From: a virus
Length of the DNA stretch: 64,000 nt
Direction: 5' to 3' (one strand)
Virus record (IMG/VR): IMGVR_UViG_3300031463_000001
Coordinates: 60,899-124,898 of that record
Part shown: positions 1 through 64,000 of the stretch, piece after piece
How positions within the stretch are numbered: position 1 is the stretch's first letter
How the letters are laid out: every line of letters begins with the position of its first letter
The notes under the pieces: model-generated
What the model was told of the DNA's origin: nothing
Seen by the model: the letters and a program-made list of their open reading frames with translations, nothing else
Databases searched by the model: none
Position numbers and translations under genes: made by a program

Positions 1-442
1 AATGGATTATTCTAGCTAATCTTAAAGCAAATTTATTTTTATCTCCAACTGCTTGTTTAAAAAGTTCTCTAATATTTTTGGGAGGGTTTACCAAAAAGTC
101 TACATAGTGTTCTTTTAACTCTTTAAGTTCGGCTGTATCCTCTACCTTAGATATGACTTTAATTCCCAAAGAGTTTACTTTTTCATTTAATTTTTTTGTA
201 AAATGAGCTAATCTACTAATTTTTTCTTTATTGTAATTAGCTTTTTTTAGTATATCTACTATATTATCTCTACCAAATATTAATGCTTCTTGTAATCCTA
301 ATGTTGTATCTTCCATTTTAGGTAAAAGAGCTTTCACAATCCTTTCTTTTCCTAAACTACATGCAGCTACAAACAATGCATCTTTGTTTACTCTCTTAAC
401 TAATTCTGGATTATCTTTTTTTAATTCTGAGTATATGTTCAT
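1..442 (-). CDS. Ankyrin-like helical protein, truncated by window edge
   Basis: An open frame starts at ATG 442 behind an excellent AAGGAGGAAATAA Shine-Dalgarno site and runs off the left edge without a stop, giving 147 residues. The segment 'ALFVAACSLGKERIVKALL' followed by 'LQEALIFGRDNIVDILKKA' looks like two ankyrin-type helix pairs (inference). The rest is lysine-rich and helical. It shares the general style of the repeat-protein family in this window but lacks the YAxxVL...GE signature. Function unknown. Confidence 0.7.
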   Translation of the reverse strand, partial: MNIYSELKKDNPELVKRVNKDALFVAACSLGKERIVKALLPKMEDTTLGLQEALIFGRDNIVDILKKANYNKEKISRLAHFTKKLNEKVNSLGIKVISKVEDTAELKELKEHYVDFLVNPPKNIRELFKQAVGDKNKFALRLARIIH

Positions 443-493
443 TTATTTCCTCCTTAAGTTTTTGATTTAAAGTACCTTATAAACAATCCATCT

Positions 494-517
494 ATTTTAA
501 AAATCAAAAACGACAAA
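494..517 (-). promoter_or_regulatory. Candidate phage promoter motif (TTTGTCGTTTTTGATTTT type)
   Basis: On the minus strand this reads TTTGTCGTTTTTGATTTT followed by TAAAAT, between two leftward genes and 52 bp upstream of the start at 442. Related strings precede other first genes at 771-790, 7698-7719, 23173-23193, 19298-19318 and 26571-26592. The recurrence suggests a promoter element; it is not proven. Confidence 0.4.
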
Positions 518-523
518 CAAAAA

Positions 524-766
524 TTACTTCTTTAAGTTTTCTAGTTCCTTAACATATAAATGACCAAATAAAGGTTCTTGTAAAAGAAAAGATTCTATTT
601 TAGGAGGTAATCTTTTTCGGAACGTTACAAAATGCCTATAAAGAAGTCGAGGTTCTTTTATGTTGGGTAATAATGCTGAAGCAATTTTTTTATTTTTTTC
701 AATTAAAGCTTTCTCGAATACTTTAATTATGTTGTTATTATCTTTTAAGAGATCTGAAATACGCAT
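524..766 (-). CDS. Short divergent member of the helical-repeat paralogue family
   Basis: About 80 residues. The N-terminus 'MRISDLLKDNNN' and 'IASALLPNIKEPRLLYR' match the N-terminal module of the paralogue family (DLLKDP..., AEALIPIVKDPWLTYRYA). The 26-residue repeats and the KLDEFLKDHPEV cap are missing, so this is either a minimal module or a truncated copy. The ATG at 766 is preferred over the in-frame GTG at 769. A candidate promoter motif lies just upstream at 771-790. Confidence 0.65.
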   Translation of the reverse strand: MRISDLLKDNNNIIKVFEKALIEKNKKIASALLPNIKEPRLLYRHFVTFRKRLPPKIESFLLQEPLFGHLYVKELENLKK

Positions 767-770
767 CACA

Positions 771-790
771 AAAAAATCAAAAAAGACAAA
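771..790 (-). promoter_or_regulatory. Candidate phage promoter motif
   Basis: The minus strand reads TTTGTCTTTTTTGATTTTTT immediately upstream of the leftward gene starting at 766. It is close to the motif at 494-517 and to those upstream of 7689 and 26561. Its nearness to the start codon leaves almost no leader, which weakens the promoter reading. Confidence 0.3.
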
Positions 791-1012
791 TCAAATGAAA
801 TCGTAAGGAGGTAAAAAACCTAATTCTTTAACTAGTTTTTCCTGAAGAGGTCGACTAATTTTATTTGTTTTAAAAAAGTATTTTAACCATGCTATTTCCC
901 AATAATTAGGATTATTATATTCTAGATTTCCATGCTTTCTTAAAGTTTGATTTTTTAAAAACCACTTTAAATCTTTCTTGATTTTATCAAAATAATTTAA
1001 ATTATTGTTCAT
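791..1012 (-). CDS. Hypothetical protein
   Basis: A 73-residue protein rich in Lys, Asn and aromatic residues, with no recognised motif. The start is taken at ATG 1012, which overlaps the end of the upstream gene (stop near 1002); an in-frame TTG six bases earlier is possible. It is probably translationally coupled to that gene. Function unknown. Confidence 0.55.
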   Translation of the reverse strand: MNNNLNYFDKIKKDLKWFLKNQTLRKHGNLEYNNPNYWEIAWLKYFFKTNKISRPLQEKLVKELGFLPPYDFI

Positions 1013-1457
1013 CGACAAATAGTGTGGGGTAATCTTTTTTGAATTCGTTAAATTTATTTATTTGTTTTAGAAAAGATAAGTATTCTTTAAGATGAGTACT
1101 TTTAATTATTAAATTTTCAGCTAAAGGAAATCTGTCTTTTAAAATAGTTTTAGCATAATCAAGTGACATTTGAGAATTTGAAGTAGCTATTATGTTTTCT
1201 AATTCAATCCATCTTTCCTTTTTTACTTTAATTAAATAATCAAAAGCTAATATGCTAAACTTTACCAAAATTTGTTCTTTTTCTGGTGGTAACTTTATTT
1301 TTTTATAAATAGCTACCCTATAAATGATTTCAGGATCTTCAATATTTTTTATCAATTTTAAAAGAGTTTTTTTTGATAATCTCATAATTAAATCATAATT
1401 ATTTCGAAGTTCTTGTTCTATTAGTTGAGGATTCTTTAATAAGTTAGATAGATTCAT
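1002..1457 (-). CDS. Divergent helical-repeat paralogue with one repeat
   Basis: A 151-residue protein with the family architecture: N-terminal 'MNLSNLLKNPQLIEQEL', a middle segment 'IEDPEIIYRVAIYKKIKLPP', one clear repeat 'SLDYAKTILKDRFPLAENLI', and the cap 'YLSFLKQINKFNEFKKDYP'. It is far more diverged than the copies at 7-11 kb, which suggests an older member. No Shine-Dalgarno site is visible. Function unknown. Confidence 0.7.
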   Translation of the reverse strand: MNLSNLLKNPQLIEQELRNNYDLIMRLSKKTLLKLIKNIEDPEIIYRVAIYKKIKLPPEKEQILVKFSILAFDYLIKVKKERWIELENIIATSNSQMSLDYAKTILKDRFPLAENLIIKSTHLKEYLSFLKQINKFNEFKKDYPTLFVDEQ

Positions 1458-1495
1458 ATAATTTATTACAACAATATTTAAAATTATTTACCCGA

Positions 1496-1699
1496 TTAAT
1501 CTTTAGAGTACAAAAGATTTTTCAAATCCTCAAAAAACTTATTTTCTAGATTAGGAAATCGTTTCTTTATTTCGTTTATATTTGAATTAATTAAAACATT
1601 TCTGATTTGGCGAGCTAGTAAAAAAGATCCATAAACATCCATTTCATTATATCTTAAAAGAATATTTGCGATATCTAAAAGAGAAATTTCATTTTTCAT
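1496..1699 (-). CDS. Hypothetical protein
   Basis: A 67-residue predicted helical protein ('LLDIANILLRYNEMDVYGSF') with a good GAGGAG Shine-Dalgarno site. It starts 3 bp after the stop of the deoxyribonucleotidase-like gene and is probably co-transcribed with it. No family recognised. Confidence 0.6.
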   Translation of the reverse strand: MKNEISLLDIANILLRYNEMDVYGSFLLARQIRNVLINSNINEIKKRFPNLENKFFEDLKNLLYSKD

Positions 1700-1702
1700 T
1701 AA

Positions 1703-2254
1703 TTACTCCTCTTTTAATGTTTCTAACAACAAATCGTATACATCCAAATCAATATCTTTCCATCTAGAATTCCAAGGTTGAGGAAACAAGATTCCCTTTC
1801 CTTTTTTTATTTTATTTATTTCCTCATCACTATCATCAATCAGTATTATATCTTCGTTATCTATTATATCTTTATGAGATGTAGTTAAAATAATATTTTT
1901 AGAAAAACCTGGAAAGTTTTTAGCAATTCCTTTATATTTTCCACTAAATGAATATGGCATACCTACAATAGGTTTACTAAGAAAGAATACTGAATCCTTA
2001 CCTATTTTTTTTACTACCATATTAAAGAGTTCTTTTCCTTTTGGATTTGTTTTAAGATTTTCCCAAAAGGATTCTTCTCTTAATAAGGAGAAAATTTTGG
2101 ATTGGGGAATTTTATATTTGGATTCAAAATAAGGAAAAATGTCATATGTTCCTTTTGGAAATGGATAGGGGTCAATTTCAAGATGAAATTTTTCAAACAA
2201 ACTTTCTACGAAATTAAATAAAACTCCATCTAAGTCAAAAAATACTTTCATCAT
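1703..2254 (-). CDS. HAD-superfamily 5'(3')-deoxyribonucleotidase-like phosphatase
   Basis: A 183-residue protein beginning 'MMKVFFDLDGVLFNF', the DxDGxL motif I of HAD phosphatases (Asp nucleophile and acid/base Asp). 'IILTTSHKD' fits motif II, and 'IILIDDSDEEINK' with 'GKGILFPQPWNS' fits motif IV and the C-terminal signature of the bacterial/phage NT5C-type deoxyribonucleotidases. The expected role is dephosphorylation of (d)NMPs, tuning nucleotide pools, in keeping with the NrdJ, dUTPase and 7-deazaguanine genes here. Its start lies directly after the tnpB stop (TAG ATG ATG), and AAGAGGT at the tnpB 3' end supplies a Shine-Dalgarno site. Confidence 0.8.
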   Translation of the reverse strand: MMKVFFDLDGVLFNFVESLFEKFHLEIDPYPFPKGTYDIFPYFESKYKIPQSKIFSLLREESFWENLKTNPKGKELFNMVVKKIGKDSVFFLSKPIVGMPYSFSGKYKGIAKNFPGFSKNIILTTSHKDIIDNEDIILIDDSDEEINKIKKGKGILFPQPWNSRWKDIDLDVYDLLLETLKEE

Positions 2255-2345
2255 CTACCTCTTGACTAAGTCGATAGGCTTGCCTGTTTGTTTAAGGAGC
2301 TCAGACTGGTTAGAATGATTCGGTAACCCATCTTGAGATGAAAAT
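2255..2345 (-). ncRNA. Possible omega/reRNA segment at the tnpB 3' end
   Basis: The last ~90 bp of tnpB are visibly richer in GC than the surrounding gene. TnpB guide RNAs normally overlap the tnpB 3' end and continue past it. Here the adjoining downstream sequence is the start of the nucleotidase gene, so any guide would be read from there. Position only; no structure could be computed. Confidence 0.3.
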
Positions 2346-3367
2346 CCCAAAATGTTTCTAGCTCCATTTAAATCTGCATTTAATTTTCTCCCACAAGATT
2401 TACATATTAGTAAGTTTTGTTTTGGTCTATAAGTATCTAGAGAGCCACATAAACCACAAGTCTTACTAGTGTTTTTTGGATTGATGTACTTAACTTGTAT
2501 CCCATTTAGTTTGCATTTATATTCTAGAAAAGTTTGAAACATCTTAAAAGGAAATACGTTATTGATTAAATAATTTCCATTTTTTCCTTTAGATGTACCT
2601 TCTTTTCTAGAACTTGACTTTCGAATATTAGTTAAATTCTCTAGTATAATTTGAGAACCTCCCATTTCTATTAGATACTTAACTAATTCGGAAGTCATTT
2701 TGTGGAAGAAATTTTTAGAATATTTTTCAATTTTATCCTTTTGTTTATGTTTTCTGTACTCCATTTTCTTATGAACATATTGCTTTAAATTAAAACGTTT
2801 ACCATTAGAAAGAGTTATATTTTTTATATTTATGTCTATTCCTAACCTTTGATTTCCTTTAACATTGTTATTCTCTTCTACTTCACAAATAAAATATATT
2901 CTCCAATCTTTATTTATTTTCTTTATTTGTATTTCTTTTATTGAAATTACTTCTTTTAATTTGTTAATAGTTCTTAATCCTTCTAGAGGATAATTTCGTT
3001 TACAAAATCGTATCCAAGCATTATAGTATCCCTCTTTAAATTCTATGTTAAAATTTTGGTAATCAAAAATTAAAGGAATGTTTAACTTTTTGACTTTGTA
3101 GAGTTTTCGTGCTTTAACAGAAGATAATACTTTATCTCTAATATGTTGTATTAATTTAGAATACAGAAAAGGATATTTAGATTTTATTTTTTTATAGGTA
3201 GCTTTATGTATTTCTGACTTTCTATACTCTTTATTTGCCTTTATATACCAAAGGATATATCTAGACACTATTTGTGTATACTTATATTGTTGTTCGAGAA
3301 ACTCTAGTTTCTCTTTGTTTCCTTTTAGGTTACAATAATATGTTAACCTTACCATATATCTTTTCAC
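2255..3367 (-). CDS. tnpB: TnpB, RNA-guided nuclease of the IS200/IS605 group
   Basis: A 370-residue protein, a normal length for compact TnpB. The split RuvC triad is visible: Asp in 'LGIDINIKNITL', Glu in 'IILENLTNIRK', Asp in 'KLNADLNGARNIL'. Between the last two lies a four-cysteine zinc finger, CGLCG...CKSCG. The conserved 'NTSKTCGLCG' context is typical. Known TnpBs cut DNA guided by a transposon right-end RNA. No tnpA is nearby, and the next gene begins directly after the stop, so a full right end is not evident. The catalytic residues look intact. It may be a domesticated or solitary element. Confidence 0.9.
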   Translation of the reverse strand: MKRYMVRLTYYCNLKGNKEKLEFLEQQYKYTQIVSRYILWYIKANKEYRKSEIHKATYKKIKSKYPFLYSKLIQHIRDKVLSSVKARKLYKVKKLNIPLIFDYQNFNIEFKEGYYNAWIRFCKRNYPLEGLRTINKLKEVISIKEIQIKKINKDWRIYFICEVEENNNVKGNQRLGIDINIKNITLSNGKRFNLKQYVHKKMEYRKHKQKDKIEKYSKNFFHKMTSELVKYLIEMGGSQIILENLTNIRKSSSRKEGTSKGKNGNYLINNVFPFKMFQTFLEYKCKLNGIQVKYINPKNTSKTCGLCGSLDTYRPKQNLLICKSCGRKLNADLNGARNILGFSSQDGLPNHSNQSELLKQTGKPIDLVKR

Positions 3368-3382
3368 TATATTATACTCGTA

Positions 3383-3402
3383 TTGATATTATATATAATC
3401 AA
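3383..3402 (-). repeat. Imperfect palindrome upstream of tnpB (possible left-end hairpin)
   Basis: TTGATATTATATATAATCAA is a palindrome except for a two-base bulge. It sits 16-35 bp upstream of the tnpB start. IS200/IS605 left ends carry such imperfect hairpins, but no flanking copy or tnpA supports the assignment. Confidence 0.3.
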
Positions 3403-3413
3403 ACTTTACAAGT

Positions 3414-3680
3414 TTATTTAGTTTTTGTTCTTTTATCTTTTTGTAAACCCCAATATAACAAAACCGAATAAACTATTAAATCAAGCATATTATCTTCTAC
3501 AGATTCAAATTTAGGATTTTTATTATTCCAAAATAAATTTTTAAGTCTTTCTACTTTGTTATACACATAAACAAATACTCCCTTAGAACCTAACATGTAC
3601 CAAGAATCACCATAATCTTTTCCTTTTTCTTTATACAATTTATAAACCTTATCTAGTATTTCTTTAAATTCATCTTTCAT
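3414..3680 (-). CDS. DUF1599 (Nmad1)/MazG-like all-alpha protein
   Basis: An 88-residue protein with 'KGKDYGDSWYMLGSKGVFV', 'NKVERLKNLFW' and 'DNMLDLIVYSVLLYWGL'. The K.DYGDSW...GV...KV.RL...D...DL..Y pattern matches the DUF1599/nucleotide-modification-associated domain 1 group, related to all-alpha NTP pyrophosphohydrolases. A role in nucleotide pool or modified-base metabolism is plausible given the 7-deazaguanine genes. A GAGGAG site precedes the ATG, and the start overlaps the end of the upstream gene by 11 bp. Confidence 0.65.
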   Translation of the reverse strand: MKDEFKEILDKVYKLYKEKGKDYGDSWYMLGSKGVFVYVYNKVERLKNLFWNNKNPKFESVEDNMLDLIVYSVLLYWGLQKDKRTKTK

Positions 3681-3888
3681 TAGTTTTCTCCTCTTCTAAT
3701 TCTTGCATTATTTGAGTTATTTCGTCATTATTTAATCTATACAAATCAAACGTGCTTCCGATTTTTATAACAAGAAGTAATTTAAGTTTAAGGTCTTGAG
3801 TAGTTTTAAGTTGATTAAAATCAGATTTAATCATTCTCTTAACTCCTTCTAGATATACCTTATTCGCATATTCTATTGCTTCAATCAT
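3670..3888 (-). CDS. Hypothetical protein
   Basis: A 72-residue predicted all-helical protein ('EAIEYANKVYLEGVKRMIKS') with an acidic C-terminus. It overlaps the DUF1599-like gene downstream and probably shares its transcript. No family recognised and no clear Shine-Dalgarno site. Confidence 0.5.
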   Translation of the reverse strand: MIEAIEYANKVYLEGVKRMIKSDFNQLKTTQDLKLKLLLVIKIGSTFDLYRLNNDEITQIMQELEEEKTNER

Positions 3889-3917
3889 ATTTTATATACA
3901 AACCTTCCTTTTTTTAA

Positions 3918-4088
3918 TCACCACAGGTAAACTTTTTTCTTTTTTAAGTAAAAAGAATTAATTTTTATTACATCTATTTTTTTACCATCCAAGTAAAGTT
4001 TAACAGTAGGAAATAAATTATCATTCCACAATATTTTTCCAATATAACTTTTTCCTTTCCATACAATATCAATTTTTCTTTTTTTCAT
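3918..4088 (-). CDS. Small basic hypothetical protein, 56 aa
   Basis: An ATG at 4088 with GAGGAG seven bases upstream opens a 56-codon frame ending at TGA 3918-3920. The product starts 'MKKRKIDIVWKGKSYIGKIL' and is basic and beta-rich in appearance, like a small SH3/OB-type fold (inference). It fits tightly between its neighbours in the same orientation. Function unknown. Confidence 0.6.
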   Translation of the reverse strand: MKKRKIDIVWKGKSYIGKILWNDNLFPTVKLYLDGKKIDVIKINSFYLKKKKVYLW

Positions 4089-4095
4089 AAACTCC

Positions 4096-4371
4096 TCATT
4101 CTTTTTTAGAATTCATATCACTCCAACATTTAGCACATAAATGCATATCATGATCTTTATCATAAAAATAAGTTTTTTTACCACAAAAAGTACAATAGGT
4201 TTCTTTATTTGTATCAATTAAAGTATCCACTTCAAATTTCTCAAAATTTTCATCATATGTAGTAACATCAATTTTTATACCTAAATAAGCTAGATCAATA
4301 TTATATTTTTCGGCAAACTTTTCAATAGTTTTCTCAAACTCTTTTTTAAGATTATTTAATTCATCATGCAT
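4096..4371 (-). CDS. Zinc-ribbon protein
   Basis: A 91-residue protein with a helical N-terminal half and a four-cysteine ribbon, 'YCTFCGKKTYF...LCAKCW', in the last third, likely binding one zinc ion. It overlaps the end of gat-queC by 8 bp and has an AAGGAGG site, so it is translationally linked to that gene. The partner or nucleic acid bound is unknown. Confidence 0.65.
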   Translation of the reverse strand: MHDELNNLKKEFEKTIEKFAEKYNIDLAYLGIKIDVTTYDENFEKFEVDTLIDTNKETYCTFCGKKTYFYDKDHDMHLCAKCWSDMNSKKE

Positions 4372-5791
4372 ATGGATACACCTCCTTATTTAAATCCAAA
4401 GTAACTTTGATAGGTTTATTTTTTATTTCTTTTTTTACTTTAAAAGTTCCTGGATCTTTTTCACCTAACATTTTAAAAGCAGCTAATCTAAATTGACAAC
4501 ATCCACATTCACCACAACTTATTATTTTGTTATTTTCAATTTTTGGATAATAGCATGAGGTAACATATTCATATGGTACACCTAGTTTTAATCCTAAACT
4601 TACTATTTCGTGTTTTATGAGATGAATAAGAGGAGCTTTAAATCTAACATTAGTATACCAATTTAAAGAATATTTCAAAGTTTTATCAAGTGAATCAATA
4701 AAAGTAATATTGTTATCTGGATATGCTATTCCATCCATTTGTTGAGCTCCCAATGCTACAGTATCAATTTTATTCATTTCAGCCAATGCAGCTGCAATAG
4801 AAGCAAAAATCATATTTCGGTTTGGAACATATGATAAAGTAGATTCAGCATCTTTTATTTTTAATTTAGGATTAGCTTTCTTTTGGCTTAATAAAAGTGA
4901 TGCATTTTTGAAAGGTTTAAATAAAGGTCGAGCATCATAAATCATTAAAGGAGCCTTTAAATGCTGAGCAATTTTTTTAACTGAAAATGTTTCTGCTTTT
5001 TCTGCTGCTTGTCCATAATTAAAATGCAAAAGATTCACTTGGTATCCTATATAATTATAGAGATAAGCAGTAGTAGTACTATCTATTCCTCCACTACAAA
5101 TTACTAAAACTTTTTTATTTGGTTCTCTTCTAAATAATGAGAAACTATCTATTTTTTCATTTTGATATCTAAATAAAGTGTATGGAGGTACTTCTTTTAT
5201 ATCGTTGTTATATTTTGAAAACATTTCTTTTAAAGAAGCTATAATTATTCCATTTCTAGAAGTAATTACATAATGGAGAGGCATAAAATTACTTCCCCAC
5301 CACAAACTTTTATCTTTTAAATTGTAAGCTATTATTGCATAACTTCCTTCAATTTCTTTTAATCCCTCAATTATTCCTTTAATAGAAAATAAAGAAGGTA
5401 AGATAGAGGAATCAACTTTAGATTCAGTTTTAATTTTATATTTTTTTCTTAATTCTAAATCATTACTAATTCCACCGTTATGAACTACTATCCACTCATC
5501 ATTTTGAAATGGTTGAAGATTAATAATGGAATCTCCTGCTCCTTGCATATATTCAATTTCAGGCATTGCTCTACTATTACCTAGAATGACTTTATTATGA
5601 AAAGATATTTCAGATAATCTTTCTTTTATAGGATTTATTTCTTTATCTTGAATTTTTGTGAAATAACTATTATCCAAAGACTTTATTAGAATACCAAATC
5701 CATCTCTTCCTCTTATCCTTAAATTATCTATCATTTGAATTATAGTTTCTTCTTTCTCGTCTACTCTATAAAATCCTACTATCCCACACAT
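4364..5791 (-). CDS. queC: Gat-QueC fusion: amidotransferase plus 7-cyano-7-deazaguanine synthase
   Basis: A 475-residue two-domain protein. Residues 1 to about 215 form a class II glutamine amidotransferase with the nucleophile Cys2 ('MCGIVGFYR'), 'NSRAMPE' and 'VVHNGGISND'. The rest is QueC, a PP-loop ATPase with 'ICSGGIDSTT' and a C-terminal zinc-binding cysteine cluster, 'SCYYP...SCGECGCC'. QueC turns 7-carboxy-7-deazaguanine into preQ0; Gat-QueC fusions in phages have been linked to 7-amido-7-deazaguanine in DNA. The other pathway genes lie more than 28 kb away on the opposite strand. RBS AAGGAG. Confidence 0.92.
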   Translation of the reverse strand: MCGIVGFYRVDEKEETIIQMIDNLRIRGRDGFGILIKSLDNSYFTKIQDKEINPIKERLSEISFHNKVILGNSRAMPEIEYMQGAGDSIINLQPFQNDEWIVVHNGGISNDLELRKKYKIKTESKVDSSILPSLFSIKGIIEGLKEIEGSYAIIAYNLKDKSLWWGSNFMPLHYVITSRNGIIIASLKEMFSKYNNDIKEVPPYTLFRYQNEKIDSFSLFRREPNKKVLVICSGGIDSTTTAYLYNYIGYQVNLLHFNYGQAAEKAETFSVKKIAQHLKAPLMIYDARPLFKPFKNASLLLSQKKANPKLKIKDAESTLSYVPNRNMIFASIAAALAEMNKIDTVALGAQQMDGIAYPDNNITFIDSLDKTLKYSLNWYTNVRFKAPLIHLIKHEIVSLGLKLGVPYEYVTSCYYPKIENNKIISCGECGCCQFRLAAFKMLGEKDPGTFKVKKEIKNKPIKVTLDLNKEVYPYA

Positions 5792-5848
5792 GAGAATTTC
5801 TCCTTAGTTATTATTACTTCTTTTTTCTTTTTTATTTACCCACTATAA

Positions 5849-7021
5849 TTAAAACAATGACTCAGGTAAATCAATATCTGCTTCTTCAATTTCTCCAGAT
5901 TGAGGTTTTATTCTTTTTTCTTTTTTAGATTTTTCTGTTTCTTCTTCCATCATTAAATTTTCATATTGATTTATTGATTTTAGAAACTCTAAATATTCTT
6001 TCCAACTTTCAATATCTCCTTTTATATAAGGTTCCCAAGAACGTTTTCTATCTTTAAGAACATTTTTAATATATTGGACAGCCCAATAAGGATTTTTCTT
6101 TATAATGTCTTCTCCTTTAGGAAATGGTCCTTTTAATATTTCTGTTGCATATCTATAAGAAAGTTCAGGATTTTGAGCAATTATATCTTCTCCCTCAGGA
6201 AAAGGTTCTTTGAAAAGTTCTGCATATCTAAATGCATTCTCTGGAGTAGAAGTAAATATATGTTTATATTGAAAGGGAGCAAAAGTTATTTCTTCTATAT
6301 ACCTAAAAGCAAGTTCAATATCTTGGGCAATAATTATTTCACCTTCAGGAAATGGGCCCTTTAAAATATCTTTAGCATAATTAAAAACATTTATTGGTGA
6401 GGTTGAATAAGGAGCAAGTAAATTAGCTTTTTCTATATCTTTATTTTCTAGAGCTTCTTGAAATTCTTTTTCAAGTTGGGATGAATTTGTTAATAAAGTT
6501 TTTAATGTAGGATCATTTAATTCAGGATGATCTTTATAAAACTCATTAAGTTTTCCCATTTTTTTAAGATTTTCTATATAGTCATATAAAACTTCTTTAT
6601 TCTTAATAATAGCTTTTTCACCCTCTTTAAATCTAAACCAAAATATTGTCGCATAATAATATGAATAAACTCCGCTAGAAGCAATAGCTGGTTCGCCTGG
6701 AGGCCATTTACGGTGTATGACATCTTTAGCATAAAGATAGCTATATTTACTACTTTTCATTATTTCTTTTTCACCTAATGGAAATCTTTCTCTTAATACT
6801 TTACGTGCATATTCATAACTTGTATCTGGACGAGAGGCTACAATTAATTCCTTTTTATAAGGAAGAGATTTTTGATTTTTTATGGCATAATTTAAAAGAT
6901 TATAAGGATCTTTAGAATACATATAAAGTTTATCCATCATTAACTCATCATTAGTTTCTATAGTTTTTTTAAAAACGTCCTCTAATTTATTTGGATCTTT
7001 TAACAAATCTTCTATATTCAT
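5849..7021 (-). CDS. Double-length helical-repeat paralogue (two units fused)
   Basis: A 390-residue protein made of two family units joined head to tail. Unit 1 begins 'MNIEDLLKDPNKLEDVF', has repeats such as 'SYLYAKDVIHRKWPPGEPAI', and ends with the cap 'MGKLNEFYKDHPEL'. Unit 2 begins 'LKTLLTNSSQLEKEF', has repeats such as 'SYRYATEILKGPFPKGEDII', and ends with 'YLEFLKSINQYENL'. A charged tail follows, ending 'DIDLPESLF'. The start overlaps the stop of the upstream copy (ATGA). It is the last gene of the left array. Function unknown; helical hairpin repeats suggest protein binding. Confidence 0.8.
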   Translation of the reverse strand: MNIEDLLKDPNKLEDVFKKTIETNDELMMDKLYMYSKDPYNLLNYAIKNQKSLPYKKELIVASRPDTSYEYARKVLRERFPLGEKEIMKSSKYSYLYAKDVIHRKWPPGEPAIASSGVYSYYYATIFWFRFKEGEKAIIKNKEVLYDYIENLKKMGKLNEFYKDHPELNDPTLKTLLTNSSQLEKEFQEALENKDIEKANLLAPYSTSPINVFNYAKDILKGPFPEGEIIIAQDIELAFRYIEEITFAPFQYKHIFTSTPENAFRYAELFKEPFPEGEDIIAQNPELSYRYATEILKGPFPKGEDIIKKNPYWAVQYIKNVLKDRKRSWEPYIKGDIESWKEYLEFLKSINQYENLMMEEETEKSKKEKRIKPQSGEIEEADIDLPESLF

Positions 7022-7689
7022 ATTTTAACCTCTGGATGATCTTTTAAGAATTCATCTAATTTGTTTATGCTTTTAAGAAACTCAACATAAGGTTCTAACC
7101 AATCTGAATTTATTATAGCATCCTCTCCTTTAATAAATCTATCTTTTAACACATCTTTAGCATAAAGATAAGAAGATTCTGGATCTTTAGCAATAGCATC
7201 TTCTCCTTTTGGAAAAGGACCTTTTAACACATTTTTAGCATAAAGATAAGAAGTATAATAATATTGAGCAATAGCATCCTCTCCTTTTGGAAAGGGACCA
7301 TGTAAGACATTATAAGCATAAAGATAAGAAGCAGAATCACCTTGGGCAATAGCATCCTCACCTTTAGGCCACGGTTTATGTAAAACACTTCTAGCATACA
7401 TAGCTGCATGGTCAGGATTTTGAGAAATGACATCTTCTCCTTTAGGAAAAGGTTTATGCAAAATTTCCATAGCATAATAGATAGCACTTTGTGAATTTCT
7501 AGCAATTATATCTTCCCATTCATCTTTAATTTTTCCTTTAACTATTTCATGTGCATACCTATAAGTCAACCATGGATCTTTGACTATTGGAACTAACATT
7601 TCTGCTAATTTTTTATTTTTATCTTCAAGGGCATCTTCTAATAATTCTTTAACTTTATTAGGATCTTTTAATAAATCTGAAATGTTCAT
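7018..7689 (-). CDS. Helical-repeat paralogue, five repeats
   Basis: A 223-residue archetype of the family. N-module 'MNISDLLKDPNKVKELL' through 'KIKDEWEDIIARNSQ', then five ~26-residue repeats ('SYLYAKNVLKGPFPKGEDAI' type), then the cap 'FLKSINKLDEFLKDHPEV'. Consecutive repeats are nearly identical at DNA level, which points to recent expansion. An AAGGAAG site lies before ATG 7689, and a promoter-like motif at 7698-7719 suggests a transcript begins here. Its last codons give GAGGT as the Shine-Dalgarno site for the next gene. Confidence 0.85.
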   Translation of the reverse strand: MNISDLLKDPNKVKELLEDALEDKNKKLAEMLVPIVKDPWLTYRYAHEIVKGKIKDEWEDIIARNSQSAIYYAMEILHKPFPKGEDVISQNPDHAAMYARSVLHKPWPKGEDAIAQGDSASYLYAYNVLHGPFPKGEDAIAQYYYTSYLYAKNVLKGPFPKGEDAIAKDPESSYLYAKDVLKDRFIKGEDAIINSDWLEPYVEFLKSINKLDEFLKDHPEVKI

Positions 7690-7697
7690 TCTTCCTT

Positions 7698-7719
7698 TTT
7701 ATAAAATCAAAAACTACAT
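7698..7719 (-). promoter_or_regulatory. Candidate promoter motif inside the paralogue array
   Basis: The minus strand carries GTAGTTTTTGATTTTATAAAA directly upstream of the AAGGAAG site of the gene starting at 7689. It resembles the motifs at 494-517 and 26571-26592. It lies at one of the two gene junctions in the array that is not an overlap. Confidence 0.35.
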
Positions 7720-7742
7720 TTATGAATTATGTTTTTCTTTAA

Positions 7743-8186
7743 CTATACTTTATCTTTTACCTCTGGATGATCTTTTAAGAACTCATCTAGTTTACCTATC
7801 TCTTTTAAGAAATTAACATAATTATCTAACCAAATTGACTTTATTATTGTTTTTTCTCCTTTAATGAATCTATCTCTCAAAATATTCTCTGCATAATAAA
7901 ATCCCACTATAGCATCTTTGGACATAATATCCTCACCTTTAGGAAAGGGATCTCTTATAACATCTCTGACATACCAATAAGTCACATCTGCATCTTGGAT
8001 AATGATATCTTCCCACTCATCTTTAATTTTACTTTTAACTATATCTCTAGCATATTTATAAGTTAACCTTGGATCTTTAACTATAGGAATTAAAGTTTCT
8101 GCTACTTCTTTATTTTCCTTGTCAATAGCTTTTTCCAAAACTTTTATTACTTTATCTTTATTTTTTAACAGATCAGATATATTCAT
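7743..8186 (-). CDS. Helical-repeat paralogue, two repeats
   Basis: A 147-residue family member: N-module 'MNISDLLKNKDKVIKVL', two repeats ('TYWYVRDVIRDPFPKGEDIM', 'GFYYAENILRDRFIKGEKTI') and the cap 'FLKEIGKLDEFLKDHPEV' extended by KDKV. The start overlaps the stop of the upstream copy by ATGA. A 53-bp gap with a promoter-like motif separates it from the next copy downstream. Confidence 0.82.
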   Translation of the reverse strand: MNISDLLKNKDKVIKVLEKAIDKENKEVAETLIPIVKDPRLTYKYARDIVKSKIKDEWEDIIIQDADVTYWYVRDVIRDPFPKGEDIMSKDAIVGFYYAENILRDRFIKGEKTIIKSIWLDNYVNFLKEIGKLDEFLKDHPEVKDKV

Positions 8187-8774
8187 ATTTTAACCTTTGG
8201 ATAATCTTTATAGAACTCATTTAGTTTACCTCGTGATTTAAGAAAGCTGATATACTCTTTACGATAATTTCTAATAATAGCCCCTTCACCTTTAATGAAT
8301 CTATCTTTTAATACATTTGTAGCATAATAATAAGAATAATAAGCATTTAAAGCAATAGTATTTTCTCCTTTAATGAATCTATCTTTTAGCACATCTTGAG
8401 CATAATGATATGAACAAAAAACATCCCTAGCAATAGCATTCTCCCCTTTAGGGAATGGTTTCTGTAAAACCTTTTTTGCATATACATAAGAATATTCATA
8501 ATCTTGAGCAATAGCCTCCTCTCCTTTAAGGAATGGTCCATGTAAAACATAGTTAGCATAATAGTATGAATTTTGTGAATCCTGAGCAATAATATCTTCC
8601 CACTCATCTTTAATTTTACCTTTAACTATATCACTTAGCATATAAATAAGTTAACCTTGGATCTTTGGCTAGTGGAATTAAAGTTTCTGCTAATTCTTTA
8701 TTTTTCTTATCAATAGCCATTCTTAATACTTTATTAACTTTATCAGAATCTTTTAACAAATCCACTATATTCAT
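8183..8774 (-). pseudogene. Helical-repeat paralogue split by a +1 frameshift
   Basis: Starting at ATG 8774 the frame reads 'MNIVDLLKDSDKVNKVLRMA' to 'DPRLTYLYAK' and stops at TGA 8631. The remainder continues in the next frame from about 8641 ('DIVKGKIKDEWEDIIAQ') with four repeats and the cap 'LKSRGKLNEFYKDYPKV'. Intact paralogues have GCTAGAGATATA where this copy has GCTAAGTGATATA, one extra base. Sequencing error, decay or phase change cannot be told apart. The internal ATG at 8641 could still give a repeat-only protein. ATGA overlaps occur at both ends. Confidence 0.75.
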
Positions 8775-9289
8775 AATTTAACCTCTGGATGATCTTTTAA
8801 GAACTCATTTAATTTATTTATCTCTTTTAAGAAATTAACATAATCAGTCAAATAAAGAAGATCACTAATTATAATCTTCTCACCTTTAATGAATCTATCC
8901 TTTAAAATTTTTCTAGCATACAAATATGACTCAGTAGCAAAATGGGAGATAACCTCTTCCCCTTTAGGAAAGGGACCTTTTAAAATATTCTCAGCATAAT
9001 TAAGAGCATTTATATGATCGCTAGCAATAGCCTCTTCTCCTTTAGGCCACGGACCTTTTATAATTTTAGCAACATACATATGAGTGACATGAGTGTTTTG
9101 AATAATGATATCTTCCCACTCTTCCTTTACTCTACCTTTAACTATTCTTTCTGCATAACGTTCTACCAACCATGGATTTTTGACTATTGGGATTAAAGCT
9201 TCGGCTAATTCTTTATTTTTCTTATTAATAGCGTCTTCCAAAATTTCTCTTGTTTTATTTGGATCTTTTAACAAATCCACTATATTCAT
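8771..9289 (-). CDS. Helical-repeat paralogue, three repeats
   Basis: A 172-residue family member: N-module 'MNIVDLLKDPNKTREILEDA', three repeats ('HMYVAKIIKGPWPKGEEAI', 'ALNYAENILKGPFPKGEEVI', 'SYLYARKILKDRFIKGEKII') and the cap 'FLKEINKLNEFLKDHPEV'. Both ends overlap neighbours by ATGA. It shares an almost identical ~50-bp junction sequence with the copies on either side. Confidence 0.84.
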   Translation of the reverse strand: MNIVDLLKDPNKTREILEDAINKKNKELAEALIPIVKNPWLVERYAERIVKGRVKEEWEDIIIQNTHVTHMYVAKIIKGPWPKGEEAIASDHINALNYAENILKGPFPKGEEVISHFATESYLYARKILKDRFIKGEKIIISDLLYLTDYVNFLKEINKLNEFLKDHPEVKL

Positions 9290-9642
9290 AATTTAACCTC
9301 TGGATGATCTTTTAAGAACTCATCTAATTTATTTATTTCTTTAAGAAAATCCACATACTCATTTAACCACATTGACTTTATTATTACACCTTCTCCTTTA
9401 ATAAAAGGTTTATGTAAAATGTCTATAGCATAGGAACAAGAACTTTGCGGATCTTGAGCAATAATATTTTCCCACTCATCTTTAACTGGTTTTTTTATTA
9501 GGTAAGCATAACCATAAGTAAGCCAAGGATCTTTGGCCACTGGAACCAACAATTCGGCTAATTCTTTATTTTTATCTGCAAGGGCATCTTCTAATATTTC
9601 TCTAGCTTTATCAGAATCTTTTAACAAATCCTCTATATTCAT
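9286..9642 (-). CDS. Helical-repeat paralogue, single repeat (minimal unit)
   Basis: A 118-residue copy with the N-module 'MNIEDLLKDSDKAREILEDA', one repeat 'SCSYAIDILHKPFIKGEGVI' and the full cap 'FLKEINKLDEFLKDHPEV'. It also has a short deletion in the linker: 'YLIKKPVKDEWENII' replaces the usual IVKGKIKDEWEDII. This shows that one repeat is enough to keep an open frame. ATGA overlaps at both ends. Confidence 0.84.
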   Translation of the reverse strand: MNIEDLLKDSDKAREILEDALADKNKELAELLVPVAKDPWLTYGYAYLIKKPVKDEWENIIAQDPQSSCSYAIDILHKPFIKGEGVIIKSMWLNEYVDFLKEINKLDEFLKDHPEVKL

Positions 9643-10154
9643 AATTTAACCTCTGGATGATCTTTTAAGAACTTATTTAATTTATGTTTCCTTTTAAGAA
9701 ACCAAACATAATCATCCAACCAAATTGACTTTATTATTACATTTTCTCCTTTAACAAATCTACCCTTTGATACATCCTTAGCATAATAATAAGAATAATA
9801 AGGATCTCTAGCAATAACATCCTCTCCTCTAATAAAAGGTTTATGTAAAACGTCTTTTGCATATATATAAGAATATTCAGAATTTTGAGCAATAGCATCT
9901 TCTCCTTTAGGCCAAGGTCCATGTAAAATATCTCTAGCATAATAGCAAGAACTCCATGGGTCGTGAGCAATGATATCCTCCCATTCATTTTTGATTTTTC
10001 CTCCAACTATTTTTCTAGCATATAAATGAGTTAAATAAGAATCTTTGACGATTGGAATTAGAGCCTCAGCCAATTCTTTATTTTTATTTACTAATGCATA
10101 TTTCAAAACTTCTCTAGCTTTATTTGAATCTTTTAACAAATCCACTATATTCAT
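9639..10154 (-). CDS. Helical-repeat paralogue, three repeats
   Basis: A 171-residue copy: N-module 'MNIVDLLKDSNKAREVLKYA', three repeats ('SCYYARDILHGPWPKGEDAI', 'SYIYAKDVLHKPFIRGEDVI', 'SYYYAKDVSKGRFVKGENVI') and the cap 'FLKRKHKLNKFLKDHPEV'. Ser replaces the usual Leu in the third repeat. ATGA overlaps at both ends, with GAGGT in the upstream gene acting as the likely Shine-Dalgarno site. Confidence 0.83.
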   Translation of the reverse strand: MNIVDLLKDSNKAREVLKYALVNKNKELAEALIPIVKDSYLTHLYARKIVGGKIKNEWEDIIAHDPWSSCYYARDILHGPWPKGEDAIAQNSEYSYIYAKDVLHKPFIRGEDVIARDPYYSYYYAKDVSKGRFVKGENVIIKSIWLDDYVWFLKRKHKLNKFLKDHPEVKL

Positions 10155-10589
10155 AATTTAACCTCTGGATGATCTTTTAAGAACTCATCTAGTTTACCTA
10201 TTTCTTTAAGAAACTTAATATACACATTTAACCACCTTGACTTTATTATTACACTCTCTCCTTTAATGAATCTTCTTTTTAATATATCTATAGCATAATA
10301 ATAAGAATGCCATGGATCTCTAGCAATAACATCCTCTCCTTTAATAAAAGGTTTATGTAAAACAGTATAAGCATAAGCATATTGCGGAATCAATATCTTG
10401 GGCAATTATATCTTCCCACTCATCCTTAATTTTACCTTTAACTATTTCTCTAACATATAAATAAGTTAAATAAGGATGTTTGGCTATAGGAATTAACATT
10501 TCAGCTAATTCTTTATTTTTATTTTCAATAGCCATTTCTAATGCTTCCTCTAATTTATTTGGATCTTTTAATAAATCTACTATATTCAT
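10151..10589 (-). pseudogene. Helical-repeat paralogue with frameshift near 10,383
   Basis: The N-module 'MNIVDLLKDPNKLEEALEMA' to 'DEWEDIIAQDIDSA' leaves frame and ends at 10353. The repeats resume in another frame ('YAYAYTVLHKPFIKGEDVI', 'SYYYAIDILKRRFIKGESVI') and end with the cap 'FLKEIGKLDEFLKDHPEV'. The break lies at GCAATATGCTTATGCTTAT, a short repeated stretch that could slip. The 3' part could start at a TTG near 10405 but has no convincing ribosome site. Decay, slippage or an assembly error are all possible. Confidence 0.75.
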
Positions 10590-11023
10590 ATAGCCTCTGG
10601 ATGATCTTTTAAGAACTCTTCTAATTTATTTATTTTACTAAGAAACGTCTTATATTTATTCAACCAAAACTCCTTACTTACGATAACCTCTTCTCCCTCA
10701 ATGAATCTACCTTTTAGAATTTCTTTAGCATAACTATATGAGTATCCATCATTTTTAGCAAAAATCTTTTCACCTTTAGGGAATGGTCCTTTTAAAACAT
10801 TATACGCATAGGCATAGGACATATATATGCTTTGAATAAGTATATCTTCCCACTCATCTTTGATTTTTCCTTTAACTATATTACCTGCATAATAATAAGT
10901 TAACCAAGGATCTTTAACTATAGGAATCAATATCTCGGCTAATTTTTTGTTTTTATCATCAATGATTTTTTCTAATACTTTTTTGACTTTATTCGAATCT
11001 TTTAATAAATCTTCTATGTTCAT
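10586..11023 (-). CDS. Helical-repeat paralogue, two repeats; first gene of the left array
   Basis: A 145-residue copy: N-module 'MNIEDLLKDSNKVKKVLEKI', repeats 'SYAYAYNVLKGPFPKGEKIF' and 'SYSYAKEILKGRFIEGEEVI', cap 'FLSKINKLEEFLKDHPEA'. It lacks a Shine-Dalgarno site at its own start (AT-rich leader) but, by its downstream ATGA overlap, leads the chain of coupled paralogues. Its promoter should lie in the long non-coding block upstream, 11024-11786. Confidence 0.82.
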   Translation of the reverse strand: MNIEDLLKDSNKVKKVLEKIIDDKNKKLAEILIPIVKDPWLTYYYAGNIVKGKIKDEWEDILIQSIYMSYAYAYNVLKGPFPKGEKIFAKNDGYSYSYAKEILKGRFIEGEEVIVSKEFWLNKYKTFLSKINKLEEFLKDHPEAI

Positions 11024-11786
11024 AATAAATATACTAAAAAAGATTATAATTTATATCCTATAAGTTTCCCTATTAAAAACTTTTTTTTGAAGGATTTCTT
11101 TAAACATTATTATATAAATATAATAATCTTTTGTTATTTTTTTGGTTTTTTCTTAGATTCCTCTATAATCAATATTTGTTCTTATATTAAATTTAAAATA
11201 AAATATCTCTTTAAAAATTACCTTATTATTATATAATTACTTATTATAGATTAGTTTATAATAGATCTTATTATAAGAAGTATTTTTAGATAAGAATAAA
11301 CATTAGGAAGTATTTTTAGAATTAGAGATAACTTAGTGAGAGGTGGGATTTTGATTTAGAAGTTTCTTAGTGGGAGGTGGGATTTTGATTTAGAGATAAT
11401 TCTAGTAGGTTTTTAAAGTTTTGGCAGGTGGGAGTTTTAAAGTTTTGGTGGGAGTTTGGACCCGCCCAACCACTTCGATCCCACTTGGGTCTCATCCACT
11501 TAGTCCACCTAATTTAAGATCCAAAACCCAAAAAAAGAATAGGAACCACCAACAAAGTACAACAGATAAGGAAGAGGAATTAAAGGAATTAGATAATTCG
11601 TTCGAGCTATAATAGCAAAATCGGAAGAAGTTATTAAAAAATAAATAGAATTTGTTTTGGGAGAAGAAAAAGGAATTAGGAATCAAAAATAAAAAACTAT
11701 TAAAAAACAAATAGAATTTGAAAATGGGATAAGATAGAATTTACCCTAGTGAAAACAAGGAAAGCACAAAAAAAATAGGATTTGGT
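11024..11786. other. 763-bp non-coding block with direct repeats
   Basis: No convincing gene. The part next to 11023 is extremely AT-rich with TATATAAAT/TATAAT-like strings suitable for leftward promoters. Further right lies a repeat cluster, then a GC-richer stretch around 11460-11510 (ACCCGCCCAACCACTTCG), then A-rich sequence with a recurring AAATAGAATTTG (near 11641 and 11709). Short frames on both strands lack ribosome sites. It may hold a promoter region, a structured RNA or an origin. Confidence 0.5.
11332..11394. repeat. Two 29-bp direct repeats, 34-bp period
   Basis: CTTAGTGAGAGGTGGGATTT and its following nine bases (11332-11360) recur at 11366-11394 with one A/G change. Shorter copies of the GGTGGGA/GGTGGGAG core continue to about 11455, and a GGAAGTATTTTTAGA-like string occurs twice just before. 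Such iterons fit a protein-binding or origin-type site. Confidence 0.6.
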
Positions 11787-12350
11787 TTAGGAAGGATTTT
11801 TTTCTAGTTCGAATTTTACCTCAGGCCAATTAGATATTGAAGTATTTAGAGTAGGATAATCTTTTAAGAAATCGTTTAATTTATTTATTTTTTTAAGGAA
11901 TTTTATATATTGATTTAACCAATAACGATAATTGATTAGTTTAGGCTCCCACACAAGAAACCTATCTTGTAATATTTCCTCAGTATAGGCTAGTGCGAAA
12001 TAGGGATCGTTTGAGATAGTTTCTTCTCCCATTTCCCATCTATGTTTAAGAACATATGCAGAATAAAAAAAAGCATCTTTTACTTGAGTGGCTATAATAG
12101 GTTCACCTTTAGGGAAAGGTTTATCTATATATCTAGCATAAAGATAGGAACTTTGGGAATCTCTAGCTACTATATCTTCCTCGTTATTGGTTAGAGATTG
12201 ATTTAAATCATGAGCAAATTTATATGTTAAATAAGGATCTTGAACTAGTGGGATTAAAGATTTGGCTAGCGAAATATCTTTATTACTGATAGTTTTAACG
12301 AGTAAAAGTCTTAGTGTTTCTTTATCTTTTAATAGATGGGACAGGTTCAT
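11787..12350 (-). CDS. Divergent helical-repeat paralogue, three repeats
   Basis: About 187 residues: 'MNLSHLLKDKETLRLLL', 'SLIPLVQDPYLTYKFAHD', repeats 'SYLYARYIDKPFPKGEPII', 'AFFYSAYVLKHRWEMGEETI' and 'ALAYTEEILQDRFLVWEPKL', then the cap 'FLKKINKLNDFLKDYP' with an extra C-terminal tail. ATG 12350 has GAGG five bases upstream and is preferred to the upstream in-frame start. It stands outside the tightly coupled array and is more diverged than array members. Confidence 0.78.
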   Translation of the reverse strand: MNLSHLLKDKETLRLLLVKTISNKDISLAKSLIPLVQDPYLTYKFAHDLNQSLTNNEEDIVARDSQSSYLYARYIDKPFPKGEPIIATQVKDAFFYSAYVLKHRWEMGEETISNDPYFALAYTEEILQDRFLVWEPKLINYRYWLNQYIKFLKKINKLNDFLKDYPTLNTSISNWPEVKFELEKNPS

Positions 12351-12358
12351 AAAATCCT

Positions 12359-12730
12359 CTACCAAAGAAAACGAACATTTTCCAAATCCGATAAATCCTT
12401 TTTTATATGAGGCTCAATTACGTATTCAAATATTCTATATTTATTAGCTAGGCCACTACCAAGTTTCGAGATTAGGAAAAGGTTTTGTGGATGTGATTTT
12501 ATATAGTGTCTTAACTTAGAGATTTCATACTTATAAACAGCCGAATACTCATCAGGTTTAAAGAAAGCGTTATCTTCATTAGAAGGTTTCTTTTTTGTTA
12601 TAAAACCATAGGTATTAGGTTCTTCTCTTAAACTAGCTCCTCCACCTAAACCTATTCTTAAATAATTATCTCCGTAGACAAAGATGAAGTTGGGATGGGT
12701 TCTTAGAAATTCTCTAGTTATTTTTTTCAT
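12359..12730 (-). CDS. Conserved phage-type hypothetical protein (YGDN/GLGGGA motif)
   Basis: About 123 residues from ATG 12730 (GAGGAAGAAAAG upstream). The pattern 'FVYGDNYLRIGLGGGASLRE', 'PNTYGFITKKKPS' and 'LISKLGSGLANKYRIFE' matches a small conserved protein I recall from many phages, of unknown function, with a nucleotide-binding or macrodomain-like feel (inference). The longer upstream frame overlaps the preceding gene and is not needed. Confidence 0.6.
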   Translation of the reverse strand: MKKITREFLRTHPNFIFVYGDNYLRIGLGGGASLREEPNTYGFITKKKPSNEDNAFFKPDEYSAVYKYEISKLRHYIKSHPQNLFLISKLGSGLANKYRIFEYVIEPHIKKDLSDLENVRFLW

Positions 12731-12920
12731 TCTTTTCTTCCTCTTCTTCAAAAAATATTTCACAATGTAATCTGTTGTGTTTATTGAGTTTAAGCCAATC
12801 AAGAATTTTTGAAATTGGATCGTTTATATCAAAAGTTTTTATTTGTGTCCAACTTTCCCAATCATTTTCGTTGATTTGGCTAGATGTTCTAAAGGAAGTT
12901 ATTGCTTTTAGTTTTTTCAT
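12714..12920 (-). CDS. Hypothetical protein with acidic tail
   Basis: A 68-residue protein from ATG 12920 with AAGGAGAAAGAA upstream. It starts 'MKKLKAITSFRTSSQINEND' and ends in a Glu-rich stretch (FFEEEEEKNEKNN). It overlaps the next gene's start by 17 bp, so the two are coupled. No family recognised. Confidence 0.55.
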   Translation of the reverse strand: MKKLKAITSFRTSSQINENDWESWTQIKTFDINDPISKILDWLKLNKHNRLHCEIFFEEEEEKNEKNN

Positions 12921-13111
12921 TTCTTTCTCCTTGCTACCCAAACACGTTCTTCAAGACCTTCTTCTTTATCGAGATCGTAACCCAACTTCTCAAGTTCATC
13001 TCCAGAGTATGTTTTACCTAATACCAATTTAGAGTGAGTTTGTTTTTGGGGAGATCCCTTTAAAACTTTATAATTATCGTTACCTATATCTAGAACAAGA
13101 TATGTTTTCAT
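12917..13111 (-). CDS. Hypothetical protein
   Basis: A 64-residue protein with a strong AGGAGGAAAAGT site. It starts 'MKTYLVLDIGNDNYKVLKG' and has a basic C-terminus (VWVARRKK). Small beta-rich phage protein of unknown role; overlaps its downstream neighbour by 4 bp. Confidence 0.6.
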   Translation of the reverse strand: MKTYLVLDIGNDNYKVLKGSPQKQTHSKLVLGKTYSGDELEKLGYDLDKEEGLEERVWVARRKK

Positions 13112-13124
13112 ACTTTTCCTCCTA

Positions 13125-13385
13125 TTATTTAACTAGTATTGTATCTTTTATTATCCAGTATTCTCCATTCTCTAATAGATAAATATGATATACTCCTTTA
13201 AAGAGATTAAGTTTAAAGGGAGGTTGTTCTAGTATATTAGTAGTACGAGTTAGCTTAATTTTATATTTGGTTTTTGTATTAGGTGGCAGGATCGGAAAAC
13301 ATTTTTCGAATATAGTTACATTTCCTTCTATCTTTTTTCCTCCTATTTTTATTTTTGCATCCTTTAATCTTAATACCCACTCCAT
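13125..13385 (-). CDS. Hypothetical protein
   Basis: An 86-residue beta-rich protein with an AGGAGG site six bases before the ATG. It contains 'IKIGGKKIEGNVTIFEKCFP'. It sits in a run of small genes of the same orientation whose codon use is slightly more GC-rich than the paralogue array. No family recognised. Confidence 0.6.
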   Translation of the reverse strand: MEWVLRLKDAKIKIGGKKIEGNVTIFEKCFPILPPNTKTKYKIKLTRTTNILEQPPFKLNLFKGVYHIYLLENGEYWIIKDTILVK

Positions 13386-13393
13386 AACACCTC

Positions 13394-13630
13394 CTATTTA
13401 CTTTTCTTAATTAAATACTTCCTTACGTCTTCGTCAGAGGCGAAAGGAAGGGGGGTACCACAACTAGCACATATGAATTCTCCAGCTTCATATCTGTGGA
13501 TTTCTTTTTGAGTATATGATAACTTATTCTTTTTTAAACTTACTTTAAAGTATACAGAGCCATTTTCTACATACTCTATATCTTTGGCAGATCTTATTTC
13601 TGTTTCGCATTTAGGACATTTTATTTTCAT
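13394..13630 (-). CDS. Small zinc-ribbon protein
   Basis: A 78-residue protein with paired cysteines, 'IKCPKCETEI' at the N-terminus and 'FICASCGTPLPF' about 50 residues later, forming a likely zinc ribbon. AGGAGG site upstream. Nucleic acid or protein binding is likely but not shown. Confidence 0.65.
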   Translation of the reverse strand: MKIKCPKCETEIRSAKDIEYVENGSVYFKVSLKKNKLSYTQKEIHRYEAGEFICASCGTPLPFASDEDVRKYLIKKSK

Positions 13631-13656
13631 AACCTATCCTCCTATATTTATAATAC

Positions 13657-14058
13657 TTAATGCCACCATAATCTTATGATAGTTAGATCTCCAGTATCAG
13701 TATCTCCCCATCGATTAAAGAGAGCCATCCTAGTTGATGGATCTGAGATACGAGATTCAGGTGGAGAAAGGGAAATAGTATTTATGTCAGAATACTCCCA
13801 ACCTTTGATTAACCTTTTAAATTTGTTTAGTTTTTTATTGGGTACGCTAACATACATCTCATCAGCATTATATACCCCTTGTGGGAGATCCCTAAGAATA
13901 ACTAAATCATGTAAACCAAACCTACCATATACTACCCCTTCCCAAAGATGGGAGTTATTGATTAAGTCTTTATATATTTTCTTTCCATCAAACCTATTAA
14001 ATGAGGTTTCTTTTATTAAGGTTAGGATAGCTTTTTGGATTTTATTTATTTCTTTCAT
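13657..14058 (-). CDS. Hypothetical protein
   Basis: A 133-residue protein with an ATAGGAGGATGAA site. It contains 'AILTLIKETSFNRFDGKKIY' and 'GRFGLHDLVILRDLPQGVYN'. An equally long frame exists on the plus strand, but only this one has a ribosome site and lies in line with its neighbours. Function unknown. Confidence 0.6.
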   Translation of the reverse strand: MKEINKIQKAILTLIKETSFNRFDGKKIYKDLINNSHLWEGVVYGRFGLHDLVILRDLPQGVYNADEMYVSVPNKKLNKFKRLIKGWEYSDINTISLSPPESRISDPSTRMALFNRWGDTDTGDLTIIRLWWH

Positions 14059-14059
14059 T

Positions 14060-14785
14060 TCATCCTCCTATATTTAACTCGTTTTCTAAATTCTTTTTTA
14101 TTTTTGGATACTCATTTAAGAACTCTTCTAATTTGTTTATCTTTCTCAAAAAACTTATGTAATTGTTTAAATATGTTTTATTTTTCATAATTGATTTTTC
14201 TCCCTCTTTAAATCTATCTTTTAATATCTTGGTTGCATAAATAAATGAGGTATCTGATCTAGTGGATATAGCTTGTTCACCTTTTTCAAATTTACTATGC
14301 ATAATAAGTTGGGCATACTTTAATGATGATATCGGATCTTTAGATATTGTTTCCTCACCTTTCTCAAATCTACCCCCTATTATTTCTGTAGCATATTTAA
14401 GGGAGTAGAAAGATGATTTCGAAATACGATCTTCAGCTTTTTCGAATCTACCATATAATATATTTGAGGCATATTTTAAAGCTATATCCAAATCTTTTAT
14501 AAGAGTTTCCTCTGCTATAGGCCAACGATCCTTTATTACGTGTTCTATGTAATAGAAAGTTACCGTTGGACTTTTTAATATTTTCTTTTCTAATTCAATA
14601 TCCAACTTTTCTTTTTTATATGAAAGATAAACATATATATCATTTTCATCACCTACACCTTTTAATAGCATTCTAACTAGTTCTAAATCTTCTTTGTTTG
14701 GGATACCCCATTTATATAGTTTACTCTTTAATAAATCCTTTGCTTTGTCGGGATCTTTTATTAAATCCGTCATATTCATTTTCAT
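14060..14785 (-). CDS. Helical-repeat paralogue, five repeats
   Basis: A 241-residue diverged family member. The N-module has 'MNMTDLIKDPDKAKDLLKSK'; five repeats follow, e.g. 'ALKYASNILYGRFEKAEDRI' and 'SLKYATEIIGGRFEKGEETI'; the cap is 'YISFLRKINKLEEFLNEYP'. Lys replaces Tyr at the second repeat position in three repeats, unlike the array copies. It has its own leader with AAGGAG and a TATATAAT string upstream, so it may be transcribed independently. Confidence 0.82.
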   Translation of the reverse strand: MKMNMTDLIKDPDKAKDLLKSKLYKWGIPNKEDLELVRMLLKGVGDENDIYVYLSYKKEKLDIELEKKILKSPTVTFYYIEHVIKDRWPIAEETLIKDLDIALKYASNILYGRFEKAEDRISKSSFYSLKYATEIIGGRFEKGEETISKDPISSLKYAQLIMHSKFEKGEQAISTRSDTSFIYATKILKDRFKEGEKSIMKNKTYLNNYISFLRKINKLEEFLNEYPKIKKNLENELNIGG

Positions 14786-14851
14786 CTCCTTATTATATAT
14801 ACCTATTTCTTATTTTAAATTTTTAAAAGGAGGAGATCTTTTTCTTTCCAA

Positions 14852-15457
14852 TTATATTTCTTCTACTTTCTTTTCAATCAATTCCAATTTTTTATTTAAT
14901 ATATCTGTTCCAAACTCTTTAACAAACTCTTCCAATTTCTCTATCCTTTTTAAATATTTAAGATAAGGATATAAGAAACTTCCATCCTTTATTAACAACT
15001 TTTCATCCTCCTTATTCATCCTTTCTTTTTTATCATCATCCATATAATAAGTAACTATTTCAAAGAACTTATTTTCATCGAATACCCTATTTCTTTTCCC
15101 TTCGACTATTTCTTTTATAGTGAGGTACATATTGGAGATTGGATTCAAAGTATATTCGTTACAATTCTCAAAGTTGAATCCTTCTGGATCCGCCCAATAA
15201 TCAACCTCTCTTATATATTCTCCTTTCAATATCTCTACCACTTTTTCTTTCTTTAATCCTTTCATTAATTTCTCCGTTGGTACATCACTACATATAAACA
15301 TAGCCACTATTAATTTAACCTCATCTCCATCTTCCCCCTCATAGTCATTTATTAACGTCTTTAACTCTTTTTTTACTTCCAAGGCCTCCTTATCATATAA
15401 GACAAAGTCTCCTAAGGGGCCACTATTCATTACTTTTATTTTTTCTTCTATATTCAT
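14852..15457 (-). CDS. Hypothetical protein with paralogue-like C-terminal cap
   Basis: A 201-residue acidic protein, 'MNIEEKIKVMNSGPLGDF' at the start and 'LYPYLKYLKRIEKLEEFVKE' near the end. The latter resembles the family cap (YVxFLKxINKLDEFLKD), so it may be a remote family member that has lost the repeats. Strong AAAGGAGGAAGT site; TATATAATA upstream. Function unknown. Confidence 0.6.
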   Translation of the reverse strand: MNIEEKIKVMNSGPLGDFVLYDKEALEVKKELKTLINDYEGEDGDEVKLIVAMFICSDVPTEKLMKGLKKEKVVEILKGEYIREVDYWADPEGFNFENCNEYTLNPISNMYLTIKEIVEGKRNRVFDENKFFEIVTYYMDDDKKERMNKEDEKLLIKDGSFLYPYLKYLKRIEKLEEFVKEFGTDILNKKLELIEKKVEEI

Positions 15458-15513
15458 ACTTCCTCCTTTTTTTATTATATATAATATTACTAATTATTAT
15501 TTTAAATTTTGTA

Positions 15514-15552
15514 GGATGGGAGAGCAGAAGAGAGAGAACAACTCTCCCATCC
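15514..15552. terminator. Stem-loop A (11-bp perfect stem, 17-nt loop)
   Basis: GGATGGGAGAG at 15514-15524 pairs perfectly with CTCTCCCATCC at 15542-15552. It lies between two leftward genes, and no T-tract follows, so a simple intrinsic terminator is not certain. It pairs with a second, similar stem-loop 18 bp away. Confidence 0.6.
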
Positions 15553-15570
15553 AATGGAGGACTTTTTGGG

Positions 15571-15615
15571 AGATGGGAAAGTAATAATAGGAGGACCGAG
15601 GTTACTTTCCCATCT
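15571..15615. terminator. Stem-loop B (14-bp perfect stem, 17-nt loop)
   Basis: AGATGGGAAAGTAA at 15571-15584 pairs perfectly with TTACTTTCCCATCT at 15602-15615. The loop is 17 nt, the same as in stem-loop A, and both stems share GATGGGA. It follows the stop of the leftward gene ending at 15623 by 8 bp. Transcription terminator, RNA processing site or protein-binding pair are all possible. Confidence 0.6.
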
Positions 15616-15622
15616 AAATTTT

Positions 15623-16237
15623 TTAGAGATCCTCACAATTATATTCCTTTTCTAATTTGTTTACTAATTTTTTCATAGATTTAGGAAAGAAATTTTTTTC
15701 ATAGAAACATCTTATTACTGGATAGATGGATGGATATTCTTTTACAAATCTATCTAATTCGTTTTTCTTTTTTAATAATTTAAAATAATATTCAGCATAA
15801 CTATATCTTATATGAAGTACATCACTATCTTCTGTCACCTCAAAATCATCTAAATTATCTACTAGATAATCTACTATCATTTTTTCTACGTTCTTATCTT
15901 TTATATCTACTTCAAAATTACTTATATAATATAATGCTGTCTCAGGATCTTTCAATACTAAATCTTTTCCGATCCAATGTTCTGGATCTGGCTCAAGGTC
16001 AAAATTATACATATAAGCCCATGCGAGGTCTGGATCAGATAACATTTGTTTCATTTTATTTTCAGGGAATTCAATATCTATATTGTAATATATTTTATAG
16101 AGTAAGTTAGGATCATTTATGTGAGGTAACAAAGCTTTAATCATATCCTCTTTTTCTTTTTCTTCGTCATTGCTAAATATCTCCCAAACTACATCTTCTA
16201 TTTTTTTGGAGTCTCTTAATAACTCTTCTGTATTCAT
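15623..16237 (-). CDS. Remote helical-repeat paralogue
   Basis: A 204-residue acidic protein. 'MNTEELLRDSKKIEDVVWEI', 'ALLPHINDPNLLYKIYYN', 'TALYYISNFEVDIKD' and 'YFKLLKKKNELDRFVKEYPS' follow the family order of N-module, degenerate repeats and cap. Strong AAGGAGGACGTT site and TATAAT-like sequence upstream. Followed by two stem-loops. Function unknown. Confidence 0.65.
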   Translation of the reverse strand: MNTEELLRDSKKIEDVVWEIFSNDEEKEKEDMIKALLPHINDPNLLYKIYYNIDIEFPENKMKQMLSDPDLAWAYMYNFDLEPDPEHWIGKDLVLKDPETALYYISNFEVDIKDKNVEKMIVDYLVDNLDDFEVTEDSDVLHIRYSYAEYYFKLLKKKNELDRFVKEYPSIYPVIRCFYEKNFFPKSMKKLVNKLEKEYNCEDL

Positions 16238-16429
16238 AACGTCCTCCTTTTTTATTTTTATTTTATAATTATAATACTAAATTAAACAAAATTTTTTATT
16301 TTTTTGTGAACCTGGGGATATGAAAAAATTAATTTAAAAACCCAAACTGAGGGTCTGGTTTTAAGGAATTAAGTTCGAAACTGATTTAAGAGAAGCTTTT
16401 TAGACCCACAGGACTGTTTAATTTTAGTT

Positions 16430-17737
16430 TCACTTCTCATCGAAGACTATCACTCGATGGTCACTCCTTTTCATTCCTTCTAATACCTTTTTCTCCTCCT
16501 CATTTTCGCACAGCCATACAATTTTGGGTTTGGGCCATTTTGTAACTCTCTGACTCCAATATCCATCTGTGACTCCAATTATGAGGTCAATCTCTTTTTC
16601 ATTCTCTTTCAACCAAGTAATGGCTGGCACAATATCAGTTCCACCTCCTCCAGCAAGTTCGACTTTATGTTTGACCTCCCAATCTTTGATCACCCTGAAG
16701 TTAACGTCAAACTCTATGAAGTATTTAACTTCTATTAATTCTTGAGAGATCATCTCTTTAATCCCTCTGATGACTCTCCCATAGAATTTATCACTCTCGA
16801 ATAGAGAGCCAGAAGTATCAAACAAGATCGCAACCCCTATCTTGCTCTCTTTCTTTTTCTTTCCTGGAATGACGATCTCATCATCATCATTCCTTCTATT
16901 AACTCTTGCGTAGCTGTTATCTGCGGTAGAAGGAAGAGTCCCAATTACATTCTTTAACACTTCCTTCCATTTCGCAGGTAACTTTTCTAGGAGGTCAAGA
17001 ATCCTAGATAACTCTCCAGGAAGTTTCCCAGCCAACTTATTCATCTCACTCTTGATTCCCTTCTTTACGTCTTCCTTTATTCTTTCTTTTTCTAAGGGAC
17101 TGTTTTTAAATTCGTCCCTCAGTTTCTCGTGATCGTCAACCGTTTGACGATCTCCTTTTTCTTCGCCCTCACCTCCTTCACCTCCTTCACCTTCTTCACC
17201 TCCTTCACTTCCTTCCTTCCCTTTACCTGCTCCGCTATTTTTCCCATTACATTTACCTCCCTGTGAAGGACAATCTTCATTAATTTTTATATTTTTCTGA
17301 AGTTTCATGAATATCTCTTCTGCGGAATCTTCCTCTTGGACTTCCTTATTGAATTGCCTCAGCCAATCGTGAGTCACAAAAGGCTTTCTACATAATAAGG
17401 GAAGATTCTGATTTATCGTAGCATCCTCAGCCCAGTTGGCCATCATATTCGAAGGTAATCTTTCAAAGTGTCCCATTGCCACATGGAGACACTCGTGCAT
17501 TACAATCTGGGCCAATAATTCTTCTCCATTAACATTTAGTTTGTGGGCCAATTCCTTCAATTTCTTTACATTGACCCACATTTTTTCTTTCCCAACACCC
17601 GCTGGGAAAGGGAGAGTGTCATCTCTAACAATCTCCCTCTTGGTCAGCACATAAACCAACGTGCGACCGTAGGTGGACCTAATTACTACGTTAGTAATTA
17701 GGTCCCTCAACTCTGAGTCTCGAATTTCCAGATTCAT
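16430..17737 (-). CDS. VWA-domain protein with HEXXH metallopeptidase-like N-terminus
   Basis: A 435-residue protein of the DUF2201/VWA-like group. 'IVMHECLHVAMGH' is an HEXXH zinc-metallopeptidase motif near residue 90, followed by 'WAEDATINQ'. A Gly/Glu/Lys-rich linker occupies about residues 170-200. The C-terminal VWA domain has the metal-site motif 'FDTSGSLFES', 'GGGGTDI' and 'GVTDGYW'. Such proteins work with MoxR AAA+ ATPases, and the partner gene lies directly upstream with an ATGA overlap. Target unknown. The pair is clearly richer in GC than its surroundings, suggesting later acquisition. Confidence 0.85.
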   Translation of the reverse strand: MNLEIRDSELRDLITNVVIRSTYGRTLVYVLTKREIVRDDTLPFPAGVGKEKMWVNVKKLKELAHKLNVNGEELLAQIVMHECLHVAMGHFERLPSNMMANWAEDATINQNLPLLCRKPFVTHDWLRQFNKEVQEEDSAEEIFMKLQKNIKINEDCPSQGGKCNGKNSGAGKGKEGSEGGEEGEGGEGGEGEEKGDRQTVDDHEKLRDEFKNSPLEKERIKEDVKKGIKSEMNKLAGKLPGELSRILDLLEKLPAKWKEVLKNVIGTLPSTADNSYARVNRRNDDDEIVIPGKKKKESKIGVAILFDTSGSLFESDKFYGRVIRGIKEMISQELIEVKYFIEFDVNFRVIKDWEVKHKVELAGGGGTDIVPAITWLKENEKEIDLIIGVTDGYWSQRVTKWPKPKIVWLCENEEEKKVLEGMKRSDHRVIVFDEK

Positions 17738-18819
17738 TTGTCCTCCATTTTATCAAGTATTTCTTTAAGTTTAGGAATATCTTTTTCGTCTATTCCTAAA
17801 CGTGCTGCAACCCACGTATCAAACTCTTTATCACTGACTTTCCATTTTGGAGCCTCTCGCCATATAGACGAAAGCCAAGCAAGTATCAATTCTCTGTCTT
17901 TGTCTTTCAAGTAGTTAAACACTTTGAGGAAGTCTTCCTTCTTTACTCCCACATTCTTCTTGATGCCTGACTCTAATAAGGTAATCCTATCCCCTTTGTC
18001 TATCTGGTCTAGTAACTCTGGATTTTTGATTACCTCTTCATAGGAAGGCAATTTAGGTTTAAAGTTTACCAACGCCAAAGCAGCTGTCCTTCCTATAAGA
18101 CCTATCAACATTGGAAGACTTATTCCATTTCTTTCTTGCTCGGCTATCAAAGCTCTCTCCCAAGTCCTTGGACAAGCAAAGCCCTGATAGACATCTTCGT
18201 CGAACTCTTCATTAGGAGCAATCAATTTTTCATTTTCGGCGAAGAATCTCTTTAAGAAAGAGCTCATTAAGCCTCTCTTTTCCATGTAGCTTATCCAGCC
18301 TGACTTGTCTCCCTTGACGACGTAGTAACACACTCTGGCTTTCCAAGCCACGTCGTCTTCCCTTACATTGTACTCGCCTGATGGATTGATCGCCCCAAGA
18401 ATTCTCACACTTGAGGGATCAAACTTTAACTCCTTGACCTTCCATTCGGCTAACAATTGAAAGACAGAGTGAGCCAAAGCAGGTTTCGCTCTATTATATT
18501 CGTCTAGGAATATTACGCTTTTCTCTCCCCTGCTCTGTCTCTCAAGTATTTCTCGCCACATAGGCAGAGCTCTCCATTCTACCTCATCTTTCACTTTAAT
18601 AGCAAAGCCAAGGACGTCTCCTACATCCTCAGCCTGGGCTAAGTGAATCACAAATGCTTTCGCACCTGTTGATTCACACGCTTGTAACACTCTGGCTGTT
18701 TTCCCTAAGCCAGTGTTACCCACTAATACCAGTGGCAACATATCTTTCGCCCTTATATGTGCCACTAACTCACTGTCGAGATTTCTCTCGACTATCTTTA
18801 TCTCTTCTCTCTCTTTCAT
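17734..18819 (-). CDS. MoxR-type AAA+ ATPase
   Basis: A 361-residue AAA+ ATPase. Walker A 'VGNTGLGKTARVLQ', Walker B 'VIFLDEYNRA', sensor 1 'RILGAINPSGEY'. MoxR ATPases act as chaperone-like remodellers paired with VWA proteins; here the VWA gene follows with an ATGA overlap. AGGAGG site upstream, behind a 10-bp inverted repeat in the leader (18837-18870). Alternative: a more general phage AAA+ (e.g. CbbQ/NirQ-like). Substrate unknown. Confidence 0.88.
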   Translation of the reverse strand: MKEREEIKIVERNLDSELVAHIRAKDMLPLVLVGNTGLGKTARVLQACESTGAKAFVIHLAQAEDVGDVLGFAIKVKDEVEWRALPMWREILERQSRGEKSVIFLDEYNRAKPALAHSVFQLLAEWKVKELKFDPSSVRILGAINPSGEYNVREDDVAWKARVCYYVVKGDKSGWISYMEKRGLMSSFLKRFFAENEKLIAPNEEFDEDVYQGFACPRTWERALIAEQERNGISLPMLIGLIGRTAALALVNFKPKLPSYEEVIKNPELLDQIDKGDRITLLESGIKKNVGVKKEDFLKVFNYLKDKDRELILAWLSSIWREAPKWKVSDKEFDTWVAARLGIDEKDIPKLKEILDKMEDK

Positions 18820-18836
18820 TCGGTCCTCCTTTTTTT

Positions 18837-18870
18837 AATTTTCCCTTTAACGACAACATGAGGGAAAATT
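18837..18870 (-). promoter_or_regulatory. 10-bp inverted repeat in the MoxR/VWA leader
   Basis: AATTTTCCCT (18837-18846) and AGGGAAAATT (18861-18870) form a perfect stem around a 14-nt loop just upstream of the AGGAGG site. The loop read on the minus strand holds TTGTCGTT, the core of the promoter-like motif seen elsewhere. It may be an operator or a 5'-leader hairpin that controls the ATPase operon. Confidence 0.45.
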
Positions 18871-19000
18871 ATTTATTTTATAATATATATACAACTAGGC
18901 CTTTAATTTTTTTATTTTTTGAAAGTCTAATTTTAATCCCTCTTAATATCGACGAACGTAGATTTAAACCCGCTGGATTTTTAAATCCTTAAGGAAGAGT

Positions 19001-19017
19001 CCCCGCTTTATGCGGGG
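19001..19017. terminator. GC-rich hairpin CCCCGC/GCGGGG
   Basis: A 6-bp all-GC stem with a 5-nt loop, rare in this AT-rich sequence, flanked by AGAGT (18996-19000) and ACTCT (19030-19034) that could close a larger structure including the palindrome AGAATTCT. No T-run follows, so a regulatory RNA element is as likely as a terminator. Confidence 0.45.
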
Positions 19018-19045
19018 AGAGAATTCTAGACTCTGAGGCCCCACC

Positions 19046-19092
19046 TCGATAACATTATTTTATGTTATAATGCTTCATTTCGATAACATTAT
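19046..19092. repeat. Two TCGATAACATTAT direct repeats, 34 bp apart, with a nested palindrome
   Basis: Copies at 19046-19058 and 19080-19092. The first overlaps the palindrome ATAACAT (19049-19055)/ATGTTAT (19062-19068). Arranged like an operator for a dimeric regulator. Confidence 0.5.
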
Positions 19093-19297
19093 CTTAGAGT
19101 ATAACCTTGATGATACAAAAGTTTATGCTACTCCCCAAAAACACCCATCAAGGAACACGCTCCACACAAAAACTCAAAAGGGACTCAACACAAAAGGAAC
19201 CTGGTTAATGGTTATGACCCCACGTGAATTTTTTTGCTAAAAAAATCCACTAAAGGGGGAAAATACATCAAAAAAAAGAAGGTAATGATTTTCTTTT

Positions 19298-19318
19298 TAT
19301 CGTTAAGGATTTATATAT
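19298..19318 (+). promoter_or_regulatory. Candidate promoter upstream of the gene at 19330
   Basis: TTATCGTTAAGGATTTATATA lies just before the GGAGG site of the gene at 19330. It resembles ATTATCGTTTATGATTTAAATA at 23173 and the TGTCGTTTTTGATTTT strings on the minus strand. Confidence 0.35.
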
Positions 19319-19329
19319 TGGAGGTAGTT

Positions 19330-20196
19330 ATGGAAATAGAAAGAATACTAAGAGACCCCACAATATTAGAGAAAGGTTATACAGTGAAGGATGCAAGATT
19401 GAGGAAACTGATAAAACAGGCAACCGAAAAATATTATATGAATTATGGAAATTACAGTGGTGAGGAGTACGTGGAAGCATTTTCAGCTCACCTAGAAGCC
19501 GAAAAAGCATTTAAAAAAGCAGAAGATTTACTATTAGAGGATAAAGAGCTACCTCCAGAGATAATAGATGCAATAGCAAAAGTGCCTCGCTATGCAGAAC
19601 AATTAGGAGAACTTTTGATAGATTTTAATAAAGACGTACCCACTAAGATAAAGGATAGTATTAAATGGCATAGTGACTATTCTAATAATTTTATAGCACA
19701 TTTAATAGAAAAAGATAAAGACGTACCCCAAGAATTTATTGAAAAAATAAATGGGGGTAATTTATCCCGTTTATTTTTTAAATATTTAGAAAGAGGTAAA
19801 ACGATACCTCCCGAAGTTTTGGATAATTTTAGGCATGCCCCAACAACTTCACTAAAGGTAGCTTTAAAGCTTATAGACATGGGTAAAGAGATTCCTCTTC
19901 CCATATTAGAAGGAATAGGACAAGATCATTATGATGCTACAGAATTTGCAGATTATTTATTAGAAAAGAAAGGTGAAGTTGCTCCAGAACCAATTATAAG
20001 AGGATTATTGAAAGACTCTTTTGCAGCAGGTAATTATGCAGTAGATTTAGCAGAATTGGATATTCCTGTTCCTCAACTTTTGATTGATGGATTAGACCCT
20101 TTCCAATTAGGAAGATACAAAGAAGTATTAAGAATGAAGTTTAGTCAACAACATCCGGGTGAAGACCTTCCAGATTATTTGGATTATGGAAGTTAA
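19330..20196 (+). CDS. Helical-repeat protein of a second type
   Basis: 288 residues from ATG 19330 (GGAGG eight bases upstream); longer in-frame starts lack a ribosome site. It opens 'MEIERILRDPTILEKGY'. Units of about 32 residues recur: 'LLIDFNKDVPTKIKDSI', 'HLIEKDKDVPQEFIEKI', 'YLERGKTIPPEVLDNF', 'LIDMGKEIPLPILEGI', each with the form LL-x-x-(G/D)K-x-(I/V)P-x-x-I. The style is like, but distinct from, the 26-residue family. It probably forms an alpha solenoid for protein binding. Function unknown. Confidence 0.75.
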   Translation: MEIERILRDPTILEKGYTVKDARLRKLIKQATEKYYMNYGNYSGEEYVEAFSAHLEAEKAFKKAEDLLLEDKELPPEIIDAIAKVPRYAEQLGELLIDFNKDVPTKIKDSIKWHSDYSNNFIAHLIEKDKDVPQEFIEKINGGNLSRLFFKYLERGKTIPPEVLDNFRHAPTTSLKVALKLIDMGKEIPLPILEGIGQDHYDATEFADYLLEKKGEVAPEPIIRGLLKDSFAAGNYAVDLAELDIPVPQLLIDGLDPFQLGRYKEVLRMKFSQQHPGEDLPDYLDYGS

Positions 20197-20199
20197 CTC

Positions 20200-20382
20200 C
20201 TAGCTAATGTACACTCTTTTGAGATTTCTTTTCCGAGATATTATATTTTTAAAAAAATCCTTAATCTCATCCAAAGTACCAACACATCGAACTATTCGAT
20301 CTTCGTCGGATACGACATATTTATACCAAGTACCTTCATTTTTTCGACTAATTCTATAAAACACATCTTTTTTGCAACTCAT
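20200..20382 (-). CDS. Small hypothetical protein
   Basis: About 60 residues, 'MSCKKDVFYRISRKNEGTWY' at the start. ATG 20382 with GGGGGTT upstream is preferred; an ATG 12 codons-bases earlier is also in frame. Convergent with the repeat-protein gene, with a 3-bp gap. No family recognised. Confidence 0.5.
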   Translation of the reverse strand: MSCKKDVFYRISRKNEGTWYKYVVSDEDRIVRCVGTLDEIKDFFKNIISRKRNLKRVYIS

Positions 20383-20407
20383 TCTAACCCCCATTCACAA
20401 CATTCCT

Positions 20408-20737
20408 TTATCGAGATTTAATAGTAAAGATTGCAGGATTTATTACACCTTTTTCGTCACCCTTACCAAATTGTTTATTCCAATATAATTTAAACTCTTC
20501 TCCTCGAGGATGAAAGTGAGCTATAGCTGCAGCCATACAACCAGCTTGGAATCCTGTAATATCGCTATCTTTAATTCCTAATCTTTCAGCCTCTTCACAC
20601 GACATTCCTTTATCGAGATTTTCGCACACCTTAACAACAACATCAACGACAGCACTCCCATAAGGATCGTCGTTCTTTTGAACGTAATTTTCCCATTCAT
20701 GTTTTAACTCTTCAGTTTTTGTTGTTATCATTTTCAT
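20408..20737 (-). CDS. Conserved phage-type hypothetical protein
   Basis: A 109-residue protein with 'NDDPYGSAVVDVVVKVCENL' and 'DSDITGFQAGCMAAAIAHFH'. The NDDPYG...ITGFQ-G-A pattern is one I recall from small conserved phage proteins of unknown role. Good CGGAGGAGAA site. Part of a leftward run of small genes. Confidence 0.6.
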   Translation of the reverse strand: MKMITTKTEELKHEWENYVQKNDDPYGSAVVDVVVKVCENLDKGMSCEEAERLGIKDSDITGFQAGCMAAAIAHFHPRGEEFKLYWNKQFGKGDEKGVINPAIFTIKSR

Positions 20738-20762
20738 TTTTTCTCCTCCGTTAAAGATTTTT

Positions 20763-20966
20763 TCATTTTGGTTCCTTACGAAATTTATCTATCTTATCAG
20801 CTAAAGAATTAAAGGAATCTACCTCAAACTTATACTCATCAGGAAGTCCATTTGTTAATATTATTAAGGAAGCATGGATGTGATTAGGATAACATGTTAT
20901 TCTCATTTCCCAATCTTTATATTTTCGTTTTAATTTATTTGTTATAATATCCATTTTATTTTTCAT
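20763..20966 (-). CDS. Hypothetical protein
   Basis: A 67-residue protein with 'WEMRITCYPNHIHASLIILT', AAAGGATAAATT upstream. It is four bases from its upstream neighbour, so co-transcribed. No family recognised. Confidence 0.55.
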   Translation of the reverse strand: MKNKMDIITNKLKRKYKDWEMRITCYPNHIHASLIILTNGLPDEYKFEVDSFNSLADKIDKFRKEPK

Positions 20967-20969
20967 AAT

Positions 20970-21233
20970 TTATCCTTTAAAATTTACTTTATATTCTTTT
21001 GGAGGAACATAATAATTAAAGATTGGTTCAAGTTCATTTTCATTTATTATTTGATTATTTTTATCTATGTGAACATAAAATGTTTTTGGAACTTTTGGAG
21101 GAACATAATACTGTTCACTAGATATTTTAACTCCATTTCTAGTAGAGAATGGACCTAGAAAACAGGCTCCTCCAGAATTTATAAACACGATAGCTTTATT
21201 GTAACACTTAATTTTAGACTTTTGTGGTTTCAT
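20970..21233 (-). CDS. Hypothetical protein with repeated YYVPPK motif
   Basis: An 87-residue protein with an AGGAGGAAACT site. The sequence YYVPPK occurs twice ('EQYYVPPKVPKTFYV' and 'FNYYVPPKEYKVN'). 'AIVFINSGGACFLGPFSTR' precedes it. Function unknown. Confidence 0.6.
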   Translation of the reverse strand: MKPQKSKIKCYNKAIVFINSGGACFLGPFSTRNGVKISSEQYYVPPKVPKTFYVHIDKNNQIINENELEPIFNYYVPPKEYKVNFKG

Positions 21234-21242
21234 AGTTTCCTC

Positions 21243-21416
21243 CTATTTTATGAATTTCCAACAAATCCAGATCCACACCAAAATCCAACTTAGCATCATA
21301 GTTGTTACAAATTTAACTCTTTCTTTATCACCCTCATTACTGATAAATAGTGTAGAAATTGACGCAAATATCAGCATTGTTATAATTCCTCCACCAATGT
21401 ATAGGAACCAATTCAT
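21243..21416 (-). CDS. Small membrane protein, 57 aa
   Basis: ATG 21416 behind a very good AAGGAGGTGAATTCAA site opens a 57-codon frame. Two hydrophobic stretches are visible: 'WFLYIGGGIITMLIFASIS' and, after a charged loop NEGDKERVK, 'MMLSWILVWIWICWKFI'. It is probably an inner-membrane hairpin protein. Such small phage membrane proteins can be holins or superinfection-exclusion factors, but nothing here decides. Confidence 0.65.
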   Translation of the reverse strand: MNWFLYIGGGIITMLIFASISTLFISNEGDKERVKFVTTMMLSWILVWIWICWKFIK

Positions 21417-21430
21417 TTGAATTCACCTCC

Positions 21431-21832
21431 TTATATATAATTATCTTTTATATATTGTTTTTTAAGATAAAAAATTATTAAATAATTATCTTTCATTAAA
21501 ATCCATTTATAAATTCCGAAAAAATGTTCATTTATAATTTTTGAAATATTATAGTCTGTAAATTCTTGAACAATTTTTGCAAATTTGCTTGAAGTTAATA
21601 TTTCTCTTTGTTCATATTCTATTATTTGATGATCATTGTGTTTAAACATATTCACATTAGTGAATATTTTTTTCTTGTCAAGATATATTCCTTTTTCGGA
21701 AATTGTTATATGTTTTTTCTTTTTAAATATTTTTTTATTCCCCCAACAGTTAAGAACAAATTCTTCAAGATTATTTCTCCAGTTATTATTTTGAAGTTCT
21801 AACTCTAATCTTTTGTATTCTTTTTTATTCAT
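21431..21832 (-). CDS. Hypothetical protein
   Basis: A 133-residue, very Lys/Ile/Asn-rich protein with AAGGAG upstream. It contains 'YKRLELELQNNNWRNNLEEF' and a C-terminal 'EHFFGIYKWILMKDNYLIIF'. No family recognised. Confidence 0.55.
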   Translation of the reverse strand: MNKKEYKRLELELQNNNWRNNLEEFVLNCWGNKKIFKKKKHITISEKGIYLDKKKIFTNVNMFKHNDHQIIEYEQREILTSSKFAKIVQEFTDYNISKIINEHFFGIYKWILMKDNYLIIFYLKKQYIKDNYI

Positions 21833-21875
21833 TTTCTCCTTATTACTCCTATTATTTCTTTTTGCATCTTACCGC

Positions 21876-22202
21876 CTATTCTAATGGTTCTATCTCATAA
21901 TTCAAGTTGATTGTTTTATCCATTACATATATAAACCACTTATAAAAAAGTTCTTTTTCAAGTTTAATTATATCCTTATTAGGAAGAGAAGATTTAATAA
22001 TGATAAAAAGTTCATCCCATCCTTCTTCAGGATCTATACAATATTCTAATTGAAGATGAGATTTATAACCTAAAATACTATTAATTTTTTGTGCAGAATC
22101 CAAAAGAATTTTAATTAATTTTTTATTTTGAGAAAGAAAATTCTTAATATCATCAGGATTCTTAAATTCAAAAATATTTTCAAGTTTTTCGACTTTGTTC
22201 AT
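21876..22202 (-). CDS. Hypothetical protein
   Basis: A 108-residue acidic helical protein, 'MNKVEKLENIFEFKNPDDIK' at the start. It overlaps the stop of the upstream gene by ATGA and so is translationally coupled. No family recognised. Confidence 0.55.
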   Translation of the reverse strand: MNKVEKLENIFEFKNPDDIKNFLSQNKKLIKILLDSAQKINSILGYKSHLQLEYCIDPEEGWDELFIIIKSSLPNKDIIKLEKELFYKWFIYVMDKTINLNYEIEPLE

Positions 22203-22687
22203 TTTTTCCTTTTTATATTATTCATTTTTCTTTTAAGTTTTTGCTTTAATTCAGAAATTTCTTTCAAAGCCTTATTAAAAAGGTCTTCACTTACCCATCG
22301 ACATTTTTCTGGAGTATTATCTTCGTAAACCAATACGTTCCAGTTACATCCTAATATTTCTACGTTTCTTATTGTATAAGAAAACAAAGCTCTTTCTATT
22401 TCGTTTCCTATTGTTATTATTTCTATTTTGGTATATCTAGCTTTTTTATTTATACTCTCTTTTATAAATTCTTTAAATCTTCCACAATTAGGATCTACCT
22501 CTCCTATATATGCCACATAACATTTCTTTACATCATAGCACCTCAAATCATTCCACTTTATAGCTCCATATTCAAATTTTCTTTCTATTTCTTTTTTTAC
22601 CTCTCCATTTTCATAGAAAGATTCTATTAATGCATTTATTTCTTCTTTAATTTTTTCTTCTTCTTTAATTTTTTCTTCTTCGTTCAT
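22199..22687 (-). CDS. Hypothetical protein with charged helical ends
   Basis: A 162-residue protein. The N-terminus repeats EEKIKE, and the C-terminus is a basic helix ('LKQKLKRKMNNIKRKK'). Middle: 'CYVAYIGEVDPNCGRFKEFI' and 'LGCNWNVLVYEDNTPEKCRW'. AGGAGG site upstream. No family recognised. Confidence 0.55.
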   Translation of the reverse strand: MNEEEKIKEEEKIKEEINALIESFYENGEVKKEIERKFEYGAIKWNDLRCYDVKKCYVAYIGEVDPNCGRFKEFIKESINKKARYTKIEIITIGNEIERALFSYTIRNVEILGCNWNVLVYEDNTPEKCRWVSEDLFNKALKEISELKQKLKRKMNNIKRKK

Positions 22688-22770
22688 TTTAACCTCCTAT
22701 TACTTTTTTGGTTTTTTGGGATTAATTTTTTTTGAATATTCTTTTTTTGAATTCTTAAAGGGTGAACCTC

Positions 22771-23115
22771 CTAATTAATGCACTTCATAACATGTTTCAT
22801 AAATAAATAAGCAATCCAACAAACAAAGAAAATGCCAAAAATTAGATAAGGAACAAAAGAAAGAGGATAACCTAAAGTTTCCCATTTTGAAACCGAATTA
22901 TTTAAATGGGGAGAATTAAGGTAATTAAGGGAAAGCTTTTTGATTGAGTTATTGATAAGATCAAGTTCCTTAAATGTTTCTTTCTTAGCCATATTTAAAG
23001 GTTTCCCAGCGGAAACTTTATTTCGTATAACTTGAGCAGCCTGTCGAGCAGTATTCTGAACTATCTCCAAAGAATAAATTTCTTGACGAACTTTTACATC
23101 ATCCCTTTTATTCAT
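22771..23115 (-). CDS. Membrane-anchored hypothetical protein (C-terminal TM)
   Basis: A 114-residue protein: an N-terminal soluble helical part and a C-terminal hydrophobic segment 'FVPYLIFGIFFVCWIAYLF' followed by 'MKHVMKCIN', typical of a tail-anchored or single-pass protein. TTGGAGGAAGCTT site. Possibly envelope-associated; function unknown. Confidence 0.6.
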   Translation of the reverse strand: MNKRDDVKVRQEIYSLEIVQNTARQAAQVIRNKVSAGKPLNMAKKETFKELDLINNSIKKLSLNYLNSPHLNNSVSKWETLGYPLSFVPYLIFGIFFVCWIAYLFMKHVMKCIN

Positions 23116-23172
23116 AAGCTTCCTCCAATAATGATATTACACATATGGTTTAGTTTTTTTTGCCCTTTCGAA

Positions 23173-23193
23173 TTATCGTTTATGATTTAAATA
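23173..23193 (+). promoter_or_regulatory. Candidate promoter upstream of the paralogue at 23205
   Basis: TATCGTTTATGATTTAAATAG lies 12 bp before the start codon, near the divergent gene start at 23115. It matches the recurring motif form TCGTTTxxGATTT. Confidence 0.4.
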
Positions 23194-23204
23194 GAAGAAT
23201 TAGT

Positions 23205-23813
23205 ATGAAAAAAGAAAGTAAAATAAATATTGTTGATTTATTAAAAGATCCAAATAAAGCTAAAGAAGTATTAACAATGGCTATAGATAATGGAAATAAA
23301 GAATTAGCCGAATTGTTAATTCCTATAGCCAAAGATCCCTATTTAACGTATAGTTATGCCTACTTAATAAATAAACCAGTTAAAGATGAGTTTGAAGATA
23401 TTATTGCTAAAAATTCTTTTTATTCTTATCAATATGCATTAGATATTTTACAGGGACCTTTCCTAAAAGGAGAAGATGCTATCTCTAAAAGTTCAGAATA
23501 TTCTTATAGATATGCCTTAAATATTTTACATAAACCATTTCCTAAGGGTGAGGATGCCATTACTAAAAATTCTTTTTATTCTTATCATTATGCTGCAGAT
23601 GTTTTACATAAACCATTTCCTAAAGGAGAAAATACTATTGCTGGAGATTCTTTTTATTCTTATAATTATGCTAAAGATATATTAAAAGATAGATTTATTA
23701 AAGGAGAAAAAACAATAATAAATTCAGAATGGTTAAATGATTATATTAGGTTTCTTAAAGAGATAAATAAACTAGATGAATTCTTAAATGATCATCCAGA
23801 GGTTAAATTATGA
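23205..23813 (+). CDS. Helical-repeat paralogue, four repeats
   Basis: About 202 residues from ATG 23205. N-module 'INIVDLLKDPNKAKEVLTMA', four repeats such as 'SYQYALDILQGPFLKGEDAI' and 'SYHYAADVLHKPFPKGENTI', cap 'FLKEINKLDEFLNDHPEV'. The start has no obvious Shine-Dalgarno site; a longer in-frame start at 23160 seems unlikely. Its end overlaps the next copy by ATGA with GAGGT upstream. It is close to the copies of the left array but on the opposite strand. Confidence 0.82.
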   Translation: MKKESKINIVDLLKDPNKAKEVLTMAIDNGNKELAELLIPIAKDPYLTYSYAYLINKPVKDEFEDIIAKNSFYSYQYALDILQGPFLKGEDAISKSSEYSYRYALNILHKPFPKGEDAITKNSFYSYHYAADVLHKPFPKGENTIAGDSFYSYNYAKDILKDRFIKGEKTIINSEWLNDYIRFLKEINKLDEFLNDHPEVKL

Positions 23814-24166
23814 ATATATCAAAGTTGTTAAAAGATCCAAAAAAATTTGATGATTTTTTGTATCATGAAATTCAACATAACGATTTTTCAACATCTAGAA
23901 TACTTATTCCTTATACAAAAAATCCAGCAATTATTCACGCTTTTCTAAAAAAATTTAAAGTTAAAATTCCTTCATTAGAAAATTTAATTACTCAAAATCC
24001 ACATTTGGCATTAAGTTATATTGATAATGTTATTAAAGATCGCTGGCTTCCTGGAGAAGAAGCCATTCTTAAAAATGAAGAAGATTTGGAATATTATAAA
24101 GACTTCCTTAAATCTATTGGTAAACTAGACGAATTCTTAAAAGATCATCCAGAGGTTAAGAATTGA
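23810..24166 (+). CDS. Helical-repeat paralogue, single repeat
   Basis: A 118-residue protein: 'MNISKLLKDPKKFDDFLYHE', 'ILIPYTKNPAIIHAFLKKF', one repeat 'ALSYIDNVIKDRWLPGEEAI' and the cap 'FLKSIGKLDEFLKDHPEV'. The N-module is diverged but the cap is typical. Coupled to the upstream copy by ATGA. Confidence 0.8.
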   Translation: MNISKLLKDPKKFDDFLYHEIQHNDFSTSRILIPYTKNPAIIHAFLKKFKVKIPSLENLITQNPHLALSYIDNVIKDRWLPGEEAILKNEEDLEYYKDFLKSIGKLDEFLKDHPEVKN

Positions 24167-24221
24167 ATTCTAAAATTGAAGGTATTTCATTTTTTGAGAA
24201 AATTAATTTGAAGAGGAATAA

Positions 24222-25034
24222 ATGAAAAAACTTATAAAATTAATAAAAGAAGGTAAGATAAATATTGGAGAAATATTAAAAAATCCTTTAATATTAAAGA
24301 GTTACAAATGGGAAGATGTTGAAGCATATGGAAAAGAAGTACTTGAAAGAACCCAAAAAACTGAAAAAGAATTAGAAGAAACCTTAACTGAAGCGTGGGA
24401 AAAATATGGTAATGAATATTTTTTAATTCCAATTGAGGAGTTGGGTTTAAATGAGTCTGTAATTAGATTACTTAAAAGTGAAGGAATTAAGAATGTAAGT
24501 GAATTAGCTTCTCTTACTGAGGATGATTTAAGAAATGTAGTGTATCTATCTGAAAAAACTATAGATCTTATAAAAGAAAAATTGAAAGAAATGGGATTAG
24601 AACTAGGAGAAGGAAAAGAGTTTGATGTTGAAAAAATGAATCCCTATAGAATAAATATCAAATTTGAGGAGTTATTGCATAATAAAGATGAAGAAAGGGC
24701 TACAAAACTTTTACCTTACATAGATAAACCAGACTTATTAGTTAATTATGCAATTAATTTTAATACTAAACTACCCCCAGAACAAGAACAAATAGTTGCT
24801 AAAAATCCTTATGCTTCATTAGCTTATGCACTTAAAGTATTAAAAGATAGATTTATTCTGGGAGAACCTTCAATAGTAAAAATGTATGATGAGATGAGAA
24901 GAAAGATGCCCCAAAAAGGAGAAGAAAACCTAATGGCTACTATACAGGCTCTTATTCATGAATATTTTATAATGCTAAATTCAGTAGGTAAGCTGGAAGA
25001 TTTTATGAAAGATTATCGGAATCTTTTTCATTAA
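24222..25034 (+). CDS. RNA polymerase alphaCTD-like domain fused to a helical-repeat paralogue
   Basis: A 270-residue chimera. About residues 68-130 match the helix-hairpin-helix C-terminal domain of bacterial RNA polymerase alpha: 'IPIEELGLNESVIRLLKSEG', 'NVSELASLTEDDLRNV' and 'IDLIKEKLKEMGLELGE'. Residues from about 145 follow the paralogue family: 'LLPYIDKPDLLVNYAINF', one repeat 'SLAYALKVLKDRFILGEPSI' and the cap 'SVGKLEDFMKDYR'. In the host, alphaCTD contacts UP-element DNA and activators. The fusion suggests a DNA- or polymerase-binding role for at least this member (inference). GAGGAATAA upstream. Confidence 0.75.
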   Translation: MKKLIKLIKEGKINIGEILKNPLILKSYKWEDVEAYGKEVLERTQKTEKELEETLTEAWEKYGNEYFLIPIEELGLNESVIRLLKSEGIKNVSELASLTEDDLRNVVYLSEKTIDLIKEKLKEMGLELGEGKEFDVEKMNPYRINIKFEELLHNKDEERATKLLPYIDKPDLLVNYAINFNTKLPPEQEQIVAKNPYASLAYALKVLKDRFILGEPSIVKMYDEMRRKMPQKGEENLMATIQALIHEYFIMLNSVGKLEDFMKDYRNLFH

Positions 25035-25239
25035 CTTTTTTGAATATATTAACCAACTCGATTTCGTTAAATTCTTCGTTTGTTTCATTAATCTTGTATT
25101 TTATGTTTTCTAATCCTTTCACACTATAGTTAATTAGATTTGACATTTGATTAAATGTTAAATCCATATTTCCTACACCGGGTTCAATTCTATTAAATGT
25201 ACAATTCATATATTTATTTTTAAATTCATCTTTGTTCAT
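25003..25239 (-). CDS. Hypothetical protein
   Basis: 78 residues from ATG 25239 (AGGAGAAAAT upstream); a longer in-frame start would overlap the upstream small gene. 'MNKDEFKNKYMNCTFNRIEP' at the start. The 3' end overlaps the convergent alphaCTD-fusion gene by 32 bp. Function unknown. Confidence 0.5.
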   Translation of the reverse strand: MNKDEFKNKYMNCTFNRIEPGVGNMDLTFNQMSNLINYSVKGLENIKYKINETNEEFNEIELVNIFKKVNEKDSDNLS

Positions 25240-25391
25240 ATTTTCTCCTCTTTTTTTAAGATATGAAAACGAATTTTTGGTATATTTAAAGTTAAACATT
25301 TTAACCAAAATTTTAATGCTTTAAATAAATTAGAGGTAGCAAAATATTTTTCAGGTTTTTTATCTCGCGCTATTTCTATAACTATTTTCAT
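25236..25391 (-). CDS. Small basic hypothetical protein, 51 aa
   Basis: ATG 25391 to TGA 25236, 51 residues beginning 'MKIVIEIARDKKPEKYFATS' and ending 'FHILKKEEKI'. The stop overlaps the next start by TGA/ATG. Its GAG GAG codons serve as the Shine-Dalgarno site of the downstream gene. It overlaps the upstream gene by 32 bp, so it is less certain. Confidence 0.45.
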   Translation of the reverse strand: MKIVIEIARDKKPEKYFATSNLFKALKFWLKCLTLNIPKIRFHILKKEEKI

Positions 25392-25716
25392 TAATCATTC
25401 TCCTCAATTTTGCCTTTATTTCATTTAATGAAGATATTAATTTATTTATTTTTTTAAAATTTTTTGCTTGTTTTTCAGTTAAAACTAAAATATCATCCTC
25501 TTTTTCAAACGAATAAGTAAGATTATCTAATGTAATTTTGTCATTTAAAAGTTTTCCTTCATATATATGTATAGGAATAGATGGGTTACAAATATCTTTA
25601 ATTACTTCATGTAGTATAATTTTATCTATGGCTTTAAATTTTTTAACTTCTTTCATACTTTTTAAACAAGTTTTTTTAAAAATTATTTCCCCAATAAAAT
25701 TAGGAAAGTTGTTCAA
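25360..25716 (-). CDS. Hypothetical protein
   Basis: Up to 118 residues; the longest form starts at TTG 25716, and an internal ATG at residue 21 is possible. Contains 'IDKIILHEVIKDICNPSIPI' and a Lys-rich helical C-terminus. Overlaps the upstream gene. No family recognised. Confidence 0.5.
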   Translation of the reverse strand: MNNFPNFIGEIIFKKTCLKSMKEVKKFKAIDKIILHEVIKDICNPSIPIHIYEGKLLNDKITLDNLTYSFEKEDDILVLTEKQAKNFKKINKLISSLNEIKAKLRRMINENSYRNSAR

Positions 25717-26269
25717 TTGTGCGAGAATCCCAATTTTCTAAATCCCAATTTATTACATATTCAATAGTTTTAAGTTGGTTGGTACTTTTATAGAATTTTA
25801 GGGCAGGTATATGATATATTTTATAACTAGGTTTAATAAAGAAAATGGATGTTTGATATAAAGTTCTTTTAAATAAACAAGATTTTAATATTTCTAGAGG
25901 TTTCTCAAAATTAGGACACACCACAAAGTTTACACCCTGAAAATAAGAAAATCCGTCCGAAATAACTAAACCAAAAGTTATAAAAGATCCTTTTTCTTTT
26001 ACTTTAAAATGAAGTTCAATAACAAAAGAAGAATTTATTTTTATTACATTTTTAGGAATTTCTATTTTTGATTTATTCAGAAAATCTACAAAAAAAGATG
26101 AACCTAAAGGTTTATGATTAAAAGGTTTACCATTATCAAAATAAATATAAAGACCTTCATTAACTATAGGAAGATTTTTAAAATCAGGAAAAGTTACAAA
26201 TATAGGAATTAAAGCATTATTTTTTCTAATCTTAAATCTGATTATTGGAATATTTTTAAGTCGATTCAT
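25700..26269 (-). CDS. Hypothetical protein, beta-rich
   Basis: A 189-residue protein with alternating hydrophobic strands ('ALIPIFVTFPDFKNLPIV', 'SFITFGLVISDGFSYFQG'). No motif recognised. Its start overlaps the coiled-coil gene upstream by 14 bp. Confidence 0.55.
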   Translation of the reverse strand: MNRLKNIPIIRFKIRKNNALIPIFVTFPDFKNLPIVNEGLYIYFDNGKPFNHKPLGSSFFVDFLNKSKIEIPKNVIKINSSFVIELHFKVKEKGSFITFGLVISDGFSYFQGVNFVVCPNFEKPLEILKSCLFKRTLYQTSIFFIKPSYKIYHIPALKFYKSTNQLKTIEYVINWDLENWDSRTIEQLS

Positions 26270-26561
26270 TAGATGACAAAAAACTTAATACTTTTTCTAG
26301 ATAATTGAGAGAGGTATTTATTTGATTTAATTCTTTTTTAATATTTAATTTTTTTTGAATTAATCCTTTTAAAGAAGTTTCCATATATAAATTTCTTTCT
26401 CTGTCTGTTCGTATATTTAAGTAAACCTCATCTTTTCTTAATATATTAAATTGAGCGTCCAAAATTTCAATTTCTATATCTAATATTTGGTTTTCTAACT
26501 TACACTTTTTTTCTCCTAATTCTTTATATTCATCTAATAATTTTTTTAATTCATTTGTCAT
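26256..26561 (-). CDS. Coiled-coil hypothetical protein
   Basis: A 101-residue protein almost entirely coiled-coil: 'LKKLLDEYKELGEKKCKLEN' at the start and 'IKKELNQINTSLNYLEKVL' later. No clear Shine-Dalgarno site, but a promoter-like motif at 26571-26592 lies directly upstream, so the message may be nearly leaderless. Confidence 0.55.
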   Translation of the reverse strand: MTNELKKLLDEYKELGEKKCKLENQILDIEIEILDAQFNILRKDEVYLNIRTDRERNLYMETSLKGLIQKKLNIKKELNQINTSLNYLEKVLSFLSSNEST

Positions 26562-26570
26562 ACTCGATTT

Positions 26571-26592
26571 ATTAAAATTGAAAACGACAAAT
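26571..26592 (-). promoter_or_regulatory. Candidate phage promoter motif
   Basis: The minus strand reads ATTTGTCGTTTTCAATTTTA upstream of the leftward gene starting at 26561. It closely matches the motif at 494-517, in the divergent region where rightward transcription also begins. Confidence 0.4.
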
Positions 26593-26718
26593 TTTCAGTT
26601 AAGTTTGGTTTTCCCAAAAATATATGTTGAAATTCACTAAAACGCGAAATTTAGTTCATGAAAATGTGGGTAGCCTTAAAAAATAAAGAGAATTAAGTAA
26701 CCAATTTTTAATAAAATC

Positions 26719-27072
26719 ATGTCTGTTACTAAATATCAACTATTAAATTATTTGTTTTTAATAGGAGATTTTGAAAAAATAAAAGAAAAATGGGATACAT
26801 ATAAAGAAGACTGGTTTATTGTAAGATCTTTAATGAATAATGCTTTATTTTATAAAAAATTGGAGTTAGTTTATTTTTTCTTAGAAAAGAATATAGATTA
26901 TCCTCAAGAAGACTTATTCCATTACGCACTTAAGTATCAAGAGGATAAATTATGGAATTTGGTAAAAAATAAAGAAGACTTTATACCTCTTATCAAAGAA
27001 GAGGCATACAAAAATAAGGATATGTGGTTAATTTCTAAAATAGAAGAATTAGAAAAAATTAAGGAGGTTTAA
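26719..27072 (+). CDS. Ankyrin-like helical hypothetical protein
   Basis: A 117-residue helical protein: 'NYLFLIGDFEKIKEKWDTYK', 'ALFYKKLELVYFFLEKNIDY' and 'ALKYQEDKLWNLVKNKEDFI' look like three ankyrin-like helix pairs (inference). It is the first gene of the long rightward block. CCAATTTTTAATAAAAT upstream is shared with the region before 27811. Confidence 0.55.
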   Translation: MSVTKYQLLNYLFLIGDFEKIKEKWDTYKEDWFIVRSLMNNALFYKKLELVYFFLEKNIDYPQEDLFHYALKYQEDKLWNLVKNKEDFIPLIKEEAYKNKDMWLISKIEELEKIKEV

Positions 27073-27404
27073 TGAATAAGCATTGGAGAAATAAAGGGAT
27101 TAATATGTTTATATTGATTTCACCTTTATTAATCATATCATTAATTTTACTTATTCTTTTTCATAAAAGTAAAGTTAATTCAAGTTATTATGGTAAAGTT
27201 TTTTCTAAATCCATACGGTCAAACCATACGTATGTTGTTTTAGCATTAGAAGGGATTGATGAAGAATTTAAATTTGATAATTCCGATTTTTTTCAAGATG
27301 ATCTTGTTGTTGGAGAATATATAGAAGTTAATTGCGATAGTAATGGAGAATGTAAACCAGTATTTTTAAACCAATCTAAAAGGGTGGAAATGGTAATTGA
27401 GTGA
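27072..27404 (+). CDS. Membrane-anchored hypothetical protein (N-terminal TM)
   Basis: A 110-residue protein with a hydrophobic segment 'MFILISPLLIISLILLILF' near the N-terminus followed by a soluble, probably extracytoplasmic domain with 'YTYVVLALEGIDEEF'-type beta strands. AAGGAGG site; TAATG overlap with the upstream gene. Function unknown. Confidence 0.65.
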   Translation: MNKHWRNKGINMFILISPLLIISLILLILFHKSKVNSSYYGKVFSKSIRSNHTYVVLALEGIDEEFKFDNSDFFQDDLVVGEYIEVNCDSNGECKPVFLNQSKRVEMVIE

Positions 27405-27810
27405 TTTGCGAAAAAGCTTCTAATAAAAAATAAAGGTATTAAGATTTAAGATTAATAATCTAAGAAATAATAATAATAATAATAAATAATAAATAATAAT
27501 ATATATAAATAAAAGATTTAAAGATTAATGATTTAACGATAATCGAAGACGACTCCACCCACTTCCACTTAATTCTCACTTACCCACTCACCTACTCTTA
27601 TCTTAAACTGCTTGTCGAACTCGATTTAATTGAATTATGATGGTCGGACTATCGAAGGGTTTCGTCCCTAGAGAATGCCGACCTTTTTTTATTTAAGGGC
27701 AAAAATTTCCGAGTTTAGTTGTAAAAATATTCTTGGTCCGAAGGATAATGAGTTTAAGAATCTGGAAATTCGAAAGCCCAATTTTTTAATAAAATTTTTG
27801 TAAATAATTT
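27405..27810. other. 406-bp non-coding block: AAT repeats, pyrimidine tract, terminator
   Basis: Starts with an extreme A+T stretch including (AAT)n at about 27466-27510, continues into a C-rich tract (ACTCCACCCACTTCCACTTA, about 27550-27595), and ends with a strong terminator-like structure and a CCCAATTTTTTAATAAAATTTT element before the helicase gene. No gene seen. The order of unwinding-prone DNA and a structured element is reminiscent of a replication origin or small-RNA locus (inference). Confidence 0.45.
27642..27690 (+). terminator. Rho-independent terminator-like structure
   Basis: GGTCGG (27642-27647) pairs with CCGACC (27678-27683), immediately followed by seven T. Inside the stem, AGGG (27656-27659) pairs with CCCT (27666-27669). 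The branched stem and T-tract suit the 3' end of a small RNA or a terminator ahead of the helicase operon. Confidence 0.65.
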
Positions 27811-29199
27811 ATGATTAGTTTGAATGTAGGTAATGTTGATACTACAATAAAAGATGCTCCTATTGAAGTAATTAAAGCGCTTGATGAAGCTTTATCTATA
27901 GAAGTTCCAGGTGCATTTTTTGCTAAAAACAAGATTAATTATTTTTGGGATGGTAAGAAACATTTATATTCAGTTAAGAAAGGAACTTTTCCTACAGGGT
28001 GTATTCGTAGAGTTTTAAATGTGTTAAACCGAATGGGGTACGAATACCAAATAGAAGATTTAAGAGAAATACCCACTCAACTAGAACGACCTCTTTATTT
28101 AAAAGCTCACCTAAGAGATTATCAAGAACAAGCCATAGATACTTTAATTAATCGACAACGAGGAGTTGTACAACTAGCTACAGGAGGAGGAAAAAGTTTG
28201 ATATTAGCGGGTTTATGCTCCAAATTAAATTTACCCACTTTAGTATTAACCCACAGACAGGAATTAATGTATCAACTAGAAGAAACCTTTATAAAAAATT
28301 TGAGAGGTAAAGGTTCAAGAAAACCCTTAATAGGTTTAGTAGGTGATGGCAATACTAAATGGGGTCATATAACCATAGGGATGATGCAAGCTATGGATGT
28401 AAAGAAATATATTAAAGAGTTGAGTAAGATTAAGATGGTTTTGGTGGACGAATGTCATCATTTACCTTGTAATACTATGGTAGACATAATGAAGTATTTA
28501 GATAATGCATATTATAGGTTTGGTGTTTCAGCTACTAGTTTTAGAGAGGATGGGATGGATTTAATGATTGAAGCTTACCTAGCTCCTATATATTATAATC
28601 TTAGTAGTGCAGAGTTAATAAGGATGGGTTATTTGAGTCCTATTAAAGTTTTTTTTATTCCATTTAATGATACCAAAACTTATAAAAATGATTTAACTTA
28701 TGTTCAATTATATAGTGAGGCAATAGAACAAAACGAAAAGAGGAATAATTTGATAGTTGAGGTGGTGAAGAGAATATTGGCTAAAAACAAAACTTGTTTA
28801 GTGGCTGTATCGAGGATAGAACATGGAAAGATATTAACTCAAAAAATTAAATCTTTTTATCCTGAAGTTGAATTTGTGGAAGGGAAAGATAAAAGTGAAA
28901 GAAGAAAAAAGATTATTAAAAAATTAAATTTAAAGGAAATTAAATGTGTAGTATGTACTACAGTTTTTGGAGAAGGGATAGATATACCTACCCTTGAAGT
29001 ATTAGTTTCTGCTAAAGCTCAAGATAGTGGTATTGATGCCCTTCAACTTGCGGGTAGAGTAATGAGACGAACAGAAGATAAGATTGAGGGTTGGGTGATA
29101 GATTTTTTTGATATGCATCATAAGTTTTTTAGGCGACATGCAATAAAAAGAAAAAAAATATTTAAAGAAGAAAAATTTGAGGTTGTGGAGGCTTTATGA
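27811..29199 (+). CDS. UvsW/XPB-like SF2 DNA helicase
   Basis: A 462-residue superfamily 2 helicase. After an N-terminal accessory domain (about 1-100): Q-region 'LRDYQEQAIDTLI', Walker A 'ATGGGKSLILAGL', DEAH-type box 'VLVDECHHLP', motif III 'FGVSATSF', and C-terminal motifs 'VVCTTVFGEGIDIPTLEVLV' and 'ALQLAGRVMRR'. T4 UvsW, of similar architecture, unwinds R-loops and branched DNA and helps switch origin use. The candidate origin-like region lies just upstream. No clear Shine-Dalgarno site. Closely related RecG- or Ercc3-like roles cannot be excluded. Confidence 0.88.
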   Translation: MISLNVGNVDTTIKDAPIEVIKALDEALSIEVPGAFFAKNKINYFWDGKKHLYSVKKGTFPTGCIRRVLNVLNRMGYEYQIEDLREIPTQLERPLYLKAHLRDYQEQAIDTLINRQRGVVQLATGGGKSLILAGLCSKLNLPTLVLTHRQELMYQLEETFIKNLRGKGSRKPLIGLVGDGNTKWGHITIGMMQAMDVKKYIKELSKIKMVLVDECHHLPCNTMVDIMKYLDNAYYRFGVSATSFREDGMDLMIEAYLAPIYYNLSSAELIRMGYLSPIKVFFIPFNDTKTYKNDLTYVQLYSEAIEQNEKRNNLIVEVVKRILAKNKTCLVAVSRIEHGKILTQKIKSFYPEVEFVEGKDKSERRKKIIKKLNLKEIKCVVCTTVFGEGIDIPTLEVLVSAKAQDSGIDALQLAGRVMRRTEDKIEGWVIDFFDMHHKFFRRHAIKRKKIFKEEKFEVVEAL

Positions 29200-29447
29200 A
29201 ATATATGATAAAAGATTTTGAAAATAATATTTTGTTTAAGAGTGATTTTTTAGATGATTTAATTCCTTTAAATATGGAGGGTAGGTTGTTTGTGGAAGAT
29301 AGTGAAGTGTGTTATGTTTATACGTTTGAATCTACTACAATTAGAAGTGTGTTGATGAAAATTAGAAACAAAATAAAAAATATTGAGGTTCGAAAGCATA
29401 ATCTCGAAAAAGAAATGAAATTGTTGGAAGTTTTGGAAACTTTGTAA
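29196..29447 (+). CDS. Hypothetical protein
   Basis: An 83-residue protein with a C-terminal coiled-coil ('NIEVRKHNLEKEMKLLEVLE'). ATGA overlap with the helicase stop and GGAGGC upstream; probably a helicase-linked accessory. No family recognised. Confidence 0.6.
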   Translation: MKYMIKDFENNILFKSDFLDDLIPLNMEGRLFVEDSEVCYVYTFESTTIRSVLMKIRNKIKNIEVRKHNLEKEMKLLEVLETL

Positions 29448-29476
29448 GTTTGTCGAGATTGATTTCTTTAAAGAAG

Positions 29477-30119
29477 ATGAATATAGCTGATTTATTAAAA
29501 AATCCAGAAAAACTAAATGATGTTTTTAGAGATGTATTAGATAAGGGAGATAAAGAATCAGCTAGGATATTACTTCCATATGTAAGTCCTTTTTTTTTAT
29601 TATAAGTATTTAGAACAGCTTGGAGAAAGGGTTCCCCTTGAATTCGAATCTAAATTATTTGGTTTGTCAGATTTTTCAAAAGGAGGATATGAGTATGTAA
29701 ATGTTATTTCAGGGAAGGATTTATATGATTCTTTTCTTAAAGATTGGGGAGATAAATATGCAAATAAAATAGTTAATGCATTAGCTAATTCTTATGATTA
29801 TGGGCCTCTAATAGAGGGTGCAGTTAAAACAACTAAAGAATATTCAGATCGAGTTTTTTTACCTCTTTTGAATTATGATTTTGATAGGACTAGTGATTCT
29901 TGGGGAACATTATTAACAATTCTTTTAACTAATTATAATTACAGATTACCTCCGGAGATATTATCTAAATTGGGTAAAGATGATTTAAAAGCATTAAAGA
30001 AATATTTAGGAGTTTATGAGAAATTAGTAGAGGAAAGAGAGGGGGATAGATATGCGGAAGATTCATATGACTTAATTAATGAATCTTATAAGTATTTGAA
30101 AAATAATTTAAGAAAGTAA
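29477..30119 (+). pseudogene. Paralogue-like gene interrupted at a nine-T run
   Basis: ATG 29477 gives 'MNIADLLKNPEKLNDVFRDV' and 'SARILLPYVSP', the family N-module, but the frame ends at TAA 29603-29605 just after a T9 run (29590-29598). Shifting by one base at the run continues as 'YYKYLEQLGERVPLEFES' into the open frame that ends at 30119. The C-terminal part does not show the usual repeats but has 'YRLPPEILSKLGKDDLKALK'. Run-length error, slippage-based switching or real decay are possible. Confidence 0.65.
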
Positions 30120-30123
30120 AAGA

Positions 30124-30171
30124 GTGAACATAGGTGAATTCTTAAAAGATCATTCAGAGGTAGAATTATGA
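30124..30171 (+). pseudogene. 15-codon remnant: paralogue N-terminus joined to its cap
   Basis: GTG 30124 to TGA 30171 encodes VNIGEFLKDHSEVEL: the first residues of the family (MNIGDLL) joined to the last (EFLKDHPEVKL), with everything between missing. The stop overlaps the next start by ATGA and the remnant still supplies the Shine-Dalgarno site (AGAGGT). It looks like the scar of an internal deletion between N-terminal and cap sequences. Confidence 0.65.
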
Positions 30172-30728
30172 ACATAGAAGATTTATTAAAACATCCAGAA
30201 AAAGCAAGAACGTTTTTGGACAAGGCTATTTTTGGTGGAAACAAAAAATTAGCTGAAATTTTAATTCCAATAGTTAAACATCCTTATTCAACTTATTTAT
30301 ATGCAAAAGAAATAGTTAAGGGAAAAATAAAAGATGAATGGGAATATATTATTGCTCAAGATCCTTATGCTTCTCTTGATTATGCCTTTAACATTCTAAA
30401 AGGTCCATTTCCAAAAGGAGAAGATGCAATTGCTAGAGATTCATATACTTCTTATAATTATGCTGTTATTTTAGAAAGACCGTGGCCAAAGGGAGAGGAT
30501 GTTATTGCTAGAGATCCAAGATTTGCTTATTATTATGCTAGATATGTGTTGAAGGATAGATTTCCAAAAGGAGAAAAAGAAATTATTAGTAGTGAGATTA
30601 CTGATCCGGGTAATGATTTTGGTGAAAATGGTGAATCAGGTTTTTCTTCTTATGTTAAGTTTTTGAAATCAATAAATAAATTAGACGAATTCTTAAAAGA
30701 TCATCCGGAGGTAAAAGATAGAGTATGA
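30168..30728 (+). CDS. Helical-repeat paralogue, three repeats
   Basis: A 186-residue copy: N-module 'MNIEDLLKHPEKARTFLDKA', repeats 'SLDYAFNILKGPFPKGEDAI', 'SYNYAVILERPWPKGEDVI' and 'AYYYARYVLKDRFPKGEKEI', an inserted Gly/Asn/Glu-rich loop (DPGNDFGENGESG), and the cap 'FLKSINKLDEFLKDHPEV'. ATGA overlaps on both sides. First intact copy of the right array. Confidence 0.84.
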   Translation: MNIEDLLKHPEKARTFLDKAIFGGNKKLAEILIPIVKHPYSTYLYAKEIVKGKIKDEWEYIIAQDPYASLDYAFNILKGPFPKGEDAIARDSYTSYNYAVILERPWPKGEDVIARDPRFAYYYARYVLKDRFPKGEKEIISSEITDPGNDFGENGESGFSSYVKFLKSINKLDEFLKDHPEVKDRV

Positions 30729-31189
30729 ATATAGAAGATTTATTAAAACATCCAGAAAAAGCACAAATGGCTTTGCGAGAAGCTATTTGGAATAATGATG
30801 CAAAATTAGCAGAAGCTTTAATACCAATAGCAAGAGATCCACATTTAACTCTTAATTATGCTCAAAATATAGTTAAGGGAAAAGTTAAAATTGAGTTTGA
30901 AGATATTATAGCCCGAGATGGAGAAGCTTCTTTTTATTATGCTTATGAAGTCTTAAATGGTCCCTTTCCTAGAGGAGAATATGCAATTGCTGAAAATGAA
31001 GATCTTTCATTAGATTATGCGATTAAAGTATTAAAGGATAGATTTCCAAAAGGAGAAGAAGCAATTATATATGTAGCTTTAAAGCATGATGATGATGTAT
31101 ATTTATGGAGATATACGGATTTTCTTAAAGAGATTGGTAAACTAGACGAATTCTTAAAAGATCATCCTGAGGTAAAAGATATAGAATGA
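30725..31189 (+). CDS. Helical-repeat paralogue, two repeats
   Basis: A 154-residue copy: 'MNIEDLLKHPEKAQMALREA', repeats 'SFYYAYEVLNGPFPRGEYAI' and 'SLDYAIKVLKDRFPKGEEAI', cap 'FLKEIGKLDEFLKDHPEV'. The first 13 residues match the upstream copy exactly, a sign of recent duplication or gene conversion. ATGA overlaps. Confidence 0.84.
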   Translation: MNIEDLLKHPEKAQMALREAIWNNDAKLAEALIPIARDPHLTLNYAQNIVKGKVKIEFEDIIARDGEASFYYAYEVLNGPFPRGEYAIAENEDLSLDYAIKVLKDRFPKGEEAIIYVALKHDDDVYLWRYTDFLKEIGKLDEFLKDHPEVKDIE

Positions 31190-31710
31190 ACATAGGTGAT
31201 TTACTAAAAGAAGGAGCGGATAGTGTTTTCGATAAAGCAATAAAAGAAAAAAATAAAGAGTTAGCAGATTTTCTAATTAAGTTTATAAAAGATCCTTTTC
31301 TTCTTTTCGATTATGCAGCTAAATTTAATGAAAAATTAAAACCTGAATTTGAAGATATTATTGCTAAAAATTGGGATACATCCTTTTATTATGCACTTCA
31401 TTTTAAAAATCCTTTTCCTAAAGGTGAAGATATAATGGCAAAAGATTTGTATACTGCCTATCATTATGCAGCTGATGTTTTACAAGGACCATTTCCAAAA
31501 GGTGAACCTATAATTTCTCAATTTCCATATTCATCATATTATTATGCTAAAAGGATATTGCATGATAGATTTCCAAAAGGAGAAAAAGCAATTATTGATA
31601 GCAAAGATCAAGAAAATGATGAAGATTATTTTAGACTCTATATTAAATTTTTAAAATCCATTAATAAACTAGATGAATTCTTAAAAGATCATCCAGAAGT
31701 TAAATTATGA
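31186..31710 (+). CDS. Helical-repeat paralogue, three repeats
   Basis: A 174-residue copy: 'MNIGDLLKEGADSVFDKAIK', 'FLIKFIKDPFLLFDYAAKF', repeats 'SFYYALHFKNPFPKGEDIM', 'AYHYAADVLQGPFPKGEPII' and 'SYYYAKRILHDRFPKGEKAI', cap 'FLKSINKLDEFLKDHPEV'. The N-module is shorter than usual. ATGA overlaps. Confidence 0.84.
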   Translation: MNIGDLLKEGADSVFDKAIKEKNKELADFLIKFIKDPFLLFDYAAKFNEKLKPEFEDIIAKNWDTSFYYALHFKNPFPKGEDIMAKDLYTAYHYAADVLQGPFPKGEPIISQFPYSSYYYAKRILHDRFPKGEKAIIDSKDQENDEDYFRLYIKFLKSINKLDEFLKDHPEVKL

Positions 31711-32897
31711 ATATAGAAGATTTGTTAAGGGATCCAAATAGGGTTAAAGAATTATTAGATGAAGTTATTAATAATGGAAACAAAAAATTAGCTAAAGTTT
31801 TACTTCCATTAGTTGAAAAAGAGTCAACTAGATATGGTTACATAGAGTCATTATTGAAGGGTAGAGAAATTGTAGCTGATTTCGAATCACGATTACCTGT
31901 TTTGATTAAACAGTATAAGGCTCACAATCCAGAATTATCTGAAAGTGAAGCCGAAGCTAAGATTCGTGAATTGAATCAATATGATCCAACGGGTTTAAAA
32001 GCTACATATACACCCTGGATTGTAAAACAGTATTTGGAAGATTCATCATTCGATTTGGATTTAGCTAAACAAGTTTTGAAGGATCTTGAAAAGGTTGTTT
32101 TACATAAGAAACTACCTGCAGGATTCGATATTGGAAAGTTTAACTTAAATGAATTGAAATCGAAACTTCAACCAATACTTGAGCCAATTGAAGAGTCGGA
32201 AAAGGAGAAGGAAGAGATTAAAAAAGAAGGTCCAATAGGTCAATCATTAATCTCTGAAGAGGGTTATGAAATTATTGAAGTTACTGATCCAAAAGATAGT
32301 GTAAGATTCTGTAAAAAATATCATATTAGGTCTTGGTGTGTAAAGGATTTGGAGTATGCAGAGTTTTACGTTCCTCTCTACTTCGTTTTAAAGAATGGTT
32401 CGCCAAAAGGTGCATGGTCAGAATATGATAAAAAGCTCAGTAATCGACAAGATTTAGATGAGTGGGATCTTGATGAAAGAGATTTTATAGCAAAACTATT
32501 AAGAAAAGTTAGACCTAATTTAACAATAAAGACAAAAGAAGAAATGAAAAGGGAAGCTTTGAATTCTCCGGAGAAAGCTTATAATTATGCATTTAAGGTT
32601 AAAGGAAGATTTCCAGAAGGAGAACCTATAATAGCAAAAAGTCCTAAATATGCTTATTATTATGCAAGAGATGTTATTAAAGAAAGATTTCCTAAAGGGG
32701 AGCCTGCTATAGCAAAAGATTTTTATTTTGCGTGTCTGTATGCAAAATTTGTTATTAAAGGAAGATTTTTAGAAGGAGAAGCTGTAATAATAAATTCAAA
32801 TTATTTTGATGATTATGTTGAGTTTCTTAAAGAAATAAATAAACTAGATGAGTTCCTAAAAGATCACCCAGAAGTTAAAAATTACAAGTCTTTTTAA
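31707..32897 (+). CDS. Helical-repeat paralogue with a ~230-residue inserted domain
   Basis: A 396-residue protein. The N-module ('MNIEDLLRDPNRVKELLDEV', 'LAKVLLPLVEK') is followed by an insert, about residues 50-285, then three repeats ('AYYYARDVIKERFPKGEPAI' type) and the cap 'FLKEINKLDEFLKDHPEV'. The insert has 'YTPWIVKQYLEDSS', 'VRFCKKYHIRSWCVKD' and 'YVPLYFVLKNGSPKGAW'. The order 'PWIVKQ...WC...PLYFVL' resembles a domain I recall from many uncharacterised phage proteins (usually YGxGTxWCTS). Last gene of the right array. Function unknown. Confidence 0.78.
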   Translation: MNIEDLLRDPNRVKELLDEVINNGNKKLAKVLLPLVEKESTRYGYIESLLKGREIVADFESRLPVLIKQYKAHNPELSESEAEAKIRELNQYDPTGLKATYTPWIVKQYLEDSSFDLDLAKQVLKDLEKVVLHKKLPAGFDIGKFNLNELKSKLQPILEPIEESEKEKEEIKKEGPIGQSLISEEGYEIIEVTDPKDSVRFCKKYHIRSWCVKDLEYAEFYVPLYFVLKNGSPKGAWSEYDKKLSNRQDLDEWDLDERDFIAKLLRKVRPNLTIKTKEEMKREALNSPEKAYNYAFKVKGRFPEGEPIIAKSPKYAYYYARDVIKERFPKGEPAIAKDFYFACLYAKFVIKGRFLEGEAVIINSNYFDDYVEFLKEINKLDEFLKDHPEVKNYKSF

Positions 32898-32974
32898 AAT
32901 TAAGTTTCTTCCATCTTAAGGGGGAAATTCTTTTCTATTTTTGTGTATAATAATCTATTATTGAAGGAGAAAAA

Positions 32975-34333
32975 ATGAATATTGAGAAGAGTTTCCTTAA
33001 AAAATTATTAAGTAATTCTAGTTTTTTAGATAGAGCATTATTTAGAGGAATTGATTCAAGTTTTTTTGTTGAACCTTCCTATTCATGGTTAATGGAAGTT
33101 ATAATATGGTTTTATTCCAAATATAGAGTATTACCCACCAAAGAAGATATTAGGTCTATAGTTGATTGTTCTAATAAATTAGATGATTTTAGAAAACAAG
33201 ATATTTTAGTTGTTTTAGAAGATTTGTTTAGTAGTGAGGATATATCTTCCGATTTTAATTTTTTGATGGACTCATTGTTAACTCATTATCAAGAAAATCA
33301 ACTTAAAATGCTTTTATTTTCTACTTCATCTAAATTGAGAGAAGGTAGAAAAGATGTTTTAAGTGATTTAAAAGATAAACTTATTGAGTTAGAGAATAAG
33401 ATTAGTTTTAAAGGGGATGAGGTTAATTTAGGAAAAGATTCTTTAGCTAGAATAACTAAATATGAAGAAGGAAAAGTTGATAATACAAGAGGAGTTGAAT
33501 TAGGATTTCCAACTTTTGATAATCTAACTTGGGGATTGAAAGAGGGTTGGGTAGTAGTTGTTTTAGGAGCAAATAAGTCGGGTAAAAGTGTATTTTTGTT
33601 GAATTCAGCTATTAATGCCTATCAAAAAGGAAAAAATGTTTTGTTTGTATCTTTAGAAATTCCAAAAGATCAATTTCTTTATAGATATGATTCTTGTAGA
33701 AGTGGAATTGTTTATGATAGGTTGGTGAGAGGATTAACTTCAAAAGATGAATTAGAGATTATTAAGAAAAATTTAAAGGAAGACTTAGAAAGAAGTAATA
33801 TTTTTTATTTAGTGGATATTGTTAATTTTTCTGCTCATACTCTTTATAGTCTTGTAAAACGTTTACCATTTAAACCTGATTTAGTTGTAATTGATTATAT
33901 GGGATTAATGAAAACAACTTCTAGGGGAGATAAGATGTGGGAAATTTTTTCTAAAATTGGGTTAGAATTAAGAGAAGTTGCTAGAGTTTTAAAATTTCCA
34001 GTATTAACAGCCATGCAAGTTAATAGAGAGGCATATAAAAATAATGAGAAAGATGTTTATGGGGTAGAGGATATAGCTTTATCTTTTTTGTTAACATGTC
34101 ATGTTGATTTGGTGATGTCTTTAAAAATTTTAAATAGGCAAGCTATATATGAGGGAAATAATGATGGAGTTGAATTGGCTTCCACTATAGTAGCATCCAG
34201 AGTTAGTAAAGGGGGTAAATTTTCTATTTGGGCAGATTTTTCTAGGATGCAAATGAAAGAATTTAAAGTGGATACCACATCGAATAATTCTAGTTCTGAT
34301 TTACCTAATTCATCTGAGGTATTAAAATGGTAA
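32975..34333 (+). CDS. Replicative DnaB-like DNA helicase
   Basis: A 452-residue RecA-fold helicase. The N-terminal domain (about 1-150) precedes a Walker A 'VVLGANKSGKSVFLLN' near residue 200, 'NVLFVSLEIPKDQF', Walker B 'LVVIDYMGLMK' and 'VLTAMQVNREAYK' (sensor/Q motif). This order is that of DnaB and T4 gp41. It should unwind the fork with the primase proteins encoded at 35.2 and 51.3 kb. AAGGAG site; a TATAAT at about 32947 may mark a promoter. Confidence 0.88.
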   Translation: MNIEKSFLKKLLSNSSFLDRALFRGIDSSFFVEPSYSWLMEVIIWFYSKYRVLPTKEDIRSIVDCSNKLDDFRKQDILVVLEDLFSSEDISSDFNFLMDSLLTHYQENQLKMLLFSTSSKLREGRKDVLSDLKDKLIELENKISFKGDEVNLGKDSLARITKYEEGKVDNTRGVELGFPTFDNLTWGLKEGWVVVVLGANKSGKSVFLLNSAINAYQKGKNVLFVSLEIPKDQFLYRYDSCRSGIVYDRLVRGLTSKDELEIIKKNLKEDLERSNIFYLVDIVNFSAHTLYSLVKRLPFKPDLVVIDYMGLMKTTSRGDKMWEIFSKIGLELREVARVLKFPVLTAMQVNREAYKNNEKDVYGVEDIALSFLLTCHVDLVMSLKILNRQAIYEGNNDGVELASTIVASRVSKGGKFSIWADFSRMQMKEFKVDTTSNNSSSDLPNSSEVLKW

Positions 34334-34494
34334 TGATTTTGATATTGAGTATACTAATAGGAATCTTGATAGGATCATTATGTTATAGAAAAGGTTTTAA
34401 AGATGGAGGACATAAAGCAATAGAAATTTATAAACAGGAAATTTTTAAGGATGATGATGAGATAATCATTATGCATAAAGGAGGGTTTAAATGA
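34327..34494 (+). CDS. Small single-pass membrane protein, 55 aa
   Basis: ATG 34327 to TGA 34494. A hydrophobic N-terminal segment 'MVMILILSILIGILIGSLCY' is followed by a charged tail 'RKGFKDGGHKAIEIYKQEIF'. It overlaps the helicase stop by 7 bp, and its GGAGGG codons provide the Shine-Dalgarno site for queE. Function unknown. Confidence 0.6.
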   Translation: MVMILILSILIGILIGSLCYRKGFKDGGHKAIEIYKQEIFKDDDEIIIMHKGGFK

Positions 34495-35180
34495 TGCAAA
34501 AATATAATGTAGTAGAAATATTTGGTCCTACTATTCAAGGAGAAGGTTGTTTAATAGGAAAGAAGGTAAGTTTTATAAGATTTTGGGGATGCGATTATAG
34601 ATGTGCTTTTTGTGATACTAAGTATGCTTATGAAGAAAAAAATTATATGAAAATGACTGTTTCATCTATAATTAAGAAACTTGAAAAAAATTATACTTCT
34701 ACAGTAGTAATTACAGGAGGAAATCCTTGCATATATGATTTAACTGAATTAATAAAAGAATTAAAAGAAAGAGGATTTTTTGTTTGTGTAGAAACTCAAG
34801 GAAGTCTTTTTCCTGATTGGTTAAGTTTAGTTGATTTAGTAGTAATTTCACCTAAACCTCCTTCAGCAAAAACAAAAAATTTTGATATTAAAAATTTTGG
34901 AATAAGTTCGAGATATTTACTTAATTACATAATTAAACCTGTAGTAGATATAAATAATAAAGAGGATATGAAATGGTTGGATAAATTATATGAAGAATTA
35001 GGAGAAAGTACTCTTTTTTATATTCAATTATGCACCTATAAAAAAGATAATCAAATTTCATTATTAAAAAGGTATAGAAAACTTGTTGAATATGTTATGA
35101 AAAAGAAAGATTGGAAGGAGGTATTTGTTTTACCACAACTTCATTCTTTAACGTGGGGAATAAAAAGTAGAGGAGTTTAG
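34491..35180 (+). CDS. queE: 7-carboxy-7-deazaguanine synthase QueE
   Basis: A 229-residue radical SAM enzyme. 'VVEIFGPTIQGEGCLIGKK' is the QueE N-terminal signature; the cluster motif is C-x3-C-x2-C in 'WGCDYRCAFCDTKYAYE'; 'VVITGGNP' binds SAM. QueE converts 6-carboxy-tetrahydropterin to 7-carboxy-7-deazaguanine, the substrate of the Gat-QueC protein. ATG 34491 or 34494 both possible after AAAGGAGGGTTTAA. Confidence 0.93.
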   Translation: MMQKYNVVEIFGPTIQGEGCLIGKKVSFIRFWGCDYRCAFCDTKYAYEEKNYMKMTVSSIIKKLEKNYTSTVVITGGNPCIYDLTELIKELKERGFFVCVETQGSLFPDWLSLVDLVVISPKPPSAKTKNFDIKNFGISSRYLLNYIIKPVVDINNKEDMKWLDKLYEELGESTLFYIQLCTYKKDNQISLLKRYRKLVEYVMKKKDWKEVFVLPQLHSLTWGIKSRGV

Positions 35181-35191
35181 TTAAATATAAG

Positions 35192-35662
35192 ATGATTAAA
35201 TTATCTATAACAGATTTATTAAGACAATATGGTATCGATTATGTTAAAATTGGTGAAAACACTTATAGAGCAATGTGTCCTTTTCATAATGATTCAACTA
35301 AACCTAATTTGACTATTTATGAAAAAACTAATTCATTTTATTGTTTTGCATGTCATGCAGGAGGGGGAATATTAGATTTTATATCTTTATATGAAGGTAT
35401 TTCTAAAGAAGATGCATTAACATGTATTTTAAATTCAATAACTTATGATTCAATTGAAGAGAATTTAAAAACAGATAAAAATATACTAAAAAATTTTAAT
35501 GAGTCTTTAATTTATTTTTGTAGTAAAAAAACTAGAGAAAATCCAAAACTTCAAACTTATTTTTATACTAATTATATAAAGTGGATAGCTTCATTTATAG
35601 ATTATAAAGAAATGAAAAATATAGTGGAGGAAATAAATAAATATGAAAATCAAAACAGTTAA
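35192..35662 (+). CDS. Primase zinc-finger protein (CHC2-type), no TOPRIM
   Basis: A 156-residue protein. 'YGIDYVKIGENTYRAMCPFH' and 'SFYCFACHAGGGILDFI' give the C-x2-H...C-x2-C zinc ribbon of DnaG-type primases, which reads template start sites. No polymerase core follows; the C-terminal 80 residues are unrecognised. A TOPRIM protein at 51.26 kb probably supplies the catalytic half. Lies beside the helicase block. Confidence 0.85.
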   Translation: MIKLSITDLLRQYGIDYVKIGENTYRAMCPFHNDSTKPNLTIYEKTNSFYCFACHAGGGILDFISLYEGISKEDALTCILNSITYDSIEENLKTDKNILKNFNESLIYFCSKKTRENPKLQTYFYTNYIKWIASFIDYKEMKNIVEEINKYENQNS

Positions 35663-35876
35663 CATAAATAAATCCTATGGTAAAACTATAATGATGGATA
35701 ATTATAGTTTTAAATTTTCTACTTCTATTACATGGGAAGTAGAATTAGAAGATGAATCTAAGTTGAGTGAGATAAGTCAGGAGTTGCAAAAAAAAGTTGA
35801 AAATATAGTAAATAATGATATATTGAGAAACCAAGATGTAATGAGTAAGTTAACGGGAGGAAAAAATGTTAAGTAA
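35643..35876 (+). CDS. Hypothetical protein
   Basis: A 77-residue protein, 'SFKFSTSITWEVELEDESKL', beta strands then a helix. GAGGAAATAAAT site; overlaps both neighbours. Likely part of the replication operon; no family recognised. Confidence 0.6.
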   Translation: MKIKTVNINKSYGKTIMMDNYSFKFSTSITWEVELEDESKLSEISQELQKKVENIVNNDILRNQDVMSKLTGGKNVK

Positions 35877-36441
35877 AGAAGATTATAGTAAATATATAAA
35901 TGAATTGAATAGTGTTGAAATAAAGAATGATACAAATCCTTTTACTATAGGGGTAGAGGAATTCGTAAAAATACTTAATTCTATAAAATGTTCTATGGAT
36001 AGAGTACACCAAATAATGATGATAGCATTGCAAAATAGGATGGAGGTGAAAAGTAAATATGAATTAGAAAAAACGTTATTTGATCAAAAAGTGAATTCAT
36101 TATTGGTTGTTGATGAAGGAGTACGAGCCGAAAAATCAGCCGAAAGTAGAAAAGCTGCGGCTTTAGTTAAATGTAATGAGGATTTAGTAAGATTGGCTAC
36201 ATTAGAACAAGAATTATTTCTAGCAGAATCTTTTTTATCTTTAGTTAGAAGAGTTTATTCTCAATTAAGAATGAATCTTTATATAATGAGTGAAGAAAGA
36301 GCTATGTTTCAAGTTAGTTTAAGTTTAGAAGGTAAATATGTTAAACCCGAGGCAACAATAAAAAGAAAATTGAAAATAGATGATGAAGATTCTGATGAAG
36401 AATTAGTTGATGATTCTCTACCAAAAGAGAGTGAGGGTTAG
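35866..36441 (+). CDS. Hypothetical helical protein with acidic tail
   Basis: A 191-residue protein with long helices ('AEKSAESRKAAALVKCNEDL', 'LATLEQELFLAESFLSLVRR') and an acidic end (DDEDSDEELVDD). Acidic tails are common in phage recombination mediators and SSB-like proteins, which would fit the location near recA, but nothing specific identifies it. GGGAGG site. Confidence 0.6.
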   Translation: MLSKEDYSKYINELNSVEIKNDTNPFTIGVEEFVKILNSIKCSMDRVHQIMMIALQNRMEVKSKYELEKTLFDQKVNSLLVVDEGVRAEKSAESRKAAALVKCNEDLVRLATLEQELFLAESFLSLVRRVYSQLRMNLYIMSEERAMFQVSLSLEGKYVKPEATIKRKLKIDDEDSDEELVDDSLPKESEG

Positions 36442-36449
36442 GAGGATTT

Positions 36450-36959
36450 ATGGAAAAGGTTGACATAAATGGTATAATAAATGAATTAAAAGCTCGTTCG
36501 AATACAATTACAGATATCGATAAGGAAGATCTTGGTGATGTTATTGAGTTTTACGAGAAACATAAGGATGGTGAGTATTTTGGGACGACATTGAGCTACA
36601 ATACGGAGGAATATTTACGAGAGTTTCGTGAACTTTGGAATAAATACGAGAAAGTCGAGTTCGTATATATAAGTAAACGTGCAAGTATATTTTGGGTAAG
36701 TGGAGTTCGAGCTGTGGATGTTGTGAAAAAGTATAACCTAACAATTTCGTTTTTCGATTGTGATGAGGAGAAAATGAAGCATATAACAGAGGCAGAGAAA
36801 GCATTGGTTAGAGCTGGAGTACATTTTGATACAGGATACGATTTTCAAGAGAAAAGGCGAGATTGGTTTTTTGACTGGTCATTGAGGGGGGCAATTGTAA
36901 AGTTAAAGGATAGTTTAGGGGAAGGAAAACGAGAAGGACAGAAAACATTCGAATTGTAG
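36450..36959 (+). CDS. Hypothetical protein with atypical codon use
   Basis: A 169-residue protein with 'GDVIEFYEKHKDGEYFGTTL' and 'RDWFFDWSLRGAIVKLKDSL'. It uses CGA/CGT Arg and GAG far more than its neighbours, so it may be a recent arrival. GGAGG site. No family recognised. Confidence 0.6.
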   Translation: MEKVDINGIINELKARSNTITDIDKEDLGDVIEFYEKHKDGEYFGTTLSYNTEEYLREFRELWNKYEKVEFVYISKRASIFWVSGVRAVDVVKKYNLTISFFDCDEEKMKHITEAEKALVRAGVHFDTGYDFQEKRRDWFFDWSLRGAIVKLKDSLGEGKREGQKTFEL

Positions 36960-37008
36960 GGGTAAATTTTTAGGAGAAATAAAGTTAATTTAATAAGGAG
37001 GTATTAAT

Positions 37009-37443
37009 ATGATAATAGATAAAAGATCAGGAGCACCACAAATTCCAGAGGGCGAATATGAGGCTGAATTAGAATCTGTGGCTGAGGAGGTTGCAACCTT
37101 TAGTGGAGGAGATACTTATCCTTACCTAAAGTTTAAGTTCAACATACTAAATCAAGAATACTTTGGGAAAAAGGTAGATGCATCTGTTCCAAATAATTTT
37201 TCTATTGGAACTAAATTGGAGAGTTTGTTAAAGGGATTTGGAATAGATATAAGTAAAGTATCTCAAGTTGATACCGACCAATTAATTGGTGTTAAAGTTA
37301 AAGTGTTAGTAGAACATGTGACTAATAAGAAAGGGTTTAAATATGCAAATGTTACTAAGGTTTTACCCTTAAAACGTGCAAACTCAGAAACGCCTCAACC
37401 TAACTTAGGCCCTAAGAAATCAACATCAGAAATTCCTTTTTAA
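37009..37443 (+). CDS. Single-stranded DNA-binding-like protein (DUF669-type)
   Basis: A 144-residue protein. 'QIPEGEYEAELESVAEE', 'DTYPYLKFKFNI', 'FGKKVDASVPNNFSIGTKLE' and 'KVKVLVEHVTNKKGFKYANV' fit an OB-fold of the DUF669/SSB-like phage group, and it ends SEIPF, like the IPF tip of SSBs that recruits partners. Directly upstream of recA. Strong AAGGAGG site. Confidence 0.65.
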   Translation: MIIDKRSGAPQIPEGEYEAELESVAEEVATFSGGDTYPYLKFKFNILNQEYFGKKVDASVPNNFSIGTKLESLLKGFGIDISKVSQVDTDQLIGVKVKVLVEHVTNKKGFKYANVTKVLPLKRANSETPQPNLGPKKSTSEIPF

Positions 37444-37452
37444 AAAAAGATT

Positions 37453-39411
37453 ATGGAGAACAAAGATATAAATAAGGTGTTGAAAAAGATAGAAGATTCC
37501 TATGGGGTACGTATCCGCAAATTGAACGATTTTAAAGAACAGGTGGATAGTATCCCATCGGGATCTCTTATTTTAGATGAAGCACTAGGAGTAGGAGGAT
37601 ATCCAAGGGGAAGATTAGTTGAGGTTTATGGAGAATTTAGTTCGGGTAAATGTGTTTCAGCAAATTCATATCTTTTTACTGAAGAGGGTCTTTTAACATT
37701 AAAAGAGTTGAATCCTTCTTTAAAAAATCAAACTTTTAAAGAATTAAAAATTTCTCTTTTAACTAATAAATTTCTTGCTAAAAGTAAATATATATATAAT
37801 GATGGATTTAAAAGAAGTTTAAAAATTTTTACTGAAAGTGGTTTTGAATTGATAGGATCTCTAGAAACAACTAAAGTTATGGTTTTAAGTGGTGAAGGTT
37901 TAAAATGGGTTCCTCTTAAAGATTTGAAAATTGGAGATGTAATTTTAATAGGAAAAGAAGGAAATGTTTTTGGCAAAACAAAAATAAAAAAATCTTTAAA
38001 ACAAATTTATGAATGGGGAAAGAGTTATGGAAAATCTTTTAATAATAAAAAATTTCCAATTGAAATAAGAAAAGCTCCAAAGGAACAGGTGATTGCTTTT
38101 TTGGGAGGATTGATTGAATCTGTGGGAAGTATATATGAGTCTTGTTTGTTTTTTAGTTTACCTGAAGAATGGATTAAAATTATTCAATTGTTTCTTTTAG
38201 ATTTTGGAATTGTTTCTTATAGAAAAGTGTTAATTAATAGTCATTTAAATACTTTGTTTGTAATTAAAAACAATTTGATAAGATTTAAATTAATTTTTAA
38301 TAAATATTGTAAATTTTGTAAAGATATAGTTTCTTCTGAAGGACTTGAAATGATTCCATTTGGATGGATTTTAATGGAAAAATTTAAGAAATTTATTAAG
38401 CCTGATTATAGGATGGATTTAAGCAGAAAAAATGCTACAAGATATGAGATAATTGAATTACTTAAATTATTTTCTAAATATAGAGGAAATCCTTTATATA
38501 CTTTATTAAGAGAGGTGGTTGTAGGAAATTATGTTTTTGATGAAGTAAAAGAATTATCTATTATAGAGAAAGAGGAGGTTTGGGATTTAACAATTCCATT
38601 TTTTCATAATTTTGTTGCTAATGGAATTGTGGTTCATAATACTCTTTTAGGTTTATTGGGGATAGCAAGTGTTCAGAAAAAAGGAGGTAAAGCATTATTT
38701 ATTGATGCAGAATATACATTAGATTTAAAATGGGCTAAAACTTTAGGAGTAAATATAGATGAATTGTATGTAATTCAAGAAAATTGTTTGGAAACAGTAA
38801 TAAATATTATAGAAAAAATTTTAGATGAATCTTTGTTTGACTTAATTGTGGTTGATTCAGTAACAGCTTTAATTCCTCAAAAAGAATTAAATGGAGAGAT
38901 GGAGGATCAAAATATAGCTTTGCAAGCTCGATTAATGTCACAAGCTTTACGAAGGTTGGTGGGTAAATTAAGTAAAAGTAAAGCAGTGATTCTTTTTATA
39001 AACCAGCTAAGAGATAATGTAGGAGTGTTGTTTGGAGATCCTTCAGTTACTCCAGGAGGTAGAGCTTTAAAATTTTATTCTTCAGTTAGAATTAAAGTAG
39101 GTAAAGAATCTGGAAGTGATATTAAGAAAGATGGGATTAAGATAGGACATAGATTAAAATTTAAAGTTGAAAAAAATAAAGTAGCTGCTCCTTTTAAAGA
39201 AGGAAGTACTTTATTGTATTATGGTAAAGGTATAGATGAAATAAGAGAACTTTTAGAGTTTGGAATGTTGAAAAATGTGATTAAATTAACTGGAAATACA
39301 TATATTTATAGGGAATCTAAGTGGGTTGGATTTGAAAAAATGTTAGAGGAATTTAGAAATAATAACGATTTAGTAGCAGATCTTAAAAAAGATCTAAATT
39401 TGTCTTCATGA
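37453..39411 (+). CDS. recA: RecA recombinase interrupted by an intein
   Basis: A 652-residue precursor. Residues 1-66 ('SIPSGSLILDEALGVGGYPR', 'VYGEFSSGK') and 397-652 ('ALFIDAEYTLDLKWA', 'LIVVDSVTALIPQKEL', 'LFINQLRDNVGV', 'PGGRALKFYSSVRI') are RecA. Residues 67-396 are an intein placed within Walker A between SSGK and T. Spliced RecA would be about 322 residues, a normal size. It should promote strand exchange and repair with SbcCD and the resolvase. Weak Shine-Dalgarno site. Confidence 0.92.
   Translation: MENKDINKVLKKIEDSYGVRIRKLNDFKEQVDSIPSGSLILDEALGVGGYPRGRLVEVYGEFSSGKCVSANSYLFTEEGLLTLKELNPSLKNQTFKELKISLLTNKFLAKSKYIYNDGFKRSLKIFTESGFELIGSLETTKVMVLSGEGLKWVPLKDLKIGDVILIGKEGNVFGKTKIKKSLKQIYEWGKSYGKSFNNKKFPIEIRKAPKEQVIAFLGGLIESVGSIYESCLFFSLPEEWIKIIQLFLLDFGIVSYRKVLINSHLNTLFVIKNNLIRFKLIFNKYCKFCKDIVSSEGLEMIPFGWILMEKFKKFIKPDYRMDLSRKNATRYEIIELLKLFSKYRGNPLYTLLREVVVGNYVFDEVKELSIIEKEEVWDLTIPFFHNFVANGIVVHNTLLGLLGIASVQKKGGKALFIDAEYTLDLKWAKTLGVNIDELYVIQENCLETVINIIEKILDESLFDLIVVDSVTALIPQKELNGEMEDQNIALQARLMSQALRRLVGKLSKSKAVILFINQLRDNVGVLFGDPSVTPGGRALKFYSSVRIKVGKESGSDIKKDGIKIGHRLKFKVEKNKVAAPFKEGSTLLYYGKGIDEIRELLEFGMLKNVIKLTGNTYIYRESKWVGFEKMLEEFRNNNDLVADLKKDLNLSS
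37651..38640 (+). mobile_element. Intein in the RecA Walker A loop (330 aa)
   Basis: Starts with Cys ('CVSANSYLFTEEGLLTLKEL') and ends 'FHNFVANGIVVHN' before Thr, giving the canonical C...HN/T junctions for splicing; 'VWDLTIPFFHNF' and 'ESGFELIGSLETT' fit intein blocks. A homing-endonuclease block 'AFLGGLIESVGSI' resembles LAGLIDADG, but the final catalytic Asp position is Val, so the nuclease is probably inactive. The excised ends must restore GEFSSGKT. Confidence 0.93.
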
Positions 39412-40319
39412 TTAAATCAATAAAGTTGAATAATTTTCAATCTCATGCTTCATCATTGTTAGAATTAAGTGATGGTTTTACAGGTATAATTGGTGCATCA
39501 AGAAGTGGAAAGTCATCTCTTGTAAGAGCTTTAAGGTGGTTATTTTTTGGAAAATGGAGATCTTCTTATATTAGACATAATTCGAAAACATCAAGTATTG
39601 AAGTAAAAATTGATAAAGATGATGTTAGGTGGGTAAAAGGTGAAACAATAAATAAACTTATTATTAATGGTAAAACATTTACAGGATTTGGGAACGATTT
39701 ACCTGAAGAGTTTTTAAAAATATTTAAATGGATTTCTTTAGGGGAGGATCTTATAATTGCATCACAAGATGATCCACCTTTTTTACTTTTTAATAAATCT
39801 CTTGAAAGATGTAATGTTTTTGATAATTCTGTAGGTGTTACTAATATTCTTTTGTGGATTGAGGATATAAAAAATAGAATTAACCAAAAAGTTAACTTAA
39901 TTAAAAAATCGGAAGAAGAAGTTGATTTAGTAGATAATAAATTAAAAAAGTTAAAAGATGTTGAAGTTAAATTAAATAAAGTTAAAATTTTGCAGGGTGA
40001 AGTTTTAAAACTTAATAAAAAGAAAGAGGATTTAGATAAAATAATTAAATTAAATATTTTTATAAGAAATAAAGAAAATGAATTAAAAACGATAACCTCA
40101 AAATTAATAAATTTACAGAAATATGAAAATATTATTTTAGATTTTTATGTGAAAGAAAAATTGTTTGATTTAAAAGAAAATATAAGAGAAAAGAAGATTA
40201 ATTTAGATGAAATTGATAAAATTTTAGAAAAAAAACAAAATGAATTAAAAGAATTAGTTAAGAATGGAGTAATATGTCCTATATGTAAACGACCCATTGA
40301 AGATATAAGTGAAATATGA
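39408..40319 (+). CDS. SbcC/Rad50/gp46-like ATPase, N-terminal half
   Basis: A 303-residue protein. 'IKLNNFQSHASSLLEL' and Walker A 'GIIGASRSGKSSLVRALRWL' open an SMC-type ATPase; a long coiled-coil follows, ending in a zinc-hook-like 'ICPICKRPIED'. There is no Walker B or signature motif; these lie in the separate gene at 41356. ATGA overlaps with recA and with the SbcD-like gene. Confidence 0.82.
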   Translation: MIKSIKLNNFQSHASSLLELSDGFTGIIGASRSGKSSLVRALRWLFFGKWRSSYIRHNSKTSSIEVKIDKDDVRWVKGETINKLIINGKTFTGFGNDLPEEFLKIFKWISLGEDLIIASQDDPPFLLFNKSLERCNVFDNSVGVTNILLWIEDIKNRINQKVNLIKKSEEEVDLVDNKLKKLKDVEVKLNKVKILQGEVLKLNKKKEDLDKIIKLNIFIRNKENELKTITSKLINLQKYENIILDFYVKEKLFDLKENIREKKINLDEIDKILEKKQNELKELVKNGVICPICKRPIEDISEI

Positions 40320-41164
40320 AATTTTTATTTACTACGGATTGGCATCTTTCTGATAAAATTCCTACTTCAAGAACAGAATTGTATTTAAATAATCAATGGA
40401 ATAAAGTAAAGGAAGTTTTATCTATAGCAGAATCGTATAAAGTTGATTTCATTTTACATGGTGGGGATTTGTTTGATGAATATAATATTTCTTTTTTGGT
40501 AATTTCGAATTTAGTTAATATTCTTAAAAATTCTAAAATTCCCTTTTTGGTGATTCCTGGAAATCATGATTTATATGGAAATAATGTTAATTCTTTAAAT
40601 AAATGTGCCATATATATTGTTTCTTTAATAAAAGTTATTGATTTAGTAATTAAACCTATTGTTATTGATAAATTTAAATTTGTACCTGTTTTACCTGATC
40701 AAATAGATAAAATAGATTGGATAGGAGATATTTATATAGTTCATAATTTGGTTACACCTAATCCGCTCCCATTTAAGCATGTTTTATGTAAAGATTTAGA
40801 TTTATTTAATGATAAATTATTCTTATGTGGAGATTTTCATCAACCTTATGAATATAAAGGAAAAAGTCTTTTTTTAAATCCGGGATGTTTAGGGAGAAGA
40901 TCCATAAGTGAAAAAAATATTGATTTAGCAGTATATATAATAAATATGGAACCTTTTAATTATCAGAAAGTATTTTTAAAAAGTAAAGTAGACGATTTTG
41001 TGATGAAAATAGAAGATAAAAAATTTGATTTTTTAAATAAGAAAATAGATATTGATTTAACTAATTTTAGAATTAAGGATATAATATTGAAAGTAGAAGA
41101 AAATTTGAAAATAAGTAAAGAAGCACGTAGTTTGATTGAAGAGGAGATAAATAAATATGTTTGA
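40316..41164 (+). CDS. SbcD/Mre11/gp47-like nuclease
   Basis: A 282-residue calcineurin-fold phosphoesterase. 'MKFLFTTDWHLSDK', 'ILHGGDLFDE', 'FLVIPGNHDLYGN', 'YIVHNLVTP' and 'LCGDFHQPYEYKG' are the metal-binding motifs. With the flanking SMC-type halves it should form an exonuclease/endonuclease that processes DNA ends and branches. ATGA-type overlaps at both ends. Confidence 0.9.
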   Translation: MKFLFTTDWHLSDKIPTSRTELYLNNQWNKVKEVLSIAESYKVDFILHGGDLFDEYNISFLVISNLVNILKNSKIPFLVIPGNHDLYGNNVNSLNKCAIYIVSLIKVIDLVIKPIVIDKFKFVPVLPDQIDKIDWIGDIYIVHNLVTPNPLPFKHVLCKDLDLFNDKLFLCGDFHQPYEYKGKSLFLNPGCLGRRSISEKNIDLAVYIINMEPFNYQKVFLKSKVDDFVMKIEDKKFDFLNKKIDIDLTNFRIKDIILKVEENLKISKEARSLIEEEINKYV

Positions 41165-41393
41165 GAAAGTAAAAAAATTGAAAAGTGAAATTGAAGATTT
41201 AATTTTGAAAAAGACAAAAATAGAAGTTGAGTTAGAAAGTTTAAAAAAGGAACTTTATGAAATATTAGAAGAAAACTCACTTCCTAAAAATATAGATGAT
41301 AAAAAAATTGATGAAATGTATAATGAAGCTTTGAAAAAAATTGAGGAAATTAAAAATGAATTTAATAACGAATTTAGAGACTACCAAAATTAA
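41157..41393 (+). CDS. Short coiled-coil protein between sbcD and the sbcC C-half
   Basis: A 78-residue heptad-rich protein ('VKKLKSEIEDLILKKTKIEV'). Its place between the two halves of the SMC-type ATPase suggests that it is a fragment of the coiled-coil arm or an added linker (inference). Overlaps both neighbours. Confidence 0.6.
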   Translation: MFEKVKKLKSEIEDLILKKTKIEVELESLKKELYEILEENSLPKNIDDKKIDEMYNEALKKIEEIKNEFNNEFRDYQN

Positions 41394-41985
41394 ATTAGAA
41401 CAATTATTAATTGAAAAAGCTAGGTTATTGGAATCTAGTACTGAAATAAAAAGAGAGGTTAAAAATTTGGAAAAAGAAAAAAAGATTTTAGAAGAGGTAA
41501 AAGATTGCTTGTTGAAATCTCAAGAAGAAGTTAGGAAACAGTCTATTTCTTTTACTGAAAATATTGTTAATTGGGGATTAAAAGAAATTTTTAATAATCC
41601 CAATTTAGAATTTAAAATAGAATTAGTTTATAAATGGAATAAACCGGAAATGAATTTTTTAGTAAGATTTGATAAAAATGTACCATTTATAGATGTGGTA
41701 GATGGTGAAGCAGGAGGAATGAAAGATATTATAGGAGTTATGTTAAGATTTGCAATAATTTTGTTAAATAATAGATTTGATTTTCCTATAATATTGGATG
41801 AAGTTGGGAAACATGTAAGTAAAGAATATAGAAAGAATTTTGCAAAATTTTTAAAAGTTTTTAGTGAAAAATTTCAAAAACAAATTATTTTAATAACTCA
41901 TCAAGATGAGGTTATTGAAGAATGTCATAAGGTAATAAAATTTAAATTAGGGAATAAAAATGAAACTACAATTAACATTGATTAA
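41356..41985 (+). CDS. SbcC/Rad50/gp46-like ATPase, C-terminal half
   Basis: About 210 residues from ATG 41356 (GAGG nine bases upstream; a TTG at 41341 is also in frame). Coiled-coil first, then 'VDVVDGEAGGMKDIIGVMLR' (ABC signature region), Walker B 'FPIILDEVGKHVS' and 'KQIILITHQDEVIEE' (D-loop/H-loop). It completes the ATPase whose Walker A is encoded at 39408. Splitting Rad50 in two polypeptides around SbcD is unusual. Confidence 0.82.
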   Translation: MNLITNLETTKIKLEQLLIEKARLLESSTEIKREVKNLEKEKKILEEVKDCLLKSQEEVRKQSISFTENIVNWGLKEIFNNPNLEFKIELVYKWNKPEMNFLVRFDKNVPFIDVVDGEAGGMKDIIGVMLRFAIILLNNRFDFPIILDEVGKHVSKEYRKNFAKFLKVFSEKFQKQIILITHQDEVIEECHKVIKFKLGNKNETTINID

Positions 41986-42265
41986 GGTGAGTGTGAAAGA
42001 TGAAATTGAATTAAAAAAAATAAAAACAATTTTGGCTTCATTTTATCCTAAAATACCAAGATATGTATTAGTGGAAAATAAGAGAAAATATTTAATTAAA
42101 GCTACTTTAATGGTAAATAATTTAGAGGAAATAAGATCTTATTTTAATGTTACTGATAAAGAGTGGAGAATTTTTAAAGAAGGAATTAAGGCTAGAAAGG
42201 GTGAAGCAATAGTTTTAGTTAATTCTAGAATAATAGAATGGGAAAGATTAAAAAAGAATGTCTAA
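41960..42265 (+). CDS. Hypothetical protein
   Basis: A 101-residue basic protein ('MKLQLTLIKVSVKDEIELKK') in the recombination operon, overlapping both neighbours. No family recognised. Confidence 0.55.
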   Translation: MKLQLTLIKVSVKDEIELKKIKTILASFYPKIPRYVLVENKRKYLIKATLMVNNLEEIRSYFNVTDKEWRIFKEGIKARKGEAIVLVNSRIIEWERLKKNV

Positions 42266-42806
42266 TAAAGGATATTCATTAGAAAGAGAAATTGAGTTAC
42301 TGTTTATTGATATAGCTGGTTTATCTCCTGATGTTCCTTTTTTTAAACGTCCTCATAGAGTTTCTTTTTCAGGAGCAATGAGAGGAGAAAAAGGAGATGT
42401 GGTAGGATTATTCAATTTTTTAAATTATCCTTTATTAGTAGAATGTAAAAGTAGGTGTATAAAAAATAAAAGGGATCAAGTAATATATCTAGAAAATGAG
42501 TGGCTTCCTAAAATTGACGAAGAAGCCCGATTAATTGAAGCTCTTCCTTTATTAATAGTTTCATTTAAAAGAAAACAGATAAAAAGAATATGGGTAATAA
42601 TGAATAAAAAAAATTTTGAAAAATTATTTGGATTAGTTAATGATATACCTAGTGTAAAATTGAAAAGGGGAAAAAAGAATATAGTTTTATGTTATAATAT
42701 TATAACGAAATATGATATACTTCAATTTGAAGATTTAATTATGTTTCCATTAGAAAGATTAACAAATAGATTAAAGGAGATAAGAGATGGAATGCGAAAA
42801 ATGTAG
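42258..42806 (+). CDS. Holliday-junction-resolvase-like PD-(D/E)XK nuclease
   Basis: A 182-residue protein with 'GYSLEREIELLFIDIAGL', 'RGEKGDVVGLFNF' and 'PLLVECKSRC': the E...GD...ECK pattern of Hjc/RecU-type resolvases and related PD-(D/E)XK nucleases. Its place among recA, sbcCD and polA supports a role in resolving branched DNA. It could instead be another PD-(D/E)XK nuclease. Confidence 0.7.
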   Translation: MSNKGYSLEREIELLFIDIAGLSPDVPFFKRPHRVSFSGAMRGEKGDVVGLFNFLNYPLLVECKSRCIKNKRDQVIYLENEWLPKIDEEARLIEALPLLIVSFKRKQIKRIWVIMNKKNFEKLFGLVNDIPSVKLKRGKKNIVLCYNIITKYDILQFEDLIMFPLERLTNRLKEIRDGMRKM

Positions 42807-45129
42807 TTTAAATAAGAATAAAAATCATTTCTTAAAGGGTTGGGGATCTTTGGATGCCTCAATAGTATTTGTAGGAGAAATAGCTGAAGAGGAAGATCTT
42901 AAAGCTAAAAAATTATTATCAGGTTTGTTAGGTGTTTATTTTAATAGAACAATTTCTAGTTATTTTAATATGGAAGATATTTATTATACTACGGCACTTA
43001 AATGTCGACCCATTGGATGGAGAAGTACTGCAGTAAAAAATGATGATATATTTATATGTAGGGAAGATTTAAAGAATGAATTAGATAATTTAAAGAATAA
43101 GAAAGTTATTGTAGCTATGGGAAATATTGCTTTAAGATCTTTAATAAAAAGTAAAAATGCTCAAATAATGAAATATAGGGGAAATCCTATATGGAGTGAT
43201 GAATTTCAATGTTGGATTTTTCCTGTTTTGAATATTGTTACTGTTTTTAAAGTTCCTCAATATCAATCTGTTTTTTTAATGGATTTGATTAAAATTAAAC
43301 AACTTTTAAATTCTTCTTTTTCTATTCAAAATAATTTACCCCAAACTTATATATTAACAAATAGAGAAGATTTAGAAAGAGAATTAAATAATTTATCTAC
43401 TAAAGGAGTATATGCTATAGATATAGAAACTAGTGGATTTGATTGGAATAAAGATATTATAGGAGGTATTTCTTTTTGTTATTCATCAGATAAAACTTTT
43501 TATGTTCCCCTTAAGGATGGAGATGGAAATAAATATTGGGAGGATGAAGTTGAGATATTAAAAAGAATAACTCAGACTGATGCAAAAAAAGTTTTTGCAA
43601 ATGGTAAATTTGATATTAAATTTTTAACAATTAATGGTTCTCCTGTTAAAAATTTTTATTTTGATGTAATTCTGGCTCATTCAATAATTGATGAAAATTT
43701 ACAAGGAATGCATGATATTAAAACTTTATCTAATCTTTATTTGAATTTGAATCATTATGAACAAGAATTAGAGGATTATAAAAAGAAAAATAAAGAATGT
43801 AAAGAAAATTATTTAAAAATTCCTTTAGCTATTTTGGGTAAATATGGAGCTATTGATAGTTGGGTAACTTTTGAATTATATAAAATATTTATTAAAAAAT
43901 TAGTAGAGGAAGAACTATTTAAATTTCATCATGATTTTCAGATTCCTTTGTCAAATTTTTTAATGGAGATGGAGTTGAATGGAGTTTATGTTTTTGAAGA
44001 TAAAGCTTTAAAATTAAAAGAAGATTGTTTAAAGGAAATGGATGAAATACAAAAAAAGTTGAATGAGTTGATTGGAGAATCTATTAATTTAAATTCTAAT
44101 AAACAATTAAGTAATGCGATTAAAAAAATGGGATTAAAAATTCCTAAGGGAGGAATGACAGCTACAGGTTTAGTGGCTACTTCAGAAGAATGTATGCAAA
44201 AAATTAGTGAAATGAATCCTCAATGTGAATTACCCCAACTTATTATAAGATATAGGAAAAATGCTAAAATAGTGAGTACTTTTGTGGATGGTATGCTTAA
44301 ATTAAGAGATGAGAATGGAAGAGTTCATCCAGATTTTATTCAACATGATGTGGTTACAGGTAGAGTTGTTACAAGGAATCCTAATTTACAAGGTATTCCT
44401 AGAGATAATAGGGTTAGATCACTTTTTGGAGTTCCATTTGGAAAAAAATTGGTAGAAATGGATTATAACGCAGCTGAAGTTAGGGTATGGGCTCATTATA
44501 TTAATGATAAAAATTTAATTGATGCATTTAAAGAAGATATAGATATTTATAAATATATGGCACAAAAGATTTTTGGTGTTCCTATTGATCAAGTTACGCA
44601 TGATCAAAGACAACAAATGAAAGGAGTTGTATTAGGATTAATGTATGGTAGAGGAGTGTGGTCGATTGCGGATGAATTTAAAATGTCAGTTGAGGATGCT
44701 CAACTTATAGTAAATTCTTTTTTCCAACAATTTCCTAATGCTTTAAGATGGATGAATTTAACTAAAAAATTTTTAAAAGAAAAAGGTTATGTAAGAAGTT
44801 TGTTTGGTAGGAAAAGAAGATTATTAGGAGTTAATAGTTTTAATGAACAAATTAGAGAGGAAGCATATAGACAATCTATTAATTTTCCTATTCAATCCTC
44901 CACATCAGATTTAAATTTTTTAGTTGGAATGCGAACGATGGAACAAAGTAAAAAACAAAATTTAAAGGTTAAAGTTATTTTGGCAGTTCATGATTCGTTA
45001 TTATTTGAGGCAGATGAAAAAGATGTAGATCCTTTTATAAAGATAATAAATGAACAAATTGAAAAAATTCCTTTAAGAGTCCCATTGAAAAATGATATTA
45101 AGGTAAGTGAATGTTGGTCGAAAACTTAA
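42787..45129 (+). CDS. polA: Family A DNA polymerase with N-terminal UDG-like domain
   Basis: A 780-residue protein. Residues 1 to about 180 resemble a family 4 uracil-DNA glycosylase with four cluster cysteines (C3, C6, C73, C91) and 'VGEIAEEEDLKAK', but the usual C-terminal HPS-type motif is missing. Next a 3'-5' exonuclease with all motifs ('YAIDIETSGF', 'FANGKFDIKF', 'YGAIDSWVTFEL'), then Pol motifs A 'MDYNAAEVRVWAHY', B 'RQQMKGVVLGLMYG' and C 'LAVHDSLLFE'. Leu occupies the position of E. coli Phe762. UDG-PolA fusions are known from SPO1-type phages. Good AAAGGAG site. Confidence 0.92.
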   Translation: MECEKCSLNKNKNHFLKGWGSLDASIVFVGEIAEEEDLKAKKLLSGLLGVYFNRTISSYFNMEDIYYTTALKCRPIGWRSTAVKNDDIFICREDLKNELDNLKNKKVIVAMGNIALRSLIKSKNAQIMKYRGNPIWSDEFQCWIFPVLNIVTVFKVPQYQSVFLMDLIKIKQLLNSSFSIQNNLPQTYILTNREDLERELNNLSTKGVYAIDIETSGFDWNKDIIGGISFCYSSDKTFYVPLKDGDGNKYWEDEVEILKRITQTDAKKVFANGKFDIKFLTINGSPVKNFYFDVILAHSIIDENLQGMHDIKTLSNLYLNLNHYEQELEDYKKKNKECKENYLKIPLAILGKYGAIDSWVTFELYKIFIKKLVEEELFKFHHDFQIPLSNFLMEMELNGVYVFEDKALKLKEDCLKEMDEIQKKLNELIGESINLNSNKQLSNAIKKMGLKIPKGGMTATGLVATSEECMQKISEMNPQCELPQLIIRYRKNAKIVSTFVDGMLKLRDENGRVHPDFIQHDVVTGRVVTRNPNLQGIPRDNRVRSLFGVPFGKKLVEMDYNAAEVRVWAHYINDKNLIDAFKEDIDIYKYMAQKIFGVPIDQVTHDQRQQMKGVVLGLMYGRGVWSIADEFKMSVEDAQLIVNSFFQQFPNALRWMNLTKKFLKEKGYVRSLFGRKRRLLGVNSFNEQIREEAYRQSINFPIQSSTSDLNFLVGMRTMEQSKKQNLKVKVILAVHDSLLFEADEKDVDPFIKIINEQIEKIPLRVPLKNDIKVSECWSKT

Positions 45130-45151
45130 AAAAATAGATGAGGAGAAAAAT

Positions 45152-47554
45152 ATGACCGAATTAACTTTAACTCAAGAAAAAGTAATAAAAGATAAATATT
45201 TGAAGGGGAATGAAAAAATAGAAGATATGTTTGAAAGAGTAGCTCATAATATAACTATGGCTGAAGTGTTATATGATGTTGGAGTTCCTAAAACAGAAGT
45301 TTTGAAAGGAGTGGAACATAAAATTATTTTTAATGAAGATAAAAAGAGTTTTATAATAGTAATGAATGAAATGGATAGAGAAACTAATTTTTTTACTTAT
45401 TTAAATAATTTAAGTAAAGTTTATGAGGTAAATAAAAAGAATTATGAAAAAGTTTATAATTATTTTTATGATATGATGTCTTCTTTTAAATTTTTACCTA
45501 ATTCTCCTACTTTAATGAACGCGGGTAGGTATTTACAACAATTAGCTGCTTGTTTTGTTATCCCTATTGAAGATAATATGGAAAGTATTCTTAATGCTAA
45601 TTGGGCTCAAGGTATAATACAAAAATCTGGAGGAGGTACAGGGTTCTCTTTTGGTAATATTAGAATGAAGGGAGATAAAGTAAAAAAGACTGGAGGAGTT
45701 GCTTCTGGAGCTGTTACATTTATGCAATTGTTTGATAAGATGACTGAAGTGATTAAACAGGGAGGAGTACGACGAGGAGCTAATATGGGAATATTACCCT
45801 ATTGGCATCCTGAAATAGTTGATTTCATAAAAATGAAAAATAAACCAGGAATAATGGAAAATTTTAATATTTCGGTAGCAGTAGATGATGATTTTATGAA
45901 GGCATTAGAAGAAGGACAAGATATTGATTTAGTAAATCCTCGAGATAATAGTAAAGTAGGGAAAATAAATTCAAAAGAATTGTTTAATATGATAGTTGAG
46001 AATGCTTGGAGATTAGGTGATCCGGGTTTAATTTTTTTAGATACAATTAATAAAGATAATCCAACTCCTCATATTGGAAAAATAGAAGCAACTAATCCTT
46101 GTGGAGAACAACCTTTGTTAGGTTGGGAATCCTGTAATTTAGGTTCAATAAATTTATCTAAATTTGTAAAGGGTGAAATTACTAAAGGAAAAATTGATTG
46201 GGATGATTTAAGAGAAACGGTGCATTATGCAGTAAGATTTTTGGATAATGTTATTGATGTGAATAATTATCCGATATCTAAAATAGAATATATGGTTAAA
46301 TCGAATCGAAAAATTGGATTAGGTATTATGGGTTGGGCAGAAACATGTGTTAAATTAGGAGTAAGATATGATAGTGAAGAAGGTTTAAATAAAGCAAAAG
46401 AAATTATGAAATTTATTCAAGAGGAAGCTTTGAATATGTCCTCTCAACTAGCTTTAGAGAGAGGTTGCTTTTTAAATTGGAAAGGATCTATTTATGATAA
46501 AGATAGTAAATATTTTAAGGGAACTAATTTAAAATTAAGAAATGCATCCCGAACTACTATTGCGCCTACGGGTACAATAGCTTTAGCTGCAGGATTACAA
46601 GGTAGTGGAATTGAGCCCTTTTTTGCTTTATCATATGTGAGATATAATGCTAAAGCTTTAGAAATGTTAAAGAAGGGAGAAGTTCCAAATGAAAAAGATT
46701 TTTATGTTGAAATAAATCCTTTATTTGAAAAAATAGCAAAGCAAAATAATTATTTTGGATTAAAGAAAGAAGATTTATGGAAAAAGATAGAAATAAACCA
46801 TAAATCTATTAGAGGTTTAAAAGAAATTCCTCAATCAATACAAGATTTATTTCCTACCTCACATGATATAAATTTTGAATATCATATAAGAATTCAGGCA
46901 GCTTTTCAAGAATATACGGATAATGCTGTTTCTAAAACAATTAATTTAAAAAAAGAAGCAACTTTAGAAGAGGTTGAAAAAGCTTATTTACTAGCTTATA
47001 AATTAGGATGTAAAGGAATAACAATATATAGGGATGGGTGTAAAGATTTTCAAGTATTGAATTTAAAGGCTGATAAACCAAAGGTAACTAAGAAAAAATT
47101 TATGGAAGGTGTTTCGTCGGAATATTATTTAATGCAAACTGGGTATGGCCCATTACATATTCACTTTAATTTTGAAGAAGATAAGATATTACAAGTATTT
47201 TCTAGTTTACCTCCTTTGGGAACTGAGTTAAGTGGATTGACTTCTTTAATAGGTATTTTATTATCAAAGTATTTTGAGTTGGGGGGAGATCCAACTAAAA
47301 TAATTAAACATTTGAATTCTATAAAAGGTGATAAACCTTATGGGTTTGGTGAATTTAAAGTAAATTCTATTCCTCATGCAGTTGCATTAGCTATGTTGAA
47401 ATTTTTGAAAAAGCGTGGGGAAAATATTTCGTTTATTTCGAGTAATAATTATAAGATGAATTTTTGTCCTAAATGTTATTCTACCAATGTAAGTTACGAA
47501 AGTGGATGTTCGGGAATAACTTGTCATGATTGTGGATATTCAGAATGTTCTTGA
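45152..47554 (+). CDS. nrdJ: Class II (B12-dependent) ribonucleotide reductase
   Basis: 800 residues from ATG 45152 (GAGGAGAAAAAT site). 'FLPNSPTLMNAGR', 'LAACFVIPIED', 'GGGTGFSFGNIR', 'NPCGEQPLLGWESCNLGSIN' and 'TIAPTGTIALAAG' are RNR core motifs with the redox and thiyl cysteines. A TSCPD-type domain ('GYGPLHIHFNF') and a C-terminal cysteine-rich ribbon ('FCPKCY...CHDCGYSECS') are typical of NrdJ. No NrdB partner is present. It makes dNTPs independently of oxygen but needs adenosylcobalamin. Confidence 0.94.
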   Translation: MTELTLTQEKVIKDKYLKGNEKIEDMFERVAHNITMAEVLYDVGVPKTEVLKGVEHKIIFNEDKKSFIIVMNEMDRETNFFTYLNNLSKVYEVNKKNYEKVYNYFYDMMSSFKFLPNSPTLMNAGRYLQQLAACFVIPIEDNMESILNANWAQGIIQKSGGGTGFSFGNIRMKGDKVKKTGGVASGAVTFMQLFDKMTEVIKQGGVRRGANMGILPYWHPEIVDFIKMKNKPGIMENFNISVAVDDDFMKALEEGQDIDLVNPRDNSKVGKINSKELFNMIVENAWRLGDPGLIFLDTINKDNPTPHIGKIEATNPCGEQPLLGWESCNLGSINLSKFVKGEITKGKIDWDDLRETVHYAVRFLDNVIDVNNYPISKIEYMVKSNRKIGLGIMGWAETCVKLGVRYDSEEGLNKAKEIMKFIQEEALNMSSQLALERGCFLNWKGSIYDKDSKYFKGTNLKLRNASRTTIAPTGTIALAAGLQGSGIEPFFALSYVRYNAKALEMLKKGEVPNEKDFYVEINPLFEKIAKQNNYFGLKKEDLWKKIEINHKSIRGLKEIPQSIQDLFPTSHDINFEYHIRIQAAFQEYTDNAVSKTINLKKEATLEEVEKAYLLAYKLGCKGITIYRDGCKDFQVLNLKADKPKVTKKKFMEGVSSEYYLMQTGYGPLHIHFNFEEDKILQVFSSLPPLGTELSGLTSLIGILLSKYFELGGDPTKIIKHLNSIKGDKPYGFGEFKVNSIPHAVALAMLKFLKKRGENISFISSNNYKMNFCPKCYSTNVSYESGCSGITCHDCGYSECS

Positions 47555-47580
47555 TAAGATATTAAGGAGAAGGTAAATTT

Positions 47581-47787
47581 ATGATAAACGTTGAAGAGTT
47601 TGAAGGTATACTAGAACAACTTTCTTCATTAGAAATTGATGAGTTTATGCAGGGAAAGTTTATTCGAAAATTAAAAGATTTGGATTTTACTAAGGAAGAT
47701 TGTAAAAATTTATATTTATATATCTTACTTAGGGCGTATATAGGTTTAGGAGTTAGAGGTGTAATAAAAAAAGAAGGAGGTAAATAA
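47581..47787 (+). CDS. Hypothetical protein
   Basis: A 68-residue helical protein ('FEGILEQLSSLEIDEFMQGK'), AAGGAGAAGGT site, one base overlap with the DpdA-like gene. It lies between nrdJ and dpdA. No family recognised. Confidence 0.6.
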   Translation: MINVEEFEGILEQLSSLEIDEFMQGKFIRKLKDLDFTKEDCKNLYLYILLRAYIGLGVRGVIKKEGGK

Positions 47788-48575
47788 TGAAATTGTCATT
47801 TGAGATACCTGTACGTTATTTGGAAGAACTTTCAGCTTATACAGATTTTGATTTTGTATTAGCGCACTTATTAGGTAATTCAACCTATTTAAATTTTTAT
47901 AAAAAGCAAGTTGAAAAGAATAGATTTGTAATATTAGATAATTCTGCTTTTGAATTATCCCAACCTATTAATGGAAATGAATTGATTAGGTTAACAAAAC
48001 TTTTGAATCCTTCATTAGTGATTGCTCCTGATTATTTGAATAATGATAAAGCTACTTTGAATGAAGTAAAATCTTTTATTGAATTAGTTCAAAAAGAAAA
48101 ATTAAAAGTAAAAATAGGAGGAGTAGTACAAGGAGATAGTTTAGATAAATGGTTGAATTGTTATAAAGAATATAAAAAATTACCTATTGATCTTATTTGT
48201 ATTCCTTTTGATGTTCCCTTTAATGTAAGAAATATTAAAGTAGGTTCTGTAACCCAACAGTGGATGTTGAATAGATTACACTTAATTAAATATCTTTTAA
48301 AAGAAAAATTACTTATAAATAAGCCACATCATTTGTTAGGTGCATCTAATCCAATAGAAATTTTAGGTTATAGTAATTTTCCAATAGAAATGTCTATGGA
48401 TACCTCATCTCCTATAGTGCATGGTTTAAATTTAGTAAAATTTAATGAAAAGGGATTACCTGGAGAAAAGATAAAAGATAAAATGGATTTTTTTGTAGTG
48501 GCTAGTGCAAAACAAATGGATGCTATATTGTATAATATAAATACTTTAAAGAATTGGCAAACTTTTTTAGATTAA
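47787..48575 (+). CDS. dpdA: DpdA-like DNA-guanine transglycosylase
   Basis: A 262-residue TGT-superfamily protein. 'FVILDNSAFELSQP' and 'PSLVIAPDYLNND' hold the likely catalytic aspartates; 'VKIGGVVQGDSLDKW' matches the VQGG region of tRNA-guanine transglycosylases. Phage DpdA enzymes exchange guanine in DNA for a 7-deazaguanine. The companion biosynthesis genes in this window support DNA rather than tRNA as substrate. AAGGAGG site. The subfamily cannot be fixed without alignment. Confidence 0.82.
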   Translation: MKLSFEIPVRYLEELSAYTDFDFVLAHLLGNSTYLNFYKKQVEKNRFVILDNSAFELSQPINGNELIRLTKLLNPSLVIAPDYLNNDKATLNEVKSFIELVQKEKLKVKIGGVVQGDSLDKWLNCYKEYKKLPIDLICIPFDVPFNVRNIKVGSVTQQWMLNRLHLIKYLLKEKLLINKPHHLLGASNPIEILGYSNFPIEMSMDTSSPIVHGLNLVKFNEKGLPGEKIKDKMDFFVVASAKQMDAILYNINTLKNWQTFLD

Positions 48576-48585
48576 GGAGGAAATA

Positions 48586-49080
48586 ATGCTAAATAAAATA
48601 TTTAAAAAGAAAAGAATTAATAATGAAACTATAGGAGAAATTCTAGTTATAAAAGTAAAAAGATTAGATAAAGAATTGCCTTTACCAAAAAGAGCCTATC
48701 CTACTGATTCAGGTTGGGATTTGTATAGTAGAGAAGATATTAAAATACCTCCTAAATCGTATAAATCAATAAATTGTGGAGTTATTTTTTCTATGCCTCC
48801 AGATGTAGAATGTCAAGTTAGAGGAAGAAGTGGATTTGCATTTAAAGGAGTTTTTGCTCATTTCGGAACTGTTGATTCAAATTTTAGAGGTGAAGTGGGA
48901 CCAATTTTATTTAATATGAATGATATTCCATTTACTATTTATAAAGGAGAAAGAGTATGCCAGGTGGTATTTGTACCTAAATTAGGAAAGTATTATAAAG
49001 ATATTAAGATGGTTGAAGTAGAAGAAATAGATGAAACGGATAGGGGAAGTAAAGGTTTTGGAAGTACAGGAGTTAAATAA
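48586..49080 (+). CDS. dut: dUTP diphosphatase
   Basis: A 164-residue trimeric-type dUTPase. All five motifs: 'DSGWDLYS', 'VRGRSGFA', 'GTVDSNFRGEVG', 'GERVCQVVF' and the C-terminal 'RGSKGFGSTG'. It hydrolyses dUTP to dUMP, preventing uracil incorporation, and fits beside NrdJ. A ~30-residue N-terminal extension precedes motif I. AAGGAGG site. Confidence 0.95.
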   Translation: MLNKIFKKKRINNETIGEILVIKVKRLDKELPLPKRAYPTDSGWDLYSREDIKIPPKSYKSINCGVIFSMPPDVECQVRGRSGFAFKGVFAHFGTVDSNFRGEVGPILFNMNDIPFTIYKGERVCQVVFVPKLGKYYKDIKMVEVEEIDETDRGSKGFGSTGVK

Positions 49081-49081
49081 T

Positions 49082-49318
49082 ATGAAATTAAAAAATTCAA
49101 TTAAAGGAGTACAACATTCTCTCATAGAAGAACCCGTTACTAGGTTTGAGAAAAAGATATTGAAAGAAGTTGAAGTTGTTTTTGAAAATAAAATATGTAT
49201 ATTTGGATATTCGCATAAAGAAGCAAAAAAAGAAATTGAGGAAGAGTTGGAATTGTTTTTTGATAGAATAAGGTATTTAGTAAATGAAAATATTTTTAGG
49301 AGAAAGAAGAATGTCTAA
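49082..49318 (+). CDS. Hypothetical protein
   Basis: About 78 residues from ATG 49082, two bases after the dut stop. 'IEEELELFFDRIRYLVNENI' is helical and ends basic. Overlaps the folE2 start by 8 bp. A small partner of the pathway is possible, but nothing shows it. Confidence 0.5.
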   Translation: MKLKNSIKGVQHSLIEEPVTRFEKKILKEVEVVFENKICIFGYSHKEAKKEIEEELELFFDRIRYLVNENIFRRKKNV

Positions 49319-50156
49319 TCTACCCGATGTACAAAATTCGAAAGATTTGAGAAATTTACCTATAAATAGAGTGGGTGTAGATAATGTTCCTTTTTTAATT
49401 CAAATTAAAACTAAAAAAGGAGATTTCCTTAAATTACATTCCAATGTTTCTCTTTTTAGTTCCCTTAATCATGATATGAGGGGTACTAATATGTCAAGGT
49501 ATTTGGAGGTACTTTATGATTGGAAAGATTCTTTATCAGGAGATAATATTAACGATCTTTTAAATAAATTGAAAGATAAATTAAAATCGGATGATGTTTA
49601 TGTAAAAACTTCTTTTAAGTATCCAATTGAAGTAAAATCACCCATTTCTAAAAAAGTAGGTTATAACTTTTTTGATTGTGATTTTGTGGGTTTATTAAAA
49701 AATAATGAATATAAATTTTTGGTTTCGGTAGAAGGTATTGTTACAACTTATTGTCCTTGTTCTAAAGAGATGAGTTTAGTAGATTTAGAAAAGGGATGTG
49801 GATGGGGAGCACACGCACAAAGAAGTCATGTTAGAATAATGACTTTAACTAATCCTCCACAGCCTGGAATGTGGATTGAAGATATTACAGCAATTATTAA
49901 TGAATCCGGGTCATCTAATGTTTATCCTCTTTTAAAAAGGCCGGATGAAAAGTATGTAACTGAACAGGGATATAAAAATGCTAAATTTGTGGAAGATGTT
50001 GCTAGAGATGCTTCTTTACTTTTGCAAAAGGTTATTAATTTAAAATGGTTTTCTGTTAAAGTATCAAGTCAAGAATCAATACATCAGCATAATGCTGTTT
50101 GTTATATAATAAGAGAAAAAGTTGATAATGAATGGAAGGTAGCTAATTCTATATGA
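49311..50156 (+). CDS. folE2: GTP cyclohydrolase IB (FolE2/MptA family)
   Basis: 281 residues from ATG 49311 (AGGAGAAAGAAG). 'LPDVQNSKDLRNLPINRVGV' at the N-terminus and 'VTTYCPCSKEMSL' with 'GAHAQRSHVRIM' are signatures of the FolE2 family, including the conserved Cys and His. It makes dihydroneopterin triphosphate from GTP, the first step of 7-deazaguanine synthesis. FolE2 enzymes use metals other than zinc. Use of folE2 rather than folE is a point of interest. Confidence 0.9.
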   Translation: MSNLPDVQNSKDLRNLPINRVGVDNVPFLIQIKTKKGDFLKLHSNVSLFSSLNHDMRGTNMSRYLEVLYDWKDSLSGDNINDLLNKLKDKLKSDDVYVKTSFKYPIEVKSPISKKVGYNFFDCDFVGLLKNNEYKFLVSVEGIVTTYCPCSKEMSLVDLEKGCGWGAHAQRSHVRIMTLTNPPQPGMWIEDITAIINESGSSNVYPLLKRPDEKYVTEQGYKNAKFVEDVARDASLLLQKVINLKWFSVKVSSQESIHQHNAVCYIIREKVDNEWKVANSI

Positions 50157-50171
50157 AAATAGGAGAGTTAA

Positions 50172-50846
50172 ATGATTATTAAAAAAGATAATAGCACGGG
50201 TTTATTGATTAGTAAAATATCTAAATACTTAGAAGAACATCCTGAAAAAGCTTCTACTTCAACTAAATTATCTCCTACCTATATAATAAAATGTGAACGT
50301 CAAGCTTTTTATAAATTAAAGGGAATTCCTCAAGAAACATCTAGAGATTTTAAATCTAGATTGATTGCTATGGGGGGAAATTCAATTCACAAAAAATTTG
50401 AAGATTTATTTAGAAATATGGGAATTTTAGTTGATTCAGAAAAACTTATATTTCATTCTACCTATCCTTTTTTAGGTTTTGTAGATGCAATTATAAAAAT
50501 TGATGATGAAACTTACATAGTTGAAATTAAATCGATTAATAAAGAAGGATTTGGAAAATTAAATAAACCTCATGAAGAGCATGTATTGCAAGTAAAAATG
50601 TATATGTTAATTATGAATATAAAAAAAGCTATAATTTTTTATGAGAATAAAGATTCTCAAGATTTAAAAGAATTTAAGGTTGATTTGAATCCTGAATTTG
50701 AAAGTTGGTTTAATGAAAAAATGAATAGGATTTTGACATACTATAAAGAAAATAAGATTCCATCTAGAATATGTGCTACTGAAGTAGATGGTAAATATCA
50801 GTGGTGTCCTTATGCAAAATATTGTTTTCAAGATATTAATGAATAG
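50172..50846 (+). CDS. Cas4/RecB-like PD-(D/E)XK nuclease with Fe-S cysteines
   Basis: A 224-residue protein. 'LSPTYIIKCERQAFYKLKG' gives the first Cys; 'LGFVDAIIK' and 'YIVEIKSI' give the D...E-x-K nuclease core; 'HVLQVKMYMLIM' is the QxxxY-type motif; 'WCPYAKYC' adds the last cysteines. This matches Cas4-type exonucleases with a 4Fe-4S cluster, found in many phages apart from CRISPR. No CRISPR array is here. Possible role in end processing. Confidence 0.85.
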   Translation: MIIKKDNSTGLLISKISKYLEEHPEKASTSTKLSPTYIIKCERQAFYKLKGIPQETSRDFKSRLIAMGGNSIHKKFEDLFRNMGILVDSEKLIFHSTYPFLGFVDAIIKIDDETYIVEIKSINKEGFGKLNKPHEEHVLQVKMYMLIMNIKKAIIFYENKDSQDLKEFKVDLNPEFESWFNEKMNRILTYYKENKIPSRICATEVDGKYQWCPYAKYCFQDINE

Positions 50847-50855
50847 GAGGTTTGA

Positions 50856-51275
50856 GTGACTTATATATCGAGATCATTTTCTTTTCCAGCTGCACATAGA
50901 TTGATGTACCATAAAGGTAAATGTAGAAATCTACATGGACATCGTTATGAGGTAACTGTATTTGTAAAAGGTAAAGATAATACTTTTGCAAATAAGCATA
51001 ATTTTGTATTTGATTTTAATGCTTTTAAAATTATTATAGGTGATTGGATTGATGAGCATTTAGATCATACTACTTTAGTAAGTGAAAAAGATATTGAATT
51101 ATTAGAGATAGTTAAAAAATTAAATTCAAAGTATTATGTATTAGAAGATAGTAGCTCAGAAATGATTGCACTTCATCTTAAAAAAGTTTTTCAAAATTTA
51201 TTAAAAAATAGAGGATTGAAAGTATTTAAAGTAATTGTTTCCGAGTCACCAAATACAAATGCAATTATTGAGTAA
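50856..51275 (+). CDS. queD: 6-carboxy-5,6,7,8-tetrahydropterin synthase QueD
   Basis: A 139-residue PTPS-family enzyme with zinc-binding histidines in 'FPAAHRLMYHKGKCRNLHGH' (catalytic Cys in the same stretch), then 'LDHTTLV' and C-terminal 'SESPNTNAIIE'. It converts dihydroneopterin triphosphate into 6-carboxytetrahydropterin for QueE. GTG start 50856, six bases after AGGAGG. Confidence 0.93.
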   Translation: MTYISRSFSFPAAHRLMYHKGKCRNLHGHRYEVTVFVKGKDNTFANKHNFVFDFNAFKIIIGDWIDEHLDHTTLVSEKDIELLEIVKKLNSKYYVLEDSSSEMIALHLKKVFQNLLKNRGLKVFKVIVSESPNTNAIIE

Positions 51276-51870
51276 ACGTCAAATATCTATGCAAACTTTA
51301 GCTAAGTTTGATGTTTTTGAAATTGAAAAAGGGAAATGTAATTATTTTGGCGATTCTATAAAAGTTGATGATATTAGGGAAGGAGTTTATTTTCCTCTTT
51401 ATTATTTTAATAAAAAATTGTTGGGGTATGCATTAAGAAAATTACATGATTCAAATGAAAAGTGGGTTTATTCAAAATCGTTTAAAAGAAATCATTTTTT
51501 ATATGGGTTTGTTGAAAATTTTAAAGCTATTAAAGAAAAAAAAGAAGTTATTTTGGTGGAAGGATTATTTGATTGTTTAAAATTGGTAGATGAAGGTTTT
51601 ACTAATACTGTAAGTAGTTTTGGAACTTTATTTACTTTTTATCATTTTGTATTATTATATCCATTAGTTAATAAAATAATTTTGATACCTGATTCGGATG
51701 AAGGTGGAAATAAAATGATAGAAAAAGTTAAGGAAATAATAAATAATAAATTAGAATTAGATATAATAAAATTACCTAAAAATTATGATCCAGATGATTT
51801 TTTAATTAAATATGGGAAAAAAGCTTTTTCAAATTTGATTTTAAAAAAAGGAGGAGAGTATGCTAAGTGA
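51259..51870 (+). CDS. TOPRIM-domain primase catalytic protein
   Basis: About 203 residues (ATG 51259; ATG 51289 is an alternative, no good ribosome site for either; coupled to queD by overlap). 'VILVEGLFDCLKLVDEGF' and 'NKIILIPDSDEGGNKMIEK' give the E...DxD TOPRIM core, and 'LPKNYDPDDFLIKYG' is the DPDD motif of DnaG/T7-type primases. It lacks a zinc finger, which lies in the gene at 35192. Confidence 0.83.
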   Translation: MQLLSKRQISMQTLAKFDVFEIEKGKCNYFGDSIKVDDIREGVYFPLYYFNKKLLGYALRKLHDSNEKWVYSKSFKRNHFLYGFVENFKAIKEKKEVILVEGLFDCLKLVDEGFTNTVSSFGTLFTFYHFVLLYPLVNKIILIPDSDEGGNKMIEKVKEIINNKLELDIIKLPKNYDPDDFLIKYGKKAFSNLILKKGGEYAK

Positions 51871-52162
51871 TGAAGATAAGATGGATAATACGCAGGAATT
51901 TAATTATTTTGAGAAATTGTCTAATTTTTCTGCAGAAAATATGAAAATGAATTCTGTTGATTTACCTAAGATTAAAATTAAACTTAGAGGTAAAGAATAT
52001 GAAATATTTGCTACTGATCCTTTAGGGGCAATATTTTGTTCTTTGATTGAATTAAATAATAAAAAAGTAGATCAAATTTTAAATAGTTTTAAAATAACAT
52101 TAAAAGATGTGAAGGGTAATATTATATTTCCTGTAAAGGAGAATAAAAATGGAAGAAAATAA
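51860..52162 (+). CDS. Hypothetical protein
   Basis: A 100-residue protein with 'LPKIKIKLRGKEYEIFATDP'. Good GGAGGAG site; overlaps both neighbours. Located between the TOPRIM and NusG-like genes. No family recognised. Confidence 0.6.
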   Translation: MLSDEDKMDNTQEFNYFEKLSNFSAENMKMNSVDLPKIKIKLRGKEYEIFATDPLGAIFCSLIELNNKKVDQILNSFKITLKDVKGNIIFPVKENKNGRK

Positions 52163-52799
52163 ACCCTCTCGTATAGAAAAAGTTTTTTTGGATACTTTAA
52201 ATGTTTCATGGGGAAATACTGAAGTATTAAATTCTTCGGGTTGGTATTTTTTATATTATGGGAATTTGAATTGTTTAAGAAACTTTTTAACTTTTTTACC
52301 TTCTAAATTGGATGCTTACAAATTATGGCAACCTTCTTATAAAGTAAAAAAAGAAAAAAATAGATCAGTAATAGAAACTAAACGATTACTTTTTCCAGGT
52401 TATGCTTTTTTTAAGACTTTAGATATAATGAACGTGGATTGTTTTATAAAGGATTATTTTAAAGATTTTTATTTTTATTTTTTAAAGAAAGGAAGAGAAT
52501 TTGCAACGTTAACTGCTGAGGAAGAAGAATGGATTTTAAAATTAGAAGAAATTTGGACTAAAATAGTAGAAGAACATTGTAAATTTAAAAAAGGAGATGT
52601 TGTAAGGTTAAAAAATGCTTATTGGGGAAATTTAGTAGGTAAAGTAGTAGATATAGATGAACCTAAACAAATTGCAACGGTAGAGTTTGTATTTTTTCAA
52701 ACTCGTACTATATTGTTTAAAGTAGATTTGAATACTTTGGAAAATTTAACTCCACCTGAGGAATTTTTAGGAATTCTTTTGGATGAAAAAGATTATTAA
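52149..52799 (+). CDS. NusG-like transcription factor (NGN plus KOW)
   Basis: A 216-residue protein. The N-terminal NGN-like part has 'GWYFLYYGNLNCLRNFL' and 'LLFPGYAFFKTL'; the C-terminal KOW-like domain has 'FKKGDVVRLKNAYWGNLVGK' then 'ATVEFVFFQTRTILFKVD'. NusG/RfaH bind the RNA polymerase clamp and act as antiterminators or coupling factors. A phage copy next to a sigma4-like gene suggests redirected elongation of host polymerase. AAAGGAG site. Confidence 0.8.
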   Translation: MEENKPSRIEKVFLDTLNVSWGNTEVLNSSGWYFLYYGNLNCLRNFLTFLPSKLDAYKLWQPSYKVKKEKNRSVIETKRLLFPGYAFFKTLDIMNVDCFIKDYFKDFYFYFLKKGREFATLTAEEEEWILKLEEIWTKIVEEHCKFKKGDVVRLKNAYWGNLVGKVVDIDEPKQIATVEFVFFQTRTILFKVDLNTLENLTPPEEFLGILLDEKDY

Positions 52800-53145
52800 A
52801 GATCCCTTTTGGGATTATGAAAATGATATCCTAAACGATTTTTCTAGAGTAGAACTTAGTTTAGGTGAATTTACTAATTTTTTAAATTTTGATTTAACAG
52901 ATGAAGATATAAATAAAGAATTGAAAAAAAGGCGTTTTTGTCATCAAGAATCTCAAAAATTAATGAAATATGTGATTGATAATTTTAATGAAAAACAAAT
53001 AAAAATTTTTATTTATTTTTTTATTTTTGAGTTAACACAGGTTGAAATAGGTGAATTGATGAAAATTTCTCAAGCTTATGTGTCTTTTATATTAAAAACC
53101 ATGAAAAAAAAGATTTTAGATGATTTCTATGCTTGTAAAAAATGA
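52783..53145 (+). CDS. Sigma-70 region-4-like HTH protein
   Basis: A 120-residue protein whose C-terminal half reads 'FNEKQIKIFIYFFIFELTQV', 'EIGELMKISQAYVSFILKTM' and 'KKKIL': L/F-x-x-x-x-(I)-F...T..EIG..M.IS...V...L, the pattern of sigma region 4. There is no region 2, so it may be a partial sigma or co-activator like T4 gp55 or AsiA-dependent systems (inference). Directly precedes the probable late genes. Overlaps the NusG-like gene by 17 bp. Confidence 0.65.
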   Translation: MKKIIKDPFWDYENDILNDFSRVELSLGEFTNFLNFDLTDEDINKELKKRRFCHQESQKLMKYVIDNFNEKQIKIFIYFFIFELTQVEIGELMKISQAYVSFILKTMKKKILDDFYACKK

Positions 53146-53163
53146 TTTTTTATAGGAGGAGCA

Positions 53164-54876
53164 ATGGTGAATAATCTTGTAAGTGGTTTAGTTAAGATTA
53201 ATGATGTTACACGTGCCAAGGAGTTAGATTTAATTTCTGGAGTAAAATCTAATCCAGTAATAGTTTCGGGTGTAATTGATGTAACATACAAAGATGAAGA
53301 TTTAACAAATGTTGTAGAAGAGGAAGAAGCATTTAGATATAATTGGAGTGCTTCCTTTATGGGAACAGATGTTTCAGATAAAAATAGTTGGTCAATTTCA
53401 GGAAATTTTTCTGCCGAAGATGAGGAAATAATAATTCAAAAGATATTTGATAAAATAAAAGAAGCTTATTTAAATCCAACAAATGAAGTTGAAAGGAGAT
53501 TAAGGGCGGCATTAAATGAAATAACGAGTCGATTAAGTAAGGGGATATCTTTTTTTGAGGATAAATTTTTTGATTATCTTTTTGAAAAATTTAATTATTT
53601 AATAAATATTTATTTAACTTCTGTGGGGGATTTTGAGTTGCAAAAAAATACATTTATGGAAGTCTTATATCAATCGTTAGAATATGTTAAGAGGCTAATT
53701 GAAGATATGGCTACTCAGAAAGGAGTAGTTTTAAGTAATATGGATGAGGTTATTTCTTTTATAGAGAGTAATGAAGATGTTAAGAATTATGTTAGAAATT
53801 ATTTAAAAAATGCTTTAACTTCTTCGTATATTTCTAAGTTTAAAAGTTTAGGGGGGGAAGAAACTTTAGAAGATGAGGAAGAAGAAACTAAAAAGAAACA
53901 TTATCGTAAAGAAATTCCTTTTTCAGACTTAGCTTCTTATTTTTCAAAAGGTGAAGAAGAGGAGGAAGATTTAACCACAGTGGAGGATATTCTTTCTGAA
54001 AAAGCGATGAAAGAAGGATTTATTGATGAATTAACATTAGAAAAGAGTATAGAAGGAGAAAAAGAATTTAACCAAAAAGTGAATAAAATAAAAGAAATGT
54101 TAAAGAAAGAAAATGCAATGAATGCTTTAAAATTATTTGAAAAAATTATGGATATTTTGGAAAATGGATTTAATGAAGCTGATTTACAACTTTTAGAAAG
54201 TAAAGGAATAGAATTAAATCTAGCATCTAATAAATTATGGTCAACTTTACTAAATATGAATGAATCGTCTGTAAGTGAAGCATTTAAAAAATTAAGATTT
54301 GTTTTTACTGGAGTATTTCCTTTATCTTTTAAAAGAACAACAGAAATTGATGTTATTGAGGAGTTTGTAAATTCTAGAGATGTTGTTAATGTTAAAGAAG
54401 AAATAAAAAATCTTTTGCCAGAACAGGTAGATTTTTTTAAGACTATTTTAAAAAGTTTAGTTAATGATATTGAATATGATGTTTTAATTGATTTTTTCTT
54501 TAATAATAAACCGATTTCATCTATTTTGGATCATTATGATATAGGTACTACAGAATTAGCTAATGCGATACAGAAAGGAATGCTTTTTTATAAAAAATAT
54601 ATACCTCTTTATAGAAGTTTAAATATTTATTTAAATAAAGGTGATGTTAAAGATGAAATTAGATATATGAAAACTGAATTAAGTAATAGTGAAATATTTG
54701 ATATTTTTTTATCTAAATTAAATTCATTATTATCACAGGAAGAGTGGGATATTTTTAATGAGTATATATTTGATAAGAAAAATTTAGTTGAATTAGTTGA
54801 AGAAAAGTATGATTTAAATTCATTAAAGAAAGCGTTGGAGGTTGCAGTTAATTTGTTGAAAAGTTTAAAAAAATAA
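53164..54876 (+). CDS. Large acidic protein with two sigma4/HTH-like segments
   Basis: A 570-residue unrecognised protein. An N-terminal beta-rich part includes 'FRYNWSASFMGTDVSDKNSW'. An acidic, low-complexity region with runs of Glu lies in the middle. Two similar helical segments, about residues 416-480 ('LLPEQVDFFKTIL', 'KPISSILDHYDIGTTELANA') and 523-570 ('LLSQEEWDIFNEYIF', 'LVELVEEKYDLNSLKKALEV'), have the spacing of sigma region 4-like HTHs. Possibly regulatory; a virion role is not excluded. AGGAGG site. Confidence 0.5.
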   Translation: MVNNLVSGLVKINDVTRAKELDLISGVKSNPVIVSGVIDVTYKDEDLTNVVEEEEAFRYNWSASFMGTDVSDKNSWSISGNFSAEDEEIIIQKIFDKIKEAYLNPTNEVERRLRAALNEITSRLSKGISFFEDKFFDYLFEKFNYLINIYLTSVGDFELQKNTFMEVLYQSLEYVKRLIEDMATQKGVVLSNMDEVISFIESNEDVKNYVRNYLKNALTSSYISKFKSLGGEETLEDEEEETKKKHYRKEIPFSDLASYFSKGEEEEEDLTTVEDILSEKAMKEGFIDELTLEKSIEGEKEFNQKVNKIKEMLKKENAMNALKLFEKIMDILENGFNEADLQLLESKGIELNLASNKLWSTLLNMNESSVSEAFKKLRFVFTGVFPLSFKRTTEIDVIEEFVNSRDVVNVKEEIKNLLPEQVDFFKTILKSLVNDIEYDVLIDFFFNNKPISSILDHYDIGTTELANAIQKGMLFYKKYIPLYRSLNIYLNKGDVKDEIRYMKTELSNSEIFDIFLSKLNSLLSQEEWDIFNEYIFDKKNLVELVEEKYDLNSLKKALEVAVNLLKSLKK

Positions 54877-54879
54877 ATT

Positions 54880-55596
54880 ATGGCTAGAAAGAAATTTCCG
54901 CAAGAAGTTGATTTTTTTGTAAGAGATTATATAAAGTCTAATAAAGAAGTTGATTTTTTGAATTTGTATTATATTGTTAGAGATAAATATTATAGTCAAT
55001 TTAAAAAATTCCCTAATTTAGATGAGTTCAAATTGATGATGTCTAAACTTATCCAAGATGTAAAAAGTACTCAAATTTTAGCAACTTCATCCGTTGAAAA
55101 TTTTAAAAATTCTGGTAATGAGAATAAGATTAGTTTAAATTCCATAGATGATATTTTGAAATTGAAAAATAAGATATTAACATCTGAGAATGATGCTTTT
55201 GATAAAAAAGAAGCTTTAGAACTTATTATAAGTACAATAATAACTAGAATAAATAATTTAGAAGAAAATAATGAAGGATTTAATGATAAGGTAGAAATGT
55301 TAATTAGTAGATATTTAACAGAAATTAGACAGATAATAGTTGAGATGACTAAATTACAAAAGGAACTTCAAGAAGAAATTGATAATAAATTTCAGTTAAT
55401 ATTAGAGGGTTTATTAGTAGAATTTTTAGTTTATACCCTTTCTACATTAAAAGAGATTTATGGAGAAGATTCTAGAATGCAAATTACTTTAGATAAAATT
55501 AAAAAATATTGTAGAGAATCTGCTTCTATTTTATTAAAAAAAGTTGATTTTTCTAAGGTGGATATTAATAATTTAGGAGTAAAGTATGATCGATAA
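54880..55596 (+). CDS. Hypothetical helical/coiled-coil protein
   Basis: A 238-residue protein with long helices ('EIRQIIVEMTKLQKELQEEI'). It starts 4 bp after the upstream stop, without a Shine-Dalgarno site, and overlaps the next start. No family recognised. Confidence 0.55.
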   Translation: MARKKFPQEVDFFVRDYIKSNKEVDFLNLYYIVRDKYYSQFKKFPNLDEFKLMMSKLIQDVKSTQILATSSVENFKNSGNENKISLNSIDDILKLKNKILTSENDAFDKKEALELIISTIITRINNLEENNEGFNDKVEMLISRYLTEIRQIIVEMTKLQKELQEEIDNKFQLILEGLLVEFLVYTLSTLKEIYGEDSRMQITLDKIKKYCRESASILLKKVDFSKVDINNLGVKYDR

Positions 55597-55852
55597 TAAA
55601 AATGATTATTATTGGTTATCAATAATGGCAGATAGAAAAGCTCATGATTTTAATGAAATTGTTTGGTTTAGATGGAATTTGAATGAGAAAAAAGAAGATG
55701 TGCGTAAGTTGTTTTATAAATTTAAAAAAATGATGGAATATGGATGGATTAAATGTGATAATTTGGATAAACCTTATTATAGGCGTAATTTTATGTTAAC
55801 TGAAAAAGGCGGAGCTTATTTTGATGTTTTAAAACGTAAATTTCAAAAATAG
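55586..55852 (+). CDS. Winged-helix-like small protein
   Basis: An 88-residue protein. 'RKAHDFNEIVWFRWNLNEKK', 'KMMEYGWIKCDN' and 'RRNFMLTEKGGAYFDVLKRK' have the shape of a winged helix (helix, recognition helix, wing, 'LTEKG' end). Possible DNA-binding regulator (inference). AGGAG site. Confidence 0.5.
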   Translation: MIDNKNDYYWLSIMADRKAHDFNEIVWFRWNLNEKKEDVRKLFYKFKKMMEYGWIKCDNLDKPYYRRNFMLTEKGGAYFDVLKRKFQK

Positions 55853-55862
55853 GAGGTTTCAA

Positions 55863-57020
55863 ATGAGTAATTGGTTATTAGATTTATTAAGAGGAAAGTT
55901 TTATAGAGATGAAGGAGAAAAAATAGAAAAAATTGCTAAAAAAGAGAAAAAATTTGATGCTTGGTTAAACATAAAAGAAATAGATGATGAAGTAGCTCAA
56001 TGGAAAAAAGAAATGGTTGATCAAGTAAAAGATTTAGATAATTTTGTATTAGCCGAATTTTTAGCCGAAGAAGATTTAAAAGGTAAAGATGTTGAAGATT
56101 ATTCATTACTTTTTCAATCTTATTATAAAAAAGTGTTGAATAATAGAGAACAAATGGAAAAACTTTTACTTTCTAAATTGTTTGATGATAATCCTAATTA
56201 TATTCCTCAAATTTTTGATGAAAATGATGAGGGTGTGGCCAAAATAAAAAGAAAAGCAAATATTAAAGTTTCTCGTAGTGATGATGTATGGGAATTGCAA
56301 ATTAAAAATGAAAATGATAAAGTTTTGGTAAGAAAAATAACAGATGAAAATGAAAGAATTGATTTAGTTGAAAAAGATTTAATGAATGAAATGATTGAAA
56401 CAAAAGTTTCAGATGTAGAAAATGTAGTTAATAAGGTGGCTAAAGTAAATGGTGTTCTAAATGAAACAGTAGAAAATATTTTAAGAAGAGCTATATTAGA
56501 AAAAAAGATAGGTTTTTTTGATGAAAATATTTTAATGAAAGTTGGAAAAATTTTGAAAAGTTCACAGGATATACATAAGTGGGGATTTAACATTTCTTTA
56601 TTTGATGTTGATGATGTAATGTATAATAAAGTGAAAGGATTTGAATGTGAAAAAAGGGGTAATATAGTTGATGTATTTATTCCTGTTTCTAAAAAGAAAC
56701 CCTTAAATGATTTAACTTTGAAAGAATCTATAAAAAAATTGAATAGTAAAGATTTTTCTTTGAGGAGTAATAAATATGTAGATTATTATAAAAGATGTGT
56801 AAAAGCTGATGAAAATGAAATTTATAAGATATTAGAGGAATTGAAAGAGGACGGAGACGAAGAACTTTATAATCAGTTAATGTTTGATTTATCACAAGAT
56901 GAGATAATAGATATAAATGAAAGAGTTGAAGGAGAAGGATCCCCTATGGGATATTCAAGTATGGATGGTTCAGGTGTTTTTATTGAGCCTGCAAAAAAGA
57001 ATATATATGATGGGAGGTAA
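55863..57020 (+). CDS. Hypothetical acidic protein
   Basis: A 385-residue protein, mostly helical, with acidic stretches ('EEDLKGKDVEDYSLLFQSYY'). The C-terminus has 'EGEGSPMGYSSMDGSGVFIE'. AGGAGG site. In line with the run that ends at terminase. No family recognised. Confidence 0.55.
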   Translation: MSNWLLDLLRGKFYRDEGEKIEKIAKKEKKFDAWLNIKEIDDEVAQWKKEMVDQVKDLDNFVLAEFLAEEDLKGKDVEDYSLLFQSYYKKVLNNREQMEKLLLSKLFDDNPNYIPQIFDENDEGVAKIKRKANIKVSRSDDVWELQIKNENDKVLVRKITDENERIDLVEKDLMNEMIETKVSDVENVVNKVAKVNGVLNETVENILRRAILEKKIGFFDENILMKVGKILKSSQDIHKWGFNISLFDVDDVMYNKVKGFECEKRGNIVDVFIPVSKKKPLNDLTLKESIKKLNSKDFSLRSNKYVDYYKRCVKADENEIYKILEELKEDGDEELYNQLMFDLSQDEIIDINERVEGEGSPMGYSSMDGSGVFIEPAKKNIYDGR

Positions 57021-57755
57021 ATGATGGATGATGTTAAAGAAGAAAATAAATTTATTAATCCACCCAATATAACTAAAACTAGAATTATTAGATTTGATAA
57101 TCAAAAAAATGTTTGGGTTGTTTATGTTAATGTAAAAGAACAATATATGTTTGGTACAGAAGGAGAAGCAATTGCATTTTTGAAACAAGCTTATTCTTGT
57201 CCTCATATTAGAGTTATAGGAAGTTATAGGGACAAGAGTAGTTTAAGGTTGGGGCATCTTTATGAGATATTAAAAGTATATAATAATATAGTGAAAGCTC
57301 GTTCTTTACATAGTGGAAAGATTGAATATTTGAATAGGAAGGATGTAAAAGTGTATCCCTTATTTTTAAAAAGAGTTATAAACGCTACTGTTAATTCAAT
57401 TAAAAATTTTAGATTTAATTTAGGTGATTCAGTAGCTATTATCAAGAATGTATTTTTGAATGGATTATCTTATAAACAAAAATCGGGTATAGTATCAGAC
57501 AGATGGATAAATTTTGAGAAATTTGAACCTGTTAATTATTATAGAGTAGATGTAGAAGGTTTAAATTCAATTAATGTACCAGAATCATTTTTAGTAAAAT
57601 ATACAATACGAAAAAAGGCTTCTGTGAAATATATGGATTTTGATAGTAAAGAAGTAAAAGAAATAAGTGAATTTGGTTTAACAGATGAAACTAACTTACC
57701 TGATGAAGTTACAAAGGATGGTAAAAAATATAAAAAAATTGTTGTTTCAGACTAG
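57021..57755 (+). CDS. Hypothetical protein with KOW/SH3-like segments
   Basis: A 244-residue protein. 'LRLGHLYEILKVYNNIVKAR' and 'FNLGDSVAIIKNVFLNG' look like two SH3/KOW-type barrels. It begins directly after the upstream stop behind GGGAGGTAA. Function unknown; its neighbour at 57762 has a similar barrel. Confidence 0.5.
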   Translation: MMDDVKEENKFINPPNITKTRIIRFDNQKNVWVVYVNVKEQYMFGTEGEAIAFLKQAYSCPHIRVIGSYRDKSSLRLGHLYEILKVYNNIVKARSLHSGKIEYLNRKDVKVYPLFLKRVINATVNSIKNFRFNLGDSVAIIKNVFLNGLSYKQKSGIVSDRWINFEKFEPVNYYRVDVEGLNSINVPESFLVKYTIRKKASVKYMDFDSKEVKEISEFGLTDETNLPDEVTKDGKKYKKIVVSD

Positions 57756-57761
57756 GAGGTA

Positions 57762-58163
57762 ATGATGCGTGTTCTTAAAGCAAAAAAAGAAATTGATTTA
57801 TTGAGTAAGGTTAGTTTTAAAGGAAAGATTGGAAGAGTTGTTGGAATTTCTCCTGCTTTAGTTACAGTTGCTTTTAGGGATGGAGAGGTGAAAACTTTAA
57901 GTAGAGAAGATATTTTACCAGGAGAAGAAGAATTTGAAATTAAAGAACCTGTTAAGATTTTAGTAGATGGAGATTTTTATGATGGGATGATAATTAAACG
58001 ATTAAAAGATAATTTGTATTTAGTAATAATGGAGGGTAATCAATTTGTATCTGATGGGGAATTTTTAGATAAGTTAAGAAAATATACAGGACCATTTGAT
58101 GGTTGGAATGATACAAATTTAGGAAAAGATGAGTATAAAGATTATTGGAAAGAACCCCATTAA
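57762..58163 (+). CDS. Small protein with KOW/SH3-like barrels
   Basis: A 133-residue protein. 'VSFKGKIGRVVGISPALVTV' and 'FRDGEVKTLSREDILPGEEE' have the form of a KOW/SH3 barrel; a second one may follow from 'PVKILVDGDFYDGMIIKRLK'. AGGAGG site. Function unknown. Confidence 0.5.
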   Translation: MMRVLKAKKEIDLLSKVSFKGKIGRVVGISPALVTVAFRDGEVKTLSREDILPGEEEFEIKEPVKILVDGDFYDGMIIKRLKDNLYLVIMEGNQFVSDGEFLDKLRKYTGPFDGWNDTNLGKDEYKDYWKEPH

Positions 58164-58185
58164 ATTTTTTTAGAAAGGAGGAGAA

Positions 58186-58395
58186 ATGATAGGAAATGTT
58201 TATAAGAAGTTAGAAAACTTAAAGTGTTATAATTGTAGAACAGACTTGACTCCAGAAACTATAAAGAAAATTAGTTTGTCTGAAGGGAGGGCAACTTTAT
58301 TTTGTCCTAATTGTAATTGTTTTTTAGGTTTGTTAGATGCAACTAATAATTCTCAACTAAAACCTAAAAATAAGTCAAATAAGTTGAAAAAATAA
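58186..58395 (+). CDS. Zinc-ribbon protein
   Basis: A 69-residue protein with 'LKCYNCRTDLTPE' and 'TLFCPNCNCFLGLL', a CxxC...CxxC ribbon, and a basic C-terminal tail. Strong AAAGGAGGAG site. Such small ribbons often bind nucleic acid or polymerase; no direct evidence here. Confidence 0.6.
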   Translation: MIGNVYKKLENLKCYNCRTDLTPETIKKISLSEGRATLFCPNCNCFLGLLDATNNSQLKPKNKSNKLKK

Positions 58396-61224
58396 ATGAT
58401 TTTTTTAAAGCGTGGTATTTATTTTAAATTAAAGGATTTTCCTTTTTTGGTTAAGGATATTGATTATAATTTTAGTGTACCTGATATAAGTTTTGTTAAA
58501 AAACTTTCTTTTATATTGAGGAAACATTTTAATTTACCAATAATACATTCAAATATAGAAGATTTTTTTATCAATACTAATAACATAGGAGAAAGTGAAT
58601 TTTTAATTTCGTTTCCAAATTTAGTTTTAATGAAAAAAAGTGATTTTTCTCCTACTTTAGCTATTTCTCCAGTTTATGATTTAGAGATAACCATGCCTAT
58701 TGATGTAATGTATTCTGATGAAAAAAATGATACTGAAAAAAGTTATACTATTCCAGATTTTGTAGAACATCGAGATTTTGATTTAGAGGGGATGTCTGAA
58801 TTAAGCTTATTATATGAAATTTATACGAAAAATAACTCAACTGATTTTGTTTTAAAAATTTTAAGGGATGAGGATGATTTTGTATACTTTAGTTTGAATA
58901 AAGATAATGAAAAAATAAGTCTGAAAAAAATAGATTTAGAAAATGAGGATAAATTACATTTAATAGATAAAGGTTGGATGAAATTTGTAAATAAAGGATT
59001 TATTAGATTTTTTGGTCATTTTTTGAATGGAAAATTTACAATAGATAAGAAAAATGAGATTTTTGTTTTAGATAAAGTAGCTCGACAACCTAACACTACT
59101 TGGGAAATTAATGAACCTTATGCACCTTTGGAGTGGGCATTTCCTGCAAATGTATCAAGTGATAAGAGTTTATATTTACAGGTGTGGCCTTATCAATGGG
59201 CTAAATATCCAGGAGAAAATATACTTTCAACATTATTAGAGTTAATGAGAACTTTAGGAGATAAAAGTTTAGAAGAAAAAGTACCTGATAAGAAAAAAGT
59301 AAAAAAAATAGATGATGTTGAAGATTTTTTAAAAGAAATGAATAAAGAAGGAAGTATTTGTTGGTATACATGGAAAAATGGTTATAGTGATAAAACTACA
59401 TTTAAAAATTTTTTAAAAGGTTGGTTAATAAAAAAAGCAGATGAAAAAGATTTAACGAGATTAACCGATAAAGATAAAGTTAAATTTTATAATGAAGTTA
59501 AAATGGTAAGGGATGAACTTCAGAAAAAATTTGATGGAACCGAATTAAAATCAGAATTATTTAAACGTCTAAAAATTACATTTCCTGATTTAAAAGATGA
59601 AACTATTTTTAGGGCAATTGATAAAATAATGAAAGAAGCTAATGTTTATGAAGATAAAGAACAGCCAGTAATATTAGGAGATGATTATGGAACGGAGTTA
59701 TTTCCTCATCATGATTTTCCAGAAAATACTAATGATGTTAAGATAGATATACCTTTTCATTTAGATGAGCTTGATAGGAGTTATATTTTTGATTTACCTA
59801 CTGCAGGAGCTTATTTGATTGCTCTTCCTAATGGAGATCAATTTATAGTGGATGAAAAAGATTTAGAATTATTTAAAAAGAAAAGTTTAAAGAAAAAATT
59901 AAGTAAACAAGTGATAGAAGCAATTAAAAAAATAGGTGAAGAGAAAAAAGAAGAAAAACCTGTAATACCTTCGATAACTCAAAGAGTTAGAAAGCTTTTA
60001 GATCCTTTGAGAGAGAAAGTATGGAAGGCTAAGGGTGAAAGGATATCTGCGACAACATTTGATGAAGAGGAAATAGAAAAAAATTTAGGACTTGTAATAG
60101 ATACGGGTGATCCTCTTTATGTTAATGCAATATTGGTTTCTGTAAAGGGTGAAAAAGTTGAAAAGAATTCAGAAGGTAAACCTTATTGGATTATACCTTT
60201 AGAGATTGGGATAGCTTTTGAAAAAAATATTCAACAGTATACAGGGGAAGTTTGGGTGTCTTTTTCAAAATTGAAAGATGAAGAAGATTTTTCATTTAAT
60301 TTTAATATTGATGAAGTTGAAGTTTTTGTTATGTTGAAAGGATGGAGGGGATTAGGAAAAATATTGGAAGCATTATATAATCAATTAAGAGAAATTAAAA
60401 GAATATATCCTAAAACTAATCTTCCAGATTTTAAAATGACATTTAGATTTAATATATTAGGAAAAGAAAGTGAGGAAACAGTAGATCGTATTAGGTCTGA
60501 AATAGAAAAGGACGCTAGAGATCTTTTTGAAGAAACGTTAAAATATGTTTTAAAAAGTGAAAAAAATAAATTAGAGGAGTTTGAAAAAATTTTAGAGGGA
60601 ATAAAAAGATTAAAGAAGGAAGTAAATATTCGAATAGAAGTAACGGAAAAAGAAAAATCAGATTTTTTAATATCTTTTTTGGTAAATGTTACTTTACCTC
60701 AAAAAACTTTTGAAATACCTTTAAATTTTTCTTTAAAGCCAGTATCTTCTTCCTCTTTAATTGAGATAGATGGGATAAAAGTTGGGGTTGAAATAGGAAA
60801 TACAAAAGAGTTTGGTGACTTTTTGGAAGGAGTTATTAAAGAGAAACTTGAAATATATAAAACTTATGGAGTTTTGACTAAAATAAATGTGAATATTTAT
60901 GCTCCATCAGAAACAACAACTATTGAATTAACATCGGGTGATCCTTTAAAAGAAATATTTAATAAGATTATTGAGTTAGTAAAAAAAGATTTAATAAAAA
61001 CGTGGGGAGAAACACTTAAAGGAAAACAAGAAATGCAAAAAATGGTGGCAGAGGGTAAAAAAATTACACCTAAGGAATGGGTAAAAGAACAATTAGGTGA
61101 GGATAAATTTACAGAATTAGAAAAAGAAATAGGTTCAAAAGGATATTATGTTGATGAAGTAACAAATTTAATGATTCAAGAGTATCCACTTGATGAAAAA
61201 TTTTACTTGGTCACAAAAAGGTAG
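58396..61224 (+). CDS. Very large unrecognised protein, 942 aa
   Basis: The largest protein in the window. The N-terminal part is mixed alpha/beta ('YAPLEWAFPANVSSDKSLYL' around residue 240), the middle is Lys/Glu-rich and helical, and the C-terminal half has 'NIQQYTGEVWVSFSKLKDEE' and repeated beta-type stretches. No catalytic motif was noted. Its place ahead of terminase suggests a virion or packaging-associated protein (inference). No clear Shine-Dalgarno site; it starts right after the zinc-ribbon stop. Confidence 0.5.
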   Translation: MIFLKRGIYFKLKDFPFLVKDIDYNFSVPDISFVKKLSFILRKHFNLPIIHSNIEDFFINTNNIGESEFLISFPNLVLMKKSDFSPTLAISPVYDLEITMPIDVMYSDEKNDTEKSYTIPDFVEHRDFDLEGMSELSLLYEIYTKNNSTDFVLKILRDEDDFVYFSLNKDNEKISLKKIDLENEDKLHLIDKGWMKFVNKGFIRFFGHFLNGKFTIDKKNEIFVLDKVARQPNTTWEINEPYAPLEWAFPANVSSDKSLYLQVWPYQWAKYPGENILSTLLELMRTLGDKSLEEKVPDKKKVKKIDDVEDFLKEMNKEGSICWYTWKNGYSDKTTFKNFLKGWLIKKADEKDLTRLTDKDKVKFYNEVKMVRDELQKKFDGTELKSELFKRLKITFPDLKDETIFRAIDKIMKEANVYEDKEQPVILGDDYGTELFPHHDFPENTNDVKIDIPFHLDELDRSYIFDLPTAGAYLIALPNGDQFIVDEKDLELFKKKSLKKKLSKQVIEAIKKIGEEKKEEKPVIPSITQRVRKLLDPLREKVWKAKGERISATTFDEEEIEKNLGLVIDTGDPLYVNAILVSVKGEKVEKNSEGKPYWIIPLEIGIAFEKNIQQYTGEVWVSFSKLKDEEDFSFNFNIDEVEVFVMLKGWRGLGKILEALYNQLREIKRIYPKTNLPDFKMTFRFNILGKESEETVDRIRSEIEKDARDLFEETLKYVLKSEKNKLEEFEKILEGIKRLKKEVNIRIEVTEKEKSDFLISFLVNVTLPQKTFEIPLNFSLKPVSSSSLIEIDGIKVGVEIGNTKEFGDFLEGVIKEKLEIYKTYGVLTKINVNIYAPSETTTIELTSGDPLKEIFNKIIELVKKDLIKTWGETLKGKQEMQKMVAEGKKITPKEWVKEQLGEDKFTELEKEIGSKGYYVDEVTNLMIQEYPLDEKFYLVTKR

Positions 61225-61234
61225 GAGGAATATT

Positions 61235-62314
61235 ATGAATATAAATCCAATTAGGTTTCTTAAAGAAAAACTAGTTTTTCAAGAAAAGGAGAAAGAAAAT
61301 ATTGAGTTATCTCAAGTTTCAAGAATTATTTATAATAAGATACTTCCTAATTTTCCTTCTTTTAAGCTGGTAGATTTAGTTAAAAAAAGTGAAACTGAAT
61401 TTGAAGGAGTAGGAAGGTTTTTATTTAAAAGAGCTTCACATCTAGTAAAATTTGCAGTTAAAAAAGAAGATAATGAAGTAAAAATTGATGTAGATAAAAT
61501 AAAAGAAACTTTAGATAATGTATCTGAATCTTACCCAAATGAGTTTAGTTTAAGTAATTATTTGAAAGAAAATGAAAATTCTTTAGAGGAAATATTAAAA
61601 GAAGTAGCTACTTCTAAAGAATATTTAATAAAACCTGATGATGAATTTAAAGGTATTCCTAGGATTATAAAATTCTTTTTTGAGGAAACTTTAACTAAAA
61701 AAGGAAATATAGAAAAGGATGATTTAAAGAAATTAATTAATGATATATTTATTAATGAAAATTATTTAGTTGATCCAGGAGAAATAAAAGAAGTTATTGC
61801 TAAATCTAAAAAGACACCTAAAAATAAAAAAATTGATATGTTTAAGAGAGAATTGCCTTATGATTTAACTACTGATGAGGGAGAAGTTAAAAAAGTTAAA
61901 GCAGTAGTTTATTCTAAAAAAGAACAACCTGAATCAGAAGATGATATTTCTTTAGTTTTTGAGGGAGAGAGTTTAAATAAAGATGATTTAGATTTCTATA
62001 ATGAGTATTATGCATTTGATTCCCGAATAAAGGGGGATGTATTGAATAAAGTTAAGAAAGTTGCATCAGGAACAATTTCAGTACCTTGGGGATATTTATC
62101 TCCTGTAATTAGGTTAAATAAAGATTTTTTGCCTCCAGATTTGGAAGAAGGAGATGTGATTGAAGTAGATGGATTTAATTTAAAATTGATAAATAAAAAA
62201 GAGAACTTATTATCTACTAAACCTCAAGATGAAGGTAGTTATTGGGTTTTTGAAGTAGTAAGTTCAGTAAGTGAAGATAAAGTAAAAGATAAGAAACAAA
62301 TAAATAATTTGTGA
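61235..62314 (+). CDS. Hypothetical protein
   Basis: About 359 residues from ATG 61235 with AGGAGGAATATT upstream (a longer frame from 61190 overlaps the previous gene and lacks a site). Helical N-terminal half; 'SGTISVPWGYLSPVIRLNKD' and 'GDVIEVDGFNLKLINKKENL' near the C-terminus look like a small barrel. No family recognised. Confidence 0.55.
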   Translation: MNINPIRFLKEKLVFQEKEKENIELSQVSRIIYNKILPNFPSFKLVDLVKKSETEFEGVGRFLFKRASHLVKFAVKKEDNEVKIDVDKIKETLDNVSESYPNEFSLSNYLKENENSLEEILKEVATSKEYLIKPDDEFKGIPRIIKFFFEETLTKKGNIEKDDLKKLINDIFINENYLVDPGEIKEVIAKSKKTPKNKKIDMFKRELPYDLTTDEGEVKKVKAVVYSKKEQPESEDDISLVFEGESLNKDDLDFYNEYYAFDSRIKGDVLNKVKKVASGTISVPWGYLSPVIRLNKDFLPPDLEEGDVIEVDGFNLKLINKKENLLSTKPQDEGSYWVFEVVSSVSEDKVKDKKQINNL

Positions 62315-62322
62315 GGAGGTAG

Positions 62323-62859
62323 ATGATGGAAAAAATTGAATTAAATGAAAAATTTTTAATAATGAAAAATAATGATGTATTTAATGTAGAACTTTTGTTA
62401 AAATATTTTGGAGATTTTTTTAGAGTAATGTTGATAGACTCTACTACAGAAGAGATATTAATTTCTAAAATATTTGAAGATAAAGAAGAAGCTTTATCTT
62501 TTTTTTATGAGATTCAAGCTAAATTAAAAGAAATTAAGGATTATATTTTAGATAATAAAGAGGATAAAGCAGGAGCACTTTCTAAAAAATTAATGGATTT
62601 TTCAAAGAGTTTGGAAGATGAAATTATTTCTCCTCATGAACTTAGTTTGGAAGATGAAGAAGAAAAAGATTTAAAAGAGAATGCATCTTTTTTAGGTTCG
62701 TTAAGTAAAAAAGGTTATTTTTTTGATATGTATAAAAAAGATAAAAATGTGATAGGTATACTTTTTAAAGGAAAAAATGTTGTTGAATTGAAAAAAATAA
62801 ATTCTATTAAGTTTAATGATATTGAAGATGCTCAAATCTTTTTTGAAAATTTAAAATGA
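62323..62859 (+). CDS. Hypothetical protein upstream of terminase
   Basis: A 178-residue acidic protein ('ELSLEDEEEKDLKENASFLG') with GAGGAGG upstream and an ATGA overlap with terL. The position suits a small terminase subunit or packaging factor, but no HTH or known motif is visible, so this stays open. Confidence 0.5.
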   Translation: MMEKIELNEKFLIMKNNDVFNVELLLKYFGDFFRVMLIDSTTEEILISKIFEDKEEALSFFYEIQAKLKEIKDYILDNKEDKAGALSKKLMDFSKSLEDEIISPHELSLEDEEEKDLKENASFLGSLSKKGYFFDMYKKDKNVIGILFKGKNVVELKKINSIKFNDIEDAQIFFENLK

Positions 62860-64000
62860 TTAATTATGAACTTTTAAGAGGATCATTTTATAAAGGACTA
62901 GATTTTCATTTAGATTATCTTTCTGATAATATAAAGTTAATAGAACACTATTTTAAAATAAAGTTGTATCCAAATCAACTTGAAATTATTCAAAGTATTC
63001 TTGACCCTAAAATAAAGTATATTTTGGTAATGCAAGCTCGAGGAGGAGGAAAAAGTTTTTCAGTTAGTTTAGGACTTTTGATTTTAAGTATATTTCATCC
63101 TAATTTAAGTATAGGAATTTTTGCACCCAAAGAAGATCAAGCTATTAGATTATTGAATATTATAAGGTCTTTTTTAGAAAATTCAAATTGTTTTTTTAGA
63201 AGTTTAATTGAAACTCGGAATATGTCGAGTACTAAATTACAATTAAAAAATGGATCTTATTTTTTGGCTATGTCAGCTCATGAACAGACTTTGCAAGAAG
63301 GATGGCATTTTTCAGTAATGTGTATAGATGAAGCAATGAGAGTTTCTGATGTTTCTATGACTACTCGATTATTACCTATGTTAGGAGCTGAAGAGAGAGT
63401 AAAATTAATAAAAGTAGGAATTCCTTTATTTAAGAATCATTTTTATAAAAGTGCTCAATCCTCTCAATATAAGAAATTAATCAGAAAATGGAATGAATGT
63501 GATAGATTACTAGAGAGTGGTTATGTAATGTATAAAGATGAAAAAGTTTCAAAATATGTATTAGATCGAATGCCTTTATCCTTTAAAATGAAATTTTTTC
63601 CAGATAAAAAAGAATTTCATTATGAAGGGGATATGAGTGAATTTGATTTTAAAATTCAATATAATATGGAATGGGCTGAAGATGTTTCGTTAGTTTTAAC
63701 AGGAGATGATTCGGAAAAACTTGTTGGAGATTTTTTACCTTTAGAAATGGGTAAGTCGGAACTTTACTTTTTTGGTTTAGATCCCGCTAGTGGAACTTTA
63801 GGACGAAAAGATAAAGAATTAGATTTTACTGCATTATGTATATGGAGATTGAATGGAGAAAGGTTTGAGAAAGTTTTTGCTAAAGAGTGGCAAGGAGATA
63901 TTTTACAACAAATAGAGGAAGTTAAAGATATTCTTACCAATAAATTTAAATGCAAGATGGGTTGTGTTGATTTTAGTAATGTAGGATCTGTTTTTGTAGA
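62856..64000 (+). CDS. terL: Terminase large subunit, truncated by window edge
   Basis: ATG 62856, 381 codons to the edge without a stop. Walker A 'LVMQARGGGKSFSV' at about residue 60-67, Walker B 'VMCIDEAMRVSD', then the nuclease start 'FFGLDPASGTLGRKDKELDF' whose Asp is a likely metal ligand. It packages DNA into proheads. ATGA overlap with the upstream gene. The C-terminal nuclease residues lie beyond the window. Confidence 0.92.
   Translation, partial: MINYELLRGSFYKGLDFHLDYLSDNIKLIEHYFKIKLYPNQLEIIQSILDPKIKYILVMQARGGGKSFSVSLGLLILSIFHPNLSIGIFAPKEDQAIRLLNIIRSFLENSNCFFRSLIETRNMSSTKLQLKNGSYFLAMSAHEQTLQEGWHFSVMCIDEAMRVSDVSMTTRLLPMLGAEERVKLIKVGIPLFKNHFYKSAQSSQYKKLIRKWNECDRLLESGYVMYKDEKVSKYVLDRMPLSFKMKFFPDKKEFHYEGDMSEFDFKIQYNMEWAEDVSLVLTGDDSEKLVGDFLPLEMGKSELYFFGLDPASGTLGRKDKELDFTALCIWRLNGERFEKVFAKEWQGDILQQIEEVKDILTNKFKCKMGCVDFSNVGSVFV

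Follow-up and report, generated by a model that had tools for sequence, protein, structure and literature searches.

The array of related genes at positions 5849-11023 raises the question of whether the last codons of a phage gene, which encode a conserved protein cap, also serve as the ribosome site of the next copy, and whether these codons are selected for such a dual role. The window analysed here, i.e., a stretch of 64,000 nucleotides (positions 60,899 to 124,898 of IMGVR_UViG_3300031463_000001), belongs to a virus record of 124,898 bases with 28% G+C. The record probably represents a tailed phage, whole or in part, since it carries genes for a polA-type polymerase, a UvsX-like recombinase, a DnaB helicase, a ribonucleotide reductase and QueC/QueE; no tRNA genes were found in the window. 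At window positions 4364-5791 and 34491-35180, genes for QueC (with a glutamine amidotransferase domain) and for a QueE-like radical SAM protein suggest 7-deazaguanine DNA modification. At 16430-18819, a DUF2201 metallopeptidase/VWA-like protein adjoins an ATPase of PHROG 1297.

The genes in question belong to a large family of predicted solenoid proteins. In the whole record, 36 ORFs or fragments match this family and cover, measured stop to stop, 19.5 kb (about 16% of the record). They form five arrays (record 23.7-26.0, 44.6-48.2, 66.7-71.9, 84.1-85.1 and 91.1-93.8 kb; the third is the array at window 5849-11023), in all of which the paralogues stand head-to-tail, while divergent members are scattered beyond them.

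All members of the array at window 5849-11023 are on the minus strand. The first (10586..11023, 145 aa) has the cap DHPEAI and overlaps the next gene within GAGGCTATATGA. The second (10151..10589) is split by a frameshift into ORFs 10353-10589 and 10151-10405; its cap GAGGTTAAATTATGA is shared by the third (9639..10154, 171 aa), fourth (9286..9642, 118 aa) and fifth member (8771..9289, 172 aa), i.e., this exact string is found at four boundaries, with the respective ATGs at 10154, 9642, 9289 and 8774. The sixth (8183..8774) is again frameshift-split (8631-8774 and 8183-8641) with cap YPKVKI and AAAGGTTAAAATATGA, and the seventh (7743..8186, 147 aa) ends with DHPEVKDKV and TATAG without overlapping its successor. 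A 53-nt gap leads from 7743 to the eighth member (7018..7689, 223 aa), which has its own Shine-Dalgarno site AAAAAGGAAGAATG and the cap GAGGTTAAAATATGA. The last gene (5849..7021, 390 aa) is divergent and has no DHPEV cap. Variants of the common boundary are GAGGTTAAAATATGA (7021), GAGGCTATATGA (10589, cap PEAI) and CCAAAGGTTAAAATATGA (8186, cap YPKV). That is, 7/8 boundaries are ATGA overlaps on the same strand, and 6/7 of these overlaps show GAGG(T) 4-6 nt upstream of the next ATG, where the spacing from the end of GAGGT to the ATG is 6 nt. This confirms the observation of an earlier note on this DNA that the cap codons contain GAGGT shortly before the next ATG and that stop and start overlap as ATGA. 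Predicted promoters and terminators in the array did not exceed those in shuffled sequences.

Two further arrays, both on the plus strand, are found in the window: one with two members (23205..24166; GAGGTTAAATTATGA junction at 23810) and one with four (30168..32897; ATGA junctions at 30725, 31186 and 31707, the last with GAA and without GAGG). In total, three family members are frameshift-split (8183-8774, 10151-10589 and 29450-30119 of the window). These may be assembly errors, which are indistinguishable from decay in the present sequence. Over the whole record, GAGG is located 3-15 nt upstream in 12/16 family-to-family ATGA junctions compared to 8% of all ATGA tetramers, which is above chance. 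Four boundaries leading to a paralogue (record 24273, 25541, 47612 and 92605; three ATGA overlaps and one 3-nt gap) use GAA and therefore do not show GAGG, and one junction uses AAG (AAAGGT). Elsewhere in the record, a second class of caps (KDKV/KDKL/KDRV/KDIE) places GAGGT 12 nt from the ATG, a spacing beyond the optimal one.

Given that PEV yields GAGGT whenever its Glu is encoded by GAG, the motif before the ATG could be a mere coincidence of the HPEV peptide. Against this, the cap Glu is GAG in 16/21 cases (76%), while GAG makes up only 20% of Glu codons genome-wide (p=6e-8), and the spacing to the ATG suits initiation. We consider chance a highly improbable explanation.

The earlier note went further and took the PEV codons to be selected for their dual role, such that the array would tolerate changes in copy number and act as a self-coupling expansion device. 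We ran the codon comparison it had proposed. The PEV codons do depart from the genome bias, but caps without a following paralogue behave alike within the small numbers available: GAG is used in 14/18 caps with a paralogue next and in 4/6 caps without (Fisher p=0.62; p=0.37 if a related contig, L013, is added). Counting an inserted unrelated gene (see below) as coupled gives 15/19 vs. 3/5 (p=0.57), and adding L013 gives 17/22 vs. 3/6 (p=0.31). Due to these small numbers, the comparison neither refutes nor supports selection. Furthermore, codons of the same cap that have no role in the ribosome site depart even more strongly from the genome bias than GAG (Phe TTC 18/21, p=6e-17; Leu CTA 12/21, p=2e-10; Leu CTT 15/21, p=8e-9). 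Common ancestry alone thus yields such a bias, and the codon test cannot part selection from shared descent. Specific selection on the dual role is therefore not borne out by codon choice.

Some smaller observations are more favourable to selection. Among ten conserved Glu columns, the one in the cap is the richest in GAG (76%, next 53%), and CCG, a rare Pro codon by which the site grows to GGAGGT, is used more often than expected (4/21 vs. 2%). In L013, one cap (DHLEV) reads TTGGAGGTG, i.e., the usual proline is given up for a better site, and another (DHLGV) keeps GGAG (GGAGTA). In both caps, the protein is altered and a site retained. In addition, a collapsed cassette of 15 codons is found on the plus strand at window 30123..30171 (GTG AAC ATA GGT GAA TTC ... 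DHSEVEL TGA), in which the N-terminal cap is joined straight to the C-terminal cap (30123-30170; (V)NIGEFLKDHSEVEL) and which is syntenic to an intact 188-codon gene (L013:7268-7834). The start signals of the cassette itself are degraded (GGAGGT to GAAAGT, ATG to GTG), while GAGGT and ATGA into the next gene (30168) are kept. This single case fits a ribosome-site role that outlasts the protein. Together with the location of the cap codons, which is that expected of a ribosome site for the next gene, it makes such a role of the cap likely, in line with that part of the earlier note.

Such a role is not tied to paralogues. A 4-nt Shine-Dalgarno core upstream of ATGA was found in the whole record for 14/17 family upstream genes (13 of them GAGG) and for 10/14 non-family genes, compared to a background of 19%. 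The last codons of non-family genes show a similar picture, where Glu is encoded by GAG in 13/24 cases if an ATG overlaps and in 22/57 elsewhere (genome 20%). Moreover, an unrelated gene (record 46130-46648) is inserted in array B, bordered by ATGA overlaps at either end, and the cap GGAGGTTAAACTATGAG provides its ribosome site. Since both the non-family overlaps and this cap carry such sites, an overlap with an internal site is the usual gene packing of this phage, and the link to paralogues drawn by the earlier note is not supported. The inserted gene (L010:6131-6649, minus strand) encodes 172 aa, its end KIKL*ATGA resembles the cap tails, and no match was found in Pfam or PHROG. While gene overlap itself is ordinary phage practice, a family that fills about 1/6 of the sequenced genome is not.

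Next, we considered how the junctions were copied. On a tree, members cluster by array (0/200 shuffles as low), a pattern that local duplication with a degree of exchange would produce. Pairwise dN/dS of the 15 least diverged pairs is about 0.3-0.57, and the copies are thus under constraint. At the syntenic locus flanked by the helicase and DnaB genes, L013, a single and fairly distant relative, carries 7 members compared to 4 plus remnants here; order differs as well as copy number, and clear orthologues exist only for some members (e.g., 31186 and L013:7825, 74% identity). Junctions in L013 include other overlaps of 10 and 13 nt. At the junctions of the record, DNA identity is 0.9-0.98 over about 75 bp and 0.5-0.6 in both flanks, which need not mean recombination because this long conserved stretch also encodes the conserved protein caps.

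Outside its own record, the junction DNA pattern was not found in viral contigs. A search of bacterial and archaeal genomes gave no match, nor did tblastn against named phages and plasmids, where the low-complexity filter may hide repeats. Other viral contigs encode the same 26-residue repeat with a different N-terminal cap (MNLYKYH..P). Where it occurs in tandem genes, as is sometimes the case, these show gaps of 2 or 0 or an ATGA overlap, and no Shine-Dalgarno site was found in their caps; the solenoid genes of L026 and L035, e.g., are closely packed without it. Tight packing rather than the cap site is therefore the common feature, which also speaks against an expansion device based on the site.

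Synonymous diversity provides a further view. That of the cap is not below that of the gene body, which again disfavours selection on the cap codons, with the exception of the array at window 5849-11023. There, it is 0.08 in the last 13 codons vs. 0.32 in the body, including sites without ribosome role, which suggests a recent homogenisation of this array alone. Cap DNA might hence be kept mainly by gene conversion or recent duplication, with GAGGT as a passenger and coupling provided by the overlap alone. The persistence of GAA junctions and the site-free packing in L026 and L035 agree with this alternative. On the other hand, synonymous diversity of the caps in arrays A and B equals or exceeds that of the body, and GAG nonetheless prevails overall, and the collapsed cassette kept its site while its own start signals decayed. 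We thus regard homogenisation as the main cause as doubtful, if worth some weight, and selection for a self-coupling device as unlikely.

The encoded proteins have conserved caps at the N- and C-terminus, with a variable number of two-helix repeats of 26 residues between them. For the 223-residue member (7018-7689), the structure model is a helical solenoid with high confidence (pLDDT 96.8). The variable repeat positions (13, 17, 20 and 21) are located in the second helix, which would be compatible with a variable face for binding. The leading, though tentative, assignment for these proteins is that of soluble scaffolds which bind by diversified surfaces. No homologue was found in the PDB, neither by sequence (best E 0.028, alanyl-tRNA synthetase) nor by fold (nothing at E<=0.001); BFVD gave only weak matches to uncharacterised phage proteins and a defence library none. 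We rejected the Pfam match to HTH_35 (Ner-like DNA-binding), as it covers 17 of 75 residues with a score summed over repeats, and the model is a continuous solenoid rather than a full winged helix-turn-helix. For 7018-7689 and its homologues, HTH_35 passes the cut-off only by these summed 17-residue matches, so an automatic labelling as DNA-binding protein would be misleading. Matches to PHROG 769 and SfsB were likewise rejected, as they are short and summed over repeats.

The 26-residue repeat region of several array proteins is matched by PHROG 28193, a group of phage proteins of unknown function, with E down to 6.6e-08. In contrast to the array proteins, which start with the repeat caps, this PHROG has a length of 681 and carries a GTxWC-type region at its N-terminus; no ORF with this motif was found in the record. 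In the viral contigs L022, L025, L026 and L027, the repeat is fused to or located near a GTxWC-type protein (PHROG 28193/17056). A second set of paralogues in the record (51539-52117, 52117-52689 and 54278-54844) has the leader M(N/K/D)ISDLLKYP in common with the solenoids, nearly base-for-base identical, with a differing body, and this leader might act as a separate signal.

Overall, the locus is probably best explained by coupled translation of the ordinary kind, which tandem duplication has copied within a multigene family of probable binding scaffolds. The array would be a polycistronic unit of tandemly duplicated phage genes, each encoding a helical solenoid of variable length. Based on established knowledge, translation would pass down the array by termination-reinitiation, aided by the intragenic Shine-Dalgarno site as at the phage's other overlaps. 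Recombination between copies could then add, remove or swap whole genes without harm to translation, because start, stop and ribosome site share one conserved junction stretch of about 75 bp. GAGGT would be kept by shared descent and ordinary, leaky selection for a ribosome site, i.e., by nothing specific to paralogues.

A bolder and rather improbable extension takes the junction as a compact cassette border that combines stop, start, ribosome site and recombination homology. Solenoid or foreign genes, as the one at record 46130-46648, could be inserted, lost and shuffled while being translated, such that the phage could keep up with changing host factors by rapidly evolving its set of binding proteins. 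If true, this would explain how the family grew to about 1/6 of the sequenced length without having to build further promoters or ribosome sites, and the junctions would serve as a natural test case for the shares of overlap and Shine-Dalgarno strength in coupling. In any case, the phage invests a sizeable part of its sequence in a so far unexplained solenoid family that lacks a solved structure and a known function.

The mechanism as such is already known; family size and cassette-like junctions are the more interesting part. Termination-reinitiation with the help of an intragenic Shine-Dalgarno site has been described for overlapping gene pairs, where removal of the site lowered downstream translation to an extent that varies by gene pair (PMC6728339), and spacers and overlaps are adapted to such sites (PMC2784483). 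The phage junctions resemble the pairs of PMC6728339 in their ATGA overlap and in a GAGG-type site that precedes the start by a few bases, still within the upstream gene. The site of those pairs is helpful but not always needed, as the GAA junctions of the phage would require. In contrast to those pairs, the phage junction, for which coupling is predicted from sequence, recurs between paralogues and has its site within a conserved protein cap. Gene accordions, i.e., tandem paralogue arrays with copy-number change such as the S. aureus csa1 cluster (PMC7360770), provide the second comparison. Copy number may likewise differ among relatives of the phage, as it does at one syntenic locus of the one, fairly distant relative compared, with no variation seen within a population. 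While the phage genes differ from csa1-type accordions in their 4-nt overlaps, they share the head-to-tail order of paralogues.
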